NCBI RefSeq assembly: GCF_000261365.1 | Contig: NZ_AJVC01000003.1 | Location: forward strand, 1,054,001 to 1,118,000 | DNA: 64,000 nt | Direction: 5' to 3' | Source of the DNA: Herbaspirillum sp. GW103 | GTDB lineage: Bacteria > Pseudomonadota > Gammaproteobacteria > Burkholderiales > Burkholderiaceae_D | Shown: positions 1-64,000 of the stretch, piece after piece | How the letters are laid out: each line of letters opens with the position of its first letter | Position numbering within the stretch: position 1 is the first letter of the stretch | The notes under the pieces: model-generated | What the model saw: only the letters and a program-made list of their open reading frames with translations | Told to the model about the DNA's origin: nothing | Databases searched by the model: none | Translations under genes and position numbers: made by a program

Positions 1-246
1 GCCTTGCAGGAGCAGGCGGCCGCGCTGGCCTCGGCGATCAGCATTTTCAGGCTGGCACAAACTGCCACGGTATCCGTGGCGGCACCGGCCAAACCGGCAG
101 TGCTGGCCCGTTCGACTGTGGCGACCCGGAAAGCTGCGACGGTCCCCGTTCTGCGCAGACCGGCAGTGGCGGCGCCCGCGTCTGCCCCTGCCCCTGCCAG
201 CAAGGCCGCCGTACGCGCTGACGAAGATCTCTGGGAAACCTTCTGA
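1..246 (+). CDS. Methyl-accepting chemotaxis protein, C-terminal end (partial)
   Basis: The gene enters from the left edge, so only the last 81 codons are visible. The first residues (QEQAAALASAISIFRL) match the end of the cytoplasmic signalling hairpin of methyl-accepting chemotaxis proteins. A long Ala/Pro/Val-rich flexible linker follows. The protein ends in DLWETF, which resembles the C-terminal NWETF-type pentapeptide that tethers the CheR methyltransferase and CheB methylesterase in chemoreceptors. The sensor and membrane domains lie outside the window, so the ligand is unknown. The family call rests on the C-terminal hairpin plus the pentapeptide. Confidence 0.8.
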   Translation, partial: ALQEQAAALASAISIFRLAQTATVSVAAPAKPAVLARSTVATRKAATVPVLRRPAVAAPASAPAPASKAAVRADEDLWETF

Positions 247-398
247 GCCGCTGCGTCCGGCACGCTCTTGCCCGGCTGCCGCTATTCCGACAGGGAGGCG
301 GCGCAATCTCCTATAGCCGTGGCCGGCCCGCCAGCTGATACTGTTGCGTTTGCAGGGCAGGAATCAGTCGATGCAAAGCGACCACGGGGAAGGGAGAC

Positions 399-2417
399 AT
401 GCGAGCAGGCGGACAGACGGCAAGGATGACGAGGAGGGTCGGCAGGTTCCTGACCTGGGTGGCCCTGACGCTGCTGGCATTGATGGTCATGCTGGCACTG
501 CTCATTGCCCTGTTCGACTGGAACCTGGCCAAGCCCTGGATCACGCGTGAGCTTTCTTCCGTGCTGGCGCGCGAGATCCGGGTCGATGGCCCCATCACGC
601 TGGGCTGGTCGCTGGCCCCCGCGCACAGGGACGGCAGCAGTCGCTGGCTGCCGCAACTGCATTTCACCGCGCGCGAACTGCACATCGGCAATCCCGATTG
701 GGCCCGCAGTGCGGACCACCTCCTGCGGGCCCGCACGCTGGACTTGCACTTTTCTCCCTTGCCCTTGCTGCGCTGGCATTGGCACATCAGCGACCTGCGC
801 GTGGAGGGACTGGATCTGGTCATGGAGCGCGTCGATGAACGCCACAAGAGCTGGCGCTTTTCCGACCAGCCGCGTTCGCGCTGGAGTTTCGACATACAGC
901 AGATCGTCTTCGAGCGCGCGCTGATCCGTTACGTGGACCAGCCGCTGGACATGGATCTGCGCTTCGATGCCCGGCCCCTGGTCAGCCCGACCAATCAGTC
1001 AGCAGAACTGCGCCTCGCGCCGGCCGCCCCGTCCGCACCGGTCGTGCAGGCCGCCGTCACCGGGCGCCTTGGCCAAGCCAGCATCCAGGGCAATCTGCGC
1101 GGCGGCGCCTTGCCCGATCTGCTCAACGAAGACAGCGTCTATCCCTTGCAGGCCGAGGGCGAGGTGGGTGAAGTCCACGCGGTGCTCTCGGGCAAACTCA
1201 TCAACCCTCATCAATTGAGTCGAGCAGAACTGCAGCTGCGGCTCAACGGCGATAGCCTCGATCGTCTCTACGCCGCCAGCGGCGTGCCGCTTCCCGCCAC
1301 GCGACCCTTCAGTACCGAAGGCGCGCTCACCATCACCCGCATCGATCCCGACACCCGCGCCTGGGACTGGCACTATGCCCACTTCACCGGCAAGGTCGGC
1401 GACAGCGATTTTTCCGGGGATGCCCACTACTATCGGGGCCCGCCCAAGAACCGCCTGCGCGTGACGGCGCAAGCCAAGCTCCTGCGCCTGTCGGACTACC
1501 TGCCCGATGTAGGGAAGAAATCCGCCGGGCATCCATACAAGTCCGACGCACGGGTATTGCCCGAACAGCAGGCCAAGCCACAGCGCTGGGCCAAGCTGGA
1601 TGCTGAGATCGGCCTGCATGCAGAGCGGCTGCAGCTGCATCCGGACATTGCCCTGCAGGACGCCAGCACCACGCTGCGCCTGCAGGACCAGGTGCTGACG
1701 GCCGCACCACTGCGCTTTGCGCTGGCTGGCGGCAAGGGAGAGGGCGAGATCAGTCTGGATGGGCGTCAGTCTGATATCGGGGGCAAGCTGCAACTGCAAT
1801 TGCAGGGGGTGCAGGTGCGTGAGCTGTTCCCGCGCCTGGCCCGCTTCGATGCCAGCTTCGGCAAGGTCGATGGCCGGGCCGATCTGAGCGGTAGCGGCAA
1901 TTCGGTCGCGGCCATGCTGGCGCATGCCAACGGCGAGATCAAGGCCGATCTCAGCCAGGGCACCATCAGTCAATTCATCCTGGAGGCAACGGGGCTGAAC
2001 CTGGCCAACGCAGTGTTCGCCAAGCTGTATCGCGACCAGCAGGTCAAGCTGCTGTGTGGTGCCGCCGATATCCGCATCAAGGATGGTCTGGCAGAGGTGC
2101 GCCACGGCATTCTCAACACCGAGGATGCCGCCATCGATATCCGTGGCCAGGTCGATCTGGGCCGGGAGACCCTGTCCCTCGACGTGGTCCCGCGCACCAA
2201 GCAGCTTCGCATCCTGTCGCTGCGCACGCCCTTGTATGTACGTGGCACATTCGCAAAACCGGACATCGGTGCCAGCAAGCAAGCCCTGGCAGCGCGGGCC
2301 GGTGCCGCCGCCGCCCTGGCGCTGGTGGCACCGGTGGCGGCGGTGATTCCGCTCATTACGCCGGGACAGAAGATCCCCGACGACTGCGCCCCCCACGCGG
2401 CCGCAGCACCCTCTTGA
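399..2417 (+). CDS. AsmA family protein
   Basis: A 672-residue protein with one N-terminal membrane segment (about residues 18-42, rich in Leu/Ala/Val) and a long periplasmic body with the AsmA pattern: a domain just after the membrane helix (ITRELSSVLAREIRVDGPITLGW) and a C-terminal domain around residues 500-640 (FGKVDGRADLSGSGNSVAAML, then DIRGQVDLG). AsmA-like proteins are inner-membrane-anchored and are linked to outer-membrane assembly or lipid transport. The chosen ATG follows a GAAGGGAG ribosome site; another in-frame ATG lies nine codons later. It is monocistronic here. Family assignment is firm; the precise role is not known. Confidence 0.85.
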   Translation: MRAGGQTARMTRRVGRFLTWVALTLLALMVMLALLIALFDWNLAKPWITRELSSVLAREIRVDGPITLGWSLAPAHRDGSSRWLPQLHFTARELHIGNPDWARSADHLLRARTLDLHFSPLPLLRWHWHISDLRVEGLDLVMERVDERHKSWRFSDQPRSRWSFDIQQIVFERALIRYVDQPLDMDLRFDARPLVSPTNQSAELRLAPAAPSAPVVQAAVTGRLGQASIQGNLRGGALPDLLNEDSVYPLQAEGEVGEVHAVLSGKLINPHQLSRAELQLRLNGDSLDRLYAASGVPLPATRPFSTEGALTITRIDPDTRAWDWHYAHFTGKVGDSDFSGDAHYYRGPPKNRLRVTAQAKLLRLSDYLPDVGKKSAGHPYKSDARVLPEQQAKPQRWAKLDAEIGLHAERLQLHPDIALQDASTTLRLQDQVLTAAPLRFALAGGKGEGEISLDGRQSDIGGKLQLQLQGVQVRELFPRLARFDASFGKVDGRADLSGSGNSVAAMLAHANGEIKADLSQGTISQFILEATGLNLANAVFAKLYRDQQVKLLCGAADIRIKDGLAEVRHGILNTEDAAIDIRGQVDLGRETLSLDVVPRTKQLRILSLRTPLYVRGTFAKPDIGASKQALAARAGAAAALALVAPVAAVIPLITPGQKIPDDCAPHAAAAPS

Positions 2418-2662
2418 ACTGGTACGGGCAGGATTATTTCAGCGCGGCGGGAGCGTTTTGCAGGAAGTGACAGTCATAGAAGCCAATCAACAAGACAGAG
2501 CGTGCCCGCCCACATGCGCGGTCATGGCAGGGGGGAGTCGTCAGGGAAGCTGACCTCAGGGTCGGTGATTCCATCAAGATGCCGACAAGCTCTACCGTGA
2601 TCACGCAGCCGTGTTGGCGGAGGACGCTCAATCAGACCGGTGCGACGAGGAAGGGCGTTATC

Positions 2663-4729
2663 TTGGATCAGCAAGCAGCAATGGAAGGCAATTCTCCCCT
2701 GAGCAGAGCGTATCGACACGCCTTGCTGGAGGCGATCGATGACGGTTTCTGCATCATCGAATTCATCGATGGTCCGCATGGGCCGCTCAGTGACTATGTG
2801 CACATCGAAGCCAACTCGGGTTATTACCGGCATACCGGTATTGAGGGCATCGTTGGCAAGCGCCTGCGGGAAATCGAACCGGACAATGCCCAGGTCTGGC
2901 TGGATGTCTATGGCCAGGTCCTGCTGACAGGCCAGCCGCTGCGTTTCGAACAGGAATTCCAGGCCGTGGGCCGCCACATCGAAGTCTCGGCCACCCGAGT
3001 GGGGCCGGTGGAGATGCGCCAGGTCTCGGTGTTGTTCCGTGACATTACCGCACGCCGCCGCACCGAAGCCGCCCTGCGAGAAAACGTTCAGCGTGTGCAG
3101 CTGGCCATGGAAGCGGGGGCGATCATTGGTACCTGGATCTGGGATATCCCTTCGGATCGTTTCAACGTGGATGAGGGCTTTGCAGCGGCCTTCGGCGTGC
3201 CGCCGGAAAAGGGCCTGACCGGTCTGAAACTGGACGACCTCATGCAGTCGGTCCATCCGGATGACCGCGAGTTGCTTTCCACCCGCATCCGCGAAGCCCT
3301 GGCACGTGGTGGTGCCTATGCCCACCAATACCGCACCCGCCGGCGCGATGGCCGTTACTACTGGCTGGAAGCCAATGGCCGGGTGGAACTGATGCCGGAT
3401 GGCCAGGCCAGCACCTTCCCGGGCGTACTGATCGACATCGAGGGGCGGCGTGCGGTGGAAGCCGAACGCGACCGTGCCCTGGCCGCGCTGCGCGCCCTCA
3501 ACGACACCCTCGAACAACGCGTGCAGGAGCGCACCACTGCCTTGCTGGAGGCCGAGGAAGCCCTGCGTCAGGCGCAGAAGATGGAGGCCGTGGGGCAGCT
3601 CACCGGCGGGCTGGCGCATGACTTCAACAACATCCTGGCCGGCATCAGCGGCAGTCTTGAATTGATGAAAGTGCGGCTGGCCCAAGGCCGCATTTCCGAC
3701 ATCGAGCGCCACCTCAATGGTGCGCAGTCCGCCGTCAAGCGCGCGGCGGCCTTGACGCAACGGCTGCTGGCCTTCTCGCGGCGGCAGACGCTCGATCCCA
3801 AGTCGGCCGATCTGAACCGGATCGTGGCCGACATGCACGAGCTGATCGGCCGCAGCGTCGGCCCGGCCATCACGGTCGAAACCATCGCCGCCGGCGGTCT
3901 CTGGAATACCTTCGTCGACATTGGTCAACTTGAGAATGCCTTGCTCAACCTGTGCATCAATGCCCGCGACGCCATGCCGCATGGCGGGCGGCTGACCATC
4001 GAGACCGCCAACCGCTGGCTCGACGACATCGCCGCCATGCAGCGCGGTGTGGCACCGGGGCAATACGTGTCGCTGTGCGTGAGTGATACCGGCACCGGCA
4101 TGTCGCCGGACGTGGTAGCGCGCGCCTTCGATCCTTTCTTCACCACCAAGCCGACCGGGCAGGGCACGGGGCTGGGGCTGTCGATGGTGTATGGTTTTGC
4201 CGGCCAGTCTGGCGGCGCCGTACGCATCTACTCCGAGCTGGGGCAGGGCGCCACCTTGTGCATCTATCTTCCGCGTTACGTGGGCCAGGCCGGGGACGAC
4301 GATCTGCCGCTGCCCGAGGACAGCAGTGCTGCGGCTGCGCCTGGCAGCAAGACCATCCTGGTAGTCGATGATGAACCGCTGGTGCGCATGGTGACGGTGG
4401 AGGTCCTGAGCGACCTGGGATACAGCGTCATGGAGGCCGAAGATGGCCCCTCGGCCTTGCGCGTATTGGCCGCCTATCCCGAGCTGGATTTGCTGGTCAC
4501 CGATGTGGGGCTCCCCAACGGCATGAACGGTCGACAACTGGCCGATGCCATCCGTGCGCCACGTCCGGAATTACCCGTCTTGTTCGTGACCGGCTATGCC
4601 GAGAATGCGGTGCTCAATCATGGGCATCTTGAGCGCGGCATGCAGGTGCTGACCAAGCCGTTTGCGGCCGATGTGCTGGCGCGCAGGGTGAAGGAGCTGA
4701 TCGGGGACGATGGCGCTGCACCGCACTGA
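2663..4729 (+). CDS. PAS-containing hybrid sensor histidine kinase with receiver domain
   Basis: Order of domains: PAS (about residues 10-125), second PAS/PAC (135-265), short coiled coil, HisKA with phospho-acceptor His near 319 (GGLAHDFNN), HATPase with G boxes (FDPFFTTKPTGQGTGLGLS), and a C-terminal receiver with DDE and phospho-acceptor Asp near 614 (LLVTDVGLPNGMNG) and the conserved Lys (LTKPF). This is the layout of cytoplasmic hybrid kinases that pass phosphate to their own receiver. No membrane segment is seen, so the signal is probably intracellular. I chose the TTG start preceded by AGGAAGG; an ATG six codons later is possible, and the frame is open further upstream to 2579. No dedicated partner regulator is adjacent. 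Confidence 0.88.
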   Translation: MDQQAAMEGNSPLSRAYRHALLEAIDDGFCIIEFIDGPHGPLSDYVHIEANSGYYRHTGIEGIVGKRLREIEPDNAQVWLDVYGQVLLTGQPLRFEQEFQAVGRHIEVSATRVGPVEMRQVSVLFRDITARRRTEAALRENVQRVQLAMEAGAIIGTWIWDIPSDRFNVDEGFAAAFGVPPEKGLTGLKLDDLMQSVHPDDRELLSTRIREALARGGAYAHQYRTRRRDGRYYWLEANGRVELMPDGQASTFPGVLIDIEGRRAVEAERDRALAALRALNDTLEQRVQERTTALLEAEEALRQAQKMEAVGQLTGGLAHDFNNILAGISGSLELMKVRLAQGRISDIERHLNGAQSAVKRAAALTQRLLAFSRRQTLDPKSADLNRIVADMHELIGRSVGPAITVETIAAGGLWNTFVDIGQLENALLNLCINARDAMPHGGRLTIETANRWLDDIAAMQRGVAPGQYVSLCVSDTGTGMSPDVVARAFDPFFTTKPTGQGTGLGLSMVYGFAGQSGGAVRIYSELGQGATLCIYLPRYVGQAGDDDLPLPEDSSAAAAPGSKTILVVDDEPLVRMVTVEVLSDLGYSVMEAEDGPSALRVLAAYPELDLLVTDVGLPNGMNGRQLADAIRAPRPELPVLFVTGYAENAVLNHGHLERGMQVLTKPFAADVLARRVKELIGDDGAAPH

Positions 4730-5215
4730 TTGCCCCTCACGGCAAGACCGTCTCCGACGGGTGTTGGTACGGCTGGCAAAACGAAATGGTCGGCCATCAA
4801 AAAATGATTTAAATAATTTCGAAAAATGAAGGCTTGTTCTCTATATTGAGAGGCGGGCTTCTCATTCTTGAGCAATCATCGGCACTCTGTCATCGTTGGA
4901 GTGCTGCATGCAGGAACTCTCGGCAGGCCACGCGTCGACTGCGACGCTGGTGCCTGATACATCCTCGCTTCGTTCCCTCTCGGCTTTGTCTTTTGTCGCC
5001 ACGGTGTGGTGGTCCGGTCCATGTCTCAGTTGCCGGTGCGCTTGTCCGTGCGTGAGGAAAGAACGCAGGGTGGTGCAATGTCTGATGTGCGCCAGCGTCG
5101 TCCCGGGGCAGAGTTGTCGGAAAGGCCGCGCTGGCGTCACCTCCGTCGTTGTGGACTCAGCGCCTCTGATCCATGCAAACAGCTCAGATGATGCAGATCG
5201 CATGAAGGAGGGGTT
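4730..5215. other. Intergenic region without a convincing gene
   Basis: About 490 bases between the kinase and the RTX gene. The short open frames on both strands have no recognisable domain or credible ribosome site, and the longest minus-strand frame runs into the RTX gene. The only clear signal is an AGGAGGGG ribosome site just before the RTX start. The promoter of the RTX gene should lie here, but I could not fix a -35/-10 pair. Confidence 0.5.
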
Positions 5216-8200
5216 ATGGTCCTGATCGTGTTTGGACTGCTGGCGGTGTTGAGCATCGGGTTCGCGTCCGTGTGCTATGTCGTGATTGACAATCCCGAAT
5301 TGATAGCGCCTCCGCCACCAGTAAGGACGGCCAATTCGCCTCCCGAGTATGTGATTGGTGATCTGGGCGGGATGCCGGTCAAGATTGATCACGGAATTGT
5401 CCAATTCATCGAGTACGACGGCGATCCTGGCTGGGGCGAGAGGCGCAGAGGACCTCGTCCTGAACGTACCTACAGCTCGCGCCTGAGCAGCTTCGCTTTC
5501 GAGGTCCGGTACCCCGATATGAAAACGCGCGCCGACAAGGATGCGCAAGCAGATTACGAAAAATATCACCCGTTGTCTTCTTCACTCGGGGCGGAGCTCA
5601 GATGGACCAATCCTTGGATTGGTGGCGGGATTAGGTCCGGTTCTCGTTATCCGGGGCACGGAGCGATGGATCGCTTGTATCAAGCAACGACTTCGCACCC
5701 CGAAACCCGGGTAATGGGTGACCAGCTCGTGCCCATAGAGTCAGAGATTCCTGGGCTTGAACTGTTTGTTGATCTGGGTGCACATCCGACCACCGGCGAG
5801 TCATGGCGGTATTCCTCGATCGGGTCCGGAGATACCTACTTTCACCGTGATTCGAGCGGGAGGCCCACCACATACATCAATTGCAATTTCCGCAGCGGTA
5901 CCCGGCGATATTCCCTATGTCAGCACGAGTGGAGCTTGGAATCGCTGGACCTGAATATCTGGGTCAGCACACTTTATCCTCCCGGACTTTTGCCGCACTG
6001 GCAGGACATCCAGATCAAGGTCAGTCAATTCATCTTGACCTTCCACCATGCCCAAACGACAGGGCCAGTTTCGCCTCCCGCCAATACCCGCCGCGATTGG
6101 TTCTCCGATGCCGGCTATCAGACCGATACCTATCGCGACGCCAGTGGCAGCCCCGTCAGCAGTGCGATCCAACTCGGCAAGACCAGCTATGACCTCTACG
6201 ACCCCGGCCAGCGTGCCCATGCGGAATACCAGCTCTCTTCGCTCCATGATGATGGTCGACTGAACCAGCGCTACTGGCTTGACTTCAGCAGCCTGACCAC
6301 ACGATGGTTGCTCGGCGCCGCAGGCGGCTTGGGTTTCAAGCCGGCCGGCGAGCTCGGGTTCAAACTGCCGGCAGGCTGGTCCGACCCGATCGGAGCCTTC
6401 TACGACAGTCAGAGTGCCAGCTACGACCGCAGCGCCAGTATCGCCCTGGCAACCGTACGCGCCATGTCGGCCACTGGCCAGGCGCTGTCCGCCAGCCAAC
6501 TGGCAGCGCTGGACGTCAATCGTGACGGGCAGGTCAGCTCCGGCGAAGCCGGGGCGCTGCGGCTGTGGGCAGACATCAACGAGGACGGGCAGTTGGGCAG
6601 CAACGAACTCATGAGCGTGACCAGGAACATCTCCCGCGACGATTACGGTTTCCTGACGCGCGGCAGCGGACGGGTCGTTGCGAACGCCATGAGCATGGCG
6701 GCACCACCTGCCCACACGCGCAGCGAGCCGGCCTATGCGGGCGTTCCCCCGAGCAATGATCAGGAGCTGCGCAAGCGGATGCAGGTCTATCCCATGTTCT
6801 CGGGGATTTTCCTGTGGAAGGCCGGCGAGATCATGCTCGGATGGAACAGGAACCAGTATGACTACATGATCGGTACCAACGGTGATGACCGTTTCGACGT
6901 CAACTACTTTGCTGCGGCACCGGCCTATCTCAGCCGGTACACCGGCCGGGTCAGATTCTTCATGGCCGGCGCGGGCAATGATGTCATGGGTGGTTCCGAC
7001 CGCGCAGATACCTTGTGGGGTGGGACGGGCAATGACACGCTGTACGGCTATGCCGGAGCCGATCTTCTGTACGGCGAGGAAGGTGATGACACCGTCCTCG
7101 GCCACGACGGTAACGATCAGCTTGATGGGGGCGCCGGGAATGACCTGCTGCTGGGCGGTGCCGGGGAAGACCTGGTTTGGGGCGGGGAGGGGGCCGATGA
7201 GTTGCAAGGCAATGAGGGCAATGATCTGCTGCTGGGGCAGGCTGGCAATGACCGCCTTTATGGCCAGGCCGGCAACGACACGCTATGGGGTGGCGATGGC
7301 GCCGACGACTTGCAAGGCAATGAAGGCGGTGATGCGCTGTTGGGCGGGGCAGGCAATGACCGGCTCTTCGGCCAGTTGGGCAATGATCTGCTCATCGGGG
7401 GCGATGGCGACGATGTGCTGGTCGGCTTCATGGCCAGTAACGAGGCACGGCAAGGTCTGGTCGCAGGAGAGTCCGATGACGATGTCCTCCAAGGCGGTGC
7501 AGGCAACGACAATCTCTTCGGCGGACCGGGTGATGATCAGCTCAGTGGCGAGTCGGGCCGCGACCTGTTGCTGGGCGACGAAGGGCAGGACAGCCTGTGG
7601 GGCGGCAGCGACGATGACGAGTTGCAGGGTGGCGCAGGCAATGACCAGATGGACGGTGGCAGCGGACACGACAAGCTGTTCGGCCAGGCAGGCAATGACA
7701 GGCTGTGGGGCGGCGAGGGCAATGATCTGCTGATCGGCTTCACTGCCGGCAATGACCCCAAGCAGACCTTGCTGGCCGGTGAGACCGATGATGATGTCCT
7801 GTACGGTGGGGCCGGCAGCGATGTGCTCATCGGCGGAGTGGGGTCGGACCAATTGTATGGCGGCGATGATCGTGACGAGCTGCAGGGCGGCGCCGGCGAT
7901 GACATGCTCATGGGCGAAGGCGGCAACGACAACCTGTTCGGGCAGGCCGGAAACGATACGCTCTATGGGGGTGAGGGCGACGACTATCTGCAAGGCTTCA
8001 CGGCCAGCAATGAATCCCAGCAGCGCCTGATGGCCGGTGAGACGGACGACGATTTCCTCTATGGCGGTGCCGGCACCGATATCCTGGTGGGCGGCGTGGG
8101 CAGCGACTACCTCGATGGTGGCGCAGGGGCAGATACCATGGTCGGTGGCAAGGGTGATGATGTCTACATCGTCAACAGCGTCAACGATACGGTCTACGAG

Positions 8201-11200
8201 CAAGAGGGTGAAGGCTATGACACCGTCATCGCCAGCAGCAACTATCTGCTCAATGCCCATGTGGAGGAGCTGCGTCTGCTGGAAGGTTACCGCATCCATG
8301 CGACCGGCAACGCCCTCGACAACACGCTCATTGGCAACAGCGCCGACAACATCCTGGATGGCGTGACCGGTGCCGACCTCATGCGCGGCGGTGCGGGCAA
8401 CGATACCTACTATGTCGACAACGCCGGTGACGTAGTCAGTGAGCGTGCCGGCGAAGGCCGGGACATGGTGCAGTCCAGCGTCAGCTATCGCTTGGGCGCC
8501 CAGGTGGAAGATCTCTTGCTGCTGGATTTTTCCAAGCCTGAGAAGGGCTCGGTAGATGGCAGGAACGTGCTGGTCTACGGCTATCCCAAGCGCAATGAAT
8601 TGGATTACATGCAAGGCGACGCCGTCGACAACTACACCGGTACCTGCGCCTTGACCTCGATTGCCAACCTGCTGACCCAGGCCGGGCGACCGACCACGGA
8701 GGCGCAGGTAGTGAGGCTGGCCATCAACAACAACTGGACCGTCAACAATCCGGCGCTGCCGGCCCACCAGCTGGGCGGGACCAATGTGGAAGAGCAGCGC
8801 AAGCTCCTGAGCAGCTACGGCCTGCGCAATGACGTCGTGACCGGCTATAACGAGGTGGGCATGGCCAATCTCCTGCGCAGCGGACGCGGGGTGATCCTGG
8901 CCGTCAATGCGGGCCTGTTGTGGGGTGAGGAAGCCTACAAGGGAAACGGTGCGGTCAACCATGCGGTGACCTTGACCGGTGCCGTGGTCGGCGAATCCGA
9001 TGGCGCACTGCTGGGGTTCTATCTGACCGACTCCGGCCGCGGTCGCGTGAGCGACATGACGCGCTTCGTCGATATCGGCAGCTTGCGGCGTGCTGCGGAC
9101 TTGCCCAACGCCTACGCCATCCATACGCTGGAGCCGGTCAAATACTGGCAGGAAAACATCGACGCCACCGGCAATGAACTGGACAACAACATCGTCGGCA
9201 ATCGCGGCAACAATGTGCTCCAAGGCATGGCGGGTGACGATGTACTCTCGGGAGCGGCAGGCGATGACATCCTGACCGGCGGCGCGGGCAATGATCGCCT
9301 TGATGGTGGCAGCGGTGACGATACCTATCGCTACCAGGCGGGAGACGGTGCCGATGTGATCCAGGATGCCGACGGCAACGATACCTTGCTCCTGGGCGAA
9401 GGGATTGCGGCCTCATCGGTGCGCACCACGGTGCAGGGAGGACGGCTGACGCTGGCCCTGGCAGGCGGCAGCGTGGAAATGGAAGCGAAGGCCGGCAAAC
9501 TGGTCGACCGGATACAGTTCGCCGATGGCACCGTGTGGCATGCGCGGGCCGATGGATCCGGGTATGTCCCGACCCTTGCCGGGCCATTGACCATCACCGG
9601 CCAGCTCAGGCAAGGACAGACCGTCTCCCTCAATACTGCGCTGTCCAAGCCGGATGGCCTGGGCAATATCTCCTATCGCTGGGAACGCTCCGCCAATGGC
9701 CTCGACTGGACGGTCATTGCCGGTGCAACCGAAGCGTTGTTGCTGCTGGGCGCTGACCTGGTCGGGCATCGCTTGCGCGCCACCATGCAGTCGATGATGG
9801 AGGATGGCAAGAAGGAGAGCCGGGTCAGCGCCGTGAGCGAAAAGATTGGCAGCGCCAGTCACGAGCCGGTCAGCGCCGTGCCCTTCAGCGGCGAGCTGAT
9901 ACCGGGTGAGCCCCTGGCCGTCAGCAATACGGCGGTTGACCTGCACGGAGTGCTTGGCAACCAACCGCAGTGGTCTGCCGATGCCCTTGGGAGTACGCTC
10001 AAACTGGTACAGCCGCCTCTCGGCAAGCTGGGCATCCCATGGGACAACCTCGGGCCGCTGGGACGCAGCATTGTGAGCAGTTCAGGCAATGATTATCTGG
10101 CTGGCACGGCCGGCGCGGATCGGCTGGTCGGACTGCAGGGCCATGACGAATACATCGTGAACCACGCCGGCGACGTGATCGTCGAGGGGCTTTTCGAGGG
10201 TATCGACACGGTGTATGCCAGCGTCAGCCATACCTTGTCCGACAATGTGGAGAGCTTGACCCTGACGGGTACCATGGCTATCGACGGTAGCGGCAACGAA
10301 GGCCCCAACTCGATCAATGGCAACCAGGGCGACAATCGGCTCAGCGGGGGCGGTGGCAACGATACCCTCCATGGTGGCGCAGGGTCCGACACCCTGGACG
10401 GCGGGCCAGATAACGACTGGCTGGACGGTGGCACGGGCGGCGATATTTACCTGTTCGGTCGTGGCAGCGGCGAAGACACGATCAATGAGGCCGACCGCAG
10501 CGCCGCGGCGAGAGCATCGATGGATGTGGTGACCCTGGGCCCTGGTATCGCTCAGGATGACCTGCACGTGTCCCGCAACCGTTGGGATGACCTGGTCCTC
10601 AACGTGGTGGGCACGTCCGACAAACTGATGCTGTCAGGCTGGTTCTCCGATGCCGGGAGTGCCATCGACCAGATCAGGTTTTGCGACGGTACCGCCTGGG
10701 ATGCCGGGAAGCTGACGGAACGATCCGCAATAGCTACTCGTCATGACGATTATCTCGTCGGGACCGGCGGTGCCGACCGGCTTGAAGGGCTGGCCGGCGA
10801 TGACACCTATGTCGTCAATCATGCCGGCGACGTCATCGTGGAGAAACGCGGCGAGGGCGTGGACAAGGTCATGAGCAGCATGAGCTTCATCCTGACGTCC
10901 GAGCTGGAGCACCTTGAACTGACCGGGACCGGGGACATCGATGGCCGGGGCAATGCTGGGGCCAATCGCCTCCTGGGAAACTGGGGCAGGAACGTCCTCG
11001 ATGGCGGTGCCGGTGACGACTATCTTGCCGGTGGTGGTGGCGGCGATACTTATCTCTTCGGGCCAGGTTCAGGTACGGATATCATCGACATCAATGACGG
11101 GGACGGTGCGGATGATGATCGCATCAGGATCGGGGCGGGCGTTCTCGAGCAACAGATCTGGCTGCGCCGGGTGGAAGAGGATCTTGAACTGAGCCTGTTT

Positions 11201-11419
11201 GCATCGGGGGACAAACTCAGCTTCAAGGAGTGGTTCGCCGACGATTCCAAGCGCTGGGACCGCATGGAGTTGAGCAACGGCAGATGGCTGGGTGCACCTG
11301 AGGTGGAGGCGCTTGTCTCTGCCATGGCCGCTTTTGCACCGCCACCAACCGGCCAGGCGACTTTGACACCCGGCTATCAGACGGCCTTGGCTACCGTCAT
11401 CGCTACAAGCTGGCACTGA
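5216..11419 (+). CDS. Giant RTX (hemolysin-type calcium-binding) protein with embedded C39-like cysteine peptidase domain
   Basis: A 2,067-residue protein starting just after AGGAGGGG. Residues 3-25 form one hydrophobic segment (signal or anchor). About residues 433-475 hold two EF-hand/dockerin-like loops (DVNRDGQVSSGE and DINEDGQLGSNE). From about 580 to 980 there are dense GGxGxDxLxG calcium-binding nonapeptides. Residues about 1115-1310 form a papain/C39-like domain with Cys1144 (TGTCALTS), His1249 (NHAVTLTG) and Asp1272 (TDSGRG). Further RTX blocks, an Ig-like segment (about 1450-1540) and RTX-associated C-terminal modules follow. RTX proteins are usually exported by type I secretion, but no ABC transporter or membrane-fusion partner is nearby. 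Whether the peptidase domain acts on the protein itself or on other targets is unknown. The N-terminal 400 residues match nothing I recognise. Confidence 0.85.
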   Translation: MVLIVFGLLAVLSIGFASVCYVVIDNPELIAPPPPVRTANSPPEYVIGDLGGMPVKIDHGIVQFIEYDGDPGWGERRRGPRPERTYSSRLSSFAFEVRYPDMKTRADKDAQADYEKYHPLSSSLGAELRWTNPWIGGGIRSGSRYPGHGAMDRLYQATTSHPETRVMGDQLVPIESEIPGLELFVDLGAHPTTGESWRYSSIGSGDTYFHRDSSGRPTTYINCNFRSGTRRYSLCQHEWSLESLDLNIWVSTLYPPGLLPHWQDIQIKVSQFILTFHHAQTTGPVSPPANTRRDWFSDAGYQTDTYRDASGSPVSSAIQLGKTSYDLYDPGQRAHAEYQLSSLHDDGRLNQRYWLDFSSLTTRWLLGAAGGLGFKPAGELGFKLPAGWSDPIGAFYDSQSASYDRSASIALATVRAMSATGQALSASQLAALDVNRDGQVSSGEAGALRLWADINEDGQLGSNELMSVTRNISRDDYGFLTRGSGRVVANAMSMAAPPAHTRSEPAYAGVPPSNDQELRKRMQVYPMFSGIFLWKAGEIMLGWNRNQYDYMIGTNGDDRFDVNYFAAAPAYLSRYTGRVRFFMAGAGNDVMGGSDRADTLWGGTGNDTLYGYAGADLLYGEEGDDTVLGHDGNDQLDGGAGNDLLLGGAGEDLVWGGEGADELQGNEGNDLLLGQAGNDRLYGQAGNDTLWGGDGADDLQGNEGGDALLGGAGNDRLFGQLGNDLLIGGDGDDVLVGFMASNEARQGLVAGESDDDVLQGGAGNDNLFGGPGDDQLSGESGRDLLLGDEGQDSLWGGSDDDELQGGAGNDQMDGGSGHDKLFGQAGNDRLWGGEGNDLLIGFTAGNDPKQTLLAGETDDDVLYGGAGSDVLIGGVGSDQLYGGDDRDELQGGAGDDMLMGEGGNDNLFGQAGNDTLYGGEGDDYLQGFTASNESQQRLMAGETDDDFLYGGAGTDILVGGVGSDYLDGGAGADTMVGGKGDDVYIVNSVNDTVYEQEGEGYDTVIASSNYLLNAHVEELRLLEGYRIHATGNALDNTLIGNSADNILDGVTGADLMRGGAGNDTYYVDNAGDVVSERAGEGRDMVQSSVSYRLGAQVEDLLLLDFSKPEKGSVDGRNVLVYGYPKRNELDYMQGDAVDNYTGTCALTSIANLLTQAGRPTTEAQVVRLAINNNWTVNNPALPAHQLGGTNVEEQRKLLSSYGLRNDVVTGYNEVGMANLLRSGRGVILAVNAGLLWGEEAYKGNGAVNHAVTLTGAVVGESDGALLGFYLTDSGRGRVSDMTRFVDIGSLRRAADLPNAYAIHTLEPVKYWQENIDATGNELDNNIVGNRGNNVLQGMAGDDVLSGAAGDDILTGGAGNDRLDGGSGDDTYRYQAGDGADVIQDADGNDTLLLGEGIAASSVRTTVQGGRLTLALAGGSVEMEAKAGKLVDRIQFADGTVWHARADGSGYVPTLAGPLTITGQLRQGQTVSLNTALSKPDGLGNISYRWERSANGLDWTVIAGATEALLLLGADLVGHRLRATMQSMMEDGKKESRVSAVSEKIGSASHEPVSAVPFSGELIPGEPLAVSNTAVDLHGVLGNQPQWSADALGSTLKLVQPPLGKLGIPWDNLGPLGRSIVSSSGNDYLAGTAGADRLVGLQGHDEYIVNHAGDVIVEGLFEGIDTVYASVSHTLSDNVESLTLTGTMAIDGSGNEGPNSINGNQGDNRLSGGGGNDTLHGGAGSDTLDGGPDNDWLDGGTGGDIYLFGRGSGEDTINEADRSAAARASMDVVTLGPGIAQDDLHVSRNRWDDLVLNVVGTSDKLMLSGWFSDAGSAIDQIRFCDGTAWDAGKLTERSAIATRHDDYLVGTGGADRLEGLAGDDTYVVNHAGDVIVEKRGEGVDKVMSSMSFILTSELEHLELTGTGDIDGRGNAGANRLLGNWGRNVLDGGAGDDYLAGGGGGDTYLFGPGSGTDIIDINDGDGADDDRIRIGAGVLEQQIWLRRVEEDLELSLFASGDKLSFKEWFADDSKRWDRMELSNGRWLGAPEVEALVSAMAAFAPPPTGQATLTPGYQTALATVIATSWH

Positions 11420-11520
11420 CGCTGCATTCTGCGGCATTCCCTCTGCATTTCGTCGCATCCCGCTATCGTCCTGCCAGCGGCCTCAGCAGAATCGCTCCAC
11501 CGATTCGCTGAAAGCCTGCC

Positions 11521-11934
11521 ATGTCCCTCACACCCCTCATTGCACTCCACCTGAGCGTCGCGCTCGCTGCCGTCGTCATGGGCCCCTTCGCCTTCTGGGC
11601 CCGGCTGGGTCGCACGGCGCGGCCACGATGGCACCGTATCCTGGGCTATGCCTGGTTCAGCTGCATGGCCATCACGGTCCTGTCGGCACTCTTCATCCGT
11701 TCGCATGACCTGCCCAACATCGCGGGATACACGCCGCTGCATCTGCTGGTGCCAGCTACGACTTTCCTGCTCTACCGTGGGCTCTCGGCGGTGCTGCGCG
11801 GCGATATCGCGCTGCATCGGCGCACCATGCAGCGGGTCTACATCGGAGCCTGCCTGGTGGCAGGCGCGTTCACCTTGCTGCCGTCACGCTATCTCGGTCA
11901 GCTGCTGTGGGGACAATGGCTGGGTTGGCTGTAG
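11521..11934 (+). CDS. DUF2306-type membrane protein
   Basis: A 137-residue protein with four predicted membrane helices and the spacing of conserved His/Arg residues seen in DUF2306 proteins (LHLSVALAAVVMGPFAF, then HRILGY, LHLLVPATTFLL and LHRRTMQRVYIG). These small integral membrane proteins have no established biochemical role. The histidines might suggest metal or heme binding, which is inference. The ATG follows a short gap after the RTX gene, and the convergent VIT gene ends 13 bases downstream. Confidence 0.75.
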   Translation: MSLTPLIALHLSVALAAVVMGPFAFWARLGRTARPRWHRILGYAWFSCMAITVLSALFIRSHDLPNIAGYTPLHLLVPATTFLLYRGLSAVLRGDIALHRRTMQRVYIGACLVAGAFTLLPSRYLGQLLWGQWLGWL

Positions 11935-11947
11935 GCCACCACAGGCC

Positions 11948-12643
11948 CTAGACTGCAGCGCCAAAGAAAGACCCGATGGCGGCCGTACAGCCCATGGCCA
12001 GCGAGCTCCACAGACTCACGCGCAAAGCGCCCTTCCACAGATTGGCACCGCCTGTTTTGGCGGCGACCGCGCCCAGTACCGCCAGCGACAGCAGGGCCGC
12101 AATTACAATGGCCGGCAACAGGCTGGCCGCCGGCGCCAGCAGCACCACCGCCAGCGGCAAGGCCGCACCGGCCGCAAAGCTCAAGGCCGACACCACGGCC
12201 GCCTGCACTGGCCGCGCCGCCGTGGTTTCGGAAATGCCCAGCTCATCACGCGCATGCGCATCCAGCGCATCGTGGGCCATCAACTGGGTAGCGACCTGAT
12301 GCGCGGTTTCCTGGTTCAGCCCCCGCCGCATGTAGATGCCCATCAGCTCCCGATGCTCGCCTTCCGGATCGGTCGCCAGTTCCTCGCGCTCCTGGCTCAG
12401 GGCCGCATGCTCGCTGTCGGCCTGCGAATGGACGGATACGTATTCTCCGGTGGCCATCGACATGGCCCCCGCCACCAGCCCGGCTACGCCGGTGAGAAGT
12501 ACGTTCTCATGCGATGCACTGGCCGCCACCACGCCCACCAGCAGGCTGGCAGTGGAGACAATGCCGTCGTTGGCACCGAGGACGGCGGCGCGCAGCCAGG
12601 AGATGGCGTCGACCTTGTGATGTTCGAGATGGAATTTGGCCAT
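11948..12643 (-). CDS. VIT/CCC1-family iron/manganese transporter
   Basis: A 231-residue membrane protein. The N-terminal signature KVDAISWLRAAVLGANDGIVSTASLLVGV is the hallmark of the vacuolar iron transporter/CCC1 family. Five membrane helices are expected, with an acidic/Met-rich cytoplasmic segment (EHAALSQEREELATDPEGEHRELMGIYMRRGL, about residues 80-115) that binds divalent metal in this family. Bacterial members move Fe2+ or Mn2+ out of the cytosol. It is transcribed alone, convergent with the DUF2306 gene, and no Fur or riboswitch-like signal was identified upstream. Confidence 0.88.
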   Translation of the reverse strand: MAKFHLEHHKVDAISWLRAAVLGANDGIVSTASLLVGVVAASASHENVLLTGVAGLVAGAMSMATGEYVSVHSQADSEHAALSQEREELATDPEGEHRELMGIYMRRGLNQETAHQVATQLMAHDALDAHARDELGISETTAARPVQAAVVSALSFAAGAALPLAVVLLAPAASLLPAIVIAALLSLAVLGAVAAKTGGANLWKGALRVSLWSSLAMGCTAAIGSFFGAAV

Positions 12644-12957
12644 GGCACTTCAATTGCGAGGTTGCAGAATGGCGCAGATTCTAGGGCCGCACTGACGCAA
12701 AGGCCACGACAATTAGCGAAAATGAGGGCAATTCGTATTTGCCCGGCAGCCATTGTGGCCGGGGCGGGCCGGATTCGCTTTGCAGCTACCGCCCATTGCG
12801 GTCACGGTCCATCGCGCGCAATCTGATGCAGGCGGCCAGGTCGACACGGCCAGCGACGTGCCGATTGTCCATGGCCATTCCTGGTGAAATTTCTTCATAT
12901 TCCAACCGGGCAGGGGCGGCAAGTGCCGCTATTGACGGCATCCGCCTGCATCCAGCT
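12644..12957. other. Intergenic region, nothing recognised
   Basis: About 310 bases between the VIT transporter and the YeeE/YedE pair, both transcribed leftward. No supported gene, RNA gene or clear terminator was found. It should contain the VIT promoter and the end of the sulfur-transport operon. Confidence 0.4.
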
Positions 12958-13386
12958 TCATTTCGCCCCGAAACCCTCGATTCGGCCGAACAGCAGCATG
13001 CCCGCCAGCATGGCCAGCACGAATATCAGCCCCTTGCCCGACGCCATGCCCAGCAAGACCAGCGCCGGTCCCGGGCAAATGCCGGCGATACCCCAGCCGA
13101 CACCGAAGAGCAGGCTGCCCAGCACCAGCCGACGGTCGATCGTGCGCGTGGCAGGCAACTGCATGGGGGCATCCAGCCAGGCGCGTGAGCGGCGGCGCGC
13201 CAAGGTGAAGGCGGGCATGCCGATGGCGATGGCGCCGGCCATCACCAGGGCCAGCGAGGGATCCCAATGACCCGCCAGGTCCAGAAAACCCAATACCTTG
13301 GCCGGATCGGCCATGCCGGAGACGATCAGACCAAGACCAAACAACAGACCCGCGACCAGCGCGGCCAACATGCGCAGGAAATTCAT
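12958..13386 (-). CDS. YeeE/YedE family sulfur-compound transporter, second half
   Basis: A 142-residue membrane protein with YeeE/YedE signatures (LLFGLGLIVSGMADPAKVLGFLD, and GWGIAGICPGPALV, which carries the conserved Cys). It is the partner half of the split YeeE/YedE transporter encoded immediately upstream: the start ATG overlaps the upstream stop (ATGA), indicating translational coupling. YeeE-type proteins import thiosulfate or related sulfane-sulfur compounds, with conserved cysteines lining the path. The open frame extends further upstream but the ATGA start is far more credible. A BigR-like repressor heads this operon, fitting control by persulfide. Confidence 0.87.
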   Translation of the reverse strand: MNFLRMLAALVAGLLFGLGLIVSGMADPAKVLGFLDLAGHWDPSLALVMAGAIAIGMPAFTLARRRSRAWLDAPMQLPATRTIDRRLVLGSLLFGVGWGIAGICPGPALVLLGMASGKGLIFVLAMLAGMLLFGRIEGFGAK

Positions 13387-13832
13387 GGCAGCGCTCCTTG
13401 CAGATCCAGTACGTGACGCAGCAGATAGACGCTCAGGAAACCGGCGCCCATGAAGCAGGCCGTGGCCACCGCCGAGCGCGGCGACAGGCGCGACAGCCCG
13501 CACACGCCATGACCGCTGGTGCAGCCGGCGCCGTAGCGGGTGCCTACGCCGACCAGCAAGCCGGCCAGAATGATTTCCGCATAGCCGGCATCAATGCGCA
13601 GGGCGGGCAGGGCGTGTATGAGCGCATACAGGACCGGTGCGAGCAGCAAGCCCAGTACGAACAGCAGGCGCCAGGCACGGTCCGCTGCCTGCGGTGGCAG
13701 CAGCCCCGCCACGATGCCGCTGATCCCGGCGATGCGGCCATTGCACAGGACCAGCACGCTCGCGGCCAGTCCGATCAGCAGGCCACCGCCCAAGGCGGCA
13801 GCAGGGGTGAAGCTATTCCAGGCAATCTCCAT
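13383..13832 (-). CDS. YeeE/YedE family sulfur-compound transporter, first half
   Basis: A 149-residue membrane protein with several helices and the YeeE/YedE signature GVGTRYGAGCTSGHGVCGLSR, which holds the conserved cysteines. With the following gene it forms the split transporter often found beside BigR or beta-lactamase-like sulfur hydrolases. I chose the ATG six bases after GAAGGA; an ATG two codons earlier overlaps the stop of the repressor gene. The three genes are evidently one transcript: repressor, then the two membrane halves, all overlapping by a few bases. Confidence 0.85.
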   Translation of the reverse strand: MEIAWNSFTPAAALGGGLLIGLAASVLVLCNGRIAGISGIVAGLLPPQAADRAWRLLFVLGLLLAPVLYALIHALPALRIDAGYAEIILAGLLVGVGTRYGAGCTSGHGVCGLSRLSPRSAVATACFMGAGFLSVYLLRHVLDLQGALP

Positions 13833-13834
13833 GG

Positions 13835-14152
13835 TCATTCCTTCGGGCAATAAAGTTGATACATCAGGCCCAGCATCTCCAGCAGCCTGGGATCGGCGAC
13901 ACGGTAATACACACGCTTGCCTTCCCGCCGCGTACTGACCACGCCTTCATTGCGCAAGACACCGAGTTGCTGCGACAGGGTGGGCTGGCGGATGTCGAGT
14001 GCTTCCTCCAGCTCGCTCACGCACATTTCGGTTTGCGAGAGCTGGCACATCAGCAGCAGCCGGTCTTCATTGGCGAGCACCTTGAGCGCAGCCACGGCCT
14101 GGCCGGCGGCACGGCGCATCTGCTCGGCTTGCAGCGGGGAAGAGGTGGTCAT
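13835..14152 (-). CDS. ArsR-family transcriptional repressor, BigR/SqrR-like persulfide sensor
   Basis: A 105-residue winged-helix repressor (LANEDRLLLMCQLSQTEMCVSELEEALDIRQPTLSQQLGVLRNEGVVSTRREGKRVYYRV). The TEMCVSELEE motif and the late Cys (LYCPKE, near the C-terminus) correspond to the two cysteines that form a tetrasulfide in BigR/SqrR. This separates it from metal-sensing ArsR members, which use different ligand pairs. It heads the YeeE/YedE operon and probably represses it until persulfide accumulates. The frame extends 28 codons upstream, but the extension crosses the promoter; MTTSSPLQ is the natural start. Confidence 0.85.
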   Translation of the reverse strand: MTTSSPLQAEQMRRAAGQAVAALKVLANEDRLLLMCQLSQTEMCVSELEEALDIRQPTLSQQLGVLRNEGVVSTRREGKRVYYRVADPRLLEMLGLMYQLYCPKE

Positions 14153-14164
14153 GGGATTCAATAT

Positions 14165-14218
14165 GCTTTTCAATAATATATTTAAATGTATAATATATGG
14201 ACCGCATGGCAATTGCAA
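14165..14218 (-). promoter_or_regulatory. Promoter and AT-rich operator of the BigR-like operon
   Basis: Reading leftward, TTGCAA (14218-14213) and TATTAT (14195-14190) are separated by 17 bases, a good sigma-70 pair, about 40 bases before the repressor start. The -10 and the bases after it are an AT-rich stretch with dyad character (ATATATTTAAATGTATAAT region), like the AT-rich sites bound by BigR. Autoregulation is inferred from position. Confidence 0.55.
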
Positions 14219-14278
14219 GCCTAAGCACAAGCGCAAGTGAAGAAAAAGGGAAAAGGTCGGGCGGCCAGTGAGCGCGGC

Positions 14279-14494
14279 TCAGGAGGCGGCGTGCAGCAGG
14301 TCGATCAGGTGCCGGCTGGCCTGCTTGGCGGCGGCCATGGCTTCTTCGGCAAAGGCAAAAGGAGCATCCTCACCGCAGAATTGCAGCTTGCCGTTGATGT
14401 AGAGATCCCAGGTCCAGCCGCTGCCGGTGTCACTCGGACACTTGAGCTCTATTCTGACCAGCTCGTCGCGATACCTGAAAAGTGCCTTCCTCAT
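14279..14494 (-). CDS. Small hypothetical protein
   Basis: A 71-residue protein that I do not recognise. It begins with a basic stretch (MRKALFRYRDELVRIELKCP), has a Trp-rich centre (GSGWTWDLYINGKLQF) and an Ala-rich helical C-terminus (AFAEEAMAAAKQASRHLIDLL). A GGGCAGG sequence precedes the ATG. The look is that of a small single-domain cytoplasmic protein with a beta N-terminal half and one helix. No signal peptide or membrane segment is seen. It lies between the BigR-like promoter and the LysR gene and probably has its own promoter. Confidence 0.55.
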   Translation of the reverse strand: MRKALFRYRDELVRIELKCPSDTGSGWTWDLYINGKLQFCGEDAPFAFAEEAMAAAKQASRHLIDLLHAAS

Positions 14495-14700
14495 CCTGCC
14501 CGCCGGGTTTCTTATGGTGAAGCAGCAAGCTCGACAGCACTTGCTCCTGAGTTGCCAAAGTGTACGCCATTACCAGCTTGTCAATAATGGCATTAGATTG
14601 CATATAGTCGCTACTATGCTTTCCATTCTACCCATTAGTAACATTTATTGCTGAGTGGTAACCGGCGGCGGCCAGGCATGCCCGAGATGCTCAGGCAGCC

Positions 14701-15594
14701 TCAGGCAGAATGCGGGCCGCCGGCCAAGAGCCGGTCCAGCAATTCGTCGTAGTGATGATGGGGGGTGGTGATGGCGAAGAAGCTTTCCACCAGCTCGCTG
14801 GTCTGGCCGGCTACCACCAGTGTGCCATTGCGCAACTCGTCCTGTACCACCACCTCGGGCAGCACCGTGAGCCAGCCGCTGTCACGGGCGATCAGACGCA
14901 GCATGGCCATGTCATCGACCTCGGCGCGCATGCGCGGGCGCACATCGTTGGAAATGCACAGCGCATCGAACTGCATGCGCAAGGCGTGGCGCGGACCGGG
15001 CAGAGCCATGTCGACCCCTTCCAGATCCTGCGGAATACGCAGGCTGCGGGCTTCCCAGCGATGCGCCGGCCCCACCACCGAGACCGCCTGGCTGCCCAGG
15101 AAGCGGCAGTGCAGCGGCCGGTCGGGATCGGAGGGGACGGTTTCGTTGGCCAGCACCACATCAAGCTGGTGCTGCATGAGTCGTTCCAGCAAGCCCTCCA
15201 GCAAGCCCGACTCCAGCGTCAGGGAGACCGAGGGATCCGAGAGCATGGGCCGGATCCAGTTTTCCTGATAGTTACGCGACAGCGTGGCCACGCTGCCCAC
15301 CCGCAGACGCGTCACGCCGGCCGAGCGCCCCTCCAGCCGGCCCAGCATTTCCTGGCTGAGGCCAAAGATGTTGTCGGCATAGTTGAACACCAACTGCCCG
15401 GTATCGGTCAAGCTCAGGCGGCGACCTTCACGGATGAAGAGATCTTCATCCAGCTGCTTCTCCAGCTGCCGAATCTGGGCCGATACGGCCGACTGTGAAG
15501 TATGAAGCTCTTCCGCCGCCCGGGTGAGATGGCCGAGCTTGGCAACCCGCCAGAAATAACGCAGATGATGAAAGTTAAGCTGTTCTAGACGCAT
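14701..15594 (-). CDS. LysR-family regulator, probably of the divergent dab operon
   Basis: A 297-residue LysR regulator: N-terminal winged helix-turn-helix (LNFHHLRYFWRVAKLGHLTRAAEELHTSQSAVSAQIRQLEKQL, about residues 5-48) and a substrate-binding domain that resembles NhaR/CbbR-type members. It is divergent from dabB, with about 100 bases between the starts, the usual arrangement for a LysR protein and its target. Control of inorganic-carbon uptake is therefore likely but inferred from position. The effector is unknown. Confidence 0.85.
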   Translation of the reverse strand: MRLEQLNFHHLRYFWRVAKLGHLTRAAEELHTSQSAVSAQIRQLEKQLDEDLFIREGRRLSLTDTGQLVFNYADNIFGLSQEMLGRLEGRSAGVTRLRVGSVATLSRNYQENWIRPMLSDPSVSLTLESGLLEGLLERLMQHQLDVVLANETVPSDPDRPLHCRFLGSQAVSVVGPAHRWEARSLRIPQDLEGVDMALPGPRHALRMQFDALCISNDVRPRMRAEVDDMAMLRLIARDSGWLTVLPEVVVQDELRNGTLVVAGQTSELVESFFAITTPHHHYDELLDRLLAGGPHSA

Positions 15595-15693
15595 CGTTCT
15601 TATTTTTGAATGAATTTGTTCTCATAAATGTAATTTACAGAACGATCGATGGCAAGCATCATGATGGCATTCCAATTCATGAGGTTGCTTGTC

Positions 15694-17256
15694 ATGACGA
15701 CCATCCCGCTGATCTCCTGCAGTGCCTGGGCACCGCCCGCACTGACGATGGCCGCCGCCCTGGTGCTGGGCCTGTCCCGGCTGGCGCCGCCACGCGTCTG
15801 GACGCTGTTCCGGTTGCTGTCCCTGCTGGCCTTGCTGTCGGCCTTGTTCAATCTGGTGGCGGGCCGCGCTGGCGCGCCCTGGCCGGGCGTATTGCACCCG
15901 ACCACGCTGGGGCTGGTGCTGGCCCTGCTGGTGCAGGGACTGGGCACGGTGATCGGCAGCTTCTCCGCGCGCTATCTGCAAGGCGAGCAGGGGCAGCGTC
16001 AATATGCCGCCGCCCTGGCGCTGGTGCTCACGGCCGTGCACCTGCTGCTGCTGGCCGATCACTGGGTGGTGCTCATCGCCGCCTGGGCAGTGGTCGGCCT
16101 GGCCTTGCAGCGCTTGCTGTGTTTCTATCCGGACCGTCCGTTTGCACGGCTGGCCTCCTACAAGAAGAGCATTGCCGACCGTATCGCCGACTGCCTGCTG
16201 ATCGCCGCCGCTGCACTGGCCTGGGTGAGCGTGGGCAGCGGCTCGTTCTCGGACTTGTGGCTGTACCTGGACCAGCACGGCATGTCGAGCGCCTTGCAGA
16301 TGAGCGCACTGTGCCTGACCCTGGCGGTGATCCTGCGCACGGCTTTGCTGCCGGTGCACGGCTGGCTGATCCAGGTGATGGAGGCGCCCACCCCGGTGTC
16401 GGCCTTGCTGCATGCGGGCGTGGTCAACCTGGGCGGATTCGTGCTGGTGCGCTTTGCGCCCCTGCTGGAGCAGGCCGTCGCCGCGCGCGCCGTGCTGCTC
16501 ATCGTCAGCGCCGGCACCGTTCTGTTGGCCGGGCTGGTGATGCTCACCCGCATCAGTATCAAGGTCAAGCTGGCCTGGTCGACCGTGGCGCAGATGGGAT
16601 TCATGTTGCTGGAATGCGCGGCCGGCCTGTACCTGTTCGCTGCGTTGCACCTGATCGGTCACTCGCTCTACAAGGCGCATGCCTTTCTGTCGGCTTCCTC
16701 GGTGGTGCGGGAGACCCGCCTGTCGGCCCTTTACAGCGCCGCGACTCCGTCGGCCTGGAGCGTGATCCTGGCACCCGTGGTCAGTATCGCCCTGGTGCTG
16801 GGCCTGCACAGCTTGAGCCCGCATGCCGCCTGGCCGTGGTGGTGGAGCGGCATTCTCGGGCTGGCCTGGGCGCCGCTGCTGTGGTGCTCCACGGCCAAGG
16901 GCAGTGGCCGGGTGCGCGGCTGGCTGCTGGGCCTGCTGGGGGCCGCCGGGCTCACCCTGGCCGCGCTGCTGGCCCACCTGCTGCCGCTGCATATCAACGA
17001 TTACCCGCGCGCCGTGTTTGGCGTGACGGCGCTGCTGGCGATGCTGGCCCTGTATGTCTGCATGGGTCTGATGCAACTGGCGCCGCAGGCCATGGCCGCC
17101 TGGCGCCGCCGCAGCTACGCCGGCTTCTATCTGGATGAAGCCTACACCCGGCTGGCCTTGCAACTCTGGCCCTCCAACTGGGCACCCAGCGCCCGCCGGG
17201 CCGCCACCGGGCAACAAATGAACAATCTTGCCAGCGATGGCCGTGGCCAGGGCTGA
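15694..17256 (+). CDS. dabB: DabB, membrane subunit of inorganic-carbon transporter (NADH dehydrogenase subunit 5-like)
   Basis: A polytopic protein of about 520 residues with proton-translocating antiporter signatures of complex I subunits (LRTALLPVHGWLIQVMEAPTPVSALLHAGVVNLGGFVLVRFAPLL, and LAWSTVAQMGFMLLECAAGLY). In other bacteria this subunit pairs with a DUF2309 protein (DabA) to form a cation-gradient-driven CO2/bicarbonate-accumulating complex. I chose the ATG preceded by GAGG; the frame opens at 15649 with several alternative ATGs. No other complex I genes are nearby, which supports a Dab role over respiration. The dabA start is 23 bases downstream. Confidence 0.88.
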   Translation: MTTIPLISCSAWAPPALTMAAALVLGLSRLAPPRVWTLFRLLSLLALLSALFNLVAGRAGAPWPGVLHPTTLGLVLALLVQGLGTVIGSFSARYLQGEQGQRQYAAALALVLTAVHLLLLADHWVVLIAAWAVVGLALQRLLCFYPDRPFARLASYKKSIADRIADCLLIAAAALAWVSVGSGSFSDLWLYLDQHGMSSALQMSALCLTLAVILRTALLPVHGWLIQVMEAPTPVSALLHAGVVNLGGFVLVRFAPLLEQAVAARAVLLIVSAGTVLLAGLVMLTRISIKVKLAWSTVAQMGFMLLECAAGLYLFAALHLIGHSLYKAHAFLSASSVVRETRLSALYSAATPSAWSVILAPVVSIALVLGLHSLSPHAAWPWWWSGILGLAWAPLLWCSTAKGSGRVRGWLLGLLGAAGLTLAALLAHLLPLHINDYPRAVFGVTALLAMLALYVCMGLMQLAPQAMAAWRRRSYAGFYLDEAYTRLALQLWPSNWAPSARRAATGQQMNNLASDGRGQG

Positions 17257-17279
17257 ACCCGACTCACCGGAGAATCTGC

Positions 17280-19799
17280 ATGAACCAATTTGTCCAACAT
17301 CGCCAGCCGCAGGCCACCATGCCGGTCGCCGCCTGGAACGCTGAACTGGAGCAGCAGCTGCAGCAAGCCTGCCAGGATGCCTGCGGCGCCATCGCTCCGG
17401 CCTGGCCGCTGGATCGCGCCATTGCGGTCAATCCGCACTGGTCACGGGTCGGCATGCCGCTGCGCCAGGTGGCGGCGCGCATGGCGCTGCTGGGCGGCAT
17501 CCAGGTGTTTCCGCCGAAGGATCAACTGCAGCAGGCCTGGGACCAGGGCCGTGTCACGCAGGCCGACCTGGAGTACGCGCTGGCGCAGTCCGTCGAGGCC
17601 CAGGAGCGTGGCTTCGACGTCGCCCACTGTCTTGCCGTACTGGCCTCGGCCAGCCCGGCGCCACGCCTGCCGCTGCTCATCGATGTGCTGGACAACGACC
17701 CCCAGCGTCATACTCGGCTCTCCTGGCGGCAGGCCATCACGCACCAGGTCAGCCAGACCTGCGCCGCCTATTTCGACCGCCACCAGGCCGACTGGCAGCC
17801 CGAGCGCGGCATGGGCCTGTACGCCTTCTGGCGCGAGACGCTGGAGCACGACCACGGTATCGGCCTGCTCATGGGCCTGCCGCATATTGCCGAGGGCATC
17901 CGTACCTTGCCTGCCTGTGCACGCGAGGCCGAACGGTGGGTCATGCGGCACATGGACCTGCCACCCGAGGTCTGGGCCGATTACCTGGAGTCGGTACTGC
18001 TGACTGTCAATGGCTGGGCCTCCTGGTGTGCCTACCTGGGCTGGCAGGCCAAACTGGAAGGCGGCAGCGACGAGCACCTGCGTGAGCTGCTGGCCATTCG
18101 CATGGCGTGGGGCGCCTTGCTGCTGGAGTGCAAGGATGATGAAGCCGCCAGCCACGCCTTCCATACCGTACAGCAGGCCTGGGCACGTTCGCAGGAACGG
18201 CTGGAGCAGGTTCGCCAGGATCTGCTGGTCGATGAACTGTGGCAGGTCGCGCTGGAGGCCGGCTACCAGCGCAAGCTGGCGGCCGCCTTGCTACAGCAGG
18301 ATGCCGGCGGCACGCCCACGGTGGAGGTGCAGGCCGCCTTCTGCATCGACGTGCGCAGCGAACCCTTGCGGCGGGCACTGGAGGCCGTGCATCCGGGCAT
18401 GCAGACGCTGGGCTTTGCCGGTTTCTTTGGCCTGCCGGTGGCCTATACGCCGCTGGCGACCGAGGCCAGTCGCCCGCAGTTGCCGGGCCTGCTGGCTCCG
18501 GCCTATCAGGTGCAGGATGTGTTCATGCCGGCCGCTGCAACCGCCGACGGCGGCGTGCTGGCCAGCGCCGTGGCACGGGCGCGGCGCAAGACGCTGGCCT
18601 TCAGAGAGCAGTGGTCGGGCAACACACGCTGGCCGGGTTCGGCGTTTTCGTTCGTGGAGGTGGCGGGTGTGACGGCGCTGGGCGGCTTGTGGCAATGGCT
18701 GCGACCGGGTCAGGCCGAGCGTGCGCGCGATGATCTGGCCGGGCTGCCGGCGCGGTATCGCGACCTGTGCCGGCCGCAACTGGTCGGCGTCCCGCTGGAA
18801 GACAAGGTGGCGCTGGCCGCCCGCGTCCTGCACGCCATGGGACTGGACCGCCAGGTGGCGCCGCTGGTCCTGCTGGTCGGACATGGCAGCCAGTCGGCCA
18901 ACAACGCCCACGCGGCGGCGCTGGATTGCGGGGCCTGCTGTGGCCAGACCGGCGAAGTCAACGCGCGCACGCTGGCGCAACTGCTCAACGAGCACGACGT
19001 GCGACGCGGCCTGCTGGAGCGGCAGATCTTCCTGCCTGAAGAGAGCCATTTCCTGGCCGTCCTGCACAACACCACCACCGACGAAATCGAAGCCTTCGAT
19101 CTGGACCTGCTGCCGACGGCCGCGCGGTCGCGCTGGCAAGCCCTGCAACCGGTGCTGGCCGAGGCCGGTGATCGTGTGCGCCGTGAACGTGCGCTGCGCC
19201 TGGGCATGGATCCGACCCAGGCCGCACCGGTCCTGCTCAAGCAATTGCGTCGCCGCGCCAATGACGGCGCCCAGACGCGTCCCGAGTGGGGCCTGACCGG
19301 CAACGCCGCCTTCCTGATCGCGCCGCGCGCGCGCAGCCGTGGCCTGGATCTGGGCGGACGCTGCTTCCTGCACGACTACGATGCCTGCCAGGATCACGAC
19401 GGCAGCGTACTGGAGCTGCTGATGACCGCACCCATGCTGGTGACCCACTGGATCAACTGGCAGTACCACGCCTCCACCAGCGACCCGCTGCGCCTGGGAA
19501 GTGGCAACAAGCTGCTGCACAACGTGGTGGGCGGCACCATCGGCGTGTTCGAGGGCAATGGCGGAGATTTGCGCATCGGCCTGTCGCGTCAGTCCCTGCA
19601 TGATGGTCAGCAGTGGATACATGAGCCGCTGCGCCTGACCGTGGTGATCGATGCCCCGGCCGAGGCCATCGACGCCATCGTCACCCGCCATGCCATCGTG
19701 CGGCAGTTGCTGGAGCACGGCTGGCTGCACCTCTGGCGCTTTGGCCAAGAGGGCCTGGAGCAGTGGCGGCGCGAGGGCTGGAAATCAATTGCTTTGTGA
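17280..19799 (+). CDS. dabA: DabA, DUF2309 catalytic subunit of inorganic-carbon transporter
   Basis: An 839-residue DUF2309 protein, the zinc-containing, carbonic-anhydrase-like subunit of the Dab complex, located on the cytoplasmic face with DabB. The expected active-site residues are present: Cys355 and Asp357 (FCIDVRSEPLRRALE), His535 (LVGHGSQSANNAHAA) and Cys550 (LDCGACCGQTGE). The 15-residue spacing from His to the second Cys equals that of the characterised Halothiobacillus protein (His524 and Cys539, recalled). CGGAGA precedes the ATG. It is the second gene of a dabB-dabA operon. The expected role is converting CO2 to bicarbonate one-way inside the cell, supplying carboxylases or growth at low CO2. 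Confidence 0.9.
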   Translation: MNQFVQHRQPQATMPVAAWNAELEQQLQQACQDACGAIAPAWPLDRAIAVNPHWSRVGMPLRQVAARMALLGGIQVFPPKDQLQQAWDQGRVTQADLEYALAQSVEAQERGFDVAHCLAVLASASPAPRLPLLIDVLDNDPQRHTRLSWRQAITHQVSQTCAAYFDRHQADWQPERGMGLYAFWRETLEHDHGIGLLMGLPHIAEGIRTLPACAREAERWVMRHMDLPPEVWADYLESVLLTVNGWASWCAYLGWQAKLEGGSDEHLRELLAIRMAWGALLLECKDDEAASHAFHTVQQAWARSQERLEQVRQDLLVDELWQVALEAGYQRKLAAALLQQDAGGTPTVEVQAAFCIDVRSEPLRRALEAVHPGMQTLGFAGFFGLPVAYTPLATEASRPQLPGLLAPAYQVQDVFMPAAATADGGVLASAVARARRKTLAFREQWSGNTRWPGSAFSFVEVAGVTALGGLWQWLRPGQAERARDDLAGLPARYRDLCRPQLVGVPLEDKVALAARVLHAMGLDRQVAPLVLLVGHGSQSANNAHAAALDCGACCGQTGEVNARTLAQLLNEHDVRRGLLERQIFLPEESHFLAVLHNTTTDEIEAFDLDLLPTAARSRWQALQPVLAEAGDRVRRERALRLGMDPTQAAPVLLKQLRRRANDGAQTRPEWGLTGNAAFLIAPRARSRGLDLGGRCFLHDYDACQDHDGSVLELLMTAPMLVTHWINWQYHASTSDPLRLGSGNKLLHNVVGGTIGVFEGNGGDLRIGLSRQSLHDGQQWIHEPLRLTVVIDAPAEAIDAIVTRHAIVRQLLEHGWLHLWRFGQEGLEQWRREGWKSIAL

Positions 19800-19870
19800 A
19801 ACTTCTGGTATCGTTGGCGAGATGATGTAGCATGGATGCCGTTTTGCAATTCATGATTGCCGGAGAGAGA

Positions 19871-20665
19871 ATGATTCCCATACTCCCAGCCTCCCAAGCC
19901 AACCCGGGAGAGGACGCTGCGCGCCGCTCCTGCGAGGGTTGCTCGGAGGAGGGCACGCTGGACATCGAATTCGAGTATGCCTATCAGCCCATCGTGCGCC
20001 TGTCCACGCGCTCGGTGTACGCATACGAAGCGCTGGTGCGCGGCCCCCAGGGGGAGCCCGCCCATACCGTACTGGCCCAGGTCAACGACGGCAATCGCTA
20101 TCGTTTCGACCAGGCTTGCCGCACCAAGGCCGTGGAGGGGGCGGCGCAGCTGGGCATGACGCAGTTCCTGTCGATCAACTTCCTGCCCAATGCGGTCTAT
20201 CGTCCGGAGGTCTGTATCCAGAGCACCTTCAAGGCGGCGCGCAAACATGATTTTCCGATCGAACGCATCATCTTCGAGGTGACCGAAGGCGAGCGGGTGG
20301 ACGACCGTCCGCATCTGGTGAACATCTTCAAGGAATACAGCCGCTTCGGTTTTCGCACTGCCATCGACGATTTCGGTGCCGGTTATGCGGGCCTGAACCT
20401 GCTGGCCGAATACCAGCCCGATCTGATCAAGATCGACATGGACCTGGTCCGCAACATTGATACCGACAAGCCGCGCCAGGCCATCGTGGCCGGCATTGCC
20501 GCCATCTGTCGTGAGCTCGGCATCGAGATCCTGGCCGAGGGCGTGGAGACCCGTGCCGAACGAGATCATCTGGCGGCACTGGGAATCGACCTGATGCAGG
20601 GGTACTGGTTTGCCAGACCGGCGTTCCAGTCGCTGGGGATCGTGCCTGAGACGGCCTGGGAATGA
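19871..20665 (+). CDS. EAL-domain protein, probable cyclic-di-GMP phosphodiesterase
   Basis: A stand-alone EAL domain (about 264 residues) with little else. The signature motif is present as YEALVRG, followed by the catalytic neighbourhood SINFLP, FEVTEGERV, AIDDFGAGYAGLNLL, IKIDMDLVR, ILAEGVET and QGYWFARP. All the usual metal- and substrate-binding residues therefore appear present, and activity against cyclic-di-GMP is likely. The N-terminal 35 residues contain CEGC (a Cys pair), which is unusual and could bind metal or sense redox. I chose the ATG after GGAGAGAGA; the frame also opens 13 codons earlier without a ribosome site. Confidence 0.85.
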   Translation: MIPILPASQANPGEDAARRSCEGCSEEGTLDIEFEYAYQPIVRLSTRSVYAYEALVRGPQGEPAHTVLAQVNDGNRYRFDQACRTKAVEGAAQLGMTQFLSINFLPNAVYRPEVCIQSTFKAARKHDFPIERIIFEVTEGERVDDRPHLVNIFKEYSRFGFRTAIDDFGAGYAGLNLLAEYQPDLIKIDMDLVRNIDTDKPRQAIVAGIAAICRELGIEILAEGVETRAERDHLAALGIDLMQGYWFARPAFQSLGIVPETAWE

Positions 20666-20697
20666 CTTCTCCAGACAGGCGCCGGCGGTACTGAAGC

Positions 20698-20729
20698 AAA
20701 ACGGCCTCCCATGTGGGAGGCCGTTTTTT
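20698..20729. terminator. Intrinsic terminator, bidirectional
   Basis: A near-perfect GC-rich stem (AACGGCCTCCCA paired with TGGGAGGCCGTT) followed by a T run on the plus strand and flanked by an A run on the left. It sits between the convergent EAL gene and the exported decarboxylase-like gene, so it can serve both. Confidence 0.9.
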
Positions 20730-20732
20730 CTC

Positions 20733-21353
20733 TTAGTCGGGGAATCGCACCAGTCGCTTGGCGTCCTTGGGTGTCTGGTATTGCGCGACATTCATCTGCA
20801 TGGCCAGCAGCGTGTAGTAGGCATTGATGCCGGTGAGATCGACCACGCCTTTTTTGCCGAAGCGTTTTTCGGCGCGGGCAAAGGTCTGGTCGGAAACACG
20901 CTTGTTGCGATGCAGTTCGAGCGAAAAGTCATAGACGATCTGCTCATCCTCGCTCAGGCCTTCCGGACGGCGGCCGTCGGCGATGGCGGCGGCCACTTCC
21001 GGCTTGATACCGGCCTTGATGGCGATGGGATAGTGCACGTACCACTCGTAATCCTGGGTCCATTCGCGCGCCGTGATCAGAATCACCAGCTCGCTGAGGG
21101 TGTTGCCGATGGCCGACTTGTAACGCAGATAGTCGCCCATGGAGCGCGCCTCTGTCATCACCTGGGGACTGTGCATCAGGGGTTCGAAGGGGCCGAACAC
21201 AGGCACCTTGCGCGCAGCGAGGAATTCATCGGCGGCTTTTTTCTGTTCCGGTGTGTACTGGTCGGGCGGAATCACCGGCAGGCGGTCCGCAGCCTGGGCT
21301 ACGGCGGCCGACAACAAGGTGGAGGCAAGGGCAATGCGCAGGAATCGGTTCAT
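20733..21353 (-). CDS. Exported carboxymuconolactone decarboxylase-family protein
   Basis: A 206-residue protein with a clear Sec signal peptide (MNRFLRIALASTLLSAAVAQA, cleavage after AQA). The mature part has an AhpD/carboxymuconolactone decarboxylase-like helical fold (LSELVILITAREWTQDYEWYVHYPIAIKAGI). The CxxC pair of AhpD peroxidases is absent, and no cysteine is present in the mature chain. A lactone-decarboxylase or unknown periplasmic role is therefore more plausible than peroxidase activity. It has its own transcription unit and ends at the shared terminator. Confidence 0.78.
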   Translation of the reverse strand: MNRFLRIALASTLLSAAVAQAADRLPVIPPDQYTPEQKKAADEFLAARKVPVFGPFEPLMHSPQVMTEARSMGDYLRYKSAIGNTLSELVILITAREWTQDYEWYVHYPIAIKAGIKPEVAAAIADGRRPEGLSEDEQIVYDFSLELHRNKRVSDQTFARAEKRFGKKGVVDLTGINAYYTLLAMQMNVAQYQTPKDAKRLVRFPD

Positions 21354-21619
21354 GAAGGTCTCTGTCTCTGAATATTGATCTGTTTATGGGTGCCGTCGAT
21401 GGCGCTGGCGGCCATGGATGCGGCGGTCCCAGCATAGGCGAGCTTGCACGGAATGTCTTGCCAACTCTTCATTTGAGAGTACGCGAGTGTGAATGTCATA
21501 CAACATCGGCAGGCGCTTGCCGATTTCACTCCCATCATCAGGCAGGGGAGAGTCGATGGTGTTGGCCGTGCGGCGCGGCTACAATCTCTGCCCGGCAAAC
21601 AAGCAATGAGACCCTCTCG

Positions 21620-21988
21620 ATGAAAAACCACGCCGTACTCCCGTGGCTGGCCCTGCTGCTGGCGCTGGGTGGCTGCGCCACCGAAGCCTATCGCGCCACG
21701 GAGAGCCAGTGCGCTCCGGCGGCCTATGCGCAGTACCCGATCATCCAGCAGACCCGTATGGAGATGCGGACCCGCGCCATCCAGGTGCCGACCGGACAGA
21801 CCCGCTGCAGCTCGGTGGTCAACGGCAATCGCACCGATACGGTATGCCAGGACATCCTGCGCACCGAGTATCAGCAATATCCTGTCTACGTGACAGTCGA
21901 CATCAATGAATATGGCCGCAACCAGGTCATTGCCGCCTGCGCGCGCAGCCAGTGCGTCAAGACGCACGGCAATCCGGACTGCGAGTAA
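21620..21988 (+). CDS. Small lipoprotein, hypothetical
   Basis: A 122-residue protein with a lipoprotein signal (MKNHAVLPWLALLLALGGC, lipobox LGGC), so it should be lipidated and face the periplasm. The mature part has several cysteines (C at SQCAP, TRCSS, TVCQD, AACARSQCV, DCE), consistent with disulfides. I do not recognise a family. The frame is open far upstream, but the signal peptide fixes the start. The mRNA 3' end falls within a 12-bp inverted repeat. Confidence 0.7.
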   Translation: MKNHAVLPWLALLLALGGCATEAYRATESQCAPAAYAQYPIIQQTRMEMRTRAIQVPTGQTRCSSVVNGNRTDTVCQDILRTEYQQYPVYVTVDINEYGRNQVIAACARSQCVKTHGNPDCE

Positions 21989-22006
21989 GTCTTTCCGTGC
22001 GTCTTG
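21958..22006. repeat. 12-bp inverted repeat across the lipoprotein stop codon
   Basis: CAAGACGCACGG (21958-21969) and its exact complement CCGTGCGTCTTG (21995-22006) are separated by 25 bases that include the stop codon. No T-run follows, so it is not a classical terminator. It may stabilise or terminate the convergent transcripts of the lipoprotein and recombinase genes. Confidence 0.6.
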
Positions 22007-22024
22007 CGTTGACGCGGGCTGATC

Positions 22025-23005
22025 CTATGGCAGGTCAGCCTCATCTGCTGTGCCCAATGTGGCGGGCTGCTCCGGCAGCAGGCGTTCCAGCATGGCGCGG
22101 TGGTAGGGGTCTTGCGATTCCACATAGCGTGCCGCCGAATGAATGTTTTTCCATCCCACGTACTCCATGAGGGCGCGCATCTCCCAGCCGTTGGCGCTGG
22201 CCCAGCTGGCAAAGCCGCGGCGCAGTGAGTGCGAGCTGTAGAGATGGGTATCGTCAATGCCGGCCGAACTCAGGATCCGCCGCAATAGCGGAATGATGCT
22301 CACCGCATGGATCGCCTCTTCGCTGATGCGGCCCCAGCGATCGATGCCGCGGATCACCGGCCCGCTGCTCAGGCCGCTGACTGCCAGCCAGTCCAGATAG
22401 GCCGCCACCGGACACAGCCGCGAGAGCGCCGGCGTCTTGTAGGTGCTGCCCTTGAGATTGCGGTCGGTCTTGGTGCGCGGCAGGTGGATGCGCATGCCTT
22501 CGCCTGCCACGGCCTCGATGCGGGCAATATCCAGGCGCGCCAGTTCGTCGCTGCGAAAGCCCCGCCAGAATCCGATCAGCAGCAGGGCCTTGTCCCGCGT
22601 ATGGCGCAGCAGATCGGTGAAACGAGACTGCTGGCGAGCCAGTTCGCGTTGCTGGTCGAGATAGGTCACGGTTTGTTCCAGGGCGGCCAGTTGCAAGGGC
22701 TTGGCCCGCTTTTCCTGCGTCGGGTGCAGCTCCTGGATGCCGCGCAGCATCTTGCGCACCACGGGCGCCTTGGTCGGATCGGGAAATCCCTGGTCTACAT
22801 GCCACTGCCCCAGCGCCGAGATCCTCTGCTTGAGGGTGTTGTGCGCCAGTTTTCCGGCGTGGTGGGCCAGATAACGCAAGAGACTGTCGGCCGTGGCCGG
22901 CAGGAAGCCTCCCCATTCGACTTCGAAGTGACGCACGGCGGCGCGATAGCTGCGGCGCGTGTTGTCACGGGTGGCAGCGTGCAGGTAGTCGTCGATATCG
23001 ATCAT
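22025..23005 (-). CDS. Tyrosine recombinase/integrase, copy 1 of the recombinase-KfrA module
   Basis: A 326-residue site-specific recombinase: N-terminal SAM-like core-binding domain (about residues 1-95) and a catalytic domain with all key residues: Arg in GFRSDE (about 151), Lys in TKTDRN, HSLRR (His259, Arg262), Trp in VGWKN in place of the second His, and Tyr in ARYVES (about 294). It should therefore be active. The frame begins earlier but MIDIDDYL matches the second copy. It is divergent from a KfrA-like gene; a close relative in the same arrangement lies at 53.2-54.2 kb. By eye roughly 85-90% of N-terminal residues are shared, while the DNA is clearly more diverged. Confidence 0.9.
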   Translation of the reverse strand: MIDIDDYLHAATRDNTRRSYRAAVRHFEVEWGGFLPATADSLLRYLAHHAGKLAHNTLKQRISALGQWHVDQGFPDPTKAPVVRKMLRGIQELHPTQEKRAKPLQLAALEQTVTYLDQQRELARQQSRFTDLLRHTRDKALLLIGFWRGFRSDELARLDIARIEAVAGEGMRIHLPRTKTDRNLKGSTYKTPALSRLCPVAAYLDWLAVSGLSSGPVIRGIDRWGRISEEAIHAVSIIPLLRRILSSAGIDDTHLYSSHSLRRGFASWASANGWEMRALMEYVGWKNIHSAARYVESQDPYHRAMLERLLPEQPATLGTADEADLP

Positions 23006-23054
23006 GACAAGGGCGCAATGAACGGGCATTACAGCCCGATGGGAGGATCTCGGG

Positions 23055-23100
23055 CGATTTTAGCCGATAAGATTGAATAATGATCCAATATTCAATCTTA
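23055..23100. promoter_or_regulatory. Recombinase upstream region with perfect 12-bp inverted repeat
   Basis: TAAGATTGAATA (23068-23079) and TATTCAATCTTA (23089-23100) form a perfect inverted repeat with a 9-base spacer. Next to it on the recombinase side is CGATTTTAGCC (23055-23065), whose complement GGCTAAAATCG recurs at the matching place before the second recombinase (53182-53192) and contains a plausible -10 (TAAAAT). The dyad may be a regulator site or a recombination core; it is not present in the second copy. Confidence 0.5.
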
Positions 23101-23139
23101 ATATTGAAAAGATAATCCAGGAAAAATCCTTGAATATAT

Positions 23140-23170
23140 TATGTAATTACGTATTATGTAATACATTATC
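23140..23170 (+). promoter_or_regulatory. Conserved 31-bp element before kfrA-like gene 1
   Basis: A 31-bp AT-rich element with core TACGTATTATGTAAT lies 18 bases before the KfrA-like start. The same element, with only two differences, lies 16 bases before the second KfrA-like gene on the opposite strand. It contains repeated TATGTAAT units and the small palindrome GTAATTAC. KfrA proteins repress their own promoters by binding such sites, so this is probably the autoregulatory operator. Confidence 0.65.
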
Positions 23171-23188
23171 AAATAACGGATTGAAACC

Positions 23189-24211
23189 ATGGCGCGCACC
23201 GGCCTCTACAAATCGGAAGTGAAGAAAGCCCGTGATGCCTTGCTGGCACTAGGCCGTCATCCATCGGTGGATGCGGTGCGGGTGGAACTGGGCAATACCG
23301 GTTCCAAGACGACCATCCACAAATATCTGAAAGAACTGGAAGAAGAAGAGGGCGGCCAGGACCGGCCGCGCAGCATTAGCGACACCTTGCAGGATCTGGT
23401 CGGTCGCCTGGCGGCCCAGTTGCAGGCCGAAGCCGCGATCCAGGTACAGACCGTGCGCGCCGACGCCGAGGCGGCAACGACGCGGATGCGCCAGGAGCTG
23501 GAGACGCTGCGTGCGGCCCATGCCGAGCAGGGGTTGCATCTGGGCCAGACGCAACAGGCCCTCATTGCCGAGCGCGCCGCGCATGACAAGACCCGTGAGG
23601 AGCGCCAGGAACAGGCTGCCGTTGTCCGCACGCTGGAGGTCCGTCTGGCCGCCTTGCAGGAACGTCTGGACGAGAACGAACAGCATCGCCAGTCGCTGGA
23701 AGAAAAGCACCAGCACGCACGCCAGGCCCTGGAGCACTACCGCAGTGCGGCCAGGGAGCAGCGCGAGCAGGATCAGCGGCGCCACGAACAACAACTCCAG
23801 AGCCTGCAGGCCGAGTTGCGCCAGTTGCGTCAGGAAGCGGTGATTCGCCAGGAGGATATCACCCGCCTGAACCAGGAAGGCGTGCGCCTGATCGCCGAGT
23901 TGTCGCACAGCCGCCAGGCGCTGGCTGAGCAGCTCACGCTGGCAACGCGTCGGGAGCAGCAGCTGGACTCGCTGCAACAGGTCGCCTCGGCCAAACTCGT
24001 GCTCGAGGCGCAACTGGCTGCCAGCAACGAGGCCTTCAAGCAGTTGCAATCCCGCGCAAGCAAGGCCGAGGAAGAGGCCGCCTGCATGCGTCAGCAATGG
24101 CAGCAAGGGGAGCGCGATCTGGCGGCGGCACGCGCGCGGCTGGAAACGCATGAAGCGTTGCAGCAGCAGTGGCGCAACCAGAGCGCCAGCGAGCCAGAGA
24201 TAGATCAGTGA
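23189..24211 (+). CDS. KfrA-like coiled-coil DNA-binding protein, copy 1
   Basis: A 340-residue protein. Residues 1-55 (MARTGLYKSEVKKARDALL, then GSKTTIHKYLKEL) match the KfrA N-terminal helix-turn-helix domain; the rest is almost all long alpha-helical coiled coil rich in Gln, Glu, Arg and Leu. Plasmid KfrA proteins bind their own operator and form filament-like coils linked to partition or nucleoid organisation. This copy is chromosomal-looking and divergent from a recombinase. A central block (ENEQHR, then LEEKHQHAR and EHYR) is kept in the second copy, while the C-terminus has diverged. It overlaps the convergent exporter gene by seven bases. Confidence 0.82.
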   Translation: MARTGLYKSEVKKARDALLALGRHPSVDAVRVELGNTGSKTTIHKYLKELEEEEGGQDRPRSISDTLQDLVGRLAAQLQAEAAIQVQTVRADAEAATTRMRQELETLRAAHAEQGLHLGQTQQALIAERAAHDKTREERQEQAAVVRTLEVRLAALQERLDENEQHRQSLEEKHQHARQALEHYRSAAREQREQDQRRHEQQLQSLQAELRQLRQEAVIRQEDITRLNQEGVRLIAELSHSRQALAEQLTLATRREQQLDSLQQVASAKLVLEAQLAASNEAFKQLQSRASKAEEEAACMRQQWQQGERDLAAARARLETHEALQQQWRNQSASEPEIDQ

Positions 24212-24999
24212 ACGGATTTCACGATCAAGCCCGCCGAGACCATCATGCAGACGACCGAAAACGCCAGCTTCAGGTGGGCAGGATGCCAGCGTACCGCAAG
24301 CCTTCCTCCGAGCAACATGCCCGCGATCGCTCCGGCAGAAAATGGCAGGCCAATGCCCATGTCGAAGTGACCACTGACCATGCTGGTGCCGACGCTGACC
24401 AGTGAAATCAACGCAATGACCGCCAGCGAAGTCGAGATGACGGACTGCATGGCGAGGTCGGTCACGCGCTGCAAGGCCGGTACGATGACGAACCCGCCCC
24501 CCACGCCGAGCAGACCCGAGAGCACGCCCGCCACGCCACCCATGACGGCCAGACGACTGGCACAACGGGGTGTCCAGACGAAGCGCCCGCTCTTGTCACG
24601 CAGGCAGGGGCAGTCATCCGATACGGTGGCCGCGGCTGTCTTGCTGCGCCGGGCATCCCGCATGCCCTTGATGGCTACCCACACCATGACCAGGGCGAAC
24701 AGCAGCGTCAGGTAGCGCGTATCGAGCTGATGCGCCAGCCACGTTCCCAGCGGCGTGAGGACGATGCCGACGGCAGCGATCAGCGCGGCAGCCCGATAGC
24801 GCACGATGCCGGCCCGCAAACCGATCACCGCCCCCATGGCCGAAGCCATGCCTACGGCCAGCAAGCCGATGGGACCGGCCTGCGGCACGCTCAGATGCAG
24901 GCCGAACACCAGCAGCGGAATGGCCAGGATACCGCCACCGGCGCCGGTGAGGCCCATGATGCAGCCCACCAAGGCACCCAGTAACAGGCTCATGCTCAT
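24205..24999 (-). CDS. TauE/SafE-family sulfite/sulfur-anion exporter
   Basis: A 264-residue membrane protein with the two-repeat TauE/SafE pattern: an N-terminal LVGCIMGLTGAGGGILAIPLLV and an internal repeat GVLSGLLGVGGGFVIVPALQ. About eight helices are expected. It is the last gene of the sulfide-oxidation operon and probably exports sulfite or another sulfur anion produced by the persulfide dioxygenase. The start ATG follows GAGGAGACAGAG; the open frame further upstream lies inside the preceding gene and is not used. The substrate is inferred from neighbours. Confidence 0.86.
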   Translation of the reverse strand: MSMSLLLGALVGCIMGLTGAGGGILAIPLLVFGLHLSVPQAGPIGLLAVGMASAMGAVIGLRAGIVRYRAAALIAAVGIVLTPLGTWLAHQLDTRYLTLLFALVMVWVAIKGMRDARRSKTAAATVSDDCPCLRDKSGRFVWTPRCASRLAVMGGVAGVLSGLLGVGGGFVIVPALQRVTDLAMQSVISTSLAVIALISLVSVGTSMVSGHFDMGIGLPFSAGAIAGMLLGGRLAVRWHPAHLKLAFSVVCMMVSAGLIVKSVH

Positions 25000-25009
25000 C
25001 TCTGTCTCC

Positions 25010-26677
25010 TCAACCGACCATTTCGGGTTGCGCCAGCCACTCGTGTCCCTTGAGCATGCCCTCCCAGTACAGCGGCGGCAGAATGCGCTCCTTGAGCAGC
25101 CAGGCCAGCCGCGATGGCCGCGTGCCATCCAGCATCCACGCCGGGAAACTGGGCGCCAGCTTGCCACCATAGTTGAATTCGGCCAGAACGATCTTGCCGC
25201 GCTCCACGGTCAAGGGACAAGATCCATAACCGTTGTAGCGGGCCTGAACGGATTGACGGCCCAGGTTGTGGAGCACATTGTGGGCGACCACGGGTGCCTG
25301 TTTGCGGGCCGCGGCAGCGGTCTTGGCGTTGGGCGAGTTGGCCGCATCGCCGAGTCCGAAGATGTTGGAAAAGCGCTTGTGCTGCAAGGTCGACTGATCA
25401 ACATCGATCCACCCGGCCGGATCGGCCAGAGGACTGCTGCGGATGAAGTCCGGTGCCGTCTGCGGCGGCACCACGTGGATCATGTCAAAGGGCACTTCCA
25501 CTTTCTGCGAGCTACCATCGGGGGAGCTGACGGCAAAGGTGGCGATCTTGCGTCCGCCATCGATGGCGGTCAGGGTCTGTCCGAAGTTGAGATCGATGCC
25601 ATAGGCTTGCACATACTCCATCAAGGCTGGCACGTACTCGGCCACGCCGAAGAGCACGGCACCGGCCGAGCGGAACTGCACATTCGACTTCTCCAGTACA
25701 CCGGCGTGTCGCCACGCATCACAAGAGAGATACATGGCCTTTTGCGGGGCCCCGGCGCATTTGATGGGCATGGGCGGCTGGGTGAAAACGGCATTCCCCC
25801 CTTTGAAGCGCTCCACCAGCTCCCAGGTATAGGGCGCCAGGTCATAGCGATAATTGGAAGTCACGCCATTGCGACCCAGGGTGTCGGTAAGACCTTCGAT
25901 GCCGTCCCAGTTCAGTTTCAGGCCGGGGCAGACCACCAGTTGTTCATACTTCACCACGCGACATCCTTCCAGCAGCACCGCATTGCGCTCCGGCTCAAAG
26001 CCGGCCACGGCCGACTTGATCCAGCGTACCCCGCGCGGGATGAGTGATCCCATCACCCGGGCCGTCTGCGCGGGTGTGAATACGCCGCCGCCCACCAAAG
26101 TCCAGCCGGGCTGGTAATAGTGCACATCGGCCGGATCGATGATGACGATATCCAGCCCAGGCTGGCGCGCCAGCAGGCTCGACGCCACCGAGATCCCGGC
26201 AGCACCGCCACCGACGATGACCACCTTGTGCGTCGAGTCGGCCACATCGAATGGCGTGGCATTGCTCTGGTTGATTCTGCGCACCAGCGCGCTCAGGTCG
26301 TAACCTGCTTGCTCGGCGCGGCTCAATATTTCTCCCGTGGGCATACGGCCGGCACGTGAAAGCCCCCACAGCGTGGTACTGCGCATGCCGCTGCGGCAAT
26401 AGGCCAGCACGGGCTTGGGCAGATCCTCGAGAAGACGGTCGAATTCGTCAGCCTGGGTATCGGCCACCTGACCCGGGATCACCGGCAGATAGCGAGCCTC
26501 GATGCCGGCAGCCTGTGCTTGTTGCTCGACCTCTCTGAAACTGGGCTGGTCGCCGGCTTCCCCGTCCGGACGATTGCAGATGATGGATTTGAAGCCGGCC
26601 GCAGCGATCTCTGCCATATCGGCAGGCATGACCTGGGCCGAGACGGACAGGTTGGCCGTCAGTTGCTTGATGTTCAT
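25010..26677 (-). CDS. Fusion of DUF442 sulfur transferase/phosphatase-like domain to sulfide:quinone oxidoreductase-like flavoprotein
   Basis: A 555-residue two-domain protein. Residues 1-130 are a DUF442 (TIGR01244-type) domain with catalytic Cys94 in YCRSGMRS, a rhodanese/phosphatase-like loop. From residue about 150 a flavoprotein begins (KVVIVGGGAAGISVASSLL binds FAD). It has conserved cysteines in LVVCPGL and YLSCDAW, as in sulfide:quinone oxidoreductases, and a FAD-binding GLGDAANSP near residue 440. SQR oxidises sulfide to protein-bound persulfide and reduces quinone at the membrane; the fused domain may pass sulfane sulfur on. GAGGAGA precedes the ATG. The TauE start is 10 bases downstream. 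Confidence 0.88.
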   Translation of the reverse strand: MNIKQLTANLSVSAQVMPADMAEIAAAGFKSIICNRPDGEAGDQPSFREVEQQAQAAGIEARYLPVIPGQVADTQADEFDRLLEDLPKPVLAYCRSGMRSTTLWGLSRAGRMPTGEILSRAEQAGYDLSALVRRINQSNATPFDVADSTHKVVIVGGGAAGISVASSLLARQPGLDIVIIDPADVHYYQPGWTLVGGGVFTPAQTARVMGSLIPRGVRWIKSAVAGFEPERNAVLLEGCRVVKYEQLVVCPGLKLNWDGIEGLTDTLGRNGVTSNYRYDLAPYTWELVERFKGGNAVFTQPPMPIKCAGAPQKAMYLSCDAWRHAGVLEKSNVQFRSAGAVLFGVAEYVPALMEYVQAYGIDLNFGQTLTAIDGGRKIATFAVSSPDGSSQKVEVPFDMIHVVPPQTAPDFIRSSPLADPAGWIDVDQSTLQHKRFSNIFGLGDAANSPNAKTAAAARKQAPVVAHNVLHNLGRQSVQARYNGYGSCPLTVERGKIVLAEFNYGGKLAPSFPAWMLDGTRPSRLAWLLKERILPPLYWEGMLKGHEWLAQPEMVG

Positions 26678-26745
26678 GGAATGTCTCCTCGATGGATGTA
26701 TCCCTGGCGGCGACGCCCCGGCGTCGACCAGCAAGGGGAGGGGGA

Positions 26746-26940
26746 TCAGCGATCCCGGGTAGCGCAACTGCTGATGCCCAGTAGCGGATATAGCGGACAG
26801 AAGCGCAGCAGGCCGGTCCCTATCGGGATCAGGCCCAGCCAGCCCCACCATCCCACGGTGCCGGTAGCCGCAAGGATGACCAGCACGAGGCCGACGATGA
26901 TTCTCAAGATGCGGTCGATACCGCCTACATTGCATTTCAC
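26746..26940 (-). CDS. DUF2892 small membrane protein (YgaP membrane-domain-like)
   Basis: A 64-residue protein starting MKCNVGGIDRILRIIVGLVLV with two membrane helices and a final CPLYPLLGISSC. This is the DUF2892 pattern, equal to the membrane part of the rhodanese YgaP. These peptides are regularly found in sulfide-oxidation loci; the paired cysteines could carry sulfane sulfur or help anchor partners, but the function is not established. It sits between persulfide dioxygenase and the SQR fusion in the same operon. Confidence 0.85.
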   Translation of the reverse strand: MKCNVGGIDRILRIIVGLVLVILAATGTVGWWGWLGLIPIGTGLLRFCPLYPLLGISSCATRDR

Positions 26941-26962
26941 GATGACTCCTCAGGGTTGGGGA

Positions 26963-27838
26963 TCAGACTGCGTCCAGCGGGATCTTCAGATAGCGCACGC
27001 CATTGGCCTCGGCCGGTGGCAATTGGCCGGCACGCATATTGACTTGCACCGACGGCAGCAGCAGCACCGGCATGGCCAGAGTGGCGTCACGGGCGCTGCG
27101 CATGGCCACGAATTCCTCTTCGCTGATGCCATCGCGGACGTGAATGTTGTTGCTGCGCTCTTCGGCCACGGTGGTGACGAATTGAAGCTGCCGGCCGTTG
27201 GGCTGGTAGTCGTGGCACAGATAGATGCGGGTATGCGGCGGCAGGCTCAGGACCTTGTTGATGGAATGGAAGAGCGTGCGGGCATTCCCGCCGGGGAAAT
27301 CGCAGCGCGCGGTCCCGTAGTCGGGCATGAACAGGGTATCGCCGACGAAGGCGGCGATCTGGTCGCCTTCCTCCACGACATAGGTAATACAGGCCGGAGT
27401 GTGGCCGGGCGTGTGCATGACACGCGCCTGCAAGGTCCCGATCTGGAAATGCTCGCCGTCGGCGAAGAGGTGATCGAACTGGCTGCCATCGTGCGCAAAT
27501 TCACTGCCGGCATTGAAAAGCGCCCCGAATACGTCTTGCACCTGGCGGATATGTTCACCGATGGCGATACGTCCGCCCAGCTTGCGCTTGAGATAGGGCG
27601 CTGCCGACAGATGATCGGCATGGGCATGGGTTTCCAGGATCCATTGCACCGAGGCATCGAGTTCCTGCACGCGCCGGATCAGGTGATCGGCGCTGCTGGT
27701 GGAAGTGCGTCCGGATTTGGGATCGTAGTCCAGCACGCTGTCGAGCAGCGCGCATTGCCGGGTCGCGCGATCCAGTACGAGATAGCTCACGGTACTGGTG
27801 GCAGGGTCGAAATGGCCTTCAATATGCAGGTTGTCCAT
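26963..27838 (-). CDS. Persulfide dioxygenase, ETHE1/Blh-like metallo-beta-lactamase fold
   Basis: A 291-residue MBL-fold protein with the metal motif THAHADHL (about residues 70-77), further ligands in MHTPGHTPAC and VGDTLF, and a C-terminal CHDYQ. These match the mono-iron persulfide dioxygenases (ETHE1 type), which oxidise glutathione persulfide to sulfite. It is the first gene of the sulfide operon, directly behind a sigma-54-like promoter. Its product sulfite is plausibly exported by the TauE protein at the operon end. Glyoxalase II is the main alternative, but the DUF442-SQR neighbour favours the sulfur role. Confidence 0.9.
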   Translation of the reverse strand: MDNLHIEGHFDPATSTVSYLVLDRATRQCALLDSVLDYDPKSGRTSTSSADHLIRRVQELDASVQWILETHAHADHLSAAPYLKRKLGGRIAIGEHIRQVQDVFGALFNAGSEFAHDGSQFDHLFADGEHFQIGTLQARVMHTPGHTPACITYVVEEGDQIAAFVGDTLFMPDYGTARCDFPGGNARTLFHSINKVLSLPPHTRIYLCHDYQPNGRQLQFVTTVAEERSNNIHVRDGISEEEFVAMRSARDATLAMPVLLLPSVQVNMRAGQLPPAEANGVRYLKIPLDAV

Positions 27839-27873
27839 GTTGTCCTCCTCTGATTGTCAGATATTTTCTTCAT

Positions 27874-27889
27874 ATCAAAATCTGTGCCA
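27874..27889 (-). promoter_or_regulatory. Sigma-54 promoter of the sulfide operon
   Basis: Reading leftward the sequence is TGGCACAGATTTTGAT. It matches the -24/-12 consensus TGGCAC-N5-TTGCW with a single departure (GA in place of GC at -12) and correct spacing. It lies about 36 bases before the persulfide dioxygenase start, and a sigma-54 activator gene is divergent, so the assignment is strong. Confidence 0.75.
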
Positions 27890-27973
27890 ATGCGATGCCT
27901 TCATTCAAGTTGTTGATTTATTTGAATAAATTTCTCTTCGGGCGCAATGAGTGCTTCCCCCGGCTGCCAGTGA

Positions 27974-28011
27974 CACTGCCAACTGGCAGTGACATACTGC
28001 CAATTGGCAGT
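27974..28011. promoter_or_regulatory. Tandem palindromic enhancer sites, probably for the FisR-like activator
   Basis: CACTGCCAACTGGCAGTG (27974-27991, imperfect only at the two central bases) and ACTGCCAATTGGCAGT (27996-28011, perfect) have centres 21 bp apart, two helical turns. Half-sites flank them (CTGCCAGTG near 27964 and repeated TGGCAGTG near 28029-28042). They sit about 100 bases upstream of the sigma-54 promoter, the usual enhancer distance. Confidence 0.75.
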
Positions 28012-28058
28012 GCCGAAGGCAGTCCGAATGGCAGTGGCAGTGACAGGGTGAGTGGGTC

Positions 28059-29429
28059 ATGAGAGGGCTATGCGCCTGGATTTTTATGGAAGAAAGCGAG
28101 AGCGTCGTGTCGTCATTACCGGATGTATTGCAACCGTTCGAAGTACAGGCCCTGATTTCCTATCTGGACCACGAGCCGACACCGATGATCGTGATGAACA
28201 CCGATTACGAGATTCTGGCGGCCAATACGGCTTACCGGCGCCAGTTCGCCACGGCGGGCAGGGCGCCGATCGGTCAGAAGTGCTATGCCATGTCTCATCA
28301 TTACCAGGTGCCTTGCGACCAGGCTGGAGAGCACTGTCCTTTGCAGAGTGCTCTGGTGACCAAGGGACCGGATCGGGTGCTGCACATCCATCACACTCCG
28401 CGCGGGCCGGAGCATGTGGATGTGGAGTTGCGGCCGATCATCGATCAGCAGCATCGCGTGGTGGGTTTCGTCGAGCGCTTGCAGACTGTGCGCCATGCCT
28501 CGGTGCAGGCCAGTCGGCAGGGGCTGGTTGGCAAGGCACCGGCCTTCAATCGTGCGCTGGGCGAGTTGCAGCGCGTGGCCATGTCGGACTTGCCGGTCCT
28601 GCTGCTGGGGGAGTCTGGCAGCGGCAAGGAACTGTTTGCACGCGCGGTACACGAGGCCAGTCCGCGGGCGCGCGGTCCTTTCGTGGTCGTGGATTGCTCG
28701 GGATTGACCGAGAGCCTGTTCGAAAGTGAACTGTTTGGCTACGAAAAGGGGGCCTTCACCGGGGCCCACGTTCGCAAGGCGGGGCTGGTGGAAACGGCCA
28801 AGGGCGGCACCTTGTTCCTGGACGAGATCGGCGACGTGCCATTGGGAATGCAGGTCAAGCTGCTGCGGCTGATCGAATCGGCCACCTTTCGGCGTGTCGG
28901 TGCGGTCGATACGCAGCAGGCCGAATTCCGCCTGGTGGCGGCCACGCACAAGCCCTTGCAGCAAATGGTCGCCAAGGGCGAGTTCCGCCAGGATCTGTAT
29001 TACCGTATCAGCGCCTTTCCCATCCATTTGCCGCCGTTACGGGAACGGCGCGACGACATACCCTTGCTGGTCGAATCATTGCTTCAGCGCGGCGCCGGGG
29101 TCGGAAGCAAACCGCTGCAAACCTCGCCGGAGGCCATGGCGCAATTGATGCACCACGACTGGCCGGGCAATATCCGCGAACTTCGCAACGTGATTGAGCG
29201 TGCGAGGCTGTTTGCCGATGACGGGGTGATCAAGAGTGAGCATCTGGCGTTGGAGCTTTTCCAGCCGACACGTTCGCCCGGAATGGACAAGCCTGTGTCC
29301 GAAGTAGCTGATTTGATGGAGATGGCGCGCCAGTTCAAGGGGAGTCGCAAGGAACTGGCGGCCAGCCTGGGGATGAGTGAACGTACGCTGTACAGGCGGA
29401 TGAAGTCGACCGGGTCTGATCGCGGTTAG
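28059..29429 (+). CDS. fisR: FisR-like sigma-54-dependent persulfide-sensing activator
   Basis: A 456-residue activator: PAS-like sensor domain (about 1-150), AAA+ domain (Walker [15 protein letters not shown] loop, [11 protein letters not shown]) and a C-terminal Fis-type helix-turn-helix ([19 protein letters not shown]). The sensor holds Cys75, Cys86 and Cys93, spaced 11 and 7 residues. That is the spacing of the three persulfide-reactive cysteines of Cupriavidus FisR (53, 64, 71, recalled). It is divergent from the sulfide operon. The start could also be the ATG nine codons later; neither has a strong ribosome site. Activation of sqr/persulfide dioxygenase by polysulfide is the expected role. 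Confidence 0.88.
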
Positions 29430-29511
29430 GGCCTGTTTGCTCATGCAGCGCTGAACGATCAATGCTGAGCCACGCGATCATGCGTATGCGGGTAATGCGT
29501 ATTTCGCTTCT

Positions 29512-29530
29512 CTGCGACAATATGTCGCAG
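29512..29530. promoter_or_regulatory. Palindrome upstream of copC, candidate operator
   Basis: CTGCGACAATATGTCGCAG is a perfect 8-bp inverted repeat around ATA, about 145 bases before the first copC. It is of the size bound by dimeric repressors. No regulator gene is adjacent that I can link to it; it might equally belong to an unseen promoter of the flanking region. Confidence 0.4.
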
Positions 29531-29675
29531 GCGCAGCGCTCTGGTCGTGGCAAACTTGTGGCCCGCGAAGATGTACGCGCTGACCCGGGTTCCCTCACTT
29601 TTCATGGCTCAAGTGGTCAGCCCGGCTCAGGGTTCGTGCACTTCCTCAACTGATGCCCTAGTGGAATTGACGATC

Positions 29676-30041
29676 ATGAAAAATATCAAACGCCTCCTGT
29701 CATTGGTAGTTCTGTCCAGCCTGTTCCTGGCGCCATCCGTCTGGGCGCATGCCCACCTGAAGACGACCATCCCCGCCGACAAGGCGGTAGTGACATCACC
29801 AGCAGAGCTGACCCTCAACTTCTCCGAAGGCTTGAATCTGAAGTTTAGCGGCCTCAAGCTCTCCGGTCCGGACCAGAAGGAAGTCCACCTGGGCCAAGTC
29901 ACGCTCATGGACGAAGGAAAGTCTCTCATGGTCGGGATTCCAGCACGGCTGACGCCGGGCACCTACACCGTGCAATGGCATGCCTTGTCCGTGGATGGAC
30001 ACAAAACCGAGGGTGCGTACAGCTTCTCCGTGACACCTTGA
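29676..30041 (+). CDS. copC: CopC-family periplasmic copper-binding protein (first copy)
   Basis: A 121-residue protein with a signal peptide ending ...SVWA and a mature start HAHLK, whose N-terminal His is the classic Cu(II) ligand of CopC. The rest is the CopC beta-sandwich (LTLNFSEGLNLKFSGLKL, TYTVQWHALSVDGHKTEGAYSFSV) including the second-shell Asp-His motif SVDGH. It lacks the Met-rich Cu(I) loop, so it is a Cu(II)-only type. The upstream open frame is not conserved in style; MKNIKRLL is the natural start. Its stop overlaps the likely start of copD. A second, more distant CopC is at 47.2 kb. Confidence 0.88.
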   Translation: MKNIKRLLSLVVLSSLFLAPSVWAHAHLKTTIPADKAVVTSPAELTLNFSEGLNLKFSGLKLSGPDQKEVHLGQVTLMDEGKSLMVGIPARLTPGTYTVQWHALSVDGHKTEGAYSFSVTP

Positions 30042-30922
30042 TTTCATCAACGCTTTTGTTGGGCCTGTGCCGCCTGTCTGTCGATGGTGCGGCACTGTTC
30101 CTGTGGGGAGCGAGCCTGACGCTGCTGGTGCTGGTGGCCGAGCCGCTCAGGAGCCATCTGTGGCAACGCCTGGCCGGATGGCGACGCTTTTTGTATGGAC
30201 TCCTGTTCATCGCCGTCCTTTCAAGTTTGCCGCTGCAAGCCAGTATTCTGGGGGACGGCTGGGCTGATGCCTGGCGCTTCGACACGCTCGCTGCGGTCGC
30301 CAATGGCACCTCGATCGGTACGGCATGGTGGTTCCAGTTATTAGCCGTTTCCCTGCTGTTGCTCAGCGTGACGCAAACGGATCGCATGCGCTTGCTGGCA
30401 TGTCTCGGGGGCAGCGGTATCGTACTCGCGAGTCTGGCGCTGACCGGACATGCCGTCATGAATGAGGGAGGGGAGGGACTGCTGCATCAGGCCAATGACC
30501 TTCTCCACGTTTGGAGCGTAGGGGCATGGATGGGGGCCCTGCCGATCGTCTTGCTGATCCTTTCAGGGCAATATCGCTGCGCGTATCCTGAGCTGGTCAG
30601 CGCGATTCTGCGGCGCTTTTCAAATGTCGGTCACGCAGTGGTTGCGTTGGTTTTGCTGACAGGCTTGGTCAATACGATCCTGATTCTTGGAAGGCTGCCG
30701 TTGGACTTCCATTTTCGCTATCAAGCGTTGCTGACCATCAAGATCATGGTGGCGGGCTTCATGGTGGCGATTGCTGTATTCAACAGGTATGTACTGGTGC
30801 CGGCGATGCGTCAACAGCGCAATGCGCTGCATCGGATACGCCTTCTGACCATGGCGGAAATCTTGCTGTCCTGTTTTGCGCTGGTGTTGCTGGCTTGGCT
30901 GGGAATGTTGCAACCGAATTGA
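30038..30922 (+). CDS. copD: CopD-family copper membrane protein (first copy)
   Basis: A polytopic membrane protein of about 294 residues with CopD features (LTGHAVMNEGGEGLLHQANDLLHVWSVGAWMGALPIVLLIL; LLTIKIMVAGFMVAIAVFNRYVLVP). CopD works with CopC in copper uptake across the inner membrane. The TTG start proposed here overlaps the copC stop (TTGA); the frame opens 21 codons earlier inside copC. No strong ribosome site is seen, so translation probably depends on coupling. Confidence 0.85.
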   Translation: MISSTLLLGLCRLSVDGAALFLWGASLTLLVLVAEPLRSHLWQRLAGWRRFLYGLLFIAVLSSLPLQASILGDGWADAWRFDTLAAVANGTSIGTAWWFQLLAVSLLLLSVTQTDRMRLLACLGGSGIVLASLALTGHAVMNEGGEGLLHQANDLLHVWSVGAWMGALPIVLLILSGQYRCAYPELVSAILRRFSNVGHAVVALVLLTGLVNTILILGRLPLDFHFRYQALLTIKIMVAGFMVAIAVFNRYVLVPAMRQQRNALHRIRLLTMAEILLSCFALVLLAWLGMLQPN

Positions 30923-31205
30923 AAACGCTGCCATGTGGGCGGTTCAAGACGAACTCCGGATCGACCTGTGCGCTGCGCTGATCCGCCGCTGCCGCGGCTG
31001 GCGTCGGTACCGCCGGCGCGGTATCCCGATCCATCGCGCTTTGCCAGATTCTCCCGCGTTGCGCCACTACGGAGCGCACAACGTCAATTTCCTGACTGCG
31101 GCAAATTGACGCAACCAGATCGATGCAGTGTCATCAGCTAGAAAAGCAGGCTTATCATAAGCGGCCCTCAACGTGACTTTGTCTGCTGTTTCCGGACCTC
31201 CGAAC

Positions 31206-31361
31206 ATGAGTTTGAGTAAACGCCTTCATCGACTGATCGCATGGCTTGCGCTATGCGTGATGCTCTTTGTCGCTGCCGCTCCAAGCATTTCGCGGGCGCT
31301 GGCCTCCAATAGCCAGATCAGCTGGATGGAGGTTTGCAGTGCCACCGGCAGCTCGTTATGA
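31206..31361 (+). pseudogene. Truncated DUF2946-type protein
   Basis: A 51-codon frame with a hydrophobic leader (RLIAWLALCVMLFVAAAPSISRALA) followed by SWMEVCSATGSSL and a stop. Full-length DUF2946 proteins continue past the (E/V)CSATG motif with a second conserved His/Cys-containing half, missing here. DUF2946 genes commonly sit beside CopC/CopD and copper-linked TonB receptors, as in this locus. It is probably a remnant, though a functional minimal form cannot be excluded. Confidence 0.6.
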
Positions 31362-31532
31362 GCAGAAATATCGACCGAAATAGCACATGAACAAGCTGAA
31401 GTCGTCTCACGCAGAGTTTGGCGCCTTGATGCGAGCTATTCCGACGCCGAATTCAAACTGGCGGTCAATTGCATTGATCAGCAAAGCCAAATGAATTTGG
31501 TCAGATCGAATTGCTCCAACGGAGAAGAAAAC

Positions 31533-32852
31533 ATGTTTAATGCAGTCGCAGTTGCAGTCCAGTCGCTGGCCGCCGGCGAGCATCTCACCATTCCCAAGCA
31601 TCGCGGCTTGCGTTTGCGTGCCAACGAAAGCATGTACAACTGGATCTATCGCTACAAGAATCCGGATGATGGCAGGATCCGTCAGGTCAAGCTGGGCGAG
31701 TGGCCCAACATGTCATTGACCCCGGCCGTTCGCCATTGGAGGCAGCTCAAGAGTCTGCGTGATCAGGGCGTCGATCCCTCAACAGTACATCGGCAAACGG
31801 AACACCCACGACGGGCTTCCATCGCCATGCCCAATGAATCCGCTGCGCAACTGTCGGTGCAGCAAATTGGCTTGCGTTATTACGAGGGGCACGTCAAGCA
31901 TCATTGGGGCGAGAGAGGGGCCAGGGAAGTATGGCGCATTTTCGCTCGCACGCTCGGTGAATTCGGTAGCCTACCCGCACAGAAGGTCGATGCAGACCTG
32001 GCTGCTGACTTTCTTCGCGGGTTCCTGGACCGGCCCACCCAAGGCACCATCACGCGACGCGAACTGGGCGCGGCATGGGACTACGCCATTACCCATGGAT
32101 TGCTTCCTGCGGAGAACGTCAATGTCTGGCGCGGTATCCTGCGTGGGGAGTTCAAGAGCAAGGGCGTTCGTGTCAAGGGCGTGCATCGTGGCGCCGAGAA
32201 ACGTCTGCTGTCGGTCGATGAGCTCGCCATCCTGCTGCCGTGGTTGCATCATTTCACCAGCGCCAATGAAGACATCCTGACGCTGTTTGCGTGGACATGT
32301 GCTCCTGGAAAGGAAATTTGCGCCATGTACGCCAGCGAGATCAGCCAGGAGGAGGACGGCTGGTGGTGGATCATCCCGGAGGCAAAGTTGCGTCCCCAAC
32401 GACGCGGTGCCGCGAGCGATTTTCGTATCCCCCTGGTGGGACGGGCTCTGGAGATCGTGCAGCGTCGGCTGCTGGCCAGCACGAATGGTTACCTGTTCAA
32501 AGGACGCAAGGGCGGACGCTTCGATCCCAAGAACGTCGGCGTGGCGGTCTGGAATGCGCGAGAGGACTGTGACTCACGTCCTGAATATCAGCGACCACGC
32601 CTGCCAATTTCGGACTGGACGCCCAACGATCTCCGACGGACAGCCGTGGAGTTGCTCAAAGCACTGGAATGTCCACCGGAAATCCTGGCCGCAATCCAGG
32701 GACAGCGCGGCAATCGTCTCCGCTTGTCTGCAGACAGGCATGCTCACGATGCCCTGAAGCGGCTCTGGATGACACGGCTGGCGCAAGTCTTGGAGCAACT
32801 CATGCAGGGCAGGGCGCCGGCGCAGTGGGATACAGAAAAGCTGGCTGCCTGA
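31533..32852 (+). CDS. Integrase-like protein with degenerate catalytic residues
   Basis: A 439-residue protein with the layout of P4-type integrases: N-terminal DUF4102 arm-binding domain (NWIYRYKNPDDGRIRQVKLGEWPNMSL), core-binding domain, then a catalytic-like domain. The first catalytic Arg position (normally TG-x-RPGE) reads TCAPGKE; the HxxR motif reads NDLRR with Asn for His; and the region of the nucleophilic Tyr reads LSADRHAHD with Ala where YxRH is usual. It is therefore probably not an active recombinase although the frame is intact. GGAGAAGAAAAC precedes the chosen ATG. It may be a DNA-binding relic or a repurposed regulator. A T-arm-like hairpin follows downstream. Confidence 0.7.
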   Translation: MFNAVAVAVQSLAAGEHLTIPKHRGLRLRANESMYNWIYRYKNPDDGRIRQVKLGEWPNMSLTPAVRHWRQLKSLRDQGVDPSTVHRQTEHPRRASIAMPNESAAQLSVQQIGLRYYEGHVKHHWGERGAREVWRIFARTLGEFGSLPAQKVDADLAADFLRGFLDRPTQGTITRRELGAAWDYAITHGLLPAENVNVWRGILRGEFKSKGVRVKGVHRGAEKRLLSVDELAILLPWLHHFTSANEDILTLFAWTCAPGKEICAMYASEISQEEDGWWWIIPEAKLRPQRRGAASDFRIPLVGRALEIVQRRLLASTNGYLFKGRKGGRFDPKNVGVAVWNAREDCDSRPEYQRPRLPISDWTPNDLRRTAVELLKALECPPEILAAIQGQRGNRLRLSADRHAHDALKRLWMTRLAQVLEQLMQGRAPAQWDTEKLAA

Positions 32853-32908
32853 GACAGAATTGCAAAAGGGGCCGAACCCGACGCTTTGATTACACGCAAC
32901 ACTCGATG

Positions 32909-32941
32909 AAAGCGGAAGGGCAGTTCGAGCCCTCCCGCTTT
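32909..32941. repeat. Hairpin, possible terminator or tRNA-derived attachment remnant
   Basis: AAAGCGG-AAGGGC pairs with GCCCT-CCCGCTTT around the loop AGTTCGA, followed by TGCCA. There is no T-run typical of an intrinsic terminator. The loop and the trailing CCA resemble the 3' end of a tRNA, the usual integration site of P4-type integrases, but the standard T-arm geometry does not fit, so this remains a suggestion. Confidence 0.35.
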
Positions 32942-33095
32942 GCCAATACCCGCAGCTTCCCCGTTACACTGGAACAAGGCACGATGCTGCGGCGACCAGC
33001 TCTGCTTCGAATTACGTCTGTAGAACCCATTTCATAAATAGGCGTGAGATGCGTTCTAATAACCTTGACCTCCATGACAACACCACCTGCCGTGC

Positions 33096-34828
33096 TCAGA
33101 TATTGACTTTGAGCGTCAGGTAAAACGATCTCGGCTGTGTCGGAATGACGACCGGAAAGCCAAAATACTGATAGGACTCGTAGCTTCGTCGTCCCGTCAG
33201 GTTGTATCCGGAAAGCTGAAGGGTGTACCGACCAAAATCATAGGCTGCCTGGGCATCCACAGTCGCCATGCCTGGCACGGAGACGGTATTGGGCAAGGTC
33301 AGCTGACGGCGACCGAGTGCCGTGATACCGGCTCCGAACGACAATCCCTCAGCGGCGCCATCCAGTACGCGATAGCGGAAGGCCAGGCGTCCGCTATGCC
33401 TTGGCACGCGGGCCAGTGTGTCCCCAACCGGGATCGTGTTGTCTTGCGTGACCACCGCTTGGGTATAGGCGTAGTTCGCCAGCAAGGACAACGCTCGCAC
33501 CGGTTCCCAGGTCATGTCGGCCTCGAATCCGCGTGCGCGTTGCTGCCCCGTCTGAATCGACACGAGGGGATTGCTGGGATCCGCTGTAGCGACGTTGTCG
33601 CGGGTCTGTTCGAACACGGCCAGCGTGCCCGACAGTTTCCGCACTTTATCGTCAAGCTTGATACCAAGCTCGATGTTCCTGGAGGTCTCGGGCTTGGGTA
33701 CTGTTGAGCCGATGAAACCGAATGGTGCGCGGAAGGCATGGTGAGCGGGAAGATCGGATAGGTGGTCGGTGTAGAAGCATTGGGCGCTGCCAGTGCCGGA
33801 TAGATGAAGCTTCCGTATTGGCCAACGTCACTGGTGTAGAACTGTGCGGACGCCTCCAGGCGAACGCCGTCGTCAAACTTGTGGCGCAACTCGATCTTTC
33901 CGAGACGATTGTTGATATCCGTCATGGGCTGGCCATTGGGCGCACCTGGAAAGGCATTGCGATAAAGCTGACCCGCCAGCGCCTGTTGAGCCGGCAGCCC
34001 TGAGTACTCAAGCTGCTGGGTACGGTTGTACTGGCCAGAAAAAAGAATCTCGGTCTGCGCGTCGGGCTTGAACAGGATGCTGGGCTGGAAAAATACGCGT
34101 TTCCCGTGGACCTTGTCGATCCAGCTTGTATTGTCCTGGTATTCCCCTGCGAGACGTATTGCCAGCTTGTCGCTCAGTGTTACGTTGTAGTCGCCATAGG
34201 GGTTGGTGGTGGAGTAGCTGCCGGCTCGTACACCAAGAAAGCCGCCATTGCTGCCAATCTCGGGACGCGTCGACTCGATGTTGATGAGTCCGCCCAAGGG
34301 AGAGCCCAGGCCACCACCATACAGGGTCGAACTTGGTCCCTTCAGCACTTCGATGCGTTCGACGCCGACCAAGCCTGCTGGATTGAATGCTTGTTGATTT
34401 CCGCCGAAGATGGACAGGCCATCCAGATAGGTCTCAGCAGGAAACCCTCGAATGATGGGAGCGATCAGCAATGCTTCCTCCGGCTTGGTCGGCATCACCC
34501 CGGAAACGTTGACGAGTGCATCGGAGAGGCTGTGGACGTCCTGGTCATCAAGGAGGGATCGCTTCAATACAGAGACAGACTGCGGTGTCTGCAGCAACGG
34601 TGTATCCGTGCGCGTCGCCGAGCTGGACCGTGAAGCAGCGTAGCCCGGACTCTCCTCTGTAACGACAACCTCAGGAAGCTCCGAAGACACGGGCTGCTTG
34701 TCTGAAATGCTTTCAGCAGCAACCGCATTGGTGATGGGTGTCGAGGTGGCGTTGCTGGATTGCGCCATGACGGCTGTTACAAATGGATAGATCAATGCGA
34801 TGGCGGCTGCGATGGAAGTCTTTTTCAT
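33096..34828 (-). pseudogene. TonB-dependent siderophore-type receptor, broken by internal deletion and frameshift
   Basis: Two frames make one receptor. The first part (about 370 in-frame residues from 34828) has a signal peptide, a TonB-box-like start, the plug domain (TPQSVSVLKRSLLDDQ, GVERIEVLKGPSSTLYGGG) and the first barrel strands. After about position 33730 the frame is lost. The other frame resumes with FGFIGSTVPKPETSRNIELGIKLDDK, the strand found late in such barrels, and ends normally with a terminal aromatic-containing strand (SFYLTLKVNI). Compared with about 700 residues usual for the family, roughly 100-150 barrel residues are missing at the junction. It should be non-functional. 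The family normally imports ferric siderophores or copper-linked substrates with TonB-ExbBD. Confidence 0.8.
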
Positions 34829-34965
34829 CGTTTAAAGTAATTTTCTGGCAACCGTAAAGCAAACTGATTTTTCAATTCTCTGGCTGTTGGACAGGAACTC
34901 GGAGAAGGTCGGATAACGGCTCATCAGCCTTACCGCCGGAGCGACATGCCAGGCTCGCGTATGTT

Positions 34966-35688
34966 CTACCGCGGGGACGGCGCCACGCTCAAGGTCAATT
35001 CATTGACTTGGTACGCCGCTGCACGAGCGCCAGTCACGAACAACGCATGCAGGTCGAAACCGAACTTGTTCAGGCGTGCCAGCGTGCTCTTGTTGCCTCG
35101 AACCAGCGCGTTATAGCCAAAGGTGGCGGGAATGGCTACCGCCAGTCCCAGCGCAGTCATGATCAGCGCCTCTCCAACGGGGCCGGCAACCTTGTCGATG
35201 CTTGACTGGCCGGTGGTACCGATGGAGACCAGTGCGTGATAGATACCCCAGACTGTTCCGAACAGACCGACGAACGGCGCTGTGGACCCTACGGATGCCA
35301 GAACGGCCATGCCTGCTTGCAGACGCGCAGCAGCTTCATCGATGGACTGTCGCAAGCCCAGGGTGACCCAGTCGCTGACAGCGAGCTGTTCATGCAAATA
35401 TCCACGATGCTGTTGATGATGAAACAGCGCAGTCCTGCCCGCACGGGCGAGCGCGGCAAATGGATTGTCATGCCCTAAAGTAGCCAGGGCGCCCTCCAGG
35501 TCGGCGACTATCCAAAAATCACGACGGGCGGCCTCCGCAGATTTACGCATGCGTAGCAGGTCAAGTGCCTTGGTCAGCATGACATGCCAGGAGGCGATGG
35601 ACATGCTTATCAGCAGGACGGCAACTGCGCGCGTGACGATGTCACCCTGCGCCCACAAACTCTGAAGGCCGTAAGGACTGACTTCCAT
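34966..35688 (-). CDS. exbB: ExbB/TolQ/MotA-type proton channel protein, orphan
   Basis: A 240-residue protein with three membrane segments and the ExbB core (LASVGSTAPFVGLFGTVWGIYHALVSIG; EALIMTALGLAVAIPATFGYN). ExbB with ExbD uses the proton gradient to energise TonB. No exbD or tonB gene is next to it: downstream is the broken receptor and upstream a Tn3-type transposon end about 130 bases away. The operon was probably truncated by the transposon insertion. Confidence 0.85.
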   Translation of the reverse strand: MEVSPYGLQSLWAQGDIVTRAVAVLLISMSIASWHVMLTKALDLLRMRKSAEAARRDFWIVADLEGALATLGHDNPFAALARAGRTALFHHQQHRGYLHEQLAVSDWVTLGLRQSIDEAAARLQAGMAVLASVGSTAPFVGLFGTVWGIYHALVSIGTTGQSSIDKVAGPVGEALIMTALGLAVAIPATFGYNALVRGNKSTLARLNKFGFDLHALFVTGARAAAYQVNELTLSVAPSPR

Positions 35689-35816
35689 GATGTTTTAAGT
35701 CTTCATGGGGCGAGGCACGTTGACTCGCCCTGGATGGGAGAAGGCTCGAATTATGCGCGCAGGACCCGATGTGATGCGTGCGACAAATTGTCACATTCTC
35801 TCTACAGGGGGGGCAG

Positions 35817-35862
35817 CCGAGATAAGGCTAATGTTCATACATAAGCCTAAAAGTAATAAACG
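35817..35862. repeat. Terminal inverted repeat of the Tn4651-like transposon (left end)
   Basis: A run of G followed by CAGCCGAGATAAGGCTAATG begins right where the leftward tnpC gene ends and the ExbB region begins. Tn4651/Tn4652-type transposons have GGGG-starting ends with a GCCGAGATAAGGCTAAT-like body (recalled). The matching right end was not found within the window by eye, so the element is either longer than visible or broken. Confidence 0.5.
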
Positions 35863-35882
35863 TATGTTTCTTTATAACTGAT

Positions 35883-36233
35883 TCAATCTTTTGGTGCGAG
35901 TGCCTCAAGGGGCTCTATTGATCGCTGCCAACCACGCATAACCCCTACGATGCGTTGAACGCAGCTGATTGTGTCAAATACCATCTCTGGCAATGAGTCC
36001 TCCCCTGTCGGCACAGAGAGACCCGCGCCGTTTAAGACGGTGTGTGCCATCCCATGCAGGCGAAGTAATTCGTCGCGCAATCCATCTTCTGAGCGCAGCA
36101 AGTCTATGACCTGATCAAGTTCATCGACGATAGCTAATAAAGCCGAAGTGTCGAATTCCTGCTGAAGTTTTTTTAGAGCACTGTTATCTACCAAACCATA
36201 GGCCGTCTTTATGGTTTCGTGTCCTTTAGTCAT
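35883..36233 (-). CDS. tnpC: TnpC, post-transcriptional regulator of Tn3-family transposase
   Basis: A 116-residue mostly helical protein (ALLAIVDELDQVIDLLRSEDGLRDELLRLHGMAHTVLNGAGL) encoded directly after tnpA, the two overlapping by ATGA. Its position, length and helical pattern match TnpC of Tn4652-like transposons, which lowers TnpA levels after transcription. No membrane segment or DNA-binding motif is evident. Assignment rests on context as much as sequence. Confidence 0.75.
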   Translation of the reverse strand: MTKGHETIKTAYGLVDNSALKKLQQEFDTSALLAIVDELDQVIDLLRSEDGLRDELLRLHGMAHTVLNGAGLSVPTGEDSLPEMVFDTISCVQRIVGVMRGWQRSIEPLEALAPKD

Positions 36234-39200
36234 GCGCCTCCCTCTGCGCCTTTCGGTGCTTCCGCTCTTGCTCTCTTGGCAGCCTGTTTAAATAGTGCCT
36301 CCTTAAGCCAAGCCTCAGGCGGACGTTTCATATCAAGGAAATAATTTCCGAAGCGTTTGACGCCCGTGGTGCCATAGGGACTCATATATGTTGCATCTTC
36401 AACGGCAATTTGCTCACCTTCTGCATAAAGCTCCTGGATGATTCGCATCATATCCACCGTGTTCTGCAAAATGACAGAAGAAGCCACTAAGTCGATATAT
36501 CTCACTCTCTTTTGCTGCTCGTTCAAGTCGTTTTCGGTGATGACGTCACCGCCAAAATCGAGCCATTTGGTGAACGCATGGTAAGACTCGATTTTGTTGG
36601 TCGTAGCGGTCACCTCTTGACGCATCTCCTTTTGCGAGATCCACCGCAGCAGGTAGATGGTGCGCAGTACTCTACCCAGCTCCCTTGCGGCGGCAAAGAG
36701 TCGATTGTGGCGGCCGTCATGACTCAATTTTCGAAGGAGCATCGGAGACGCGACCTTCCCTTGCTGGATCGAGATCGCTACTTGCATGAGATCTTGCCAG
36801 TGGTTCTGGATTAGTTTCCAGTCAACGACATCGCTAAAAAGTCTATCGATGTGCTTGTACTTAGTGGCCTTGTCAGCTTTATAGAATTTTAGATCCTTCC
36901 AGTTACGAATTCGAGGCATTAGCTGGATGCCATTCAGATAGGTGAATGCAAATACGACCTCAGATTGCCCGTGCGTGTCCGAATAGACCGTGTCTGGCTG
37001 GACGCTCAGACCCGCTTTCATCAGACCTTCAATGACATATATCGCTTCCAGCATTCCCGGCGGGATAAAGCTGCGGAAATTCGCAATGTAGTTGTCCGCC
37101 ACATGACGATATGCCACCGCGCCCATCCGCTTGTATCGGAAGTGCATGCCGACAAGGAGATTTTGTTCGTAAAAATTGTGATGTGTGGCGTCAGCAGCCA
37201 CCTTCGTTCCATCGCCCCAGAGCTTCGGAAGTTCCAAGCGAAGGTACAGCTCCGCGAGGTCGCGACAAGCGTTGTCTAGTTGTTCCAGGCTCATGTGGCG
37301 CTGGTTGACATAGGAAAGCTGATGAGGGGTGACGCCATTGGACAGATGTCGAGCGGCCTGATGCGGTCCCAGGTTGCATCCCATTGCGAATACGGTCAGC
37401 AGGTAACGTTCGCGAGCATTGCGTAATTTGGGGTCGTCACCGGACTGCGGCCCGAAATTACGAGTGAACCCCGTCCAATGTTCAATGTTGGCGAGGATGT
37501 CGAGCAGATTGCGAGGCACGAGCCGGCTATCTATCGCAGCTTGCAGCGCAATGGCTGAGGCGGGAATCTCGCGGGCGGTGACGCGCCTCAAAGTCGGTTC
37601 CCCATTGGCGCCGATCGATACGTCGCCGGCGTGCTGAGGAAATTCGCTATCCACCTGCGCCGCCGTGTCCGCCAACATGCTTTTGAGGTTTTCGACGAAC
37701 GCTTGAGGATTGACAGCGATACCAATTCGGTCGCAATACTCTGGGAGTAGTGCCTCGCACTCCTTCCAAGAGAGAAGCTGGCCACGGTAATCGGCAAATG
37801 TACCAGCACCTTCGATACACACGTCGCCACTACGCAGATCACTGGCCAGATGGGAGAAGACGCAGACTTCTAGGTAACGACGATTAGTCGGGTTTCCAAG
37901 GCCGTGAGAACGTCGGACAAGTTTATGCCATCGTTCTGAAGCAAACGATAGATCTACCTCCTCGGCGATCCATTCTGCTTTCCGGTGTTCGTTCTCCATT
38001 ACGATATCCAAAGCTTTGAGAAGAGCCTTGTCCTGCGTGGCCGGATGAAAAACCAGTACCTTCGCCATCTGGAACATGGCAGCACGCCAAGATTTGAAAG
38101 GCTTCCAGAGCAATGGAAGATGATTTCCTCCACTCCAAACTCGGATTGCCTCACAATCGCCCTGCAGCCGTTCCAAGCTGCCATGTGGGGCCAAGAGGTC
38201 GCGAATACGTCTTCCTGTCGGAGCATCTTCCATACCTTCAGCGAGAATCTCCACAACCTGTTCTAAGGTTGCGACAAGCTCTTCACTGAGCTCCCGCTGC
38301 CGCGCCTGCAGAACCTGCAATTCTTCTCGCGCGCTTTTGTGAATAGCGCTGATGCGTCGAATGAACATCTCGGCAATGTCGTCCCGGGCACCGATCCGCA
38401 TGTGATGAATAAGAGCCAGAATGAGCGTTTGTCTTTTCGCTGGGTTGTAATCTTTCATTTCTGCCGCATCGAGGACGGCTGCACGATCGGAGAGATGCCG
38501 CAATTTGTTGGCCGGCACATCTTCCAACAGCGTTCCGGGATCGGGCAATGACTCTAGCCAATTTAGCTGGTCCAACACTAAATCGAGATGCTTGCGAGAA
38601 GCCTTCTTAGCAGAGCGCTTAATCTGGTGATAAAGGGATCGGCGCTGTGGTAGTTCCGTATCTAGAAGACTATCAAGCCACTGCCTTTGGGCAGAGGACA
38701 ATCGTTGGGATATCTTTTTGTAGAGCGCGGACTCCACTGCAGCGTGGGCTTTTTCGGCAATAGTGTCCAGGGTGCTAAACGCAGGAAGCTCGTAACCTGA
38801 CCGTACCAATTCCTCGACCGTGATATTGATGATGTCTACACGAGTATCAACGATGGCGGCCGCGCGTTGCGAGATCTCAACAGTAATCGGCCTGGTCTTC
38901 ACATGCTCATATGGCGTTACCCCGAGTAGCGTGCGGATTGCCTTGTGATGGCGATAAGGAGATATGTTTGAATCGGGGTATGAAATTGCATGAACGGGCT
39001 GCATACCAAGACTCGCAGAAATATGCTCCACGATTTCCGCGGGAATAGCATCAATGGCAGGAAAGTAGCGCAAAAACTGAAAGCATTTCAGATTCACCAG
39101 TAAGGCCAGGCGCCGCGGCGCGGAGCGGGCGAAACCGGCTACCCATTCTATTTCTTCAGGCCGCGGCGTGAAGGTTGCATGAAGGTCTTTAAGTGTCAGC

Positions 39201-39244
39201 GTACGTGGAAATCTAGGATACGCAGTCCGTTCGATACTGGCCAT
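36230..39244 (-). CDS. tnpA: Tn3-family transposase, Tn4651/Tn4652 type
   Basis: A transposase of about 1,004 residues: N-terminal DUF4158 DNA-binding region and C-terminal Tn3 DDE catalytic domain with Asp in WGDGTKVAADATHH, Asp in YSDTHGQSEVVFAF and Glu in TNKIESYHAFTKW. All three acidic residues are present, so the enzyme looks active. Length and a downstream tnpC place it in the Tn4651 subgroup. I chose the ATG at MASIERTAY; the frame begins ten codons earlier at a TTG without a ribosome site. The base composition is clearly lower in GC than the core genes to the left. No resolvase (tnpS/tnpT) is visible beside it. Confidence 0.92.
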   Translation of the reverse strand: MASIERTAYPRFPRTLTLKDLHATFTPRPEEIEWVAGFARSAPRRLALLVNLKCFQFLRYFPAIDAIPAEIVEHISASLGMQPVHAISYPDSNISPYRHHKAIRTLLGVTPYEHVKTRPITVEISQRAAAIVDTRVDIINITVEELVRSGYELPAFSTLDTIAEKAHAAVESALYKKISQRLSSAQRQWLDSLLDTELPQRRSLYHQIKRSAKKASRKHLDLVLDQLNWLESLPDPGTLLEDVPANKLRHLSDRAAVLDAAEMKDYNPAKRQTLILALIHHMRIGARDDIAEMFIRRISAIHKSAREELQVLQARQRELSEELVATLEQVVEILAEGMEDAPTGRRIRDLLAPHGSLERLQGDCEAIRVWSGGNHLPLLWKPFKSWRAAMFQMAKVLVFHPATQDKALLKALDIVMENEHRKAEWIAEEVDLSFASERWHKLVRRSHGLGNPTNRRYLEVCVFSHLASDLRSGDVCIEGAGTFADYRGQLLSWKECEALLPEYCDRIGIAVNPQAFVENLKSMLADTAAQVDSEFPQHAGDVSIGANGEPTLRRVTAREIPASAIALQAAIDSRLVPRNLLDILANIEHWTGFTRNFGPQSGDDPKLRNARERYLLTVFAMGCNLGPHQAARHLSNGVTPHQLSYVNQRHMSLEQLDNACRDLAELYLRLELPKLWGDGTKVAADATHHNFYEQNLLVGMHFRYKRMGAVAYRHVADNYIANFRSFIPPGMLEAIYVIEGLMKAGLSVQPDTVYSDTHGQSEVVFAFTYLNGIQLMPRIRNWKDLKFYKADKATKYKHIDRLFSDVVDWKLIQNHWQDLMQVAISIQQGKVASPMLLRKLSHDGRHNRLFAAARELGRVLRTIYLLRWISQKEMRQEVTATTNKIESYHAFTKWLDFGGDVITENDLNEQQKRVRYIDLVASSVILQNTVDMMRIIQELYAEGEQIAVEDATYMSPYGTTGVKRFGNYFLDMKRPPEAWLKEALFKQAAKRARAEAPKGAEGGA

Positions 39245-39502
39245 GGTAAGGGGATCCTTGGCAGGGTCGTTCAAAGGCGAAATCGTTGAAAAATCGGAGT
39301 GACATCAACAGGCTCCACGGACATTGCATCAGCCGAAGGTTCGTTGTCAATGGCAAGTTTTCACGCTCTCAGATATTCTTTGTAGGATGAGCAGACTCAA
39401 GTCGCGACATGAATATATTGTGACCACGAGATGCTATAAACTGTGGAATGAAATGACCCAAAACGTGATCGTCTCTGGTCAAAACTGCACAATCGAGCTT
39501 GC

Positions 39503-39721
39503 ATGAAAAAACGTCAAACCTACTCCACCATTCTCGAACGCGACGGCAAAGTCTCGTGGCCGAAGGCATTGACAGACTGGAAGATAGGCCAACGTGTTTT
39601 CCTGTCCATTAAGGACGGAGCTATTGCAGTGACTACCCGGCCGGCGCGCTCAATAGACGGGCGAATATTTTCCACCCGCGTCAGCCGCAAATTCAGCAGC
39701 AAACATTTCTCAGCTAGCTGA
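39503..39721 (+). CDS. Small AbrB/MazE-like protein
   Basis: A 72-residue basic protein with the pattern of a swapped-hairpin AbrB/MazE DNA-binding fold (ERDGKVSWPKALTDWKIGQRVFLSIKDGAIAVTTRP) and a basic tail. Such proteins are antitoxins or regulators. The next genes rightward are the remains of an exonuclease and an intact exonuclease; no classical toxin partner is recognised. The link between them is only proximity. Confidence 0.6.
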   Translation: MKKRQTYSTILERDGKVSWPKALTDWKIGQRVFLSIKDGAIAVTTRPARSIDGRIFSTRVSRKFSSKHFSAS

Positions 39722-39972
39722 TAGCTACCAGCTAGCCTCCAAGTTGAGCCGGCTCAAGTTGCGAAAGCAACAGATCCTTTAGTCACTAAAGGCAGCAATT
39801 TCGCGTGCGAAATTGTCCTCCCGCCGGACCAACTCCATTATCAAGAGGATCACGTGGCAAGAATTCTCGTTGTCGACCTCGAAGCAACCTGTTCGGACGA
39901 CGGCACTGACCTGACCTGAAAAAACTGGTCCGACTTGAAATTTCATATGCTATTGAAAAGGAGAGTCAGACC

Positions 39973-40251
39973 ATGCCCAAGAAGCGATTCACATCCGAAG
40001 ACATCATCCACAAACTGCGCGAAGCAGAAGTCATGTCTGCGCAAGGCAAGACGGTGGCCGAAATCAGCCGCCAACTCGGCGTGACTGAGCAAACCTACTT
40101 CCGTTGGCGCAAGGAATATGGCGGCCTGAAGATTGACCAGGCCAAGCGACTGAAGGAACTGGAGCAAGAGAACGCACGCTTGCGTCGAGCGCTTTCGGAT
40201 GCTGTCATCGATAACCAGATACTGCGCGAGGTCAGCCGGGGAAACTTCTGA
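39973..40251 (+). CDS. IS3-family transposase OrfA
   Basis: A 92-residue helix-turn-helix protein with leucine zipper (FTSEDIIHKLREAEVMSAQGKTVAEISRQLGVTEQTYFRWRKEYGG, then LKELEQENARLRRALSD). It binds the element ends and is fused to OrfB by programmed -1 frameshifting; a slippery GGGGAAAC lies at the end of the frame. Confidence 0.92.
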   Translation: MPKKRFTSEDIIHKLREAEVMSAQGKTVAEISRQLGVTEQTYFRWRKEYGGLKIDQAKRLKELEQENARLRRALSDAVIDNQILREVSRGNF

Positions 40252-40274
40252 GCCCGGCACGTCGCCGCCAGGCT

Positions 40275-41108
40275 GTGGCCCATGTCAGAATGAGCTTGGG
40301 CCACGCTGAACGGCGTATCTGCCGGGCGCTCCATCTCTCCCGTTCTTCGGTTCGTTATGCTGCCCACCCACGTTCCGATGAGGCGCCACTGACTGGAGCC
40401 ATCATCGAACTGGCCAGCCAGTATGGCCGTTACGGCTATCGGCGCATCCACGCCATGCTAGAAGCTCAAGGCTGGGAGCTGAGTCGCTCTCGGGTGGAGC
40501 GTATCTGGAAACTAGAAGGCTTGAAGGTGCCAGTGAAACAGCCAAAGAGAGGAAGGCTGTGGCTGGCTGACGGCAGTTGCATCAGAATGCGGCCGGAATA
40601 TGCAAATCACGTCTGGAGCTGGGACTTCGTCATGGAGAGAACGCATGATGGACGTGTTCTGAAAATCCTGGTGCTCATCGATGAGTTCACCCGCCGCTGT
40701 CTCGCGCTGCACGTGGCCAGGCAAATTCGCAGTAATGACGTCATCGATATCCTGGCTGAGGCCATGGTGACCTACGGTGTTCCGGCCTATCTACGCTCTG
40801 ACAATGGTCCGGAAATGGTCGCCAAGAACCTTCGGCGCTGGCTTGCATCGGTCGGTTCAAAGACGCTGTATATCGAGCCAGGAAGCCCCTGGGAGAACGG
40901 ATACTGCGAGTCCTTCAACGGTAAATTCCGCGATGAACTGCTCAACGGAGAAATCTTTTACACCCTTCGAGAAGCTCAGGTCATCATCGAGCGATGGCGT
41001 CATCAGTACAATACCGTTCGGCCGCATAGCTCACTGAATTACCGGCCGCCGGCGCCACAGGCGACACTGCCGGCATCAACCCCAGAACCACTGCGGCTTG
41101 CCGCTTAG
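40275..41108 (+). CDS. IS3-family transposase OrfB
   Basis: A 277-residue DDE integrase-core protein. Catalytic residues: Asp in WSWDFVME, Asp in YLRSDNGPE and Glu in NGYCESFNGKFRDELLN, in the usual spacing. The reading frame continues upstream of the ATG (LLSPARRRQAVAHV), in the -1 frame of OrfA, so the active product is the OrfAB fusion. It appears intact, so the element may still move. Confidence 0.92.
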   Translation: MAHVRMSLGHAERRICRALHLSRSSVRYAAHPRSDEAPLTGAIIELASQYGRYGYRRIHAMLEAQGWELSRSRVERIWKLEGLKVPVKQPKRGRLWLADGSCIRMRPEYANHVWSWDFVMERTHDGRVLKILVLIDEFTRRCLALHVARQIRSNDVIDILAEAMVTYGVPAYLRSDNGPEMVAKNLRRWLASVGSKTLYIEPGSPWENGYCESFNGKFRDELLNGEIFYTLREAQVIIERWRHQYNTVRPHSSLNYRPPAPQATLPASTPEPLRLAA

Positions 41109-41479
41109 ACTAACTTTAAGTCTGGACCAGTTGTTTCAGGCCGGTCAGCGAGGTAGTGTCCAGCGATACTGTCTGGATGAGCTGGGGAAACTACGATCAG
41201 AAGCAACTGACCAGGGAGGCCCAGCGCCACGGGATTACGATGCCCTTGGCTATGCCCCATCAGAATGCCAAGCGGTTGTTTGCGAAGGTTCAGCGCATTG
41301 GCAAGGAGGTTGGCATGGTTCGGGCGTGTGCGCTGGCGGGCATTCCTCTGGAGGGGCAGCATCATCGTGGGCTGGACGATGCAGTCAATATTGCCAAGCT
41401 GATGCCATGGGTATTGGGGCATGCCACACTTTCGGGCCAGAGCCATACCCCCTGAAGTTCACAAATGAGGGAGCACACG

Positions 41480-41971
41480 ATGTCGTTCAACGTCTTCATC
41501 GACACTGAGTTCACTGACTTTCTCGACCCGCAGTTGATCAGCATCGGCCTGGTCGCGCAAAGCGGCGAGGAGTTTTACGCCGAGCTTCCTTACGAGGTGC
41601 GTGAATGCAGCGAATTCGTCAAGGCTGCGGTCCTTCCGCTCTTGGGATACGCGCCGCATGCGGAAATGACCAAGGACGATCTTTACCTGCAAATGACCAA
41701 TTGGCTTAAATTGGTCAGGCCGAAGGATCAAGAGGTCTTCATTTGCTACGACTACCAGACGGACTGGGATCTCTTCTACGATGTCTTGGATGGACGGGTG
41801 CCGCCGTGGTGCAAGCGTCGATTGGTCGCCGATCGCATTAATGAGCTATTGCGGTACGAGTTCCACAAGCAGCATAAGCTGCCCGAGCACCACGCCCTCA
41901 ATGATGCCAAGGCGAATTGCTACGCTTTTCGTGAATTGCCACCGGCCTCAGTTGGCGAGACCATTGCATAG
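41480..41971 (+). CDS. 3'-5' exoribonuclease-like protein (DEDDh)
   Basis: A 163-residue protein with a complete DEDDh set: Asp and Glu in FIDTEFTDF, Asp in ICYDYQTDW, and His/Asp in HHALNDAKANC. It resembles the small Rv2179c-type exoribonucleases. AGGGAG precedes the ATG. It begins 24 bases after the disrupted exonuclease gene, so the two were probably one operon, with the AbrB-like gene before them. The role of the pair is unknown. Confidence 0.75.
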   Translation: MSFNVFIDTEFTDFLDPQLISIGLVAQSGEEFYAELPYEVRECSEFVKAAVLPLLGYAPHAEMTKDDLYLQMTNWLKLVRPKDQEVFICYDYQTDWDLFYDVLDGRVPPWCKRRLVADRINELLRYEFHKQHKLPEHHALNDAKANCYAFRELPPASVGETIA

Positions 41972-41998
41972 ATCGTTGGGATATCCCCATAGACACTG

Positions 41999-43378
41999 CT
42001 AGATCACCATATGGGGGAATCGCAGAGTGAAGCGCGTTTTCCTCTGCACCGAGCGTACGGTGACATCCCCCTGGTGAGCCCGCATAATGGCCTGCGTGAT
42101 GGATAAGCCCAAGCCAGCGGAATCCGTGTCAACTTTGGTGCGGGACTTGTCTGCTCGATAGAACCGGTCAAACAAGTGAGGCAGATGCTCCGCCGGGATC
42201 TCGGGGCCGTCATTCTCAACGGCTACCAGAACGTCGCCTTCAGACCTGGCGATCGACACTGTGATGCTGCCCGCCGCTGGCGTGTAGCGCATGGCATTGG
42301 AGATCAGGTTGCTCAGTGCGCGGCGCACCATCAGGCGATCCCCCCTGATGGTCGCATCGCCCGCCAGCTGCAGCTGCAACCCTTTTTCCTCTGCCAAGGC
42401 ATCATAGAAGTCGAAAAGCTCGGTAATTTCCTCCTGGAGCTGGAGTGGCTCATAGCTAGGCAGACTGATACCGTTTTCGGTCTGCGCCAGGAACAGCATG
42501 TCGGAAATGGTTCTAGCCAGGCGCTGCAATTCCTCGGCATTCGAGGAAAGCGTGTCCCGATAGGCCTCATTGGTGCGCTGCTGGGTCAAGACCACATCCG
42601 TTTGCGTCAGCAAGTTGGTGATAGGCGTGCGCAGCTCATGAGCGATATCGGTCGAAAAGTTGGTGATGCGATGGAAATCTTGTTGGAGCCGTTCCAGCAT
42701 GGCGTTTAGCTTGGCCGCCAAGTCGGCGATTTCAACCGGCAAAGTCTCGATGGGCATGCGTTCGCCAAAGTTATGCGAAGACACGGCTTGCACTTTGTCC
42801 GACATCGCTCGCAGCGGCGCCAGCCCGCGCCGCGCCGCCCACCAGCTGAGCAAGACCACAATCAAGGCAGATCCCGCTACATACAAAATCAAGGTTGTCT
42901 TGAAATTGCGCATGAAGTGGTCGTGGATTTCCGTGTCAACAGCAACGATGACTTGTAGCTGCTCGCCGCTTTTGTCGTCTTTCAAGTGTGCTTTGATGGC
43001 CTGAAATTGCTTATGCTCGCCGGCATTAACGGCGAATGAGTGGCTGCCCGCGATCCGTTTAGCGGCTGTCAGTATGGGCTGGTTCGCATCTGCCAGGGTT
43101 GAATACATTGGTTGGCCGTTGGCCGCACTGATGTGAACGAAAAAGCCTGGATGATTGTGCAACGCTTCGCCAAAGGTACTGGTAATGGCGCCGGCACCGC
43201 GTTCATTGACCACCATGCGGATGAGTTCAAGCTCCTTTTCCAGTAGCTGTTCATCCTGGTCGGTAAAGTGCTTGGCTACGGTGGACATGATGAGTAACCC
43301 CAGACCCACCAGCACAGCCGTGGACGCCACGGCAAACAAGGCGGTCAGGCGGACAGTCAGCGAGCGTTGACGAATCAT
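41999..43378 (-). CDS. copS: Heavy-metal sensor histidine kinase, CusS/CopS-like
   Basis: A 459-residue kinase with two membrane helices (about residues 10-33 and 165-188) framing a periplasmic sensor, then HAMP, HisKA with His in [16 protein letters not shown], and HATPase ([20 protein letters not shown]). It is of the CusS/CopS heavy-metal group. The start overlaps the stop of copR (ATGA), so the two genes are coupled. With the divergent copper genes, it should sense periplasmic copper or silver. Confidence 0.9.
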
Positions 43379-44079
43379 GTCGCGCTCTCAGCCGACTCTC
43401 TGGGCTCTTCATCGTCCAGAATGTAGCCCACGCCGCGTACCGTCAAAATCAACTTATGATCGAATCCATCATCAACCTTGGCGCGCAAGCGGCGGATGGC
43501 CACATCAATGACATTGGAGTCGCTATTGAAGTTGATGTCCCAGATTTGGGATGCAATAAGGGAGCGCGGCAGCACCTCTCCCCGGCGGCGGGCCAAGAAC
43601 TCCAGCAAGGCGAACTCCTTGCTGGTCAGCACCAGCTTGCGGCCGCCTCGGCTGGCGGTGCGCCGCGGGAGATCGAGCACCAGGTCCGCGACCGTCAGCC
43701 GATCCTGTAAAACCACATTGCTACCCCGGCGCAGCAGGGTGCGCACCCTGGCCAGCAGCTCGGAGAATGCAAACGGCTTGACGAGGTAGTCGTCTGCCCC
43801 CATTTCCAACCCCTTGACGCGGTCAGAAACACTATCCCGGGCCGTCAAGAACAAGACTGGAACCGTCTTTTGGGCGTCACGAAGCGATTGCACGATGCGC
43901 CAGCCATCCACGTCGGGGAGCATGACGTCCAGAATGACCAGGTCATAGGGCTCGGTCATGGCCAGGTGATAGCCATCCAGGCCGTTTTTGGCCAAATCGA
44001 CAACAAATCCCGCCTCGGCCAGTCCTCGCTGGACGTACTCGCCTGTTTTGGGCTCATCTTCGACCACAAGAATTTTCAT
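43375..44079 (-). CDS. copR: Heavy-metal response regulator, CusR/CopR-like
   Basis: A 234-residue OmpR-type regulator: receiver with Asp in [14 protein letters not shown], Lys in [11 protein letters not shown], and a C-terminal winged helix ([35 protein letters not shown]). It belongs to the CopR/CusR subgroup by the [20 protein letters not shown] start. It is divergent from copA, with a CopR-type box between them. The frame opens five codons earlier. Confidence 0.92.
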
Positions 44080-44138
44080 ATTGATAACACTCAAGAAGAT
44101 AGCGACATGTTACGTGCAGTTGAGCCAGATGACGACAT

Positions 44139-44156
44139 CATTACAGGAATGTAATG
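44139..44156. promoter_or_regulatory. CopR-type operator (cop box)
   Basis: CATTACAGGAATGTAATG, an inverted repeat of CATTACA around GGAA, lies between the divergent copR and copA starts. It resembles the CATTACA/TGTAATG boxes of copper-responsive two-component regulators and probably drives copA expression and copRS autoregulation. Confidence 0.75.
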
Positions 44157-44229
44157 CACGAGTAATCCGACTGATCGCCAGCCGTACTTATCATCAGCGC
44201 CATATCCCCATTTCGGAGTGATCCAACCT

Positions 44230-46122
44230 ATGTCGAATTCATCGTCCCCTCTCAACTCCCGCCGCCGCTTCGTCAAAGGGCTGGCTGCAGGGGGTGTACT
44301 GCTGGGGCTGTCGTCGCGCGCTATGCAGGCGGTGGCCCAGGCAGTCGAAACACCGGCAAGTGCCTCTGCTGCCCCCGTTCTCACTGGCAACGTATTTGAC
44401 CTGGTGATCGCGGAGTCGCCGGTCAATTTCACGGGGAAGCAGACCGTTGCCACCACCATCAACGGTTCGCTGCCGGGGCCGACGTTGCGGTGGAAAGAAG
44501 GCGAAATGGTCACCATCAACGTCACCAATAAGCTGCGGGAACACACCTCCATCCACTGGCACGGCATTATCTTGCCGTTCCAGATGGATGGCGTGCCGGG
44601 CATCAGCTTTGCTGGCATCGCGCCTGGTGAGACCTTCACGTACAAATTCAAGGTCAAACAAAGCGGCACCTACTGGTATCACTCCCACTCGGGAATGCAG
44701 GAACAAACCGGAATGTATGGCGCTATCGTCATCGACCCGGCGGATGCCGGCAAGAAGCTGGCAGATCGGGAGCATGTGATTCTGTTCTCTGACTGGATGG
44801 ATGAAAATCCGATGTCGGTGCTCTCCAAGCTCAAGAAGCAAGGCGATTTCTACAATCAAAATCGGCTGACGGCCGCTGATTTTGTCCGCGACGCACGCAA
44901 AGATGGCGTGAAGGCGGCCATGGACAATCGTGCGATGTGGAATGAGATGCGCATGAACCCCACGGACCTGGGCGATTTGTCTGCGGCGGCCTTGACCTAT
45001 CTAGCCAACGGCGTCACGCCTGCGGGCAACTGGACCGCACTGTTCAAGCCTGGGGAGAAAGTGCGCCTGCGCTGTATCAACGGCTCTGGCAACACCTTCT
45101 ATGACGTTCGTATTCCAGGGCTCAAATTGAAGGTTGTCCAGGTGGACGGCGTGGATATCGATCCGGTCAGCGTGGATGAATTCCGCTTTGGCCCGGGCGA
45201 AACCTGTGACGTGGTGGTTGAGCCAAAGGAGGACGCCTACACAGTATTTGCCCAGTCAATGGAGCGCACTGGTTACGCCCGAGGCACGCTGGCCATCCGT
45301 GCCGGTCTGACAGCGCCGGTGCCGGCAGTAAACAAGCCGGAATGGCTCAGCATGGGGGACATGATGGGCGATATGTCCTCGATGGGGGGTATGGATCATG
45401 GTGCCATGGGACACATGAACCATGGCGCAATGGGTGGCATGTCTTCCATGAGCGGCATGGACTCGATGTCCAGCATGGACGGCATGGACGGCATGGACAG
45501 TATGGAATCCATGGACGGTAAGGCGACCATGCAGCCCATGCCAGCCATGGATCACAGCCAGCACCAGATGGGCGCTGCCAATCCGCTGAAAGTACCGAGT
45601 AAGAAGGCACGCCATGCCAGCACCGAGTATGGGCCCAGCACAGACGCTCGCGTCGATAGCGCTCGTACCAATCTGGATGATCCGGGAGTCGGGCTGCGCA
45701 ATAACGGTCGCCGTGTGCTGACGTTGGCTGACATGCACACGATCGGCGGGCCGCTCGATCAGCGCGGTCCGGAGCGCGAAGTCGAACTTCACCTGACCGG
45801 CAATATGGAGCGCTATGCCTGGTCGCTGGATGGTCTGGAGTTCGGCAAGTCCACGCCCGTTCATTTCCGTTACGGTGAGCGCCTGCGCGTCATCTTGCAC
45901 AACGACACGATGATGACCCACCCCATGCACTTGCATGGACTATGGAGTGAACTGGAAACGCCGAATGGCGATTTCCTGGCACGACGTCACACGATTCCAG
46001 TCCAGCCGGCGCAGCGCATCAGTTTTTTGGTCACAGCGGATGCTTTAGGCCGCTGGGCCTGGCACTGCCACCTGATGTACCACATGGATATGGGCATGTT
46101 CCGTGAAGTCGTCGTCAGCTAA
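44230..46122 (+). CDS. copA: CopA, multicopper oxidase for copper resistance
   Basis: A 630-residue periplasmic multicopper oxidase with a twin-arginine signal (SRRRFVKGLAAGGVLLG). Copper-binding motifs: IHWHGI, YWYHSHSG, HPMHLHG and HCHLMYHM, covering type 1, 2 and 3 sites. A Met-rich stretch of about 75 residues (around residues 375-450, MGGMDHGAMGHMNH-type repeats) is typical of PcoA/CopA and binds extra Cu(I). It oxidises Cu(I) in the periplasm. First gene of a copABCD operon under the cop box. GGAG lies 11 bases before the chosen ATG. Confidence 0.94.
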   Translation: MSNSSSPLNSRRRFVKGLAAGGVLLGLSSRAMQAVAQAVETPASASAAPVLTGNVFDLVIAESPVNFTGKQTVATTINGSLPGPTLRWKEGEMVTINVTNKLREHTSIHWHGIILPFQMDGVPGISFAGIAPGETFTYKFKVKQSGTYWYHSHSGMQEQTGMYGAIVIDPADAGKKLADREHVILFSDWMDENPMSVLSKLKKQGDFYNQNRLTAADFVRDARKDGVKAAMDNRAMWNEMRMNPTDLGDLSAAALTYLANGVTPAGNWTALFKPGEKVRLRCINGSGNTFYDVRIPGLKLKVVQVDGVDIDPVSVDEFRFGPGETCDVVVEPKEDAYTVFAQSMERTGYARGTLAIRAGLTAPVPAVNKPEWLSMGDMMGDMSSMGGMDHGAMGHMNHGAMGGMSSMSGMDSMSSMDGMDGMDSMESMDGKATMQPMPAMDHSQHQMGAANPLKVPSKKARHASTEYGPSTDARVDSARTNLDDPGVGLRNNGRRVLTLADMHTIGGPLDQRGPEREVELHLTGNMERYAWSLDGLEFGKSTPVHFRYGERLRVILHNDTMMTHPMHLHGLWSELETPNGDFLARRHTIPVQPAQRISFLVTADALGRWAWHCHLMYHMDMGMFREVVVS

Positions 46123-46152
46123 CCAGGACCTGTACCGAAAGGCATACTTAGA

Positions 46153-47136
46153 ATGACTCTTACACGCTATTCAACTCGGATTCTCGTGCTGGCCCTGGCG
46201 TCTGCGGGCATGAGCGCGGCTTTGGCCCAGACACACGAAGGCCATGCCGCGCCAGCGGCTGGCTCGGCCTCGCAGCCGGCCATTACCACCATGGACAGCA
46301 TGGACGGCAGCACCGCCAGCACGGCGGGATCAATGGATCACGGGGCGATGAACCATGGCGGTATGGATATGGCGGGCATGGATATGGGCTCCAGCTCGAC
46401 AGCGCCAGCGGATGCACGAGATCCGCATGGCTATTCCAATGGCTACACCCTCAATACGGGCCCCTATGCCCAGAAGGACACCAGCACATTGATGATGTCG
46501 GATATGCATTCCTTTGGTTCCTTCCTAGTCGACCGGCTGGAACGCGTGCATACCCGTGATGGCAACTCCATCGCCTATGACACGCAAGGCTGGATTGGCA
46601 ATTCTTACGACAAGTTCTACATCAAGGCCGAAGGTGACATTGAACAAGGCCGTGTGGGCGATTCTCGTACGGAATTGCTGTGGAGCCACGCAATGACGCC
46701 GTATTGGGACAGTCAGCTCGGTTTGCGCGTTGATGTGGGCAGCAATCGTCCAGGTCGTAACTGGCTGGCGTTCGGTATCCAAGGCTTGTCGCCTTACTGG
46801 TTCGAAGTCGAGGCGACCGGTTATGTGGGCGAACAAGGCCGCACCGCGTTGCGTCTGGCCGCCGAATATGAGGTGTTGCTGACCCAGCGCTGGGTACTTC
46901 AGCCCCGCGTCGAAGCCAACTTGTATGGTAAAGAGGATCCCGAGCTGGGTATCGGACGTGGCCTGTCCAGTGCCGCCTACGGTGTGCGACTGCGCTATGA
47001 GTTTTCCCGCCAGTTCGCCCCCTACATTGGGATCGAGCGTAACCAGAATTTCGGCCGTACCGCCACCTACGTCCGTGGTGCCGGTGGCAATGCCGGGGAA
47101 ACCCGGCTTGTGGCCGGCGTACGCGTCTTGTTCTAG
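46153..47136 (+). CDS. copB: CopB, outer-membrane copper resistance protein
   Basis: A 327-residue protein with a signal peptide (ending SAALAQ), a Met/His-rich N-terminal section (MDHGAMNHGGMDMAGMDMGSS), and a C-terminal beta-rich domain matching CopB/PcoB (LVDRLERVHTRDGNSIAYDTQGWIGNSYDKFYIKAEG; RNQNFGRTATYVRG). It is an outer-membrane barrel that works with CopA in copper tolerance. Confidence 0.93.
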   Translation: MTLTRYSTRILVLALASAGMSAALAQTHEGHAAPAAGSASQPAITTMDSMDGSTASTAGSMDHGAMNHGGMDMAGMDMGSSSTAPADARDPHGYSNGYTLNTGPYAQKDTSTLMMSDMHSFGSFLVDRLERVHTRDGNSIAYDTQGWIGNSYDKFYIKAEGDIEQGRVGDSRTELLWSHAMTPYWDSQLGLRVDVGSNRPGRNWLAFGIQGLSPYWFEVEATGYVGEQGRTALRLAAEYEVLLTQRWVLQPRVEANLYGKEDPELGIGRGLSSAAYGVRLRYEFSRQFAPYIGIERNQNFGRTATYVRGAGGNAGETRLVAGVRVLF

Positions 47137-47181
47137 TTCTCCACTTTTTTACCCTCCATAACATCTCCAAGGAGTATCGCC

Positions 47182-47568
47182 ATGTCCTACCAGTCTCTCT
47201 TCGCCAAAACAGCCGTGACGATCGCTGCAGCCGCTTTTGCTACCGCCGCCTTCGCTCACCCGAAGCTGCTTGGCTCGACCCCCGAAGACAATTCGACGGT
47301 GAGCGCCCCCGAGAAGATCGAGCTGCACTTCTCGGAGAATCTTTCCAAGCAGTTTTCCGGTGCCAGCCTCCTGATGACCAGCATGCCTGGCATGAATCAC
47401 GCGTCACCCATGAAAATGGCCGCCAAGGTGTCCGGCTCGGATGACCCGAAAACCATGGTGATCACTCCCAGCCAGCCGCTGATGCCTGGCGTATACAGCA
47501 TCGAATGGCGCGCGGTGTCGTCGGACACGCACCCCATCACTGGCAAGATCACTTTCACGGTGAAGTGA
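47182..47568 (+). CDS. copC: CopC-family periplasmic copper-binding protein (second copy)
   Basis: A 128-residue CopC with signal peptide ending AFA and mature start HPKLLGSTPEDN, giving the His-1 Cu(II) ligand. Unlike the first copy, it carries a Met-rich loop (LMTSMPGMNHASPMKM), the Cu(I) site of Pseudomonas CopC, so it is the two-site type. The second His ligand motif is SSDTHPITGKITF. It lies between copB and copD in the copABCD operon. AAGGAG precedes the ATG. Confidence 0.93.
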   Translation: MSYQSLFAKTAVTIAAAAFATAAFAHPKLLGSTPEDNSTVSAPEKIELHFSENLSKQFSGASLLMTSMPGMNHASPMKMAAKVSGSDDPKTMVITPSQPLMPGVYSIEWRAVSSDTHPITGKITFTVK

Positions 47569-47575
47569 GCCGGTA

Positions 47576-48499
47576 ATGGATGGGATGACCGTTTTGGTGC
47601 GCTTTGCGCTCTACCTGGACCTAATGCTTGTTTTTGGTCTGCCCTTGTTTCAGCTCCATGCTTTGCGCCAGACCGAACGTTCATCCGCCTTGGGCAGAAA
47701 GTTCTCTACCTTGACGGTGGTAGCAGCCGTCAACGGCATGGCGCTCTCGGTGGTGAGTATGTTCCTCATGGCTAAGGCAATGACCGGCGCCGCCGACTTC
47801 AGCTCGATAGAGCAGCACGTCTTCGAGATGATGTTGACCGACACAGCATTCGGCATGGCGTGGTGCTTGCGCATGGCCATGCTGGTGGTGATTGTAATGG
47901 TGTCACTGCTTTGCGCCGCATTCCCGACTGCGAGCGCTGCCGTCATGAGCATGGCGGGGGCTGTCGCACTGGCCACGTTGTCTTGGGCTGGTCACGGCGC
48001 AATGGACGAAGGCATGCGTGGTCAGATTCACCTCACGGCGGATATTATCCATCTGCTTGCCGCTGGTGGTTGGATAGGCGCGCTGGCAGCGTTTATCCTG
48101 ATGCTCCAGATGAGGTACGGTGACGGCGCGGCTGACGTTTCCTTGCTCAGCCGCACGCTCAACGGCTTTGCCCTCATGGGAACGGGCATCGTGGGATCTT
48201 TGGTCGTCACTGGCGCACTCAACTATTGGCTCATCGTCGGTCCTACTTTCAACGGCCTGCTGTCGTCGCCCTATGGCCAGCTACTGCTCGCCAAGTTGGG
48301 GCTGTTCGCGTTGATGCTGGCGCTGGCTGCGGCAAATCGGTACCGCCTCAGTCCCTTGCTTGAGCGTGTCCATGTCTCGGGCGAACATAGCCAGGCCATC
48401 GCTGCCTTGCGCAAAAGTCTTTTTATCGAAACGTGCTGTGCCTTCCTGATTCTCGCGCTGGTCGCCTGGCTCGGCACCTTGGGACCGATGACGGAATGA
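47576..48499 (+). CDS. copD: CopD-family copper membrane protein (second copy)
   Basis: A 307-residue polytopic protein with CopD motifs (LSWAGHGAMDEGMRGQIHLTADIIHLLAAGGWIGALAAFILML; LLLAKLGLFALMLALAAANRYRLSPLLE). It begins seven bases after copC and is the last of copABCD. It should bring copper delivered by CopC into the cytoplasm. Confidence 0.92.
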   Translation: MDGMTVLVRFALYLDLMLVFGLPLFQLHALRQTERSSALGRKFSTLTVVAAVNGMALSVVSMFLMAKAMTGAADFSSIEQHVFEMMLTDTAFGMAWCLRMAMLVVIVMVSLLCAAFPTASAAVMSMAGAVALATLSWAGHGAMDEGMRGQIHLTADIIHLLAAGGWIGALAAFILMLQMRYGDGAADVSLLSRTLNGFALMGTGIVGSLVVTGALNYWLIVGPTFNGLLSSPYGQLLLAKLGLFALMLALAAANRYRLSPLLERVHVSGEHSQAIAALRKSLFIETCCAFLILALVAWLGTLGPMTE

Positions 48500-48577
48500 G
48501 GCTCCCGCCCAGTCAGTGCGTGCAATATGATGCGTCGCACCAGCTTTTCTTGCTGATGTCTCCGTAAAGGTAAATGG

Positions 48578-48994
48578 ATGAAAAAGTTTTTTGTCGCCAA
48601 TCTACTCGTGCTTACCTCTCTGGTTGCGCATGCGGCAGGTGAGGCAATCACCGTCTACAAGGATCCCCAGTGCGGTTGCTGCACGGCGTGGGCAGATCAC
48701 ATGCGCCAAGCAGGCTACAAGCTCAAGGTCATTGACAGCAACGATATGTCGGCGGTCAAAAAGCGGTTAGGTGTGCCTGACTCTCTGCAGTCGTGCCATA
48801 CCGGCGTGGTAGAAGCAACGGGTCAGGTGATCGAAGGCCATGTCCCAGCGCCGGTCGTTGCAAAACTCATCGCATCCAAGCCAACCAAAGGTGTAGCGGT
48901 ACCGGGCATGCCCGCCAACTCACCAGGTATGGGCAAGATGGATGGCAAGCTGGTGACCGTGGACTTCGCCGGTAAGGCTTTTTCTCAAGACTGA
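48578..48994 (+). CDS. DUF411 periplasmic metal-binding protein
   Basis: A 138-residue protein with signal peptide (ending AHAAG) and the DUF411 core YKDPQCGCCTAWADHMRQAGYKLKV, where CGCC is the presumed metal site. The later SCHTGVV supplies another Cys/His, and the C-terminus is Met-rich (VPGMPANSPGMGKMDGK). Such proteins follow cop or cus genes in many proteobacteria and are thought to bind copper in the periplasm. Confidence 0.88.
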   Translation: MKKFFVANLLVLTSLVAHAAGEAITVYKDPQCGCCTAWADHMRQAGYKLKVIDSNDMSAVKKRLGVPDSLQSCHTGVVEATGQVIEGHVPAPVVAKLIASKPTKGVAVPGMPANSPGMGKMDGKLVTVDFAGKAFSQD

Positions 48995-49135
48995 CGCCGA
49001 TAGCGCGGTGCGCTTCATTCCGTCAGGACGCATATGACTATGGTTTGACCTGGGTCACGCCGTCCGATCCGGTCCTTACTAGACTGTAGAGAGAGGCAAC
49101 CTTTCGACGGCCTCATCTCAAATTAAGGAGAAACC

Positions 49136-49564
49136 ATGAAACGCGTCGCCAACCTGATCGGTACGGTCGCAATGGCATCATTCGCCATTTCCGGATTTGC
49201 ACAAACCGCCGCTGAGCATGAAGGGCATCATCCGGGGCCGGCCGTCACTTCACCGTCCTCCGCCGCCAAACCGGGCCCTCAGGGCGTATCCATGGCTCAG
49301 ATGGATGATCAGATGAAAGTCATGCGCGATATGCATCAGAAAATGATGAGCGCCGCTTCTCCTGAAGAACGGCGCCAATTGATGGCCGATCACATGAAAA
49401 CCATGAAGGACAGTATGGCCATGATGCAAAGCATGATGGCGGCCAGGACAGAACGCAAATCGGCACCGACACCGGCGATGATGCAGAAACAAATGGACAT
49501 GATGCAGATGACAATGCAGATGATGATGGACTGTATGGAAATGCCAATGTCAATGTCGCAGTAG
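49136..49564 (+). CDS. Met-rich periplasmic protein, probably copper-binding
   Basis: A 142-residue protein with a signal peptide ending SGFAQ. The mature chain has a His-rich start (EHEGHHPG) and a helical C-terminal half with many Met residues ([27 protein letters not shown]). The pattern suggests Cu(I) binding, as in other periplasmic Met-rich proteins near copper ATPases. AAGGAG precedes the ATG. I do not recognise a named family, so the function is inferred from composition and its place before the copper ATPase. Confidence 0.75.
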
Positions 49565-49640
49565 TACTGATAGCGTGATGGGATACTCCGTGTACCCGTC
49601 ACGTGACCTAATGGGTAGGCCTGACGGGAGAGCAGTAACT

Positions 49641-51989
49641 ATGGATGAACATCATCACCATCATCACACGGCACCAGATCCAGGCGTTGAAATGAGTTCG
49701 CCCACGGAAAAAAGCCAGACTGACCCGGTTTGCCACATGAAGGTGACTCCCGATCCATACCGGAGGATAGAGCACGACGGAAGGGATTTTTACTTCTGCA
49801 GCGACAAGTGCATGGGAAAATTCCGTGCTAATCCGGCTGCATTCGTCGGAGCTTCATCAAAGCCCGAGGCAAGCAGTACGCCAGCTGATGGAGCCGTCTA
49901 TACCTGTCCCATGCACCCGCAGATCAGGCAGACTTCTCCCGGAAATTGCCCCATATGTGGGATGAGCCTGGAGCCGCTGCTACCGACGGCGCAAGAAGAG
50001 GAGAATCCTGAGCTGCGTGACTTCCAGCGGCGATTCTGGCTCACCTTGCCCTTGACTGTGTTGGTCACGGTGCTGGCCATGGCCGGTGGCCGATTATTCC
50101 CACATGGTCTACACGGTCAAAGCTGGATCGAGCTGGGGCTTGGTACGCCCGTGGTCTTGTATGCCGGCTGGCCGTTCTTGCGTCGAGGAGTTGACTCGAT
50201 TGTCCGCCGTAGCCCCAACATGTGGACTCTCATCAGCACGGGCGTGGTAGCCGCCTATGGCTATAGCGTAATCGCAACTGTTTTCCCCGAGCTATTCCCC
50301 CAGACCTTCATGGAACATGGGCGGATTGGCGTCTACTTCGAGGCCGCGGCGGTCATCATCTCGCTGACGCTGCTGGGACAGATCCTGGAACTCCGGGCGC
50401 GCTCGCAGACGTCCGCCGCCATTAAATCACTGCTCGGCTTGGCGCCCAAGACGGCCAGACGGATCACCGCAGATGGTGCGGAAGAAGACATCCCTTTGAG
50501 CAATGTTCATATTGGCGACCTGCTTCGCGTTCGGCCAGGCGAAAAAGTCGCTACCGACGGGGTGGTCGTTGAGGGAGAGAGTGCCATCGACGAGTCGATG
50601 CTAACCGGTGAACCTGTCCCCGTTACCAAGCGACCTGGTGACAAGGTTATCGGGGCAACGATTAATGCCAGCGGCAGTCTGATCATCCGCTCCGAGAAGG
50701 TCGGGTCGCAGACCATGCTCTCCCAAATCGTTCAGATGGTTGCCCAAGCCCAGCGCTCGCGCGCTCCCATGCAGCGGTTGGCGGACGTCGTCGCTGGCTA
50801 TTTTGTCGTCATCGTGGTGGGTATTGCTTTGTTGACGCTGCTAGGCTGGGGATTTTTTGGACCGCAACCTAGCTGGGTCTATGGATTTGTCAACGCGGTA
50901 GCGGTCCTGATTATCGCTTGCCCATGTGCGCTTGGCTTGGCAACGCCTATGTCCATCATGGCCGCTACTGGCCGTGCCGCAACCCAAGGCATCCTGTTTC
51001 GAGATGCAGCGGCCATCGAGAGTATGAAAAAGCTGGATACGCTCATCGTCGACAAGACTGGCACCCTTACGGAAGGAAAACCTGCTTTCGATCGAATAAT
51101 TGCCGCACCGGGCAGTCAAGAAACGGAGATCTTGCAACTGGCGGCAAGCCTCGACCAAGGAAGTGAGCATCCACTAGCGCACGCGATCGTTACCGAGGCA
51201 CGCCGGCGCCAGCTTCCCTTATCGACGCCCAGCCGCTTTGAATCTTCCAGTGGCATAGGCGTGCGAGGGGTAGTCAACGGAGAGCGTCTAGCGCTGGGCA
51301 ATACCACGCTGATGGAGTCGGAAGGCGTCTCTTCGGAATCTCTGCTTTCGGAAGCAGAAGCTTTGCGTGTTGAAGGAGCCAGCGTGATGTATCTGGCGAG
51401 GAACGGCGCACTTTTAGGGCTACTGGCAGTCTCGGACCCCGTTAAGGGAACAACACGGGAAGCATTGGCCAGCCTAAAAGAGGCCGGGATCTCGGTAGTT
51501 ATGGCCACAGGTGATGGCACTACTACCGCTAAATCGGTTGCCAATAAGCTTGGCATCTCCGAGGTCTACGGTGAAGTCAAGCCACAAGACAAGCTTGCAC
51601 TGGTAGAACGGTTCCAAGCCGAAGGCAAGGTCGTCGGGATGGCGGGTGATGGAATCAACGACGCTCCGGCGCTAGCCAAGGCAAATGTTGGGATCGCTAT
51701 GGGAACCGGGACCGACGTGGCAATCAATAGCGCCCATGTCACGCTGGTGAAGGGCGACCTGCGGGCCATCGCACGCGCGACAGAACTATCAGTAGAAACT
51801 GTGAGCAACATGCGTCAGAACCTGGGCTTTGCTTTTCTCTACAATGCGTTGGGCATTCCCTTAGCGGCAGGCTTGCTTTACCCGTTCACCGGACAACTGC
51901 TCTCACCGATGTTGGCGGCACTGGCGATGAGCCTGAGCTCGGTATCTGTGATCGCGAATGCGCTGCGCCTGCGCGGAACCCAAGGCTAA
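49641..51989 (+). CDS. Copper/silver-translocating P1B-type ATPase with YHS and heavy-metal-binding N-terminal domains
   Basis: A 782-residue ATPase. The N-terminus has a His6 run (MDEHHHHHH), then a YHS domain ([22 protein letters not shown]), then a [24 protein letters not shown] heavy-metal-binding domain instead of the usual HMA domains. The transmembrane CPC motif ([11 protein letters not shown]) with Cys427/Cys429, phosphorylated Asp471 ([10 protein letters not shown]), and [12 protein letters not shown]-type hinge ([12 protein letters not shown]) are all present. It should pump Cu(I) or Ag(I) from the cytoplasm. The frame is open to 49575, but the ATG after GGGAGAG is better. Confidence 0.93.
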
Positions 51990-52027
51990 GCGTTAGCTTG
52001 AGAAGAAGACCGTTGGCCTCAGATTGC

Positions 52028-53059
52028 CTATTTTTTGCGCGGCGCGGGCTCGGTGTCTCGCAGATGAGCGCGCAACTCGGCACTGAGGCTTTCATGGGCA
52101 TCCAGCTTTGCTTGTAGTGCTGCTCGTTCGATCTCTGCTTTCTGTAACAGCTGGGTTGCCGTCGCATTTTCTTGCTCCACACGGGCCAGGCTGGCTTGCA
52201 GCTGCTCGGTGACAGCGTTCCTGTCAGCCAGCTGGGACTCCAGCATCTGATTTCGGTTGGCAACCTCTTGTAGCGTGTCCAGTTTTTGCTGGAGTCGCGC
52301 TACAAGGCTGCGCTGATCGTAGAGGGCTTGCTGTGAATGCGACAGCTCCGCGACTAGTCGGACGCCTTCTTGGTTAACGCGGGTCACTTCCTCTTGTTTG
52401 ACGATGGCCTCCTGCCTGAGCTGGCGCAACTCGGCCTGCAAAGTCTGAATCTGCTGCTCATGGCGCCGCAGATCCTGTTCCCTCTGTTCTTTGGTTGCAG
52501 TTCGGTAGTGCTCAAGGGCCTCCCGGGCGTGTTGGTGCTTCTCTTCCAGAGAATTGCGGTGCTGCTCGTTTTCCGCAAGGCGCTCGTGAAGGACCCGCAC
52601 TTGCACCTCAAGCGCGCGGCTTTCGACCGTCTGCTCCTGGAGCTGAGTACGAGTTTGCTCGTGAGCTTGAACCTCATGCAGTCGAGCGGCATCGGCCTTT
52701 GCCGATCGGGCGGACAAGTCAGTCACCGTCATACGCAAGGTCTCCAGTTCAGCCTGCAGGCGGCCTGTGGCTGAATCGGCCTCAGATCTGGCCGAGCGCA
52801 CCTGCGCGTCCGCTTCTGCTTGGAGCTGCGCTGCAAGCCGTTCCACGAGGTCCTGTAAGGCCTCGCTGATAGTGCGCGACGGCACCGCCGTTGCGCCTTC
52901 TTCCTCCTCCAGTTCCTTGAGATACTTGTGAATCGTGGTTTTGGATCCGGTATTGCCCAATTCGATGCGAACAGCATCCACGGAGGGGCGTCGACCCATG
53001 GCCAGCAGGGTGTCACGTGCCTTCTTGACCTCGGATTTGTACAAGCCTGTGCGCGCCAT
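52028..53059 (-). CDS. KfrA-like coiled-coil DNA-binding protein, copy 2
   Basis: A 343-residue protein with an N-terminal KfrA domain almost identical to copy 1 (MARTGLYKSEVKKARDTLL, then GSKTTIHKYLKELEEEEG) and a long coiled coil. The central blocks ENEQHRNSLEEKHQHAR, EHYR and LQAELRQLRQEA are retained. AAGGATCGCC precedes the ATG; the open frame upstream of it crosses the operator. It is divergent from recombinase copy 2 and mirrors the 23 kb locus. It ends about 40 bases past the copper ATPase stop, convergent with it. Confidence 0.83.
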   Translation of the reverse strand: MARTGLYKSEVKKARDTLLAMGRRPSVDAVRIELGNTGSKTTIHKYLKELEEEEGATAVPSRTISEALQDLVERLAAQLQAEADAQVRSARSEADSATGRLQAELETLRMTVTDLSARSAKADAARLHEVQAHEQTRTQLQEQTVESRALEVQVRVLHERLAENEQHRNSLEEKHQHAREALEHYRTATKEQREQDLRRHEQQIQTLQAELRQLRQEAIVKQEEVTRVNQEGVRLVAELSHSQQALYDQRSLVARLQQKLDTLQEVANRNQMLESQLADRNAVTEQLQASLARVEQENATATQLLQKAEIERAALQAKLDAHESLSAELRAHLRDTEPAPRKK

Positions 53060-53075
53060 GGCGATCCTTGTTTTT

Positions 53076-53106
53076 GATAATGGATTACATAATACGTATT
53101 TACATA
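53076..53106 (-). promoter_or_regulatory. Conserved 31-bp element before kfrA-like gene 2
   Basis: On the minus strand this 31-bp stretch has the same sequence as the element at 23140-23170 with two changes, core TACGTATTATGTAAT included. It ends 16 bases before the KfrA-like start. Sequence on both sides of it differs between the two loci, so it is selectively kept and is probably the KfrA-type operator. Confidence 0.65.
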
Positions 53107-53245
53107 CCAAATTAGAAGAGATTTTCGGAGATGAGCGCTTATATTCACAGATTAAATATTGACTCGTTATGTATCCTGATGGGCTAAAATCGACGTCATC
53201 CGACTCCATCCACCTGTAATGCCGCCTTTTTAAGATTCAAGCGCC

Positions 53246-54208
53246 ATGATCCAGATTGATGACTACTTGCGGGCCGCCACCCGGGACAACACCCGAAAAA
53301 GCTACCGCGCCGCAGTGAACCATTTCGAGGCTGAATGGGGCGGCTTCCTGCCGGCCACCGCCGATAGCATCGTGCGGTACCTGGCCGCCTATGCGGGCGT
53401 ATTGGCGCACAACACCCTGAAACAACGCATCTCTGCACTGGGTCAATGGCACGTCGACCAAGGTTTTCCGGACCCGACCAAGGCACCTGTGGTGCGCAAG
53501 ATGCTGCGCGGCATCCAGGAACTGCATCCCGCGCAAGAAAAGCGGGCCAAGCCGCTGCAGCTTGATGCGCTTGAGCAGACCTGCGCCTGGCTCGAACAGC
53601 AGCGCGAGCAGGCACGGCACCAGGGGCGCTTCGGCGATCTGCTCCGTCACACCCGCGATAAGGCGCTGCTGCTCATTGGATTTTGGCGCGGATTTCGCAG
53701 CGACGAGCTGGCCAGGCTGGAAATTGATCGCATCGAGGCCGTTGCCGGCGAAGGCATGACGATTTATTTGCCACGCACGAAGACCGACCGAAGCCTCAAA
53801 GGCACCACCTACAAAACGCCCGCGTTATCGAAGCTATGCCCGGTGGCAGCCTACCTAGACTGGTTGGCTATCAGCGGTCTGAAATCGGGCGGCGTTATCA
53901 GGGGCATTGACCGCTGGGGCACGATTAGCGAAGGTGCCGTCAACGCGGCCAGCATCATTCCGTTGTTTCGCCGGATCTTAAAGACCGCTGGGGTTACGGA
54001 CGTCCACCTTTATAGTTCGCACTCATTGCGCCGAGGCTTTGCCAGTTGGGCCAGCGCTAATGGATGGGAGATGCGGGCGCTGATGGAGTACGTGGGATGG
54101 AAAAACGTCAGTTCGGCTTCGCGATATGTAGATTCGCCGGATCCATATCACCGAGAAATGTTGGAGCGTCTCATTCCCAAGACGCCTCCTCTGCTGGAGC
54201 AATCCTGA
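53246..54208 (+). CDS. Tyrosine recombinase/integrase, copy 2 of the recombinase-KfrA module
   Basis: A 320-residue tyrosine recombinase. The catalytic set is complete: Arg151 (GFRSDELARL), Lys in TKTDRS, His259 and Arg262 (HSLRRGF), Trp in VGWKN, Tyr294 (SRYVDS). It aligns without gaps to copy 1 over most of its length, differing mainly by conservative changes. It faces away from the KfrA-like gene. GGCTAAAATCG, shared with copy 1, lies about 55 bases before the start. The arsenic operon begins about 390 bases downstream. Confidence 0.9.
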   Translation: MIQIDDYLRAATRDNTRKSYRAAVNHFEAEWGGFLPATADSIVRYLAAYAGVLAHNTLKQRISALGQWHVDQGFPDPTKAPVVRKMLRGIQELHPAQEKRAKPLQLDALEQTCAWLEQQREQARHQGRFGDLLRHTRDKALLLIGFWRGFRSDELARLEIDRIEAVAGEGMTIYLPRTKTDRSLKGTTYKTPALSKLCPVAAYLDWLAISGLKSGGVIRGIDRWGTISEGAVNAASIIPLFRRILKTAGVTDVHLYSSHSLRRGFASWASANGWEMRALMEYVGWKNVSSASRYVDSPDPYHREMLERLIPKTPPLLEQS

Positions 54209-54266
54209 GTTGAGCATTGCCTTTCTAGCCGACGATGATTTTTTGTCAGGCCCATGGCGGGGGGAT

Positions 54267-54452
54267 TCAGCGCAAGAAATTGAATAAGCTCCGGTACATG
54301 GACGCAGTAGAGATGGTGTTGGGCACTCCAGCTCTATCTGGATCGAGGAAATATAGCCTGGCGAAGCTATTCCCCCCCTTTGTAGTGAGCAGTGCCTTTA
54401 ATTCCGCTTTTAAAGCATCTTGGGCATCTTGTTTTGCCGTGTCGGTCGACCC
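54267..54452 (-). pseudogene. Short unrecognised coding remnant
   Basis: Within the 390-base gap before arsR, the minus strand has a 61-codon frame without a start codon. Its content looks protein-like (DTAKQDAQDALKAELKALL, then NSFARLYFLDPDRAGVPNTI, ending SLFNFLR). I do not recognise it. It may be the tail of a gene lost when the arsenic operon or recombinase module arrived, or may be chance. Confidence 0.3.
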
Positions 54453-54555
54453 TCACGTTCTACTACCTGGGCAGAACGAAACGTCAGAAGTCCGTTATTG
54501 ACCGATAGCGGTCCACTTCTACCAAAATCCAACACGCTCTTGTTTTAATCTAATA

Positions 54556-54573
54556 ATTCAATAATAATTGAAT
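54556..54573. promoter_or_regulatory. ArsR operator
   Basis: ATTCAATAATAATTGAAT, an ATTCAA inverted repeat around TAATAA, lies 22 bases before the arsR start. Its position and AT-rich dyad character fit the autoregulatory site of ArsR repressors. Confidence 0.6.
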
Positions 54574-54595
54574 CATTGGATTGATTGGAGCTGTG

Positions 54596-54931
54596 ATGGA
54601 AACCAAGACCGTTATTGCCGCACTGGCTGCTTTGGCACAGGACTCTCGCCTGGCCATCTTCCGCTTTCTCGTTCAGGTCGGGCCAGAGGGCAGTGCTGCC
54701 AGCAAAATAGGGGAAGCCTTGGACATTGCTCCCTCATCCCTGTCTTTCCACATGAAAGAACTCTCGCATGCCGGTCTGGTGACTTCGCACCAGGAGGGGC
54801 GCTTCGTCATCTATGCCGCCAACTACACCGTCATGAACGATGTTCTGGGGTTCCTCACCGAGAACTGCTGCGGTGGCAACGTGTGCTCGCCGGTGACGGC
54901 ATGCTGCGAGCCAACCGCTACTGCCGAATAA
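54596..54931 (+). CDS. arsR: ArsR-family arsenic-responsive repressor
   Basis: A 111-residue winged-helix repressor (LAQDSRLAIFRFLVQVGPEGSAASKIGEALDIAPSSLSFHMKELSHAGLV). The C-terminal region holds several cysteines (ENCCGGNVCSPVTACC), as in the ArsR type that binds As(III) near the C-terminus rather than with the ELCVCDL motif of E. coli. It heads the ars operon and probably represses it. GGAG lies five bases before the ATG. Confidence 0.9.
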   Translation: METKTVIAALAALAQDSRLAIFRFLVQVGPEGSAASKIGEALDIAPSSLSFHMKELSHAGLVTSHQEGRFVIYAANYTVMNDVLGFLTENCCGGNVCSPVTACCEPTATAE

Positions 54932-54973
54932 TCAATGCCTGGAACCGCCAGGCCTTCACGCCAAGGAGTCACC

Positions 54974-55483
54974 ATGTCCACTAGCCAACAGAAGACCTAC
55001 AACGTTCTTTTCCTCTGCACCGGTAATTCGGCCCGCAGCATCATGGCCGAAGCACTGCTCAACACCATGGGCAAAGGCCGTTTCAATGCCTACAGCGCAG
55101 GCAGTCATCCGGCCGGCGCCGTCAATCCGCTGGCGTTAGAACAGATCCACGCGACTGGTTATCCGCTGAATGACCTGCGCAGCAAGAGCTGGGACGAGTT
55201 TGCGGCACCGGATGCCCCAAAGATGGACTTCATCATCACGGTTTGCGACAACGCCGCCGGCGAAGTATGTCCGATCTGGCCAGGACAACCGATCTCGGCC
55301 CACTGGGGATTCGAAGATCCAGCGGCTGCTACCGGCACCGACGAGCAAAAGCGCGCCGTATTCTCGAAGGTTGCCCGCCAGATCATGACCCGCGTGAACA
55401 TCTTCGCCAGCCTGCCGTTCCACACGCTCGAAAAGACCTCGATCAAGCGTGAGATGGACGCTATCGGCGCCACCCCGGTTTAA
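54974..55483 (+). CDS. arsC: Arsenate reductase, low-molecular-weight phosphatase type
   Basis: A 169-residue protein with the phosphatase loop LCTGNSARSIMAEA (Cys15-x5-Arg21) of the thioredoxin/LMW-PTP arsenate reductases, and a further catalytic pocket Cys in ITVCDNAAGEVCPIWPG. It reduces As(V) to As(III) with thioredoxin or a similar donor. AAGGAG precedes the ATG. A second, glutaredoxin-dependent ArsC of unrelated fold is encoded further down the same operon. Confidence 0.9.
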   Translation: MSTSQQKTYNVLFLCTGNSARSIMAEALLNTMGKGRFNAYSAGSHPAGAVNPLALEQIHATGYPLNDLRSKSWDEFAAPDAPKMDFIITVCDNAAGEVCPIWPGQPISAHWGFEDPAAATGTDEQKRAVFSKVARQIMTRVNIFASLPFHTLEKTSIKREMDAIGATPV

Positions 55484-55547
55484 ACCTCACGGCGAGAGCC
55501 CGATGGCTCTCGGCTCCTGATTCATCTTCTTCGACCAAGGAAAGAAA

Positions 55548-56831
55548 GTGCTGGCCGCTTTTGTCATCTTCCTGCTCACCCTGATTTTTGTGATCTGGCA
55601 GCCCAAGGGGCTCGGCATTGGCTGGAGTGCGTGCGCTGGCGCGGCCGTGGCTTTGGCTGCCGGCGTCATTCATCTTTCGGACATCCCGGTTGTCTGGCAC
55701 ATCGTCTGGAACGCCACGGGTACCTTCATCGCCATCATTATCATCAGCCTGCTACTGGACAAGGCCGGCTTCTTCGAGTGGGCAGCTTTGCACGTAGCCC
55801 GGTGGGGTGGTGGTCGCGGCCGCATGCTGTTCGTACTGCTGATCCTGTTGGGCGCAGCCGTATCTGCCCTGTTCGCCAACGATGGCGCCGCGCTGATCCT
55901 GACGCCGATCGTCATCGCCATGCTGCTGGCGCTGCGATTCTCGCCCCAGGCGACGCTGGCCTTTGTCATGGCAGCCGGCTTCATCGCCGACACGGCCAGT
56001 CTGCCACTGGTGGTATCCAACTTGGTGAATATTGTCTCGGCGGACTTCTTCAAGATCGGATTCGCGGAATATGCCTCGGTCATGATCCCCGTCGACATCG
56101 TGTCAGTCGTGGCGACGCTCATCGTGCTCTTTCTCTACTTCCGTCGAGATATCCCCGCAAACTATGACCTGACCCAGGTTCCGGATCCCGTCGCGGCCAT
56201 CCATGATCGAGCAACGTTCGTCGCCGGCTGGTGGGTGCTTGCGCTGCTGCTGGTGGGTTTCTTCTGGCTGGAAGGCCTCGGTGTGCCCATCAGCGCCGTG
56301 GCGGCGGTTGGTGCACTGATCCTCCTGGCAGTTGCAGGCAAAGGCCATGTCATTTCTACGCGCGAGGTCATCAAGGGCGCGCCCTGGCAGGTCGTGTTCT
56401 TCTCGCTGGGGATGTACCTGGTGGTGTATGGGCTGCGCAATGCGGGCCTGACGGACTACCTGACAAGCGCGCTGAACGGCTTTGCAGAGCACGGCGTCTG
56501 GGGCGCTGCCCTCGGTACCGGCTTCTTGACGGCTTTCCTGTCGTCCATCATGAACAACATGCCGACGGTGCTGGTGGGCGCACTGTCGATCGACGCCACC
56601 ACAGCCGAAGGCGCGGTGAAGGAAGCAATGGTCTACGCCAATGTCATTGGCAGCGACCTTGGCCCCAAGATCACCCCCATCGGTAGCCTGGCGACCTTGC
56701 TCTGGTTGCATGTGCTGGACAAGAAGAGCATCCACATCTCATGGCGCTATTACTTCCGGGTGGGCGCAATGCTGACGCTGCCCGTCCTGCTGGTGACGCT
56801 GTCCGCCTTGGCGCTGAGACTGGGAAGCTGA
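55548..56831 (+). CDS. arsB: Arsenite efflux permease, ArsB type
   Basis: A 427-residue membrane protein with ArsB/ion-transporter superfamily signatures ([71 protein letters not shown]). About 12 helices are expected. It moves arsenite/antimonite out, alone or with an ArsA ATPase; no arsA is visible in this operon. The GTG start follows AAGGAAAG. Confidence 0.92.
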
Positions 56832-56832
56832 A

Positions 56833-58032
56833 GTGGATGCCCGTAAATCGACCTGGCTGATTCCATCACTTGGGCTGACCCAGATTGTCGGCTGGGGCTC
56901 GATGTTCTATGCCTACGGGATCTTGATGCAGCCGATGCAGACTGAGCTGCAGCTCTCCAAGCCAGTCGTGGTCGGAGCTTATTCCCTTGCGCTGCTCATT
57001 TCGGGGCTAATGTCCACGCTGGCCGGCAGCATCATTGACCGCATCGGTGGCCGGCTGCTGATGGGCGCCGGAACCGTATTGGCCGCCTTGATGCTGGCGG
57101 CCATGTCGTTCGTTCACGATGCGCAGGGGCTTTATCTCATCTGGGCGGTAATCGGGCTGGCCATGAGCGCGACGCTATACCAGCCGGCGTTCGCCGTGTT
57201 GACCCAGGTCTTCCAAGCAGATTTCCGCCGCGCCATCACGATGTTGACGCTTTTTGGTGGCTTTGCCAGTACCGTCGCCTGGCCGCTGACCCAATGGTTG
57301 CTGGAGCAGTATGGCTGGCGGACGACGTGGCAGATTTACGCGGTGGCCAACCTGGTGATCTGCCTGCCGGTTCATATGCTGCTTCCAGCAGCCAGGTCTA
57401 TTCAGAAGACCAAGGCCGCCGCCAATAAGGATTGGGACCTGAGGGCTGTGCTACGGCAACCGAGTTTTTATGCAGTGACGACGGCCGTGACCTTGAACGC
57501 CCTGGTGTTCTCGGCAATGTCGTTGCACTTGATGTCGATTTTGCATGATCGCGGAATGACGCCGTACTATGCCGCCGCAATCGGAGCGATGATTGGCCCC
57601 ATGCAGGTGTTGGGCCGAATCCTGGAGACCACGATCGGGAAGAAGGCCAGCACCAGGCAGACGGGCCAGTTTGCCATTTCCTTGCTGCCAGTAGCTTTGC
57701 TTCTGCTCTATGCCCCAGCTGACTGGCTGGTGCTCTACGGACTGTTTGCCATCCTGTACGGCATGGGCAACGGCGTCATGACCATCGTTCGCGGGACGCT
57801 GCCAGCTGAGTTGTATGGCCGTGAGGCCTACGGCGCCATCAGCGGCGCGATGGCAACTCCGGTCACGATCGCTTTCGCAGCCGGTCCGTTCGTCGCATCG
57901 CTCCTCTATAGCGTCGGGGGCGGCTATCCCGGTGCCATAGCTGCCCTGGTTGCCATAGCGGCGACGGGAGCAATTCTCTTCTTTTTCGCTACGGCGGCGA
58001 TTCGCCCGCAATCAGAGCCGATTTCACAATAG
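56833..58032 (+). CDS. MFS transporter in the arsenic operon
   Basis: A 399-residue transporter with about 12 membrane helices and the MFS loop DRIGGRLLMGAG in the first half. It starts with GTG one base after the arsB stop, so it is co-transcribed. MFS proteins in ars operons export organoarsenicals, arsenylated sugars or As(III) (ArsJ, ArsP-like and ArsK roles), but this one cannot be assigned to a group by eye. No GAPDH-like partner of ArsJ is present, which argues against the ArsJ role. Confidence 0.85.
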   Translation: MDARKSTWLIPSLGLTQIVGWGSMFYAYGILMQPMQTELQLSKPVVVGAYSLALLISGLMSTLAGSIIDRIGGRLLMGAGTVLAALMLAAMSFVHDAQGLYLIWAVIGLAMSATLYQPAFAVLTQVFQADFRRAITMLTLFGGFASTVAWPLTQWLLEQYGWRTTWQIYAVANLVICLPVHMLLPAARSIQKTKAAANKDWDLRAVLRQPSFYAVTTAVTLNALVFSAMSLHLMSILHDRGMTPYYAAAIGAMIGPMQVLGRILETTIGKKASTRQTGQFAISLLPVALLLLYAPADWLVLYGLFAILYGMGNGVMTIVRGTLPAELYGREAYGAISGAMATPVTIAFAAGPFVASLLYSVGGGYPGAIAALVAIAATGAILFFFATAAIRPQSEPISQ

Positions 58033-58041
58033 GACCTCATC

Positions 58042-58470
58042 ATGACGATCATCTATCACAACCCTGCATGCGGGACCTCCCGCAACACCCTGGCCATGAT
58101 CCGCAACAGCGGCGAAGAGCCGACAGTGATTGAGTACCTGCAGCATCCACCCAGCCGTGAGCAGCTGGTCAAGATGATTCAGGATGCCGGTCTGACGGTT
58201 CGCGAGGCCATTCGCCAGAAAGGCACGCCTTACGCTGAGCTGGGCCTGGATGACGTCACCTTGACCGACGATCAACTACTGGATGCAATGCTGGCAAATC
58301 CCATCCTGATCAACAGGCCGTTCGTCGTGACGACCAAGGGAACCAGGCTGTGCCGTCCGTCCGAGTTGGTATTGGACATCCTCCCGAACCCGCAACAAGG
58401 CGCTTTCACCAAGGAAGACGGCGAAGTCGTGATCAATGCGGAGGGCCAACGTGTCGCACCAGGTAACTGA
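58042..58470 (+). CDS. arsC: Arsenate reductase, glutaredoxin-dependent
   Basis: A 142-residue ArsC/Spx-fold protein with catalytic Cys10 ([15 protein letters not shown]) and the Arg-rich site ([20 protein letters not shown]) that binds arsenate. It uses glutathione and glutaredoxin. Having this enzyme and the phosphatase-type ArsC in one operon gives two thiol routes to the same reaction. The arsH start lies inside its 3' end. Confidence 0.92.
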
Positions 58471-59173
58471 TCTGCCCAACGTCGATCCCGGCCAATTCAA
58501 GGTGCCTGCAATCGGCGACTTCTCAAAAATTGGCGCATCGACCCACCGTCCGCGCTTTCTCCTGCTGTACGGATCTGTTCGTGAACGCTCTTACAGCCGA
58601 TTACTGACCATGGAAGCGGCACGGCTGCTGGAAGCGATGGGCGGCGAGGTCAAGATCTTTGATCCCCGCGGCTTGCCGCTGCCGGATAGTGAGCCGGAGA
58701 CACATCCTAAGGTCGCGGAACTACGCGAGCTGGCGAACTGGTCCGAAGGTATGGTTTGGTGTTCGCCAGAGCGCCACGGCGCTATGACCGGCATCATGAA
58801 GGCCCAGATTGACTGGATTCCGTTGACACAGGGGGCTATCCGTCCTTCACAGGGCAAGACCTTGGCCGTCATGGAAGTGTCCGGTGGATCGCAGTCCTTC
58901 AATGCTGTGAATCAAATGCGGATTTTGGGGCGCTGGATGCGGATGCTGACCATTCCCAATCAATCCTCGGTGGCCAAAGCGTACCTAGAATTTGACGACG
59001 CCGGCAGGATGAAGCCATCGCCTTACTACGAGCGGGTGGTCGATGTGATGGAAGAACTGTTCAAATTCACGCTGCTAACGCGTGATGTCTCGCCGTTCCT
59101 GACCGACCGATACAGCGAACGCCGAGAAAGCGCATTAGAACTGAGCAAGCGAATGAACCAGAAATCTATTTAA
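58451..59173 (+). CDS. arsH: ArsH, NADPH-dependent organoarsenical oxidase
   Basis: A 240-residue flavodoxin-like FMN reductase with the ArsH signatures [33 protein letters not shown] and [21 protein letters not shown]. ArsH oxidises trivalent methylarsenicals to less toxic pentavalent forms. The GTG start has GGAGGG in front and overlaps arsC by 20 bases. It is the last gene of the ars operon. Confidence 0.93.
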
Positions 59174-59209
59174 ACCCAGCTCATCGAGACATGATCTATA
59201 ATTTGTGCG

Positions 59210-59578
59210 ATGAAAATGCTTCGTACATTTCTGATAGTGTTGCTAGCCATTGCCATTCCCCTTGAGGGATTGGCGGCTGTGCGCATGGTCGAAATGATGC
59301 GTAGTGTCACTCCTGCCATGGAGATGTCGGTCTCCGCAAACAGCTCGGACGAAACTTGCGTCATGAGCATGTCAAGTGGGGACAAGTCATCAAAATCGAC
59401 GGCGCCATGCAAGATGGGAGACGCCTGCAAGATTTGCCAAGTGTTTCCGTCGACCACACCTTCAGCGGACGTTAATCTGCAGGTTCTTCCCTTGATCGCA
59501 ACGGTCTCCCTGTTGCCCGAATCGTTTCTTCCTTCCCACGATCTGTCCGGATTGTGGCGTCCCCCTCGTTCACTCTGA
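59210..59578 (+). CDS. Hypothetical exported protein before the cus efflux genes
   Basis: A 122-residue protein with a signal peptide (MKMLRTFLIVLLAIAIPLEGLAA). The mature chain has Met and Cys residues (MMRSVTPAMEMS, ETCVMSMSS, APCKMGDACKICQVF), a plausible set of soft-metal ligands, and a Pro-rich tail. Small proteins like it often precede cusCBA-like genes. I do not recognise a named family. Role inferred from composition and place. Confidence 0.65.
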   Translation: MKMLRTFLIVLLAIAIPLEGLAAVRMVEMMRSVTPAMEMSVSANSSDETCVMSMSSGDKSSKSTAPCKMGDACKICQVFPSTTPSADVNLQVLPLIATVSLLPESFLPSHDLSGLWRPPRSL

Positions 59579-59667
59579 TCGTTGCTGATTTCTTGACACG
59601 CTTGGCTTGAGCGCCAAGTGGTCTTTCGCGCGCTTTTTCGCGCAGTCACGCTATGGAGTGAACAATC

Positions 59668-60912
59668 ATGTCCTTTCACAGGATATCCGGGGCCCTGCTT
59701 GCTTTGCTGGCAGGGATGTCCGGCCTTGCCCACGCGGCTCCCTTATCTTTTAACGCTGCGCTCGATATCGCCGAGCGCCAGTCTCCCAACCTGGCCTCCA
59801 ACAGGGCTCAAATTGCGGCAGCCCAATCATCGGCGATACCCGCAGGTGCTTTACCTGACCCCAAGATCTTTGCCGGAGTCGACAACTATCCCGTCTCCGG
59901 GCCGGATCGAGGCCGACTCAATGCCGACTCCATGACGATGCAGAAAATCGGCGTCATGCAGGATTTTCCCAATGCGGCCAAGCGCCAGGCCCGCGTTGCC
60001 GTAGCCGAAGCTTCGATCGAAACTGCGCAAGCACAGCGGCAAGTGGAGCGCCTCAAGCTGCGCCGAGCCACGGCCTTGGCTTGGCTCAAGCGCTATTTCC
60101 TGGAACGCAAGATCTCGCTGTTCGATGATTTGGGCAAAGAGAATCAGCTTCTGGTAGATGCCGTGCGCGCCCAGATCGCGTCTGGCCGTACCCAGGTGGC
60201 CGATAGCGTAATGCCCAAGCAGGAAGCGGCTCAATTGGCTGACCGTCGTGATGAACTGATCCGCGACCTCGTCAAGGCCAAGTCCGGCCTCCGCCGCTAT
60301 GTGGGTGGTGAAGCCGATGAGCCACTGGTCGATGCGTTGCCTGAGCTGCGCATCGATGCTGACCATTTACGCGATCACTTGCACAAGCATCCGGAACTGG
60401 AAGCCTATTCTGCGGAGAGCCACAAGGCGGAAGCAGAATTGCGCCAAGCGCAGGCGATGAAGAAATCCGATTGGGGTGTCGAGCTAGCCTATCAGCGACG
60501 TGACCCGCGCTTTGGCAACATGGTGTCGGTCCAGTTCACGTTCGAGATTCCAGTTTCCCCCGCGACAAGGCAGGATCCCCTCATCGCGGCTAAACAGCAA
60601 GAGCTATATCGCATCGATGCAGACCGCGAGGCCATGCTGCGCGATCACACCAACGAGCTCGAAAGCGATCTGGCCGACTACCAATCCTTGACCCGGCAGC
60701 TTGAACGCGCTAACCAGACGGCCTTGCCGCTGGCACAGCAAAAAACCGACCTCCAATACGCCAGCTATCGCGCAGGCAAAAGTGACTTGACGACAGTCCT
60801 CGCGGCACGCCGGGAAGTCGTCGACCAGCGCCTGAAAATCATCGATTTGGAGGCGCAAAGATCCGCAGTCGCCGCCCAACTCTATTTCGCCTATGGGGAA
60901 GATCAACAATGA
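59668..60912 (+). CDS. cusC: TolC-family outer-membrane channel of metal RND efflux (CusC-like)
   Basis: A 414-residue protein with signal peptide ending AHAAP and the two-repeat TolC helical pattern (ALDIAERQSPNLASNRAQIAAAQ; LEAYSAESHKAEAELRQAQAMKKSDWGVELAYQRRDPRFGNMVSVQFTFEIP). It forms the outer-membrane duct for the pump encoded downstream. The stop overlaps the start of cusB by four bases (ATGA). Confidence 0.88.
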   Translation: MSFHRISGALLALLAGMSGLAHAAPLSFNAALDIAERQSPNLASNRAQIAAAQSSAIPAGALPDPKIFAGVDNYPVSGPDRGRLNADSMTMQKIGVMQDFPNAAKRQARVAVAEASIETAQAQRQVERLKLRRATALAWLKRYFLERKISLFDDLGKENQLLVDAVRAQIASGRTQVADSVMPKQEAAQLADRRDELIRDLVKAKSGLRRYVGGEADEPLVDALPELRIDADHLRDHLHKHPELEAYSAESHKAEAELRQAQAMKKSDWGVELAYQRRDPRFGNMVSVQFTFEIPVSPATRQDPLIAAKQQELYRIDADREAMLRDHTNELESDLADYQSLTRQLERANQTALPLAQQKTDLQYASYRAGKSDLTTVLAARREVVDQRLKIIDLEAQRSAVAAQLYFAYGEDQQ

Positions 60913-62393
60913 AAAAAAGCACTTACCAGATCGCCGTACTGATCGCGGCGGTTGCCGCGGTGAGCGGCATGGGTGGATATTGGATGGCCCATCGCGCCGC
61001 CGGCGCCGAAGCCATGCCTATCAAGACAGGGAATCCTGCCACGCAAGTTGAACGCAAGGTACTGTATTGGTACGACCCGATGATGCCGAATCAGCGTTTC
61101 GACAAGCCGGGAAAGTCGCCGTTCATGGACATGCAACTGGTCGCGAAATATGCGGATGAGCAAGGTGACGGCGCCGGCGTCAAGATTGACTCTGGGATTA
61201 GCCAGAACCTGGGAATGCGCACCGCCAAGGTCGAGCGTGGCAGCTTTTCGAGCACCGTGCGCGCTGTCGCCAACGTGCAGCTCAATGATCGCCAGGTGGC
61301 GATTGTCCAGGCCCGAAGCAACGGCTTTGTTGAGCGGGTCTACGCACGTGCTCCTGGCGACGTCATTGAACGCGGCGGGCCCCTGGTGGACTTGCTCATT
61401 CCGGAATGGGCTGGCGCCCAAGCGGAATTTTTGGCGGTGCTCGGTACGAAGGACCTGGCGCTGATCCAGGCCGCCCGTGCACGTCTGCAGTTGCTCGGAA
61501 TGCCGGCTGATCTGATTAGCCGTGTAGAGAAAAGCGGCCGACCTCAGACGGTAGTGACCATCGCTGCACCTATTGCGGGCTTGATTCAGACCTTGGATAT
61601 CAGGAGTGGAATGACGGTATCGGCCGGAGCGCCTTTGGCCAGGATCAACGGGCTCGATACCGTGTGGCTAGAAGCGGCAATTCCTGAGGCGCAAGCCGCA
61701 CTAGTCAACGTCGGCGGTAAGCTGGAAGCGGATTTTGCGGCGTACCCAGGCGAAAAATTCACAGGCAAGATCCTTGCCGTTCTGCCGGAGAGCAACGCCG
61801 ACAGCCGTACCCTCCGGGTTCGCGCCGAGTTGCCCAATCGCGATGGCAAATTGAAGCCGGGCATGTATGCGCAAATCGGCTTAGGAGGCGGCAAGGCAGC
61901 ACCAAGTCTACTGGTACCGTCTGAAGCGGTCATCCGCACCGGCGCGCGCAATATCCTGCTGGTCACAACAGGCGATGGTCGCTACCAGCCGGTCGAAGTG
62001 AAGCTTGGCCAAGAATCCGATGGAAAGAGCGTCATCCTGGATGGCGTCACTGAAGGCCAACAAGTTGTCACGTCCGGTCAATTCCTCATCGATTCCGAGG
62101 CCAGCCTTAAAGGCGTGCTCGCGCGGCTGAACACTTCACCAGGCGCCGACGCCAAGAGCGCCCAGATGTCACTCAATGAGGCGACCGGGAAAATCGAATC
62201 ACTGCGGGACACTGACATCACGCTCTCGCACGGTCCGGTCCCAACACTGGGTTGGGGAGCCATGACAATGTCATTCAAACTGGCGCGGCCTGAGATGGCA
62301 ACACGTCTCAAGGCGGGAGATAGCGTGCATTTCGGTTTCCAAGAGAGAAATGGCAATTATGTGATCGAGAAGCTGGATCGGAGCACGCCATGA
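60909..62393 (+). CDS. cusB: RND periplasmic adaptor with fused CusF-like domain (CusB-like)
   Basis: A 494-residue adaptor. The N-terminus is a membrane signal followed by a metal-binding [25 protein letters not shown] motif (heavy-metal-binding type). The middle is the adaptor barrel and hairpin ([27 protein letters not shown]). The last about 75 residues ([37 protein letters not shown]) are a CusF domain with the Trp and Met ligands for Cu(I)/Ag(I). Here the chaperone that is separate in E. coli is fused to the adaptor. Confidence 0.92.
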
Positions 62394-64000
62394 TCGAAAA
62401 ACTCATCAAATGGTCGCTTCGCAGCCGCTTCCTGGTCTTGTTTGGCGTGCTTTTTCTGGGGGCCTGGGGGGTATGGGCGCTCAAGACCACCCCTGTGGAC
62501 GCGTTGCCCGATCTTTCGGATGTTCAGGTCATCATCCGGACTACCTATGCTGGCCAGGCGCCGCAAATCGTCGAGAACCAGGTAACGTATCCGCTGGCAA
62601 CTACCATGCTGTCGGTGCCGGGTGCAAAGACGGTGCGGGGCTACTCGTTCTTCGGGGACTCCTTCGTCTATGTCTTGTTTGAGGACGGCACGGATATGTA
62701 TTGGGCACGTTCCCGGGTACTGGAATATCTCAACCAGGTGCAGGGGCGCCTTCCGGCCTCGGCCAAGGCATCACTGGGGCCGGACGCTACCGGCGTCGGC
62801 TGGATCTATGAGTACGCGCTGGTCGACAGGAGCGGGCAACACGACCTGGCCCAGTTACGTAGCCTGCAAGACTGGTTCCTGAAATATGAGCTCAAGAGCC
62901 TGCCCAATGTCGCCGAAGTCGCAACGGTAGGCGGCATGGTCAAGCAATACCAAGTAGTGCTCGACCCGGTGAAACTGGCGGCCTACAGCATCGGGCAAGA
63001 CAAGGTTGTCGACGCGATCAAAAAGGCCAACCAAGAAACCGGTGGCTCGGTGCTGGAGATGGCGGAAACCGAGTACATGGTGCGGGCTTCCGGCTATTTG
63101 AAGACGCTGGCGGACTTCCGCAACATTCCCTTGGCGACGGGGAAAAACGGCGTACCCGTCAAACTGGGCGATGTAGCGGCCATCCAATTCGGGCCGGAGA
63201 TGCGCCGCGGCATTGCGGAACTCAATGGCGAAGGCGAGTCGGTGGGCGGCGTCATCATCCTGCGCTCAGGCAAGAATGCGCGGGACACCATTGCGGCCGT
63301 CAAGAGCCGACTGGAAGAGCTCAAAAAAAGCCTACCCACCGGTGTTGAGGTCGTACCTGTCTACGACCGCAGCCAGTTGATCGATCGCGCCATCGACAAC
63401 CTGTCGCACAAGCTGCTTGAGGAGTTCATCGTCGTTGCGGTTGTTTGCGGCCTGTTTCTCTGGCATCTGCGTTCCGCACTGGTGGCCATCGTCTCTCTGC
63501 CACTGGGCATCATGATTGCCTTCATCGTCATGCGGTATCAGGGCGTCAACGCCAACATCATGTCCCTAGGAGGGATCGCCATTGCAATTGGTGCTATGGT
63601 CGATGCCGCCGTCGTCATGATCGAGAATGCGCACAAGCATATCGAAGAGTGGAAGCATCGACATCCAGGGCAACCTTTACAGGGGGAAACCCATTGGAGA
63701 GTCATCGGTGAGGCGGCGGCAGAGGTCGGACCAACGCTGTTTTTCTGCTTGCTGATCATTACGCTGTCATTTATCCCGGTATTTACCCTCGAGGCGCAGG
63801 AGGGACGCTTATTCGGGCCATTGGCATTTACCAAGACCTATGCAATGGCCGGTGCCGCCGGACTATCCGTCACACTGATCCCGATCCTGATGGGCTACAT
63901 GATCCGCGGGAAGATCCCCTCGGAGAACAGCAATCCGCTCAATCGCTGGCTGATTCGTTGCTATCGGCCGTTACTGGAAGCCGTCTTGCGCCGCCCTAGG
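62390..64000 (+). CDS. cusA: CusA-like heavy-metal RND pump (partial, runs off window)
   Basis: The first 537 residues of an inner-membrane RND pump; the ATG overlaps the cusB stop. Features: N-terminal helix ([36 protein letters not shown]), porter domain, and the second membrane block with [17 protein letters not shown], where the conserved acidic residues of proton relay lie. The heavy-metal type is shown by [13 protein letters not shown] and [14 protein letters not shown]. It should export Cu(I)/Ag(I) through CusC. The remaining half is outside the window. Confidence 0.93.

Follow-up and report, generated by a model that had tools for sequence, protein, structure and literature searches.

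The window, the whole stretch of 64,000 nucleotides analysed here, lies on a 1.94-Mb contig and contains two mirror-image modules, in each of which a tyrosine recombinase gene is divergent from a gene for a KfrA_N-type protein. An earlier note, made from the sequence alone, had described such modules at 22.0–24.2 and 52.0–54.2 kb, and we found both at these places. They are called A and B below, and their genes are named after the tnpS and tnpT genes of the transposon Tn4651. At the search threshold used, the host genome contained two tnpS-type and two KfrA_N-type genes, all four of them within the modules.

Genes and intergenic sites of the two modules

22025..23029, minus strand: tnpS of module A, tyrosine recombinase (Phage_integrase), 58.4% identical to Tn4651 TnpS over 296 amino acids
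23030..23188, no strand: rst-like intergenic region of module A, with a conserved gap and tnpT-side block
23068..23100, no strand: perfect palindrome of module A, 33 bp with two 12-bp arms and a 9-bp spacer, candidate TnpS core (crossover) site
23139..23171, no strand: tnpT-side block of module A, candidate accessory site of rst
23189..24211, plus strand: tnpT of module A, KfrA_N DNA-binding domain (92.2 bits) and coiled coil
52028..53059, minus strand: tnpT of module B (KfrA_N, 96.9 bits)
53060..53245, no strand: rst-like intergenic region of module B, a 186-bp gap with a tnpT-side block at 53075–53107
53148..53178, no strand: imperfect palindrome of module B, 8 of 11 pairs with a 9-bp spacer, 67 bp from tnpS
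53246..54208, plus strand: tnpS of module B, 58.1% identical to Tn4651 TnpS over 296 amino acids and 84% to module A TnpS over 317

The recombinases scored 46.9 (A) and 49.1 bits (B) against the Pfam family Phage_integrase, and a TnpS profile matched Cre structures with an E-value of about 1e-15; a search for solved structures resembling TnpT gave 0 matches. The two KfrA_N proteins are 61% identical over 330 amino acids. TnpT of module A is 41.1% identical to Tn4651 TnpT over 321 aligned positions (best alignment, A residues 1–305) and that of module B 44.6% identical over 249 (B residues 1–238). Alignment with Tn4651 TnpS places the likely start of module A tnpS at 23005. The tnpT frame of module B is open up to 53209, but the start that it shares with A (MARTGLYK) lies at 53059. 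The catalytic residues of module A TnpS, which by motif we take to be R159, K187, H267, R270, W293 and Y302, with W293 presumably standing for the second His of tyrosine recombinases, did not vary among five aligned TnpS proteins. The retained catalytic residues and KfrA-like DNA-binding domains that the earlier note had reported hold for both modules, as do the resistance blocks: sulfide genes (encoding TauE/SafE, SQR-type and persulfide dioxygenase-type proteins) adjoin module A, and copper and arsenic genes surround module B. A tRNA scan found no tRNA genes in the window and one tRNA-Ser among six other loci, in L099.

The tnpS–tnpT gap is 183 bp in A, 186 bp in B and 180 bp in Tn4651. The tnpT-side block of A has a near-identical counterpart at the same place in B and a similar block in Tn4651. 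The perfect palindrome of A, 62 bp from the tnpS start, scored 12, against a mean of 3.5 and a maximum of 7 in 20 shuffles. The score of the B palindrome was not above its shuffles, and this site is a putative counterpart of the A candidate core, on the basis of position and likeness to A only. The best palindrome exceeded its own shuffle mean in 63 of 77 intergenic regions. Across 70 pairs, the candidate core position peaked 57 bp from tnpS (4.8 of 12 pairs versus 3.2), a peak carried by 36 Pseudomonas pairs (6.4) and absent among the 34 non-Pseudomonas pairs. Because the 9-bp spacers of the A and B palindromes differ at three of nine bases, recombination between A and B, which would be an inversion between mirror-image rst sites, now looks unlikely.

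A transposon around module B and an orphan module A

Module B is inside a Tn4651-type transposon that comprises tnpC, tnpA and 38-bp inverted repeats and carries copper and arsenic genes as passengers, which explains the resistance genes around this module. Its features at the left end are:

35808..35845, plus strand: left inverted repeat (IRL), preceded by TACAG, matching each right-end repeat at 34 of 38 positions
35883..36233, minus strand: tnpC, post-transcriptional transposase regulator (NF041282, 134.9 bits, cut-off 100), 42% identical to Tn4651 TnpC
36230..39274, minus strand: tnpA, Tn3-family transposase of the Tn4651 branch (NF033527, 745 bits, cut-off 500)

The right-end repeats are at 66034–66071 and 99973–100010 (window coordinates, beyond the window). 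The 5-bp target duplication is TACAG/TACAG for 35808–100010 and TACAG/TACAA for 35808–66071, and the next best match to the IRL in the 164 kb searched was 22/38. When the Tn4651 end repeat served as probe, the site at 35808 matched best (26/38), and a shuffled control reached 24; the repeat at 35808 is convincing only because it is paired with those ending at 66071 and 100010. We found no clean empty site for this transposon in 33 other same-genus genomes, in which its left flank (an exbB-type gene) gave long matches of only 70–75% and, for its right flank, the best 7 of the matches listed start 33–69 bases in. The Tn3 transposase and tnpC between the modules (35.9–39.3 kb) are absent from the earlier note.

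Module A is an orphan: no transposon ends could be detected around this pair, which lies next to the sulfide block. It has no tnpA of its own, and no IRL-like site above 22/38 was found around it between 10 and 35.7 kb. The edges of the module have no direct repeat of at least 7 bp and no repeat of at least 8 bp, and share one 7-bp inverted match.

In the Tn3 family, TnpA inserts a copy of the transposon in a target, and the product is a cointegrate in which the transposon is present twice, in direct orientation. We consider it very probable that both modules are TnpS/TnpT/rst cassettes for cointegrate resolution, of the Tn4651 branch of this family. TnpS, TnpT, TnpA and TnpC are homologous to their Tn4651 counterparts, the layout is divergent, the intergenic block is conserved and B sits in a transposon bounded by inverted repeats. 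From this we infer that TnpS, as a Cre-like tyrosine recombinase, recombines the two rst sites of a cointegrate, probably to this day, with crossover at the putative core near tnpS; TnpT, a coiled-coil KfrA_N protein encoded by the divergent gene, would bind the tnpT-side part of rst and aid the reaction. Labour would then be divided between TnpA, which moves the element, and TnpS/TnpT, which resolves cointegrates. What the earlier note had singled out as its best candidate for an undescribed system is in all likelihood this known resolvase of Tn4651-type transposons. Nor is a KfrA domain beside such a recombinase unexpected, since known TnpT proteins themselves match KfrA_N (93.0 bits for Tn4651, 98.9 for pCAR1 and 99.6 for pXap41). 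TnpS, TnpT and rst are treated in the accessible parts of PMC7157771 and PMC4619425.

Conservation of the pair and a fixed locus in Pseudomonas

A survey of 80 TnpS loci bears out the earlier suggestion that the pair is a unit. A divergent KfrA_N-type gene was within 300 bp of tnpS in 57 loci, and 6 more had a partner at 321–2640 bp. The other 17 had no KfrA_N partner in the surveyed DNA around tnpS, three of them having at most 1.1 kb of sequence upstream of tnpS; tnpA was present in 13 of the 17, which is expected because transposons may carry passengers between tnpS and tnpT, and such elements exist according to the accessible part of PMC4619425. No tnpA was found in 63 of the 80 loci within at most 6 kb on each side, which is weak counter-evidence because tnpA of pWW0 is about 50 kb from tnpS. 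The tnpS–tnpT gap was 170–214 bp in 64 of 77 pairs. As regards co-evolution, TnpS and TnpT patristic distances were strongly correlated (Mantel r 0.934, 69 pairs; r was reached in 0 of 999 permutations), but the trees were not identical, with 28 of 66 splits in common. At one locus (L010), TnpS groups with that of module B (86.6%) and TnpT is only 52% identical to that of B, and a swap of halves at rst is possible there. Together, these results support a fixed, general partnership of tnpS with a KfrA_N gene, which withstands the refutation test set in the earlier note.

In 39 Pseudomonas loci the pair occupies one conserved site, in the order gor-tnpT-tnpS-ahpCF, with the same flanks in every case where the contig is long enough to show them (38 on the left, 37 on the right) and no tnpA within at most 6 kb on each side. 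Catalytic motifs were invariant in 35 of 35 Pseudomonas TnpS proteins, and median dN/dS values of 0.06 (tnpS) and 0.11 (tnpT) indicate purifying selection. An intergenic consensus of 36 sequences contains two conserved near-palindromic motifs. An exact dif pattern matched none of 3 genomes; when up to three mismatches were allowed, dif was found in 30 of 30 genomes chosen because tnpS was close to the midpoint of a large contig and in 29 of 30 others with tnpS on contig C1. In the second sample, tnpS and dif shared a contig in 27 genomes and were on separate contigs in 2, and 1 genome had no dif match; for one genome with two dif-like matches (G249), the same-contig one was taken. In all 57 genomes in which the two share a contig, tnpS lies 61–420 kb from dif and points towards it. 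These results raise the question of why many species keep a transposon resolvase, together with its site, at a fixed terminus-region position.

The fixed locus, the selection and the dif position suggest domestication. We tentatively propose, as a possibility somewhat short of probable, that much of Pseudomonas has domesticated TnpS/TnpT/rst as a vertically inherited terminus-region locus (gor-tnpT-rst-tnpS-ahpCF) with conserved intergenic motifs, both proteins being under purifying selection. In this view the locus may do a chromosomal job, either sister-chromosome site-specific recombination or regulation of the peroxide genes beside it, and orphan cassettes like module A may be steps on that road. 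It is less likely than not, on the same evidence, that orphan pairs, above all at this locus and perhaps module A, have left transposition to serve the host chromosome, for instance by sister-chromosome recombination in the terminus region. The distance to dif is not independent evidence, because a single ancestral insertion at gor would yield the same place everywhere, and dif is already served by XerC and XerD. The palindromes of three Pseudomonas loci (L064, L070 and L099) are individually not above shuffles, and only the average position across pairs peaks. Published pairs also occur near islands, as far as the accessible parts of PMC5006985 and PMC4465626 go. For module A itself, one same-genus genome (G018) lacks exactly the module segment (about 2.2 kb), its flanks being 29–36 bp apart, and another (G024) retains only about 110 bp of tnpS at this site, which is also occupied in some related genomes.

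The precise absence in G018, together with breaks in homology at the module A edges in three further genomes (G010, G011 and G044) and the many loci without a nearby tnpA, would also fit a two-gene unit that mobilises or maintains resistance islands independently of Tn3 elements; the recombinase would insert the island and cut it out again, and the KfrA-like protein would keep it stable. We regard this as improbable, given the near lack of repeats at the module A edges, the Tn3-type element around module B, the homology of both proteins to the Tn4651 resolvase and a conserved site that is internal to the module rather than at an island border. Of the earlier note's similar proposal, the association with mobile resistance genes fits module B, but movement would fall to TnpA and the pair would resolve cointegrates. 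That chance twice placed a plasmid-like KfrA gene beside a recombinase, as the 17 partnerless loci might hint, is refuted by the survey, in its close partners, constant gaps, correlated distances and the tnpA genes of most partnerless loci, and is scarcely conceivable.

Comparison with known systems

As TnpS/TnpT cassettes, the modules are closest to Tn4651 of pWW0, with which they share both homologous proteins, divergent genes and a gap of similar length that contains a comparable tnpT-side block. The tnpA and tnpC genes here belong to the same branch. They differ from it in identity (58% for TnpS and 41–45% for TnpT), in that module A is without a transposon, and in that the B element has tnpC, not the tnpA start, beside the end repeat. 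The last is a counter-point to our identification, since in Tn4651 the repeat sits upstream of tnpA. TnXax1- and TnXocp1-type transposons of Xanthomonas have the same core genes, and TnXocp1-like elements likewise carry metal and arsenic passengers, according to the accessible part of PMC4619425. In contrast to these Xanthomonas elements, tnpC is present here, and TnpA is 34.8% identical to that of pXap41 (TnXax1 family) versus 54.5%, over 994 aligned positions, to that of Tn4651. KfrA of conjugative plasmids resembles the present proteins in having a KfrA_N DNA-binding domain followed by a coiled-coil-like stretch, but here the gene has a divergent recombinase partner on a chromosomal contig and is not a plasmid stability gene; TnpT is the better description. 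In the open-access literature, seen mostly as titles and abstract openings, we found no paper linking TnpT to KfrA and none on a fixed chromosomal TnpS/TnpT locus; the single paper with both KfrA and TnpT concerns, in its accessible part, a plasmid kfrA locus.

Pairs of this kind have been recorded before. In the accessible parts of these sources, a table in PMC3056050 gives four P. putida strains with tnpS and tnpT but only one with Tn4652 tnpA, PMC4465626 mentions an A. chroococcum cluster of two genes, S and T, and PMC5006985 reports TnpS/TnpT-type proteins on a P. chlororaphis island; those parts do not mention a fixed gor-ahpCF locus or selection on it. The resolvase type itself is known, and what is unexpected is that relatives of the pair occupy a fixed chromosomal spot in many Pseudomonas species without an adjacent transposase gene.

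Two TnpS/TnpT resolvase modules

The earlier note had described a mirror-image module, a tyrosine recombinase gene divergent from a gene for a KfrA-like coiled-coil protein, as occurring twice. We confirmed this for both copies (modules A and B), for which coordinates, strands and Pfam domains agree.

Features of the two modules and of the transposition genes between them (window coordinates)
22025-23029, minus strand: module A recombinase gene (tnpS); Phage_integrase, 46.9 bits (Pfam)
23068-23100: perfect palindrome of module A, 12-bp arms and 9-bp spacer, 62 bp from the tnpS start
23189-24211, plus strand: module A KfrA_N protein gene (tnpT); KfrA_N, 92.2 bits (Pfam)
35883-36233: tnpC; NF041282, 134.9 bits; 42% identity to Tn4651 TnpC
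36230-39274: tnpA; NF033527, 745 bits; 54.5% identity to Tn4651 TnpA
52028-53059, minus strand: module B KfrA_N protein gene (tnpT); KfrA_N, 96.9 bits (Pfam)
53246-54208, plus strand: module B recombinase gene (tnpS); Phage_integrase, 49.1 bits (Pfam)

The two recombinases are 84% identical across 317 amino acids and the two KfrA_N proteins 61% identical across 330. In the host genome (5.05 Mb, six contigs) we found two recombinases and two KfrA_N genes of this kind, and the modules account for all of them. Among the matches listed, the six top-ranking named relatives of the recombinase come from Herbaspirillum. On plasmid pWW0, which carries the Tn3-family transposon Tn4651, a 'DNA-binding protein' (29463-30461, minus strand) is divergent from a 'site-specific integrase' (30642-31613, plus strand). 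We take these to be TnpT and TnpS, names that come from papers on the family, not from the plasmid annotation. Tn4651 TnpS is 58% identical to both window recombinases across 296 amino acids, and Tn4651 TnpT is 41% identical to the module A KfrA_N protein (321 aligned positions) and 45% to that of module B (249 aligned positions). The TnpS profile matched Cre structures (E about 1e-15); TnpT had no match among solved structures. KfrA_N was matched by TnpT of Tn4651 (93.0 bits), pCAR1 (98.9) and pXap41 (99.6); PMC7157771 denies TnpT apparent homology to other proteins. The same paper describes TnpS and TnpT as a heteromeric resolvase with rst, a site between the divergent genes. Modules A and B are real, well-preserved TnpS/TnpT resolvase modules, B within a Tn4651-type copper/arsenic transposon and A an orphan. 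The idea of an undescribed system falls away, because both proteins are homologous to those of a known kind of resolvase.

PMC4619425 divides rst into an accessory site, assigned to TnpT, and a core site, assigned to TnpS. We extracted 77 pairs from 101 sources (the window, 4 plasmid loci, 13 relatives, 80 genome contigs and 3 duplicates). The gap between aligned tnpS and tnpT starts was 170-482 bp overall and 170-214 bp in 64 of the 77; it was 183 bp in module A, 186 bp in module B and 180 bp in Tn4651. Modules A and B share a near-identical block directly upstream of tnpT, and Tn4651 has a similar one. The module A palindrome scored 12, against a highest score of 7 among 20 shuffles, whereas the imperfect palindrome at the corresponding position of module B did not score above shuffles. 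Over 70 pairs the palindrome signal reached its maximum 57 bp from tnpS, a peak carried by the Pseudomonas pairs alone. On these grounds the conserved tnpT-side block is firm, and the putative TnpS core site, as judged from sequence, is a good candidate in module A and a weak one in module B.

The module B transposon and the module A cassette

The window TnpA is 34.8% identical to TnpA of pXap41 and 24.8% to the second pWW0 TnpA, that of Tn4653. A 38-bp repeat begins at 35808, and its inverted partners end beyond the window at 66071 and 100010; each matches it at 34 of 38 positions (next best 22 of 38 in the 164 kb searched). The bases bordering the repeats on the outside are TACAG both at the left end and at the more distant right end (100010), and TACAA at the nearer right end (66071). 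A 3.0-kb segment that closes with the right repeat is directly duplicated (63056-66075 and 96995-100014). Most simply, the unit would be 64 kb long and hold an internal copy of its right end, or it would be 30 kb long and the duplication would have come later. Another two Tn3 transposases, at roughly 71 and 89 kb (contig G000:C3 of the host, region to about 1154010), suggest that elements are nested here. Among the passengers are copper genes (heavy-metal sensor kinase, CopA, CopD, copper P-type ATPase and CusB-type adaptor) and arsenic genes (ArsC-type reductase and ArsB); metal and arsenic passengers are reported for such transposons in parts of PMC4619425. Module B and its neighbours recur in Herbaspirillum robiniae (L033) at 80-96% DNA identity. 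An IS3-family transposase gene (40275-41108) lies inside the transposon, upstream of tnpA. Left of its left end are a TonB-dependent receptor gene, seemingly two overlapping ORFs (33096-34828), and an exbB-type gene (34966-35688).

Around module A we detected neither a transposon end nor edge repeats of more than 7 bp. In the congeneric genome G018 the flanks (21989 and 24205) are 29-36 bp apart and the module is absent as a unit; G024 retains, next to the left flank, roughly 110 bp of tnpS; in G044 the left gene and module A are present without the adjoining sulfide block; and G010 and G011 carry, between module A and the left gene, a persulfide dioxygenase-type gene, which in G010 is a second copy. 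From these comparisons and the lack of detected ends, we conclude that module A is an orphan cassette of some age and that rearrangements have occurred at its edges. Close to module A and the sulfide genes, at 15649-19799, DabA (PF10070, 849.6 bits) follows an NDH-L-like protein; together they correspond to an inorganic carbon transporter of DabAB type. A 2067-aa protein with many RTX calcium-binding repeats (PF00353, 13 stretches) is encoded at 5216-11419.

Conservation of the pair and the fixed Pseudomonas locus

The earlier note had asked whether recombinase homologues keep a KfrA neighbour and whether the two protein trees agree. Among the best 80 of at least 547 TnpS loci confirmed in genome contigs, a divergent KfrA_N-type gene lay within 300 bp in 57 and at 321-2640 bp in 6, with distances taken between stop-to-stop frames. 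No such partner was found within the locus sequence in 17 of 80, 3 of which span at most 1.1 kb upstream. A Tn3 tnpA was present in 17 loci, 13 of them among the 17 without tnpT. Loci from relatives had the partner in 10 of 13. Agreement between the proteins was partial: TnpS and TnpT distances correlated (r=0.934, 69 pairs, the 77 minus 8 duplicate or partial; 0 of 999 permutations reached r), but the trees had only 28 of 66 splits in common, with 15 conflicting pairs of well-supported splits affecting 10 of 32 well-supported TnpS splits. These sequence comparisons indicate that the two proteins co-evolve, with the halves of the pair sometimes exchanged. In L010 and L034, TnpS is near that of module B (86.6%) and TnpT just 52% identical; the halves may have been swapped at rst. 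In L108 and L139 (Herbaspirillum aquaticum / G041), tnpS is broken by DNA resembling the host's third Tn3-family element.

Pseudomonas accounts for 39 of the 80 loci (among L064-L110). The left flank is common to 38 of 39 and the right flank to 37 of 39, the remainder ending at contig edges; the order in L064 is gor, tnpT, tnpS, ahpC, ahpF, gloA and an mvaT-type gene. No tnpA was found in these 39 loci, which extend at most 6 kb to either side of the pair (less in five). The motifs RGFRSDEL, HSLRRGF, GW and RY are unaltered in all 35 usable genes. With 150 pairs sampled for each gene, median dN/dS is 0.06 for tnpS, from 139 usable pairs, and 0.11 for tnpT, from 140; the pair is under purifying selection. 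The intergenic consensus (36 sequences) contains two conserved motifs, near-palindromic by eye. A TnpS homologue occurs in 257 of 298 Pseudomonas genomes, the weakest matches being distant recombinases. The tnpS-dif distance was 61-420 kb in 30 of 30 genomes chosen for mid-contig tnpS; in 30 others, both were on one contig in 27, 73-334 kb apart, and tnpS was directed toward dif in 57 of 57. The gor context was examined in the 39 loci and the dif distance in the 57 genomes. The common position would follow from one ancient insertion at gor, so proximity to dif, the terminus-region site, lends no independent support to a possible domestication of the pair. This fixed locus is the part deserving a second study; pairs lacking tnpA, or near islands, have been published previously, as parts of PMC3056050, PMC4465626 and PMC5006985 report.
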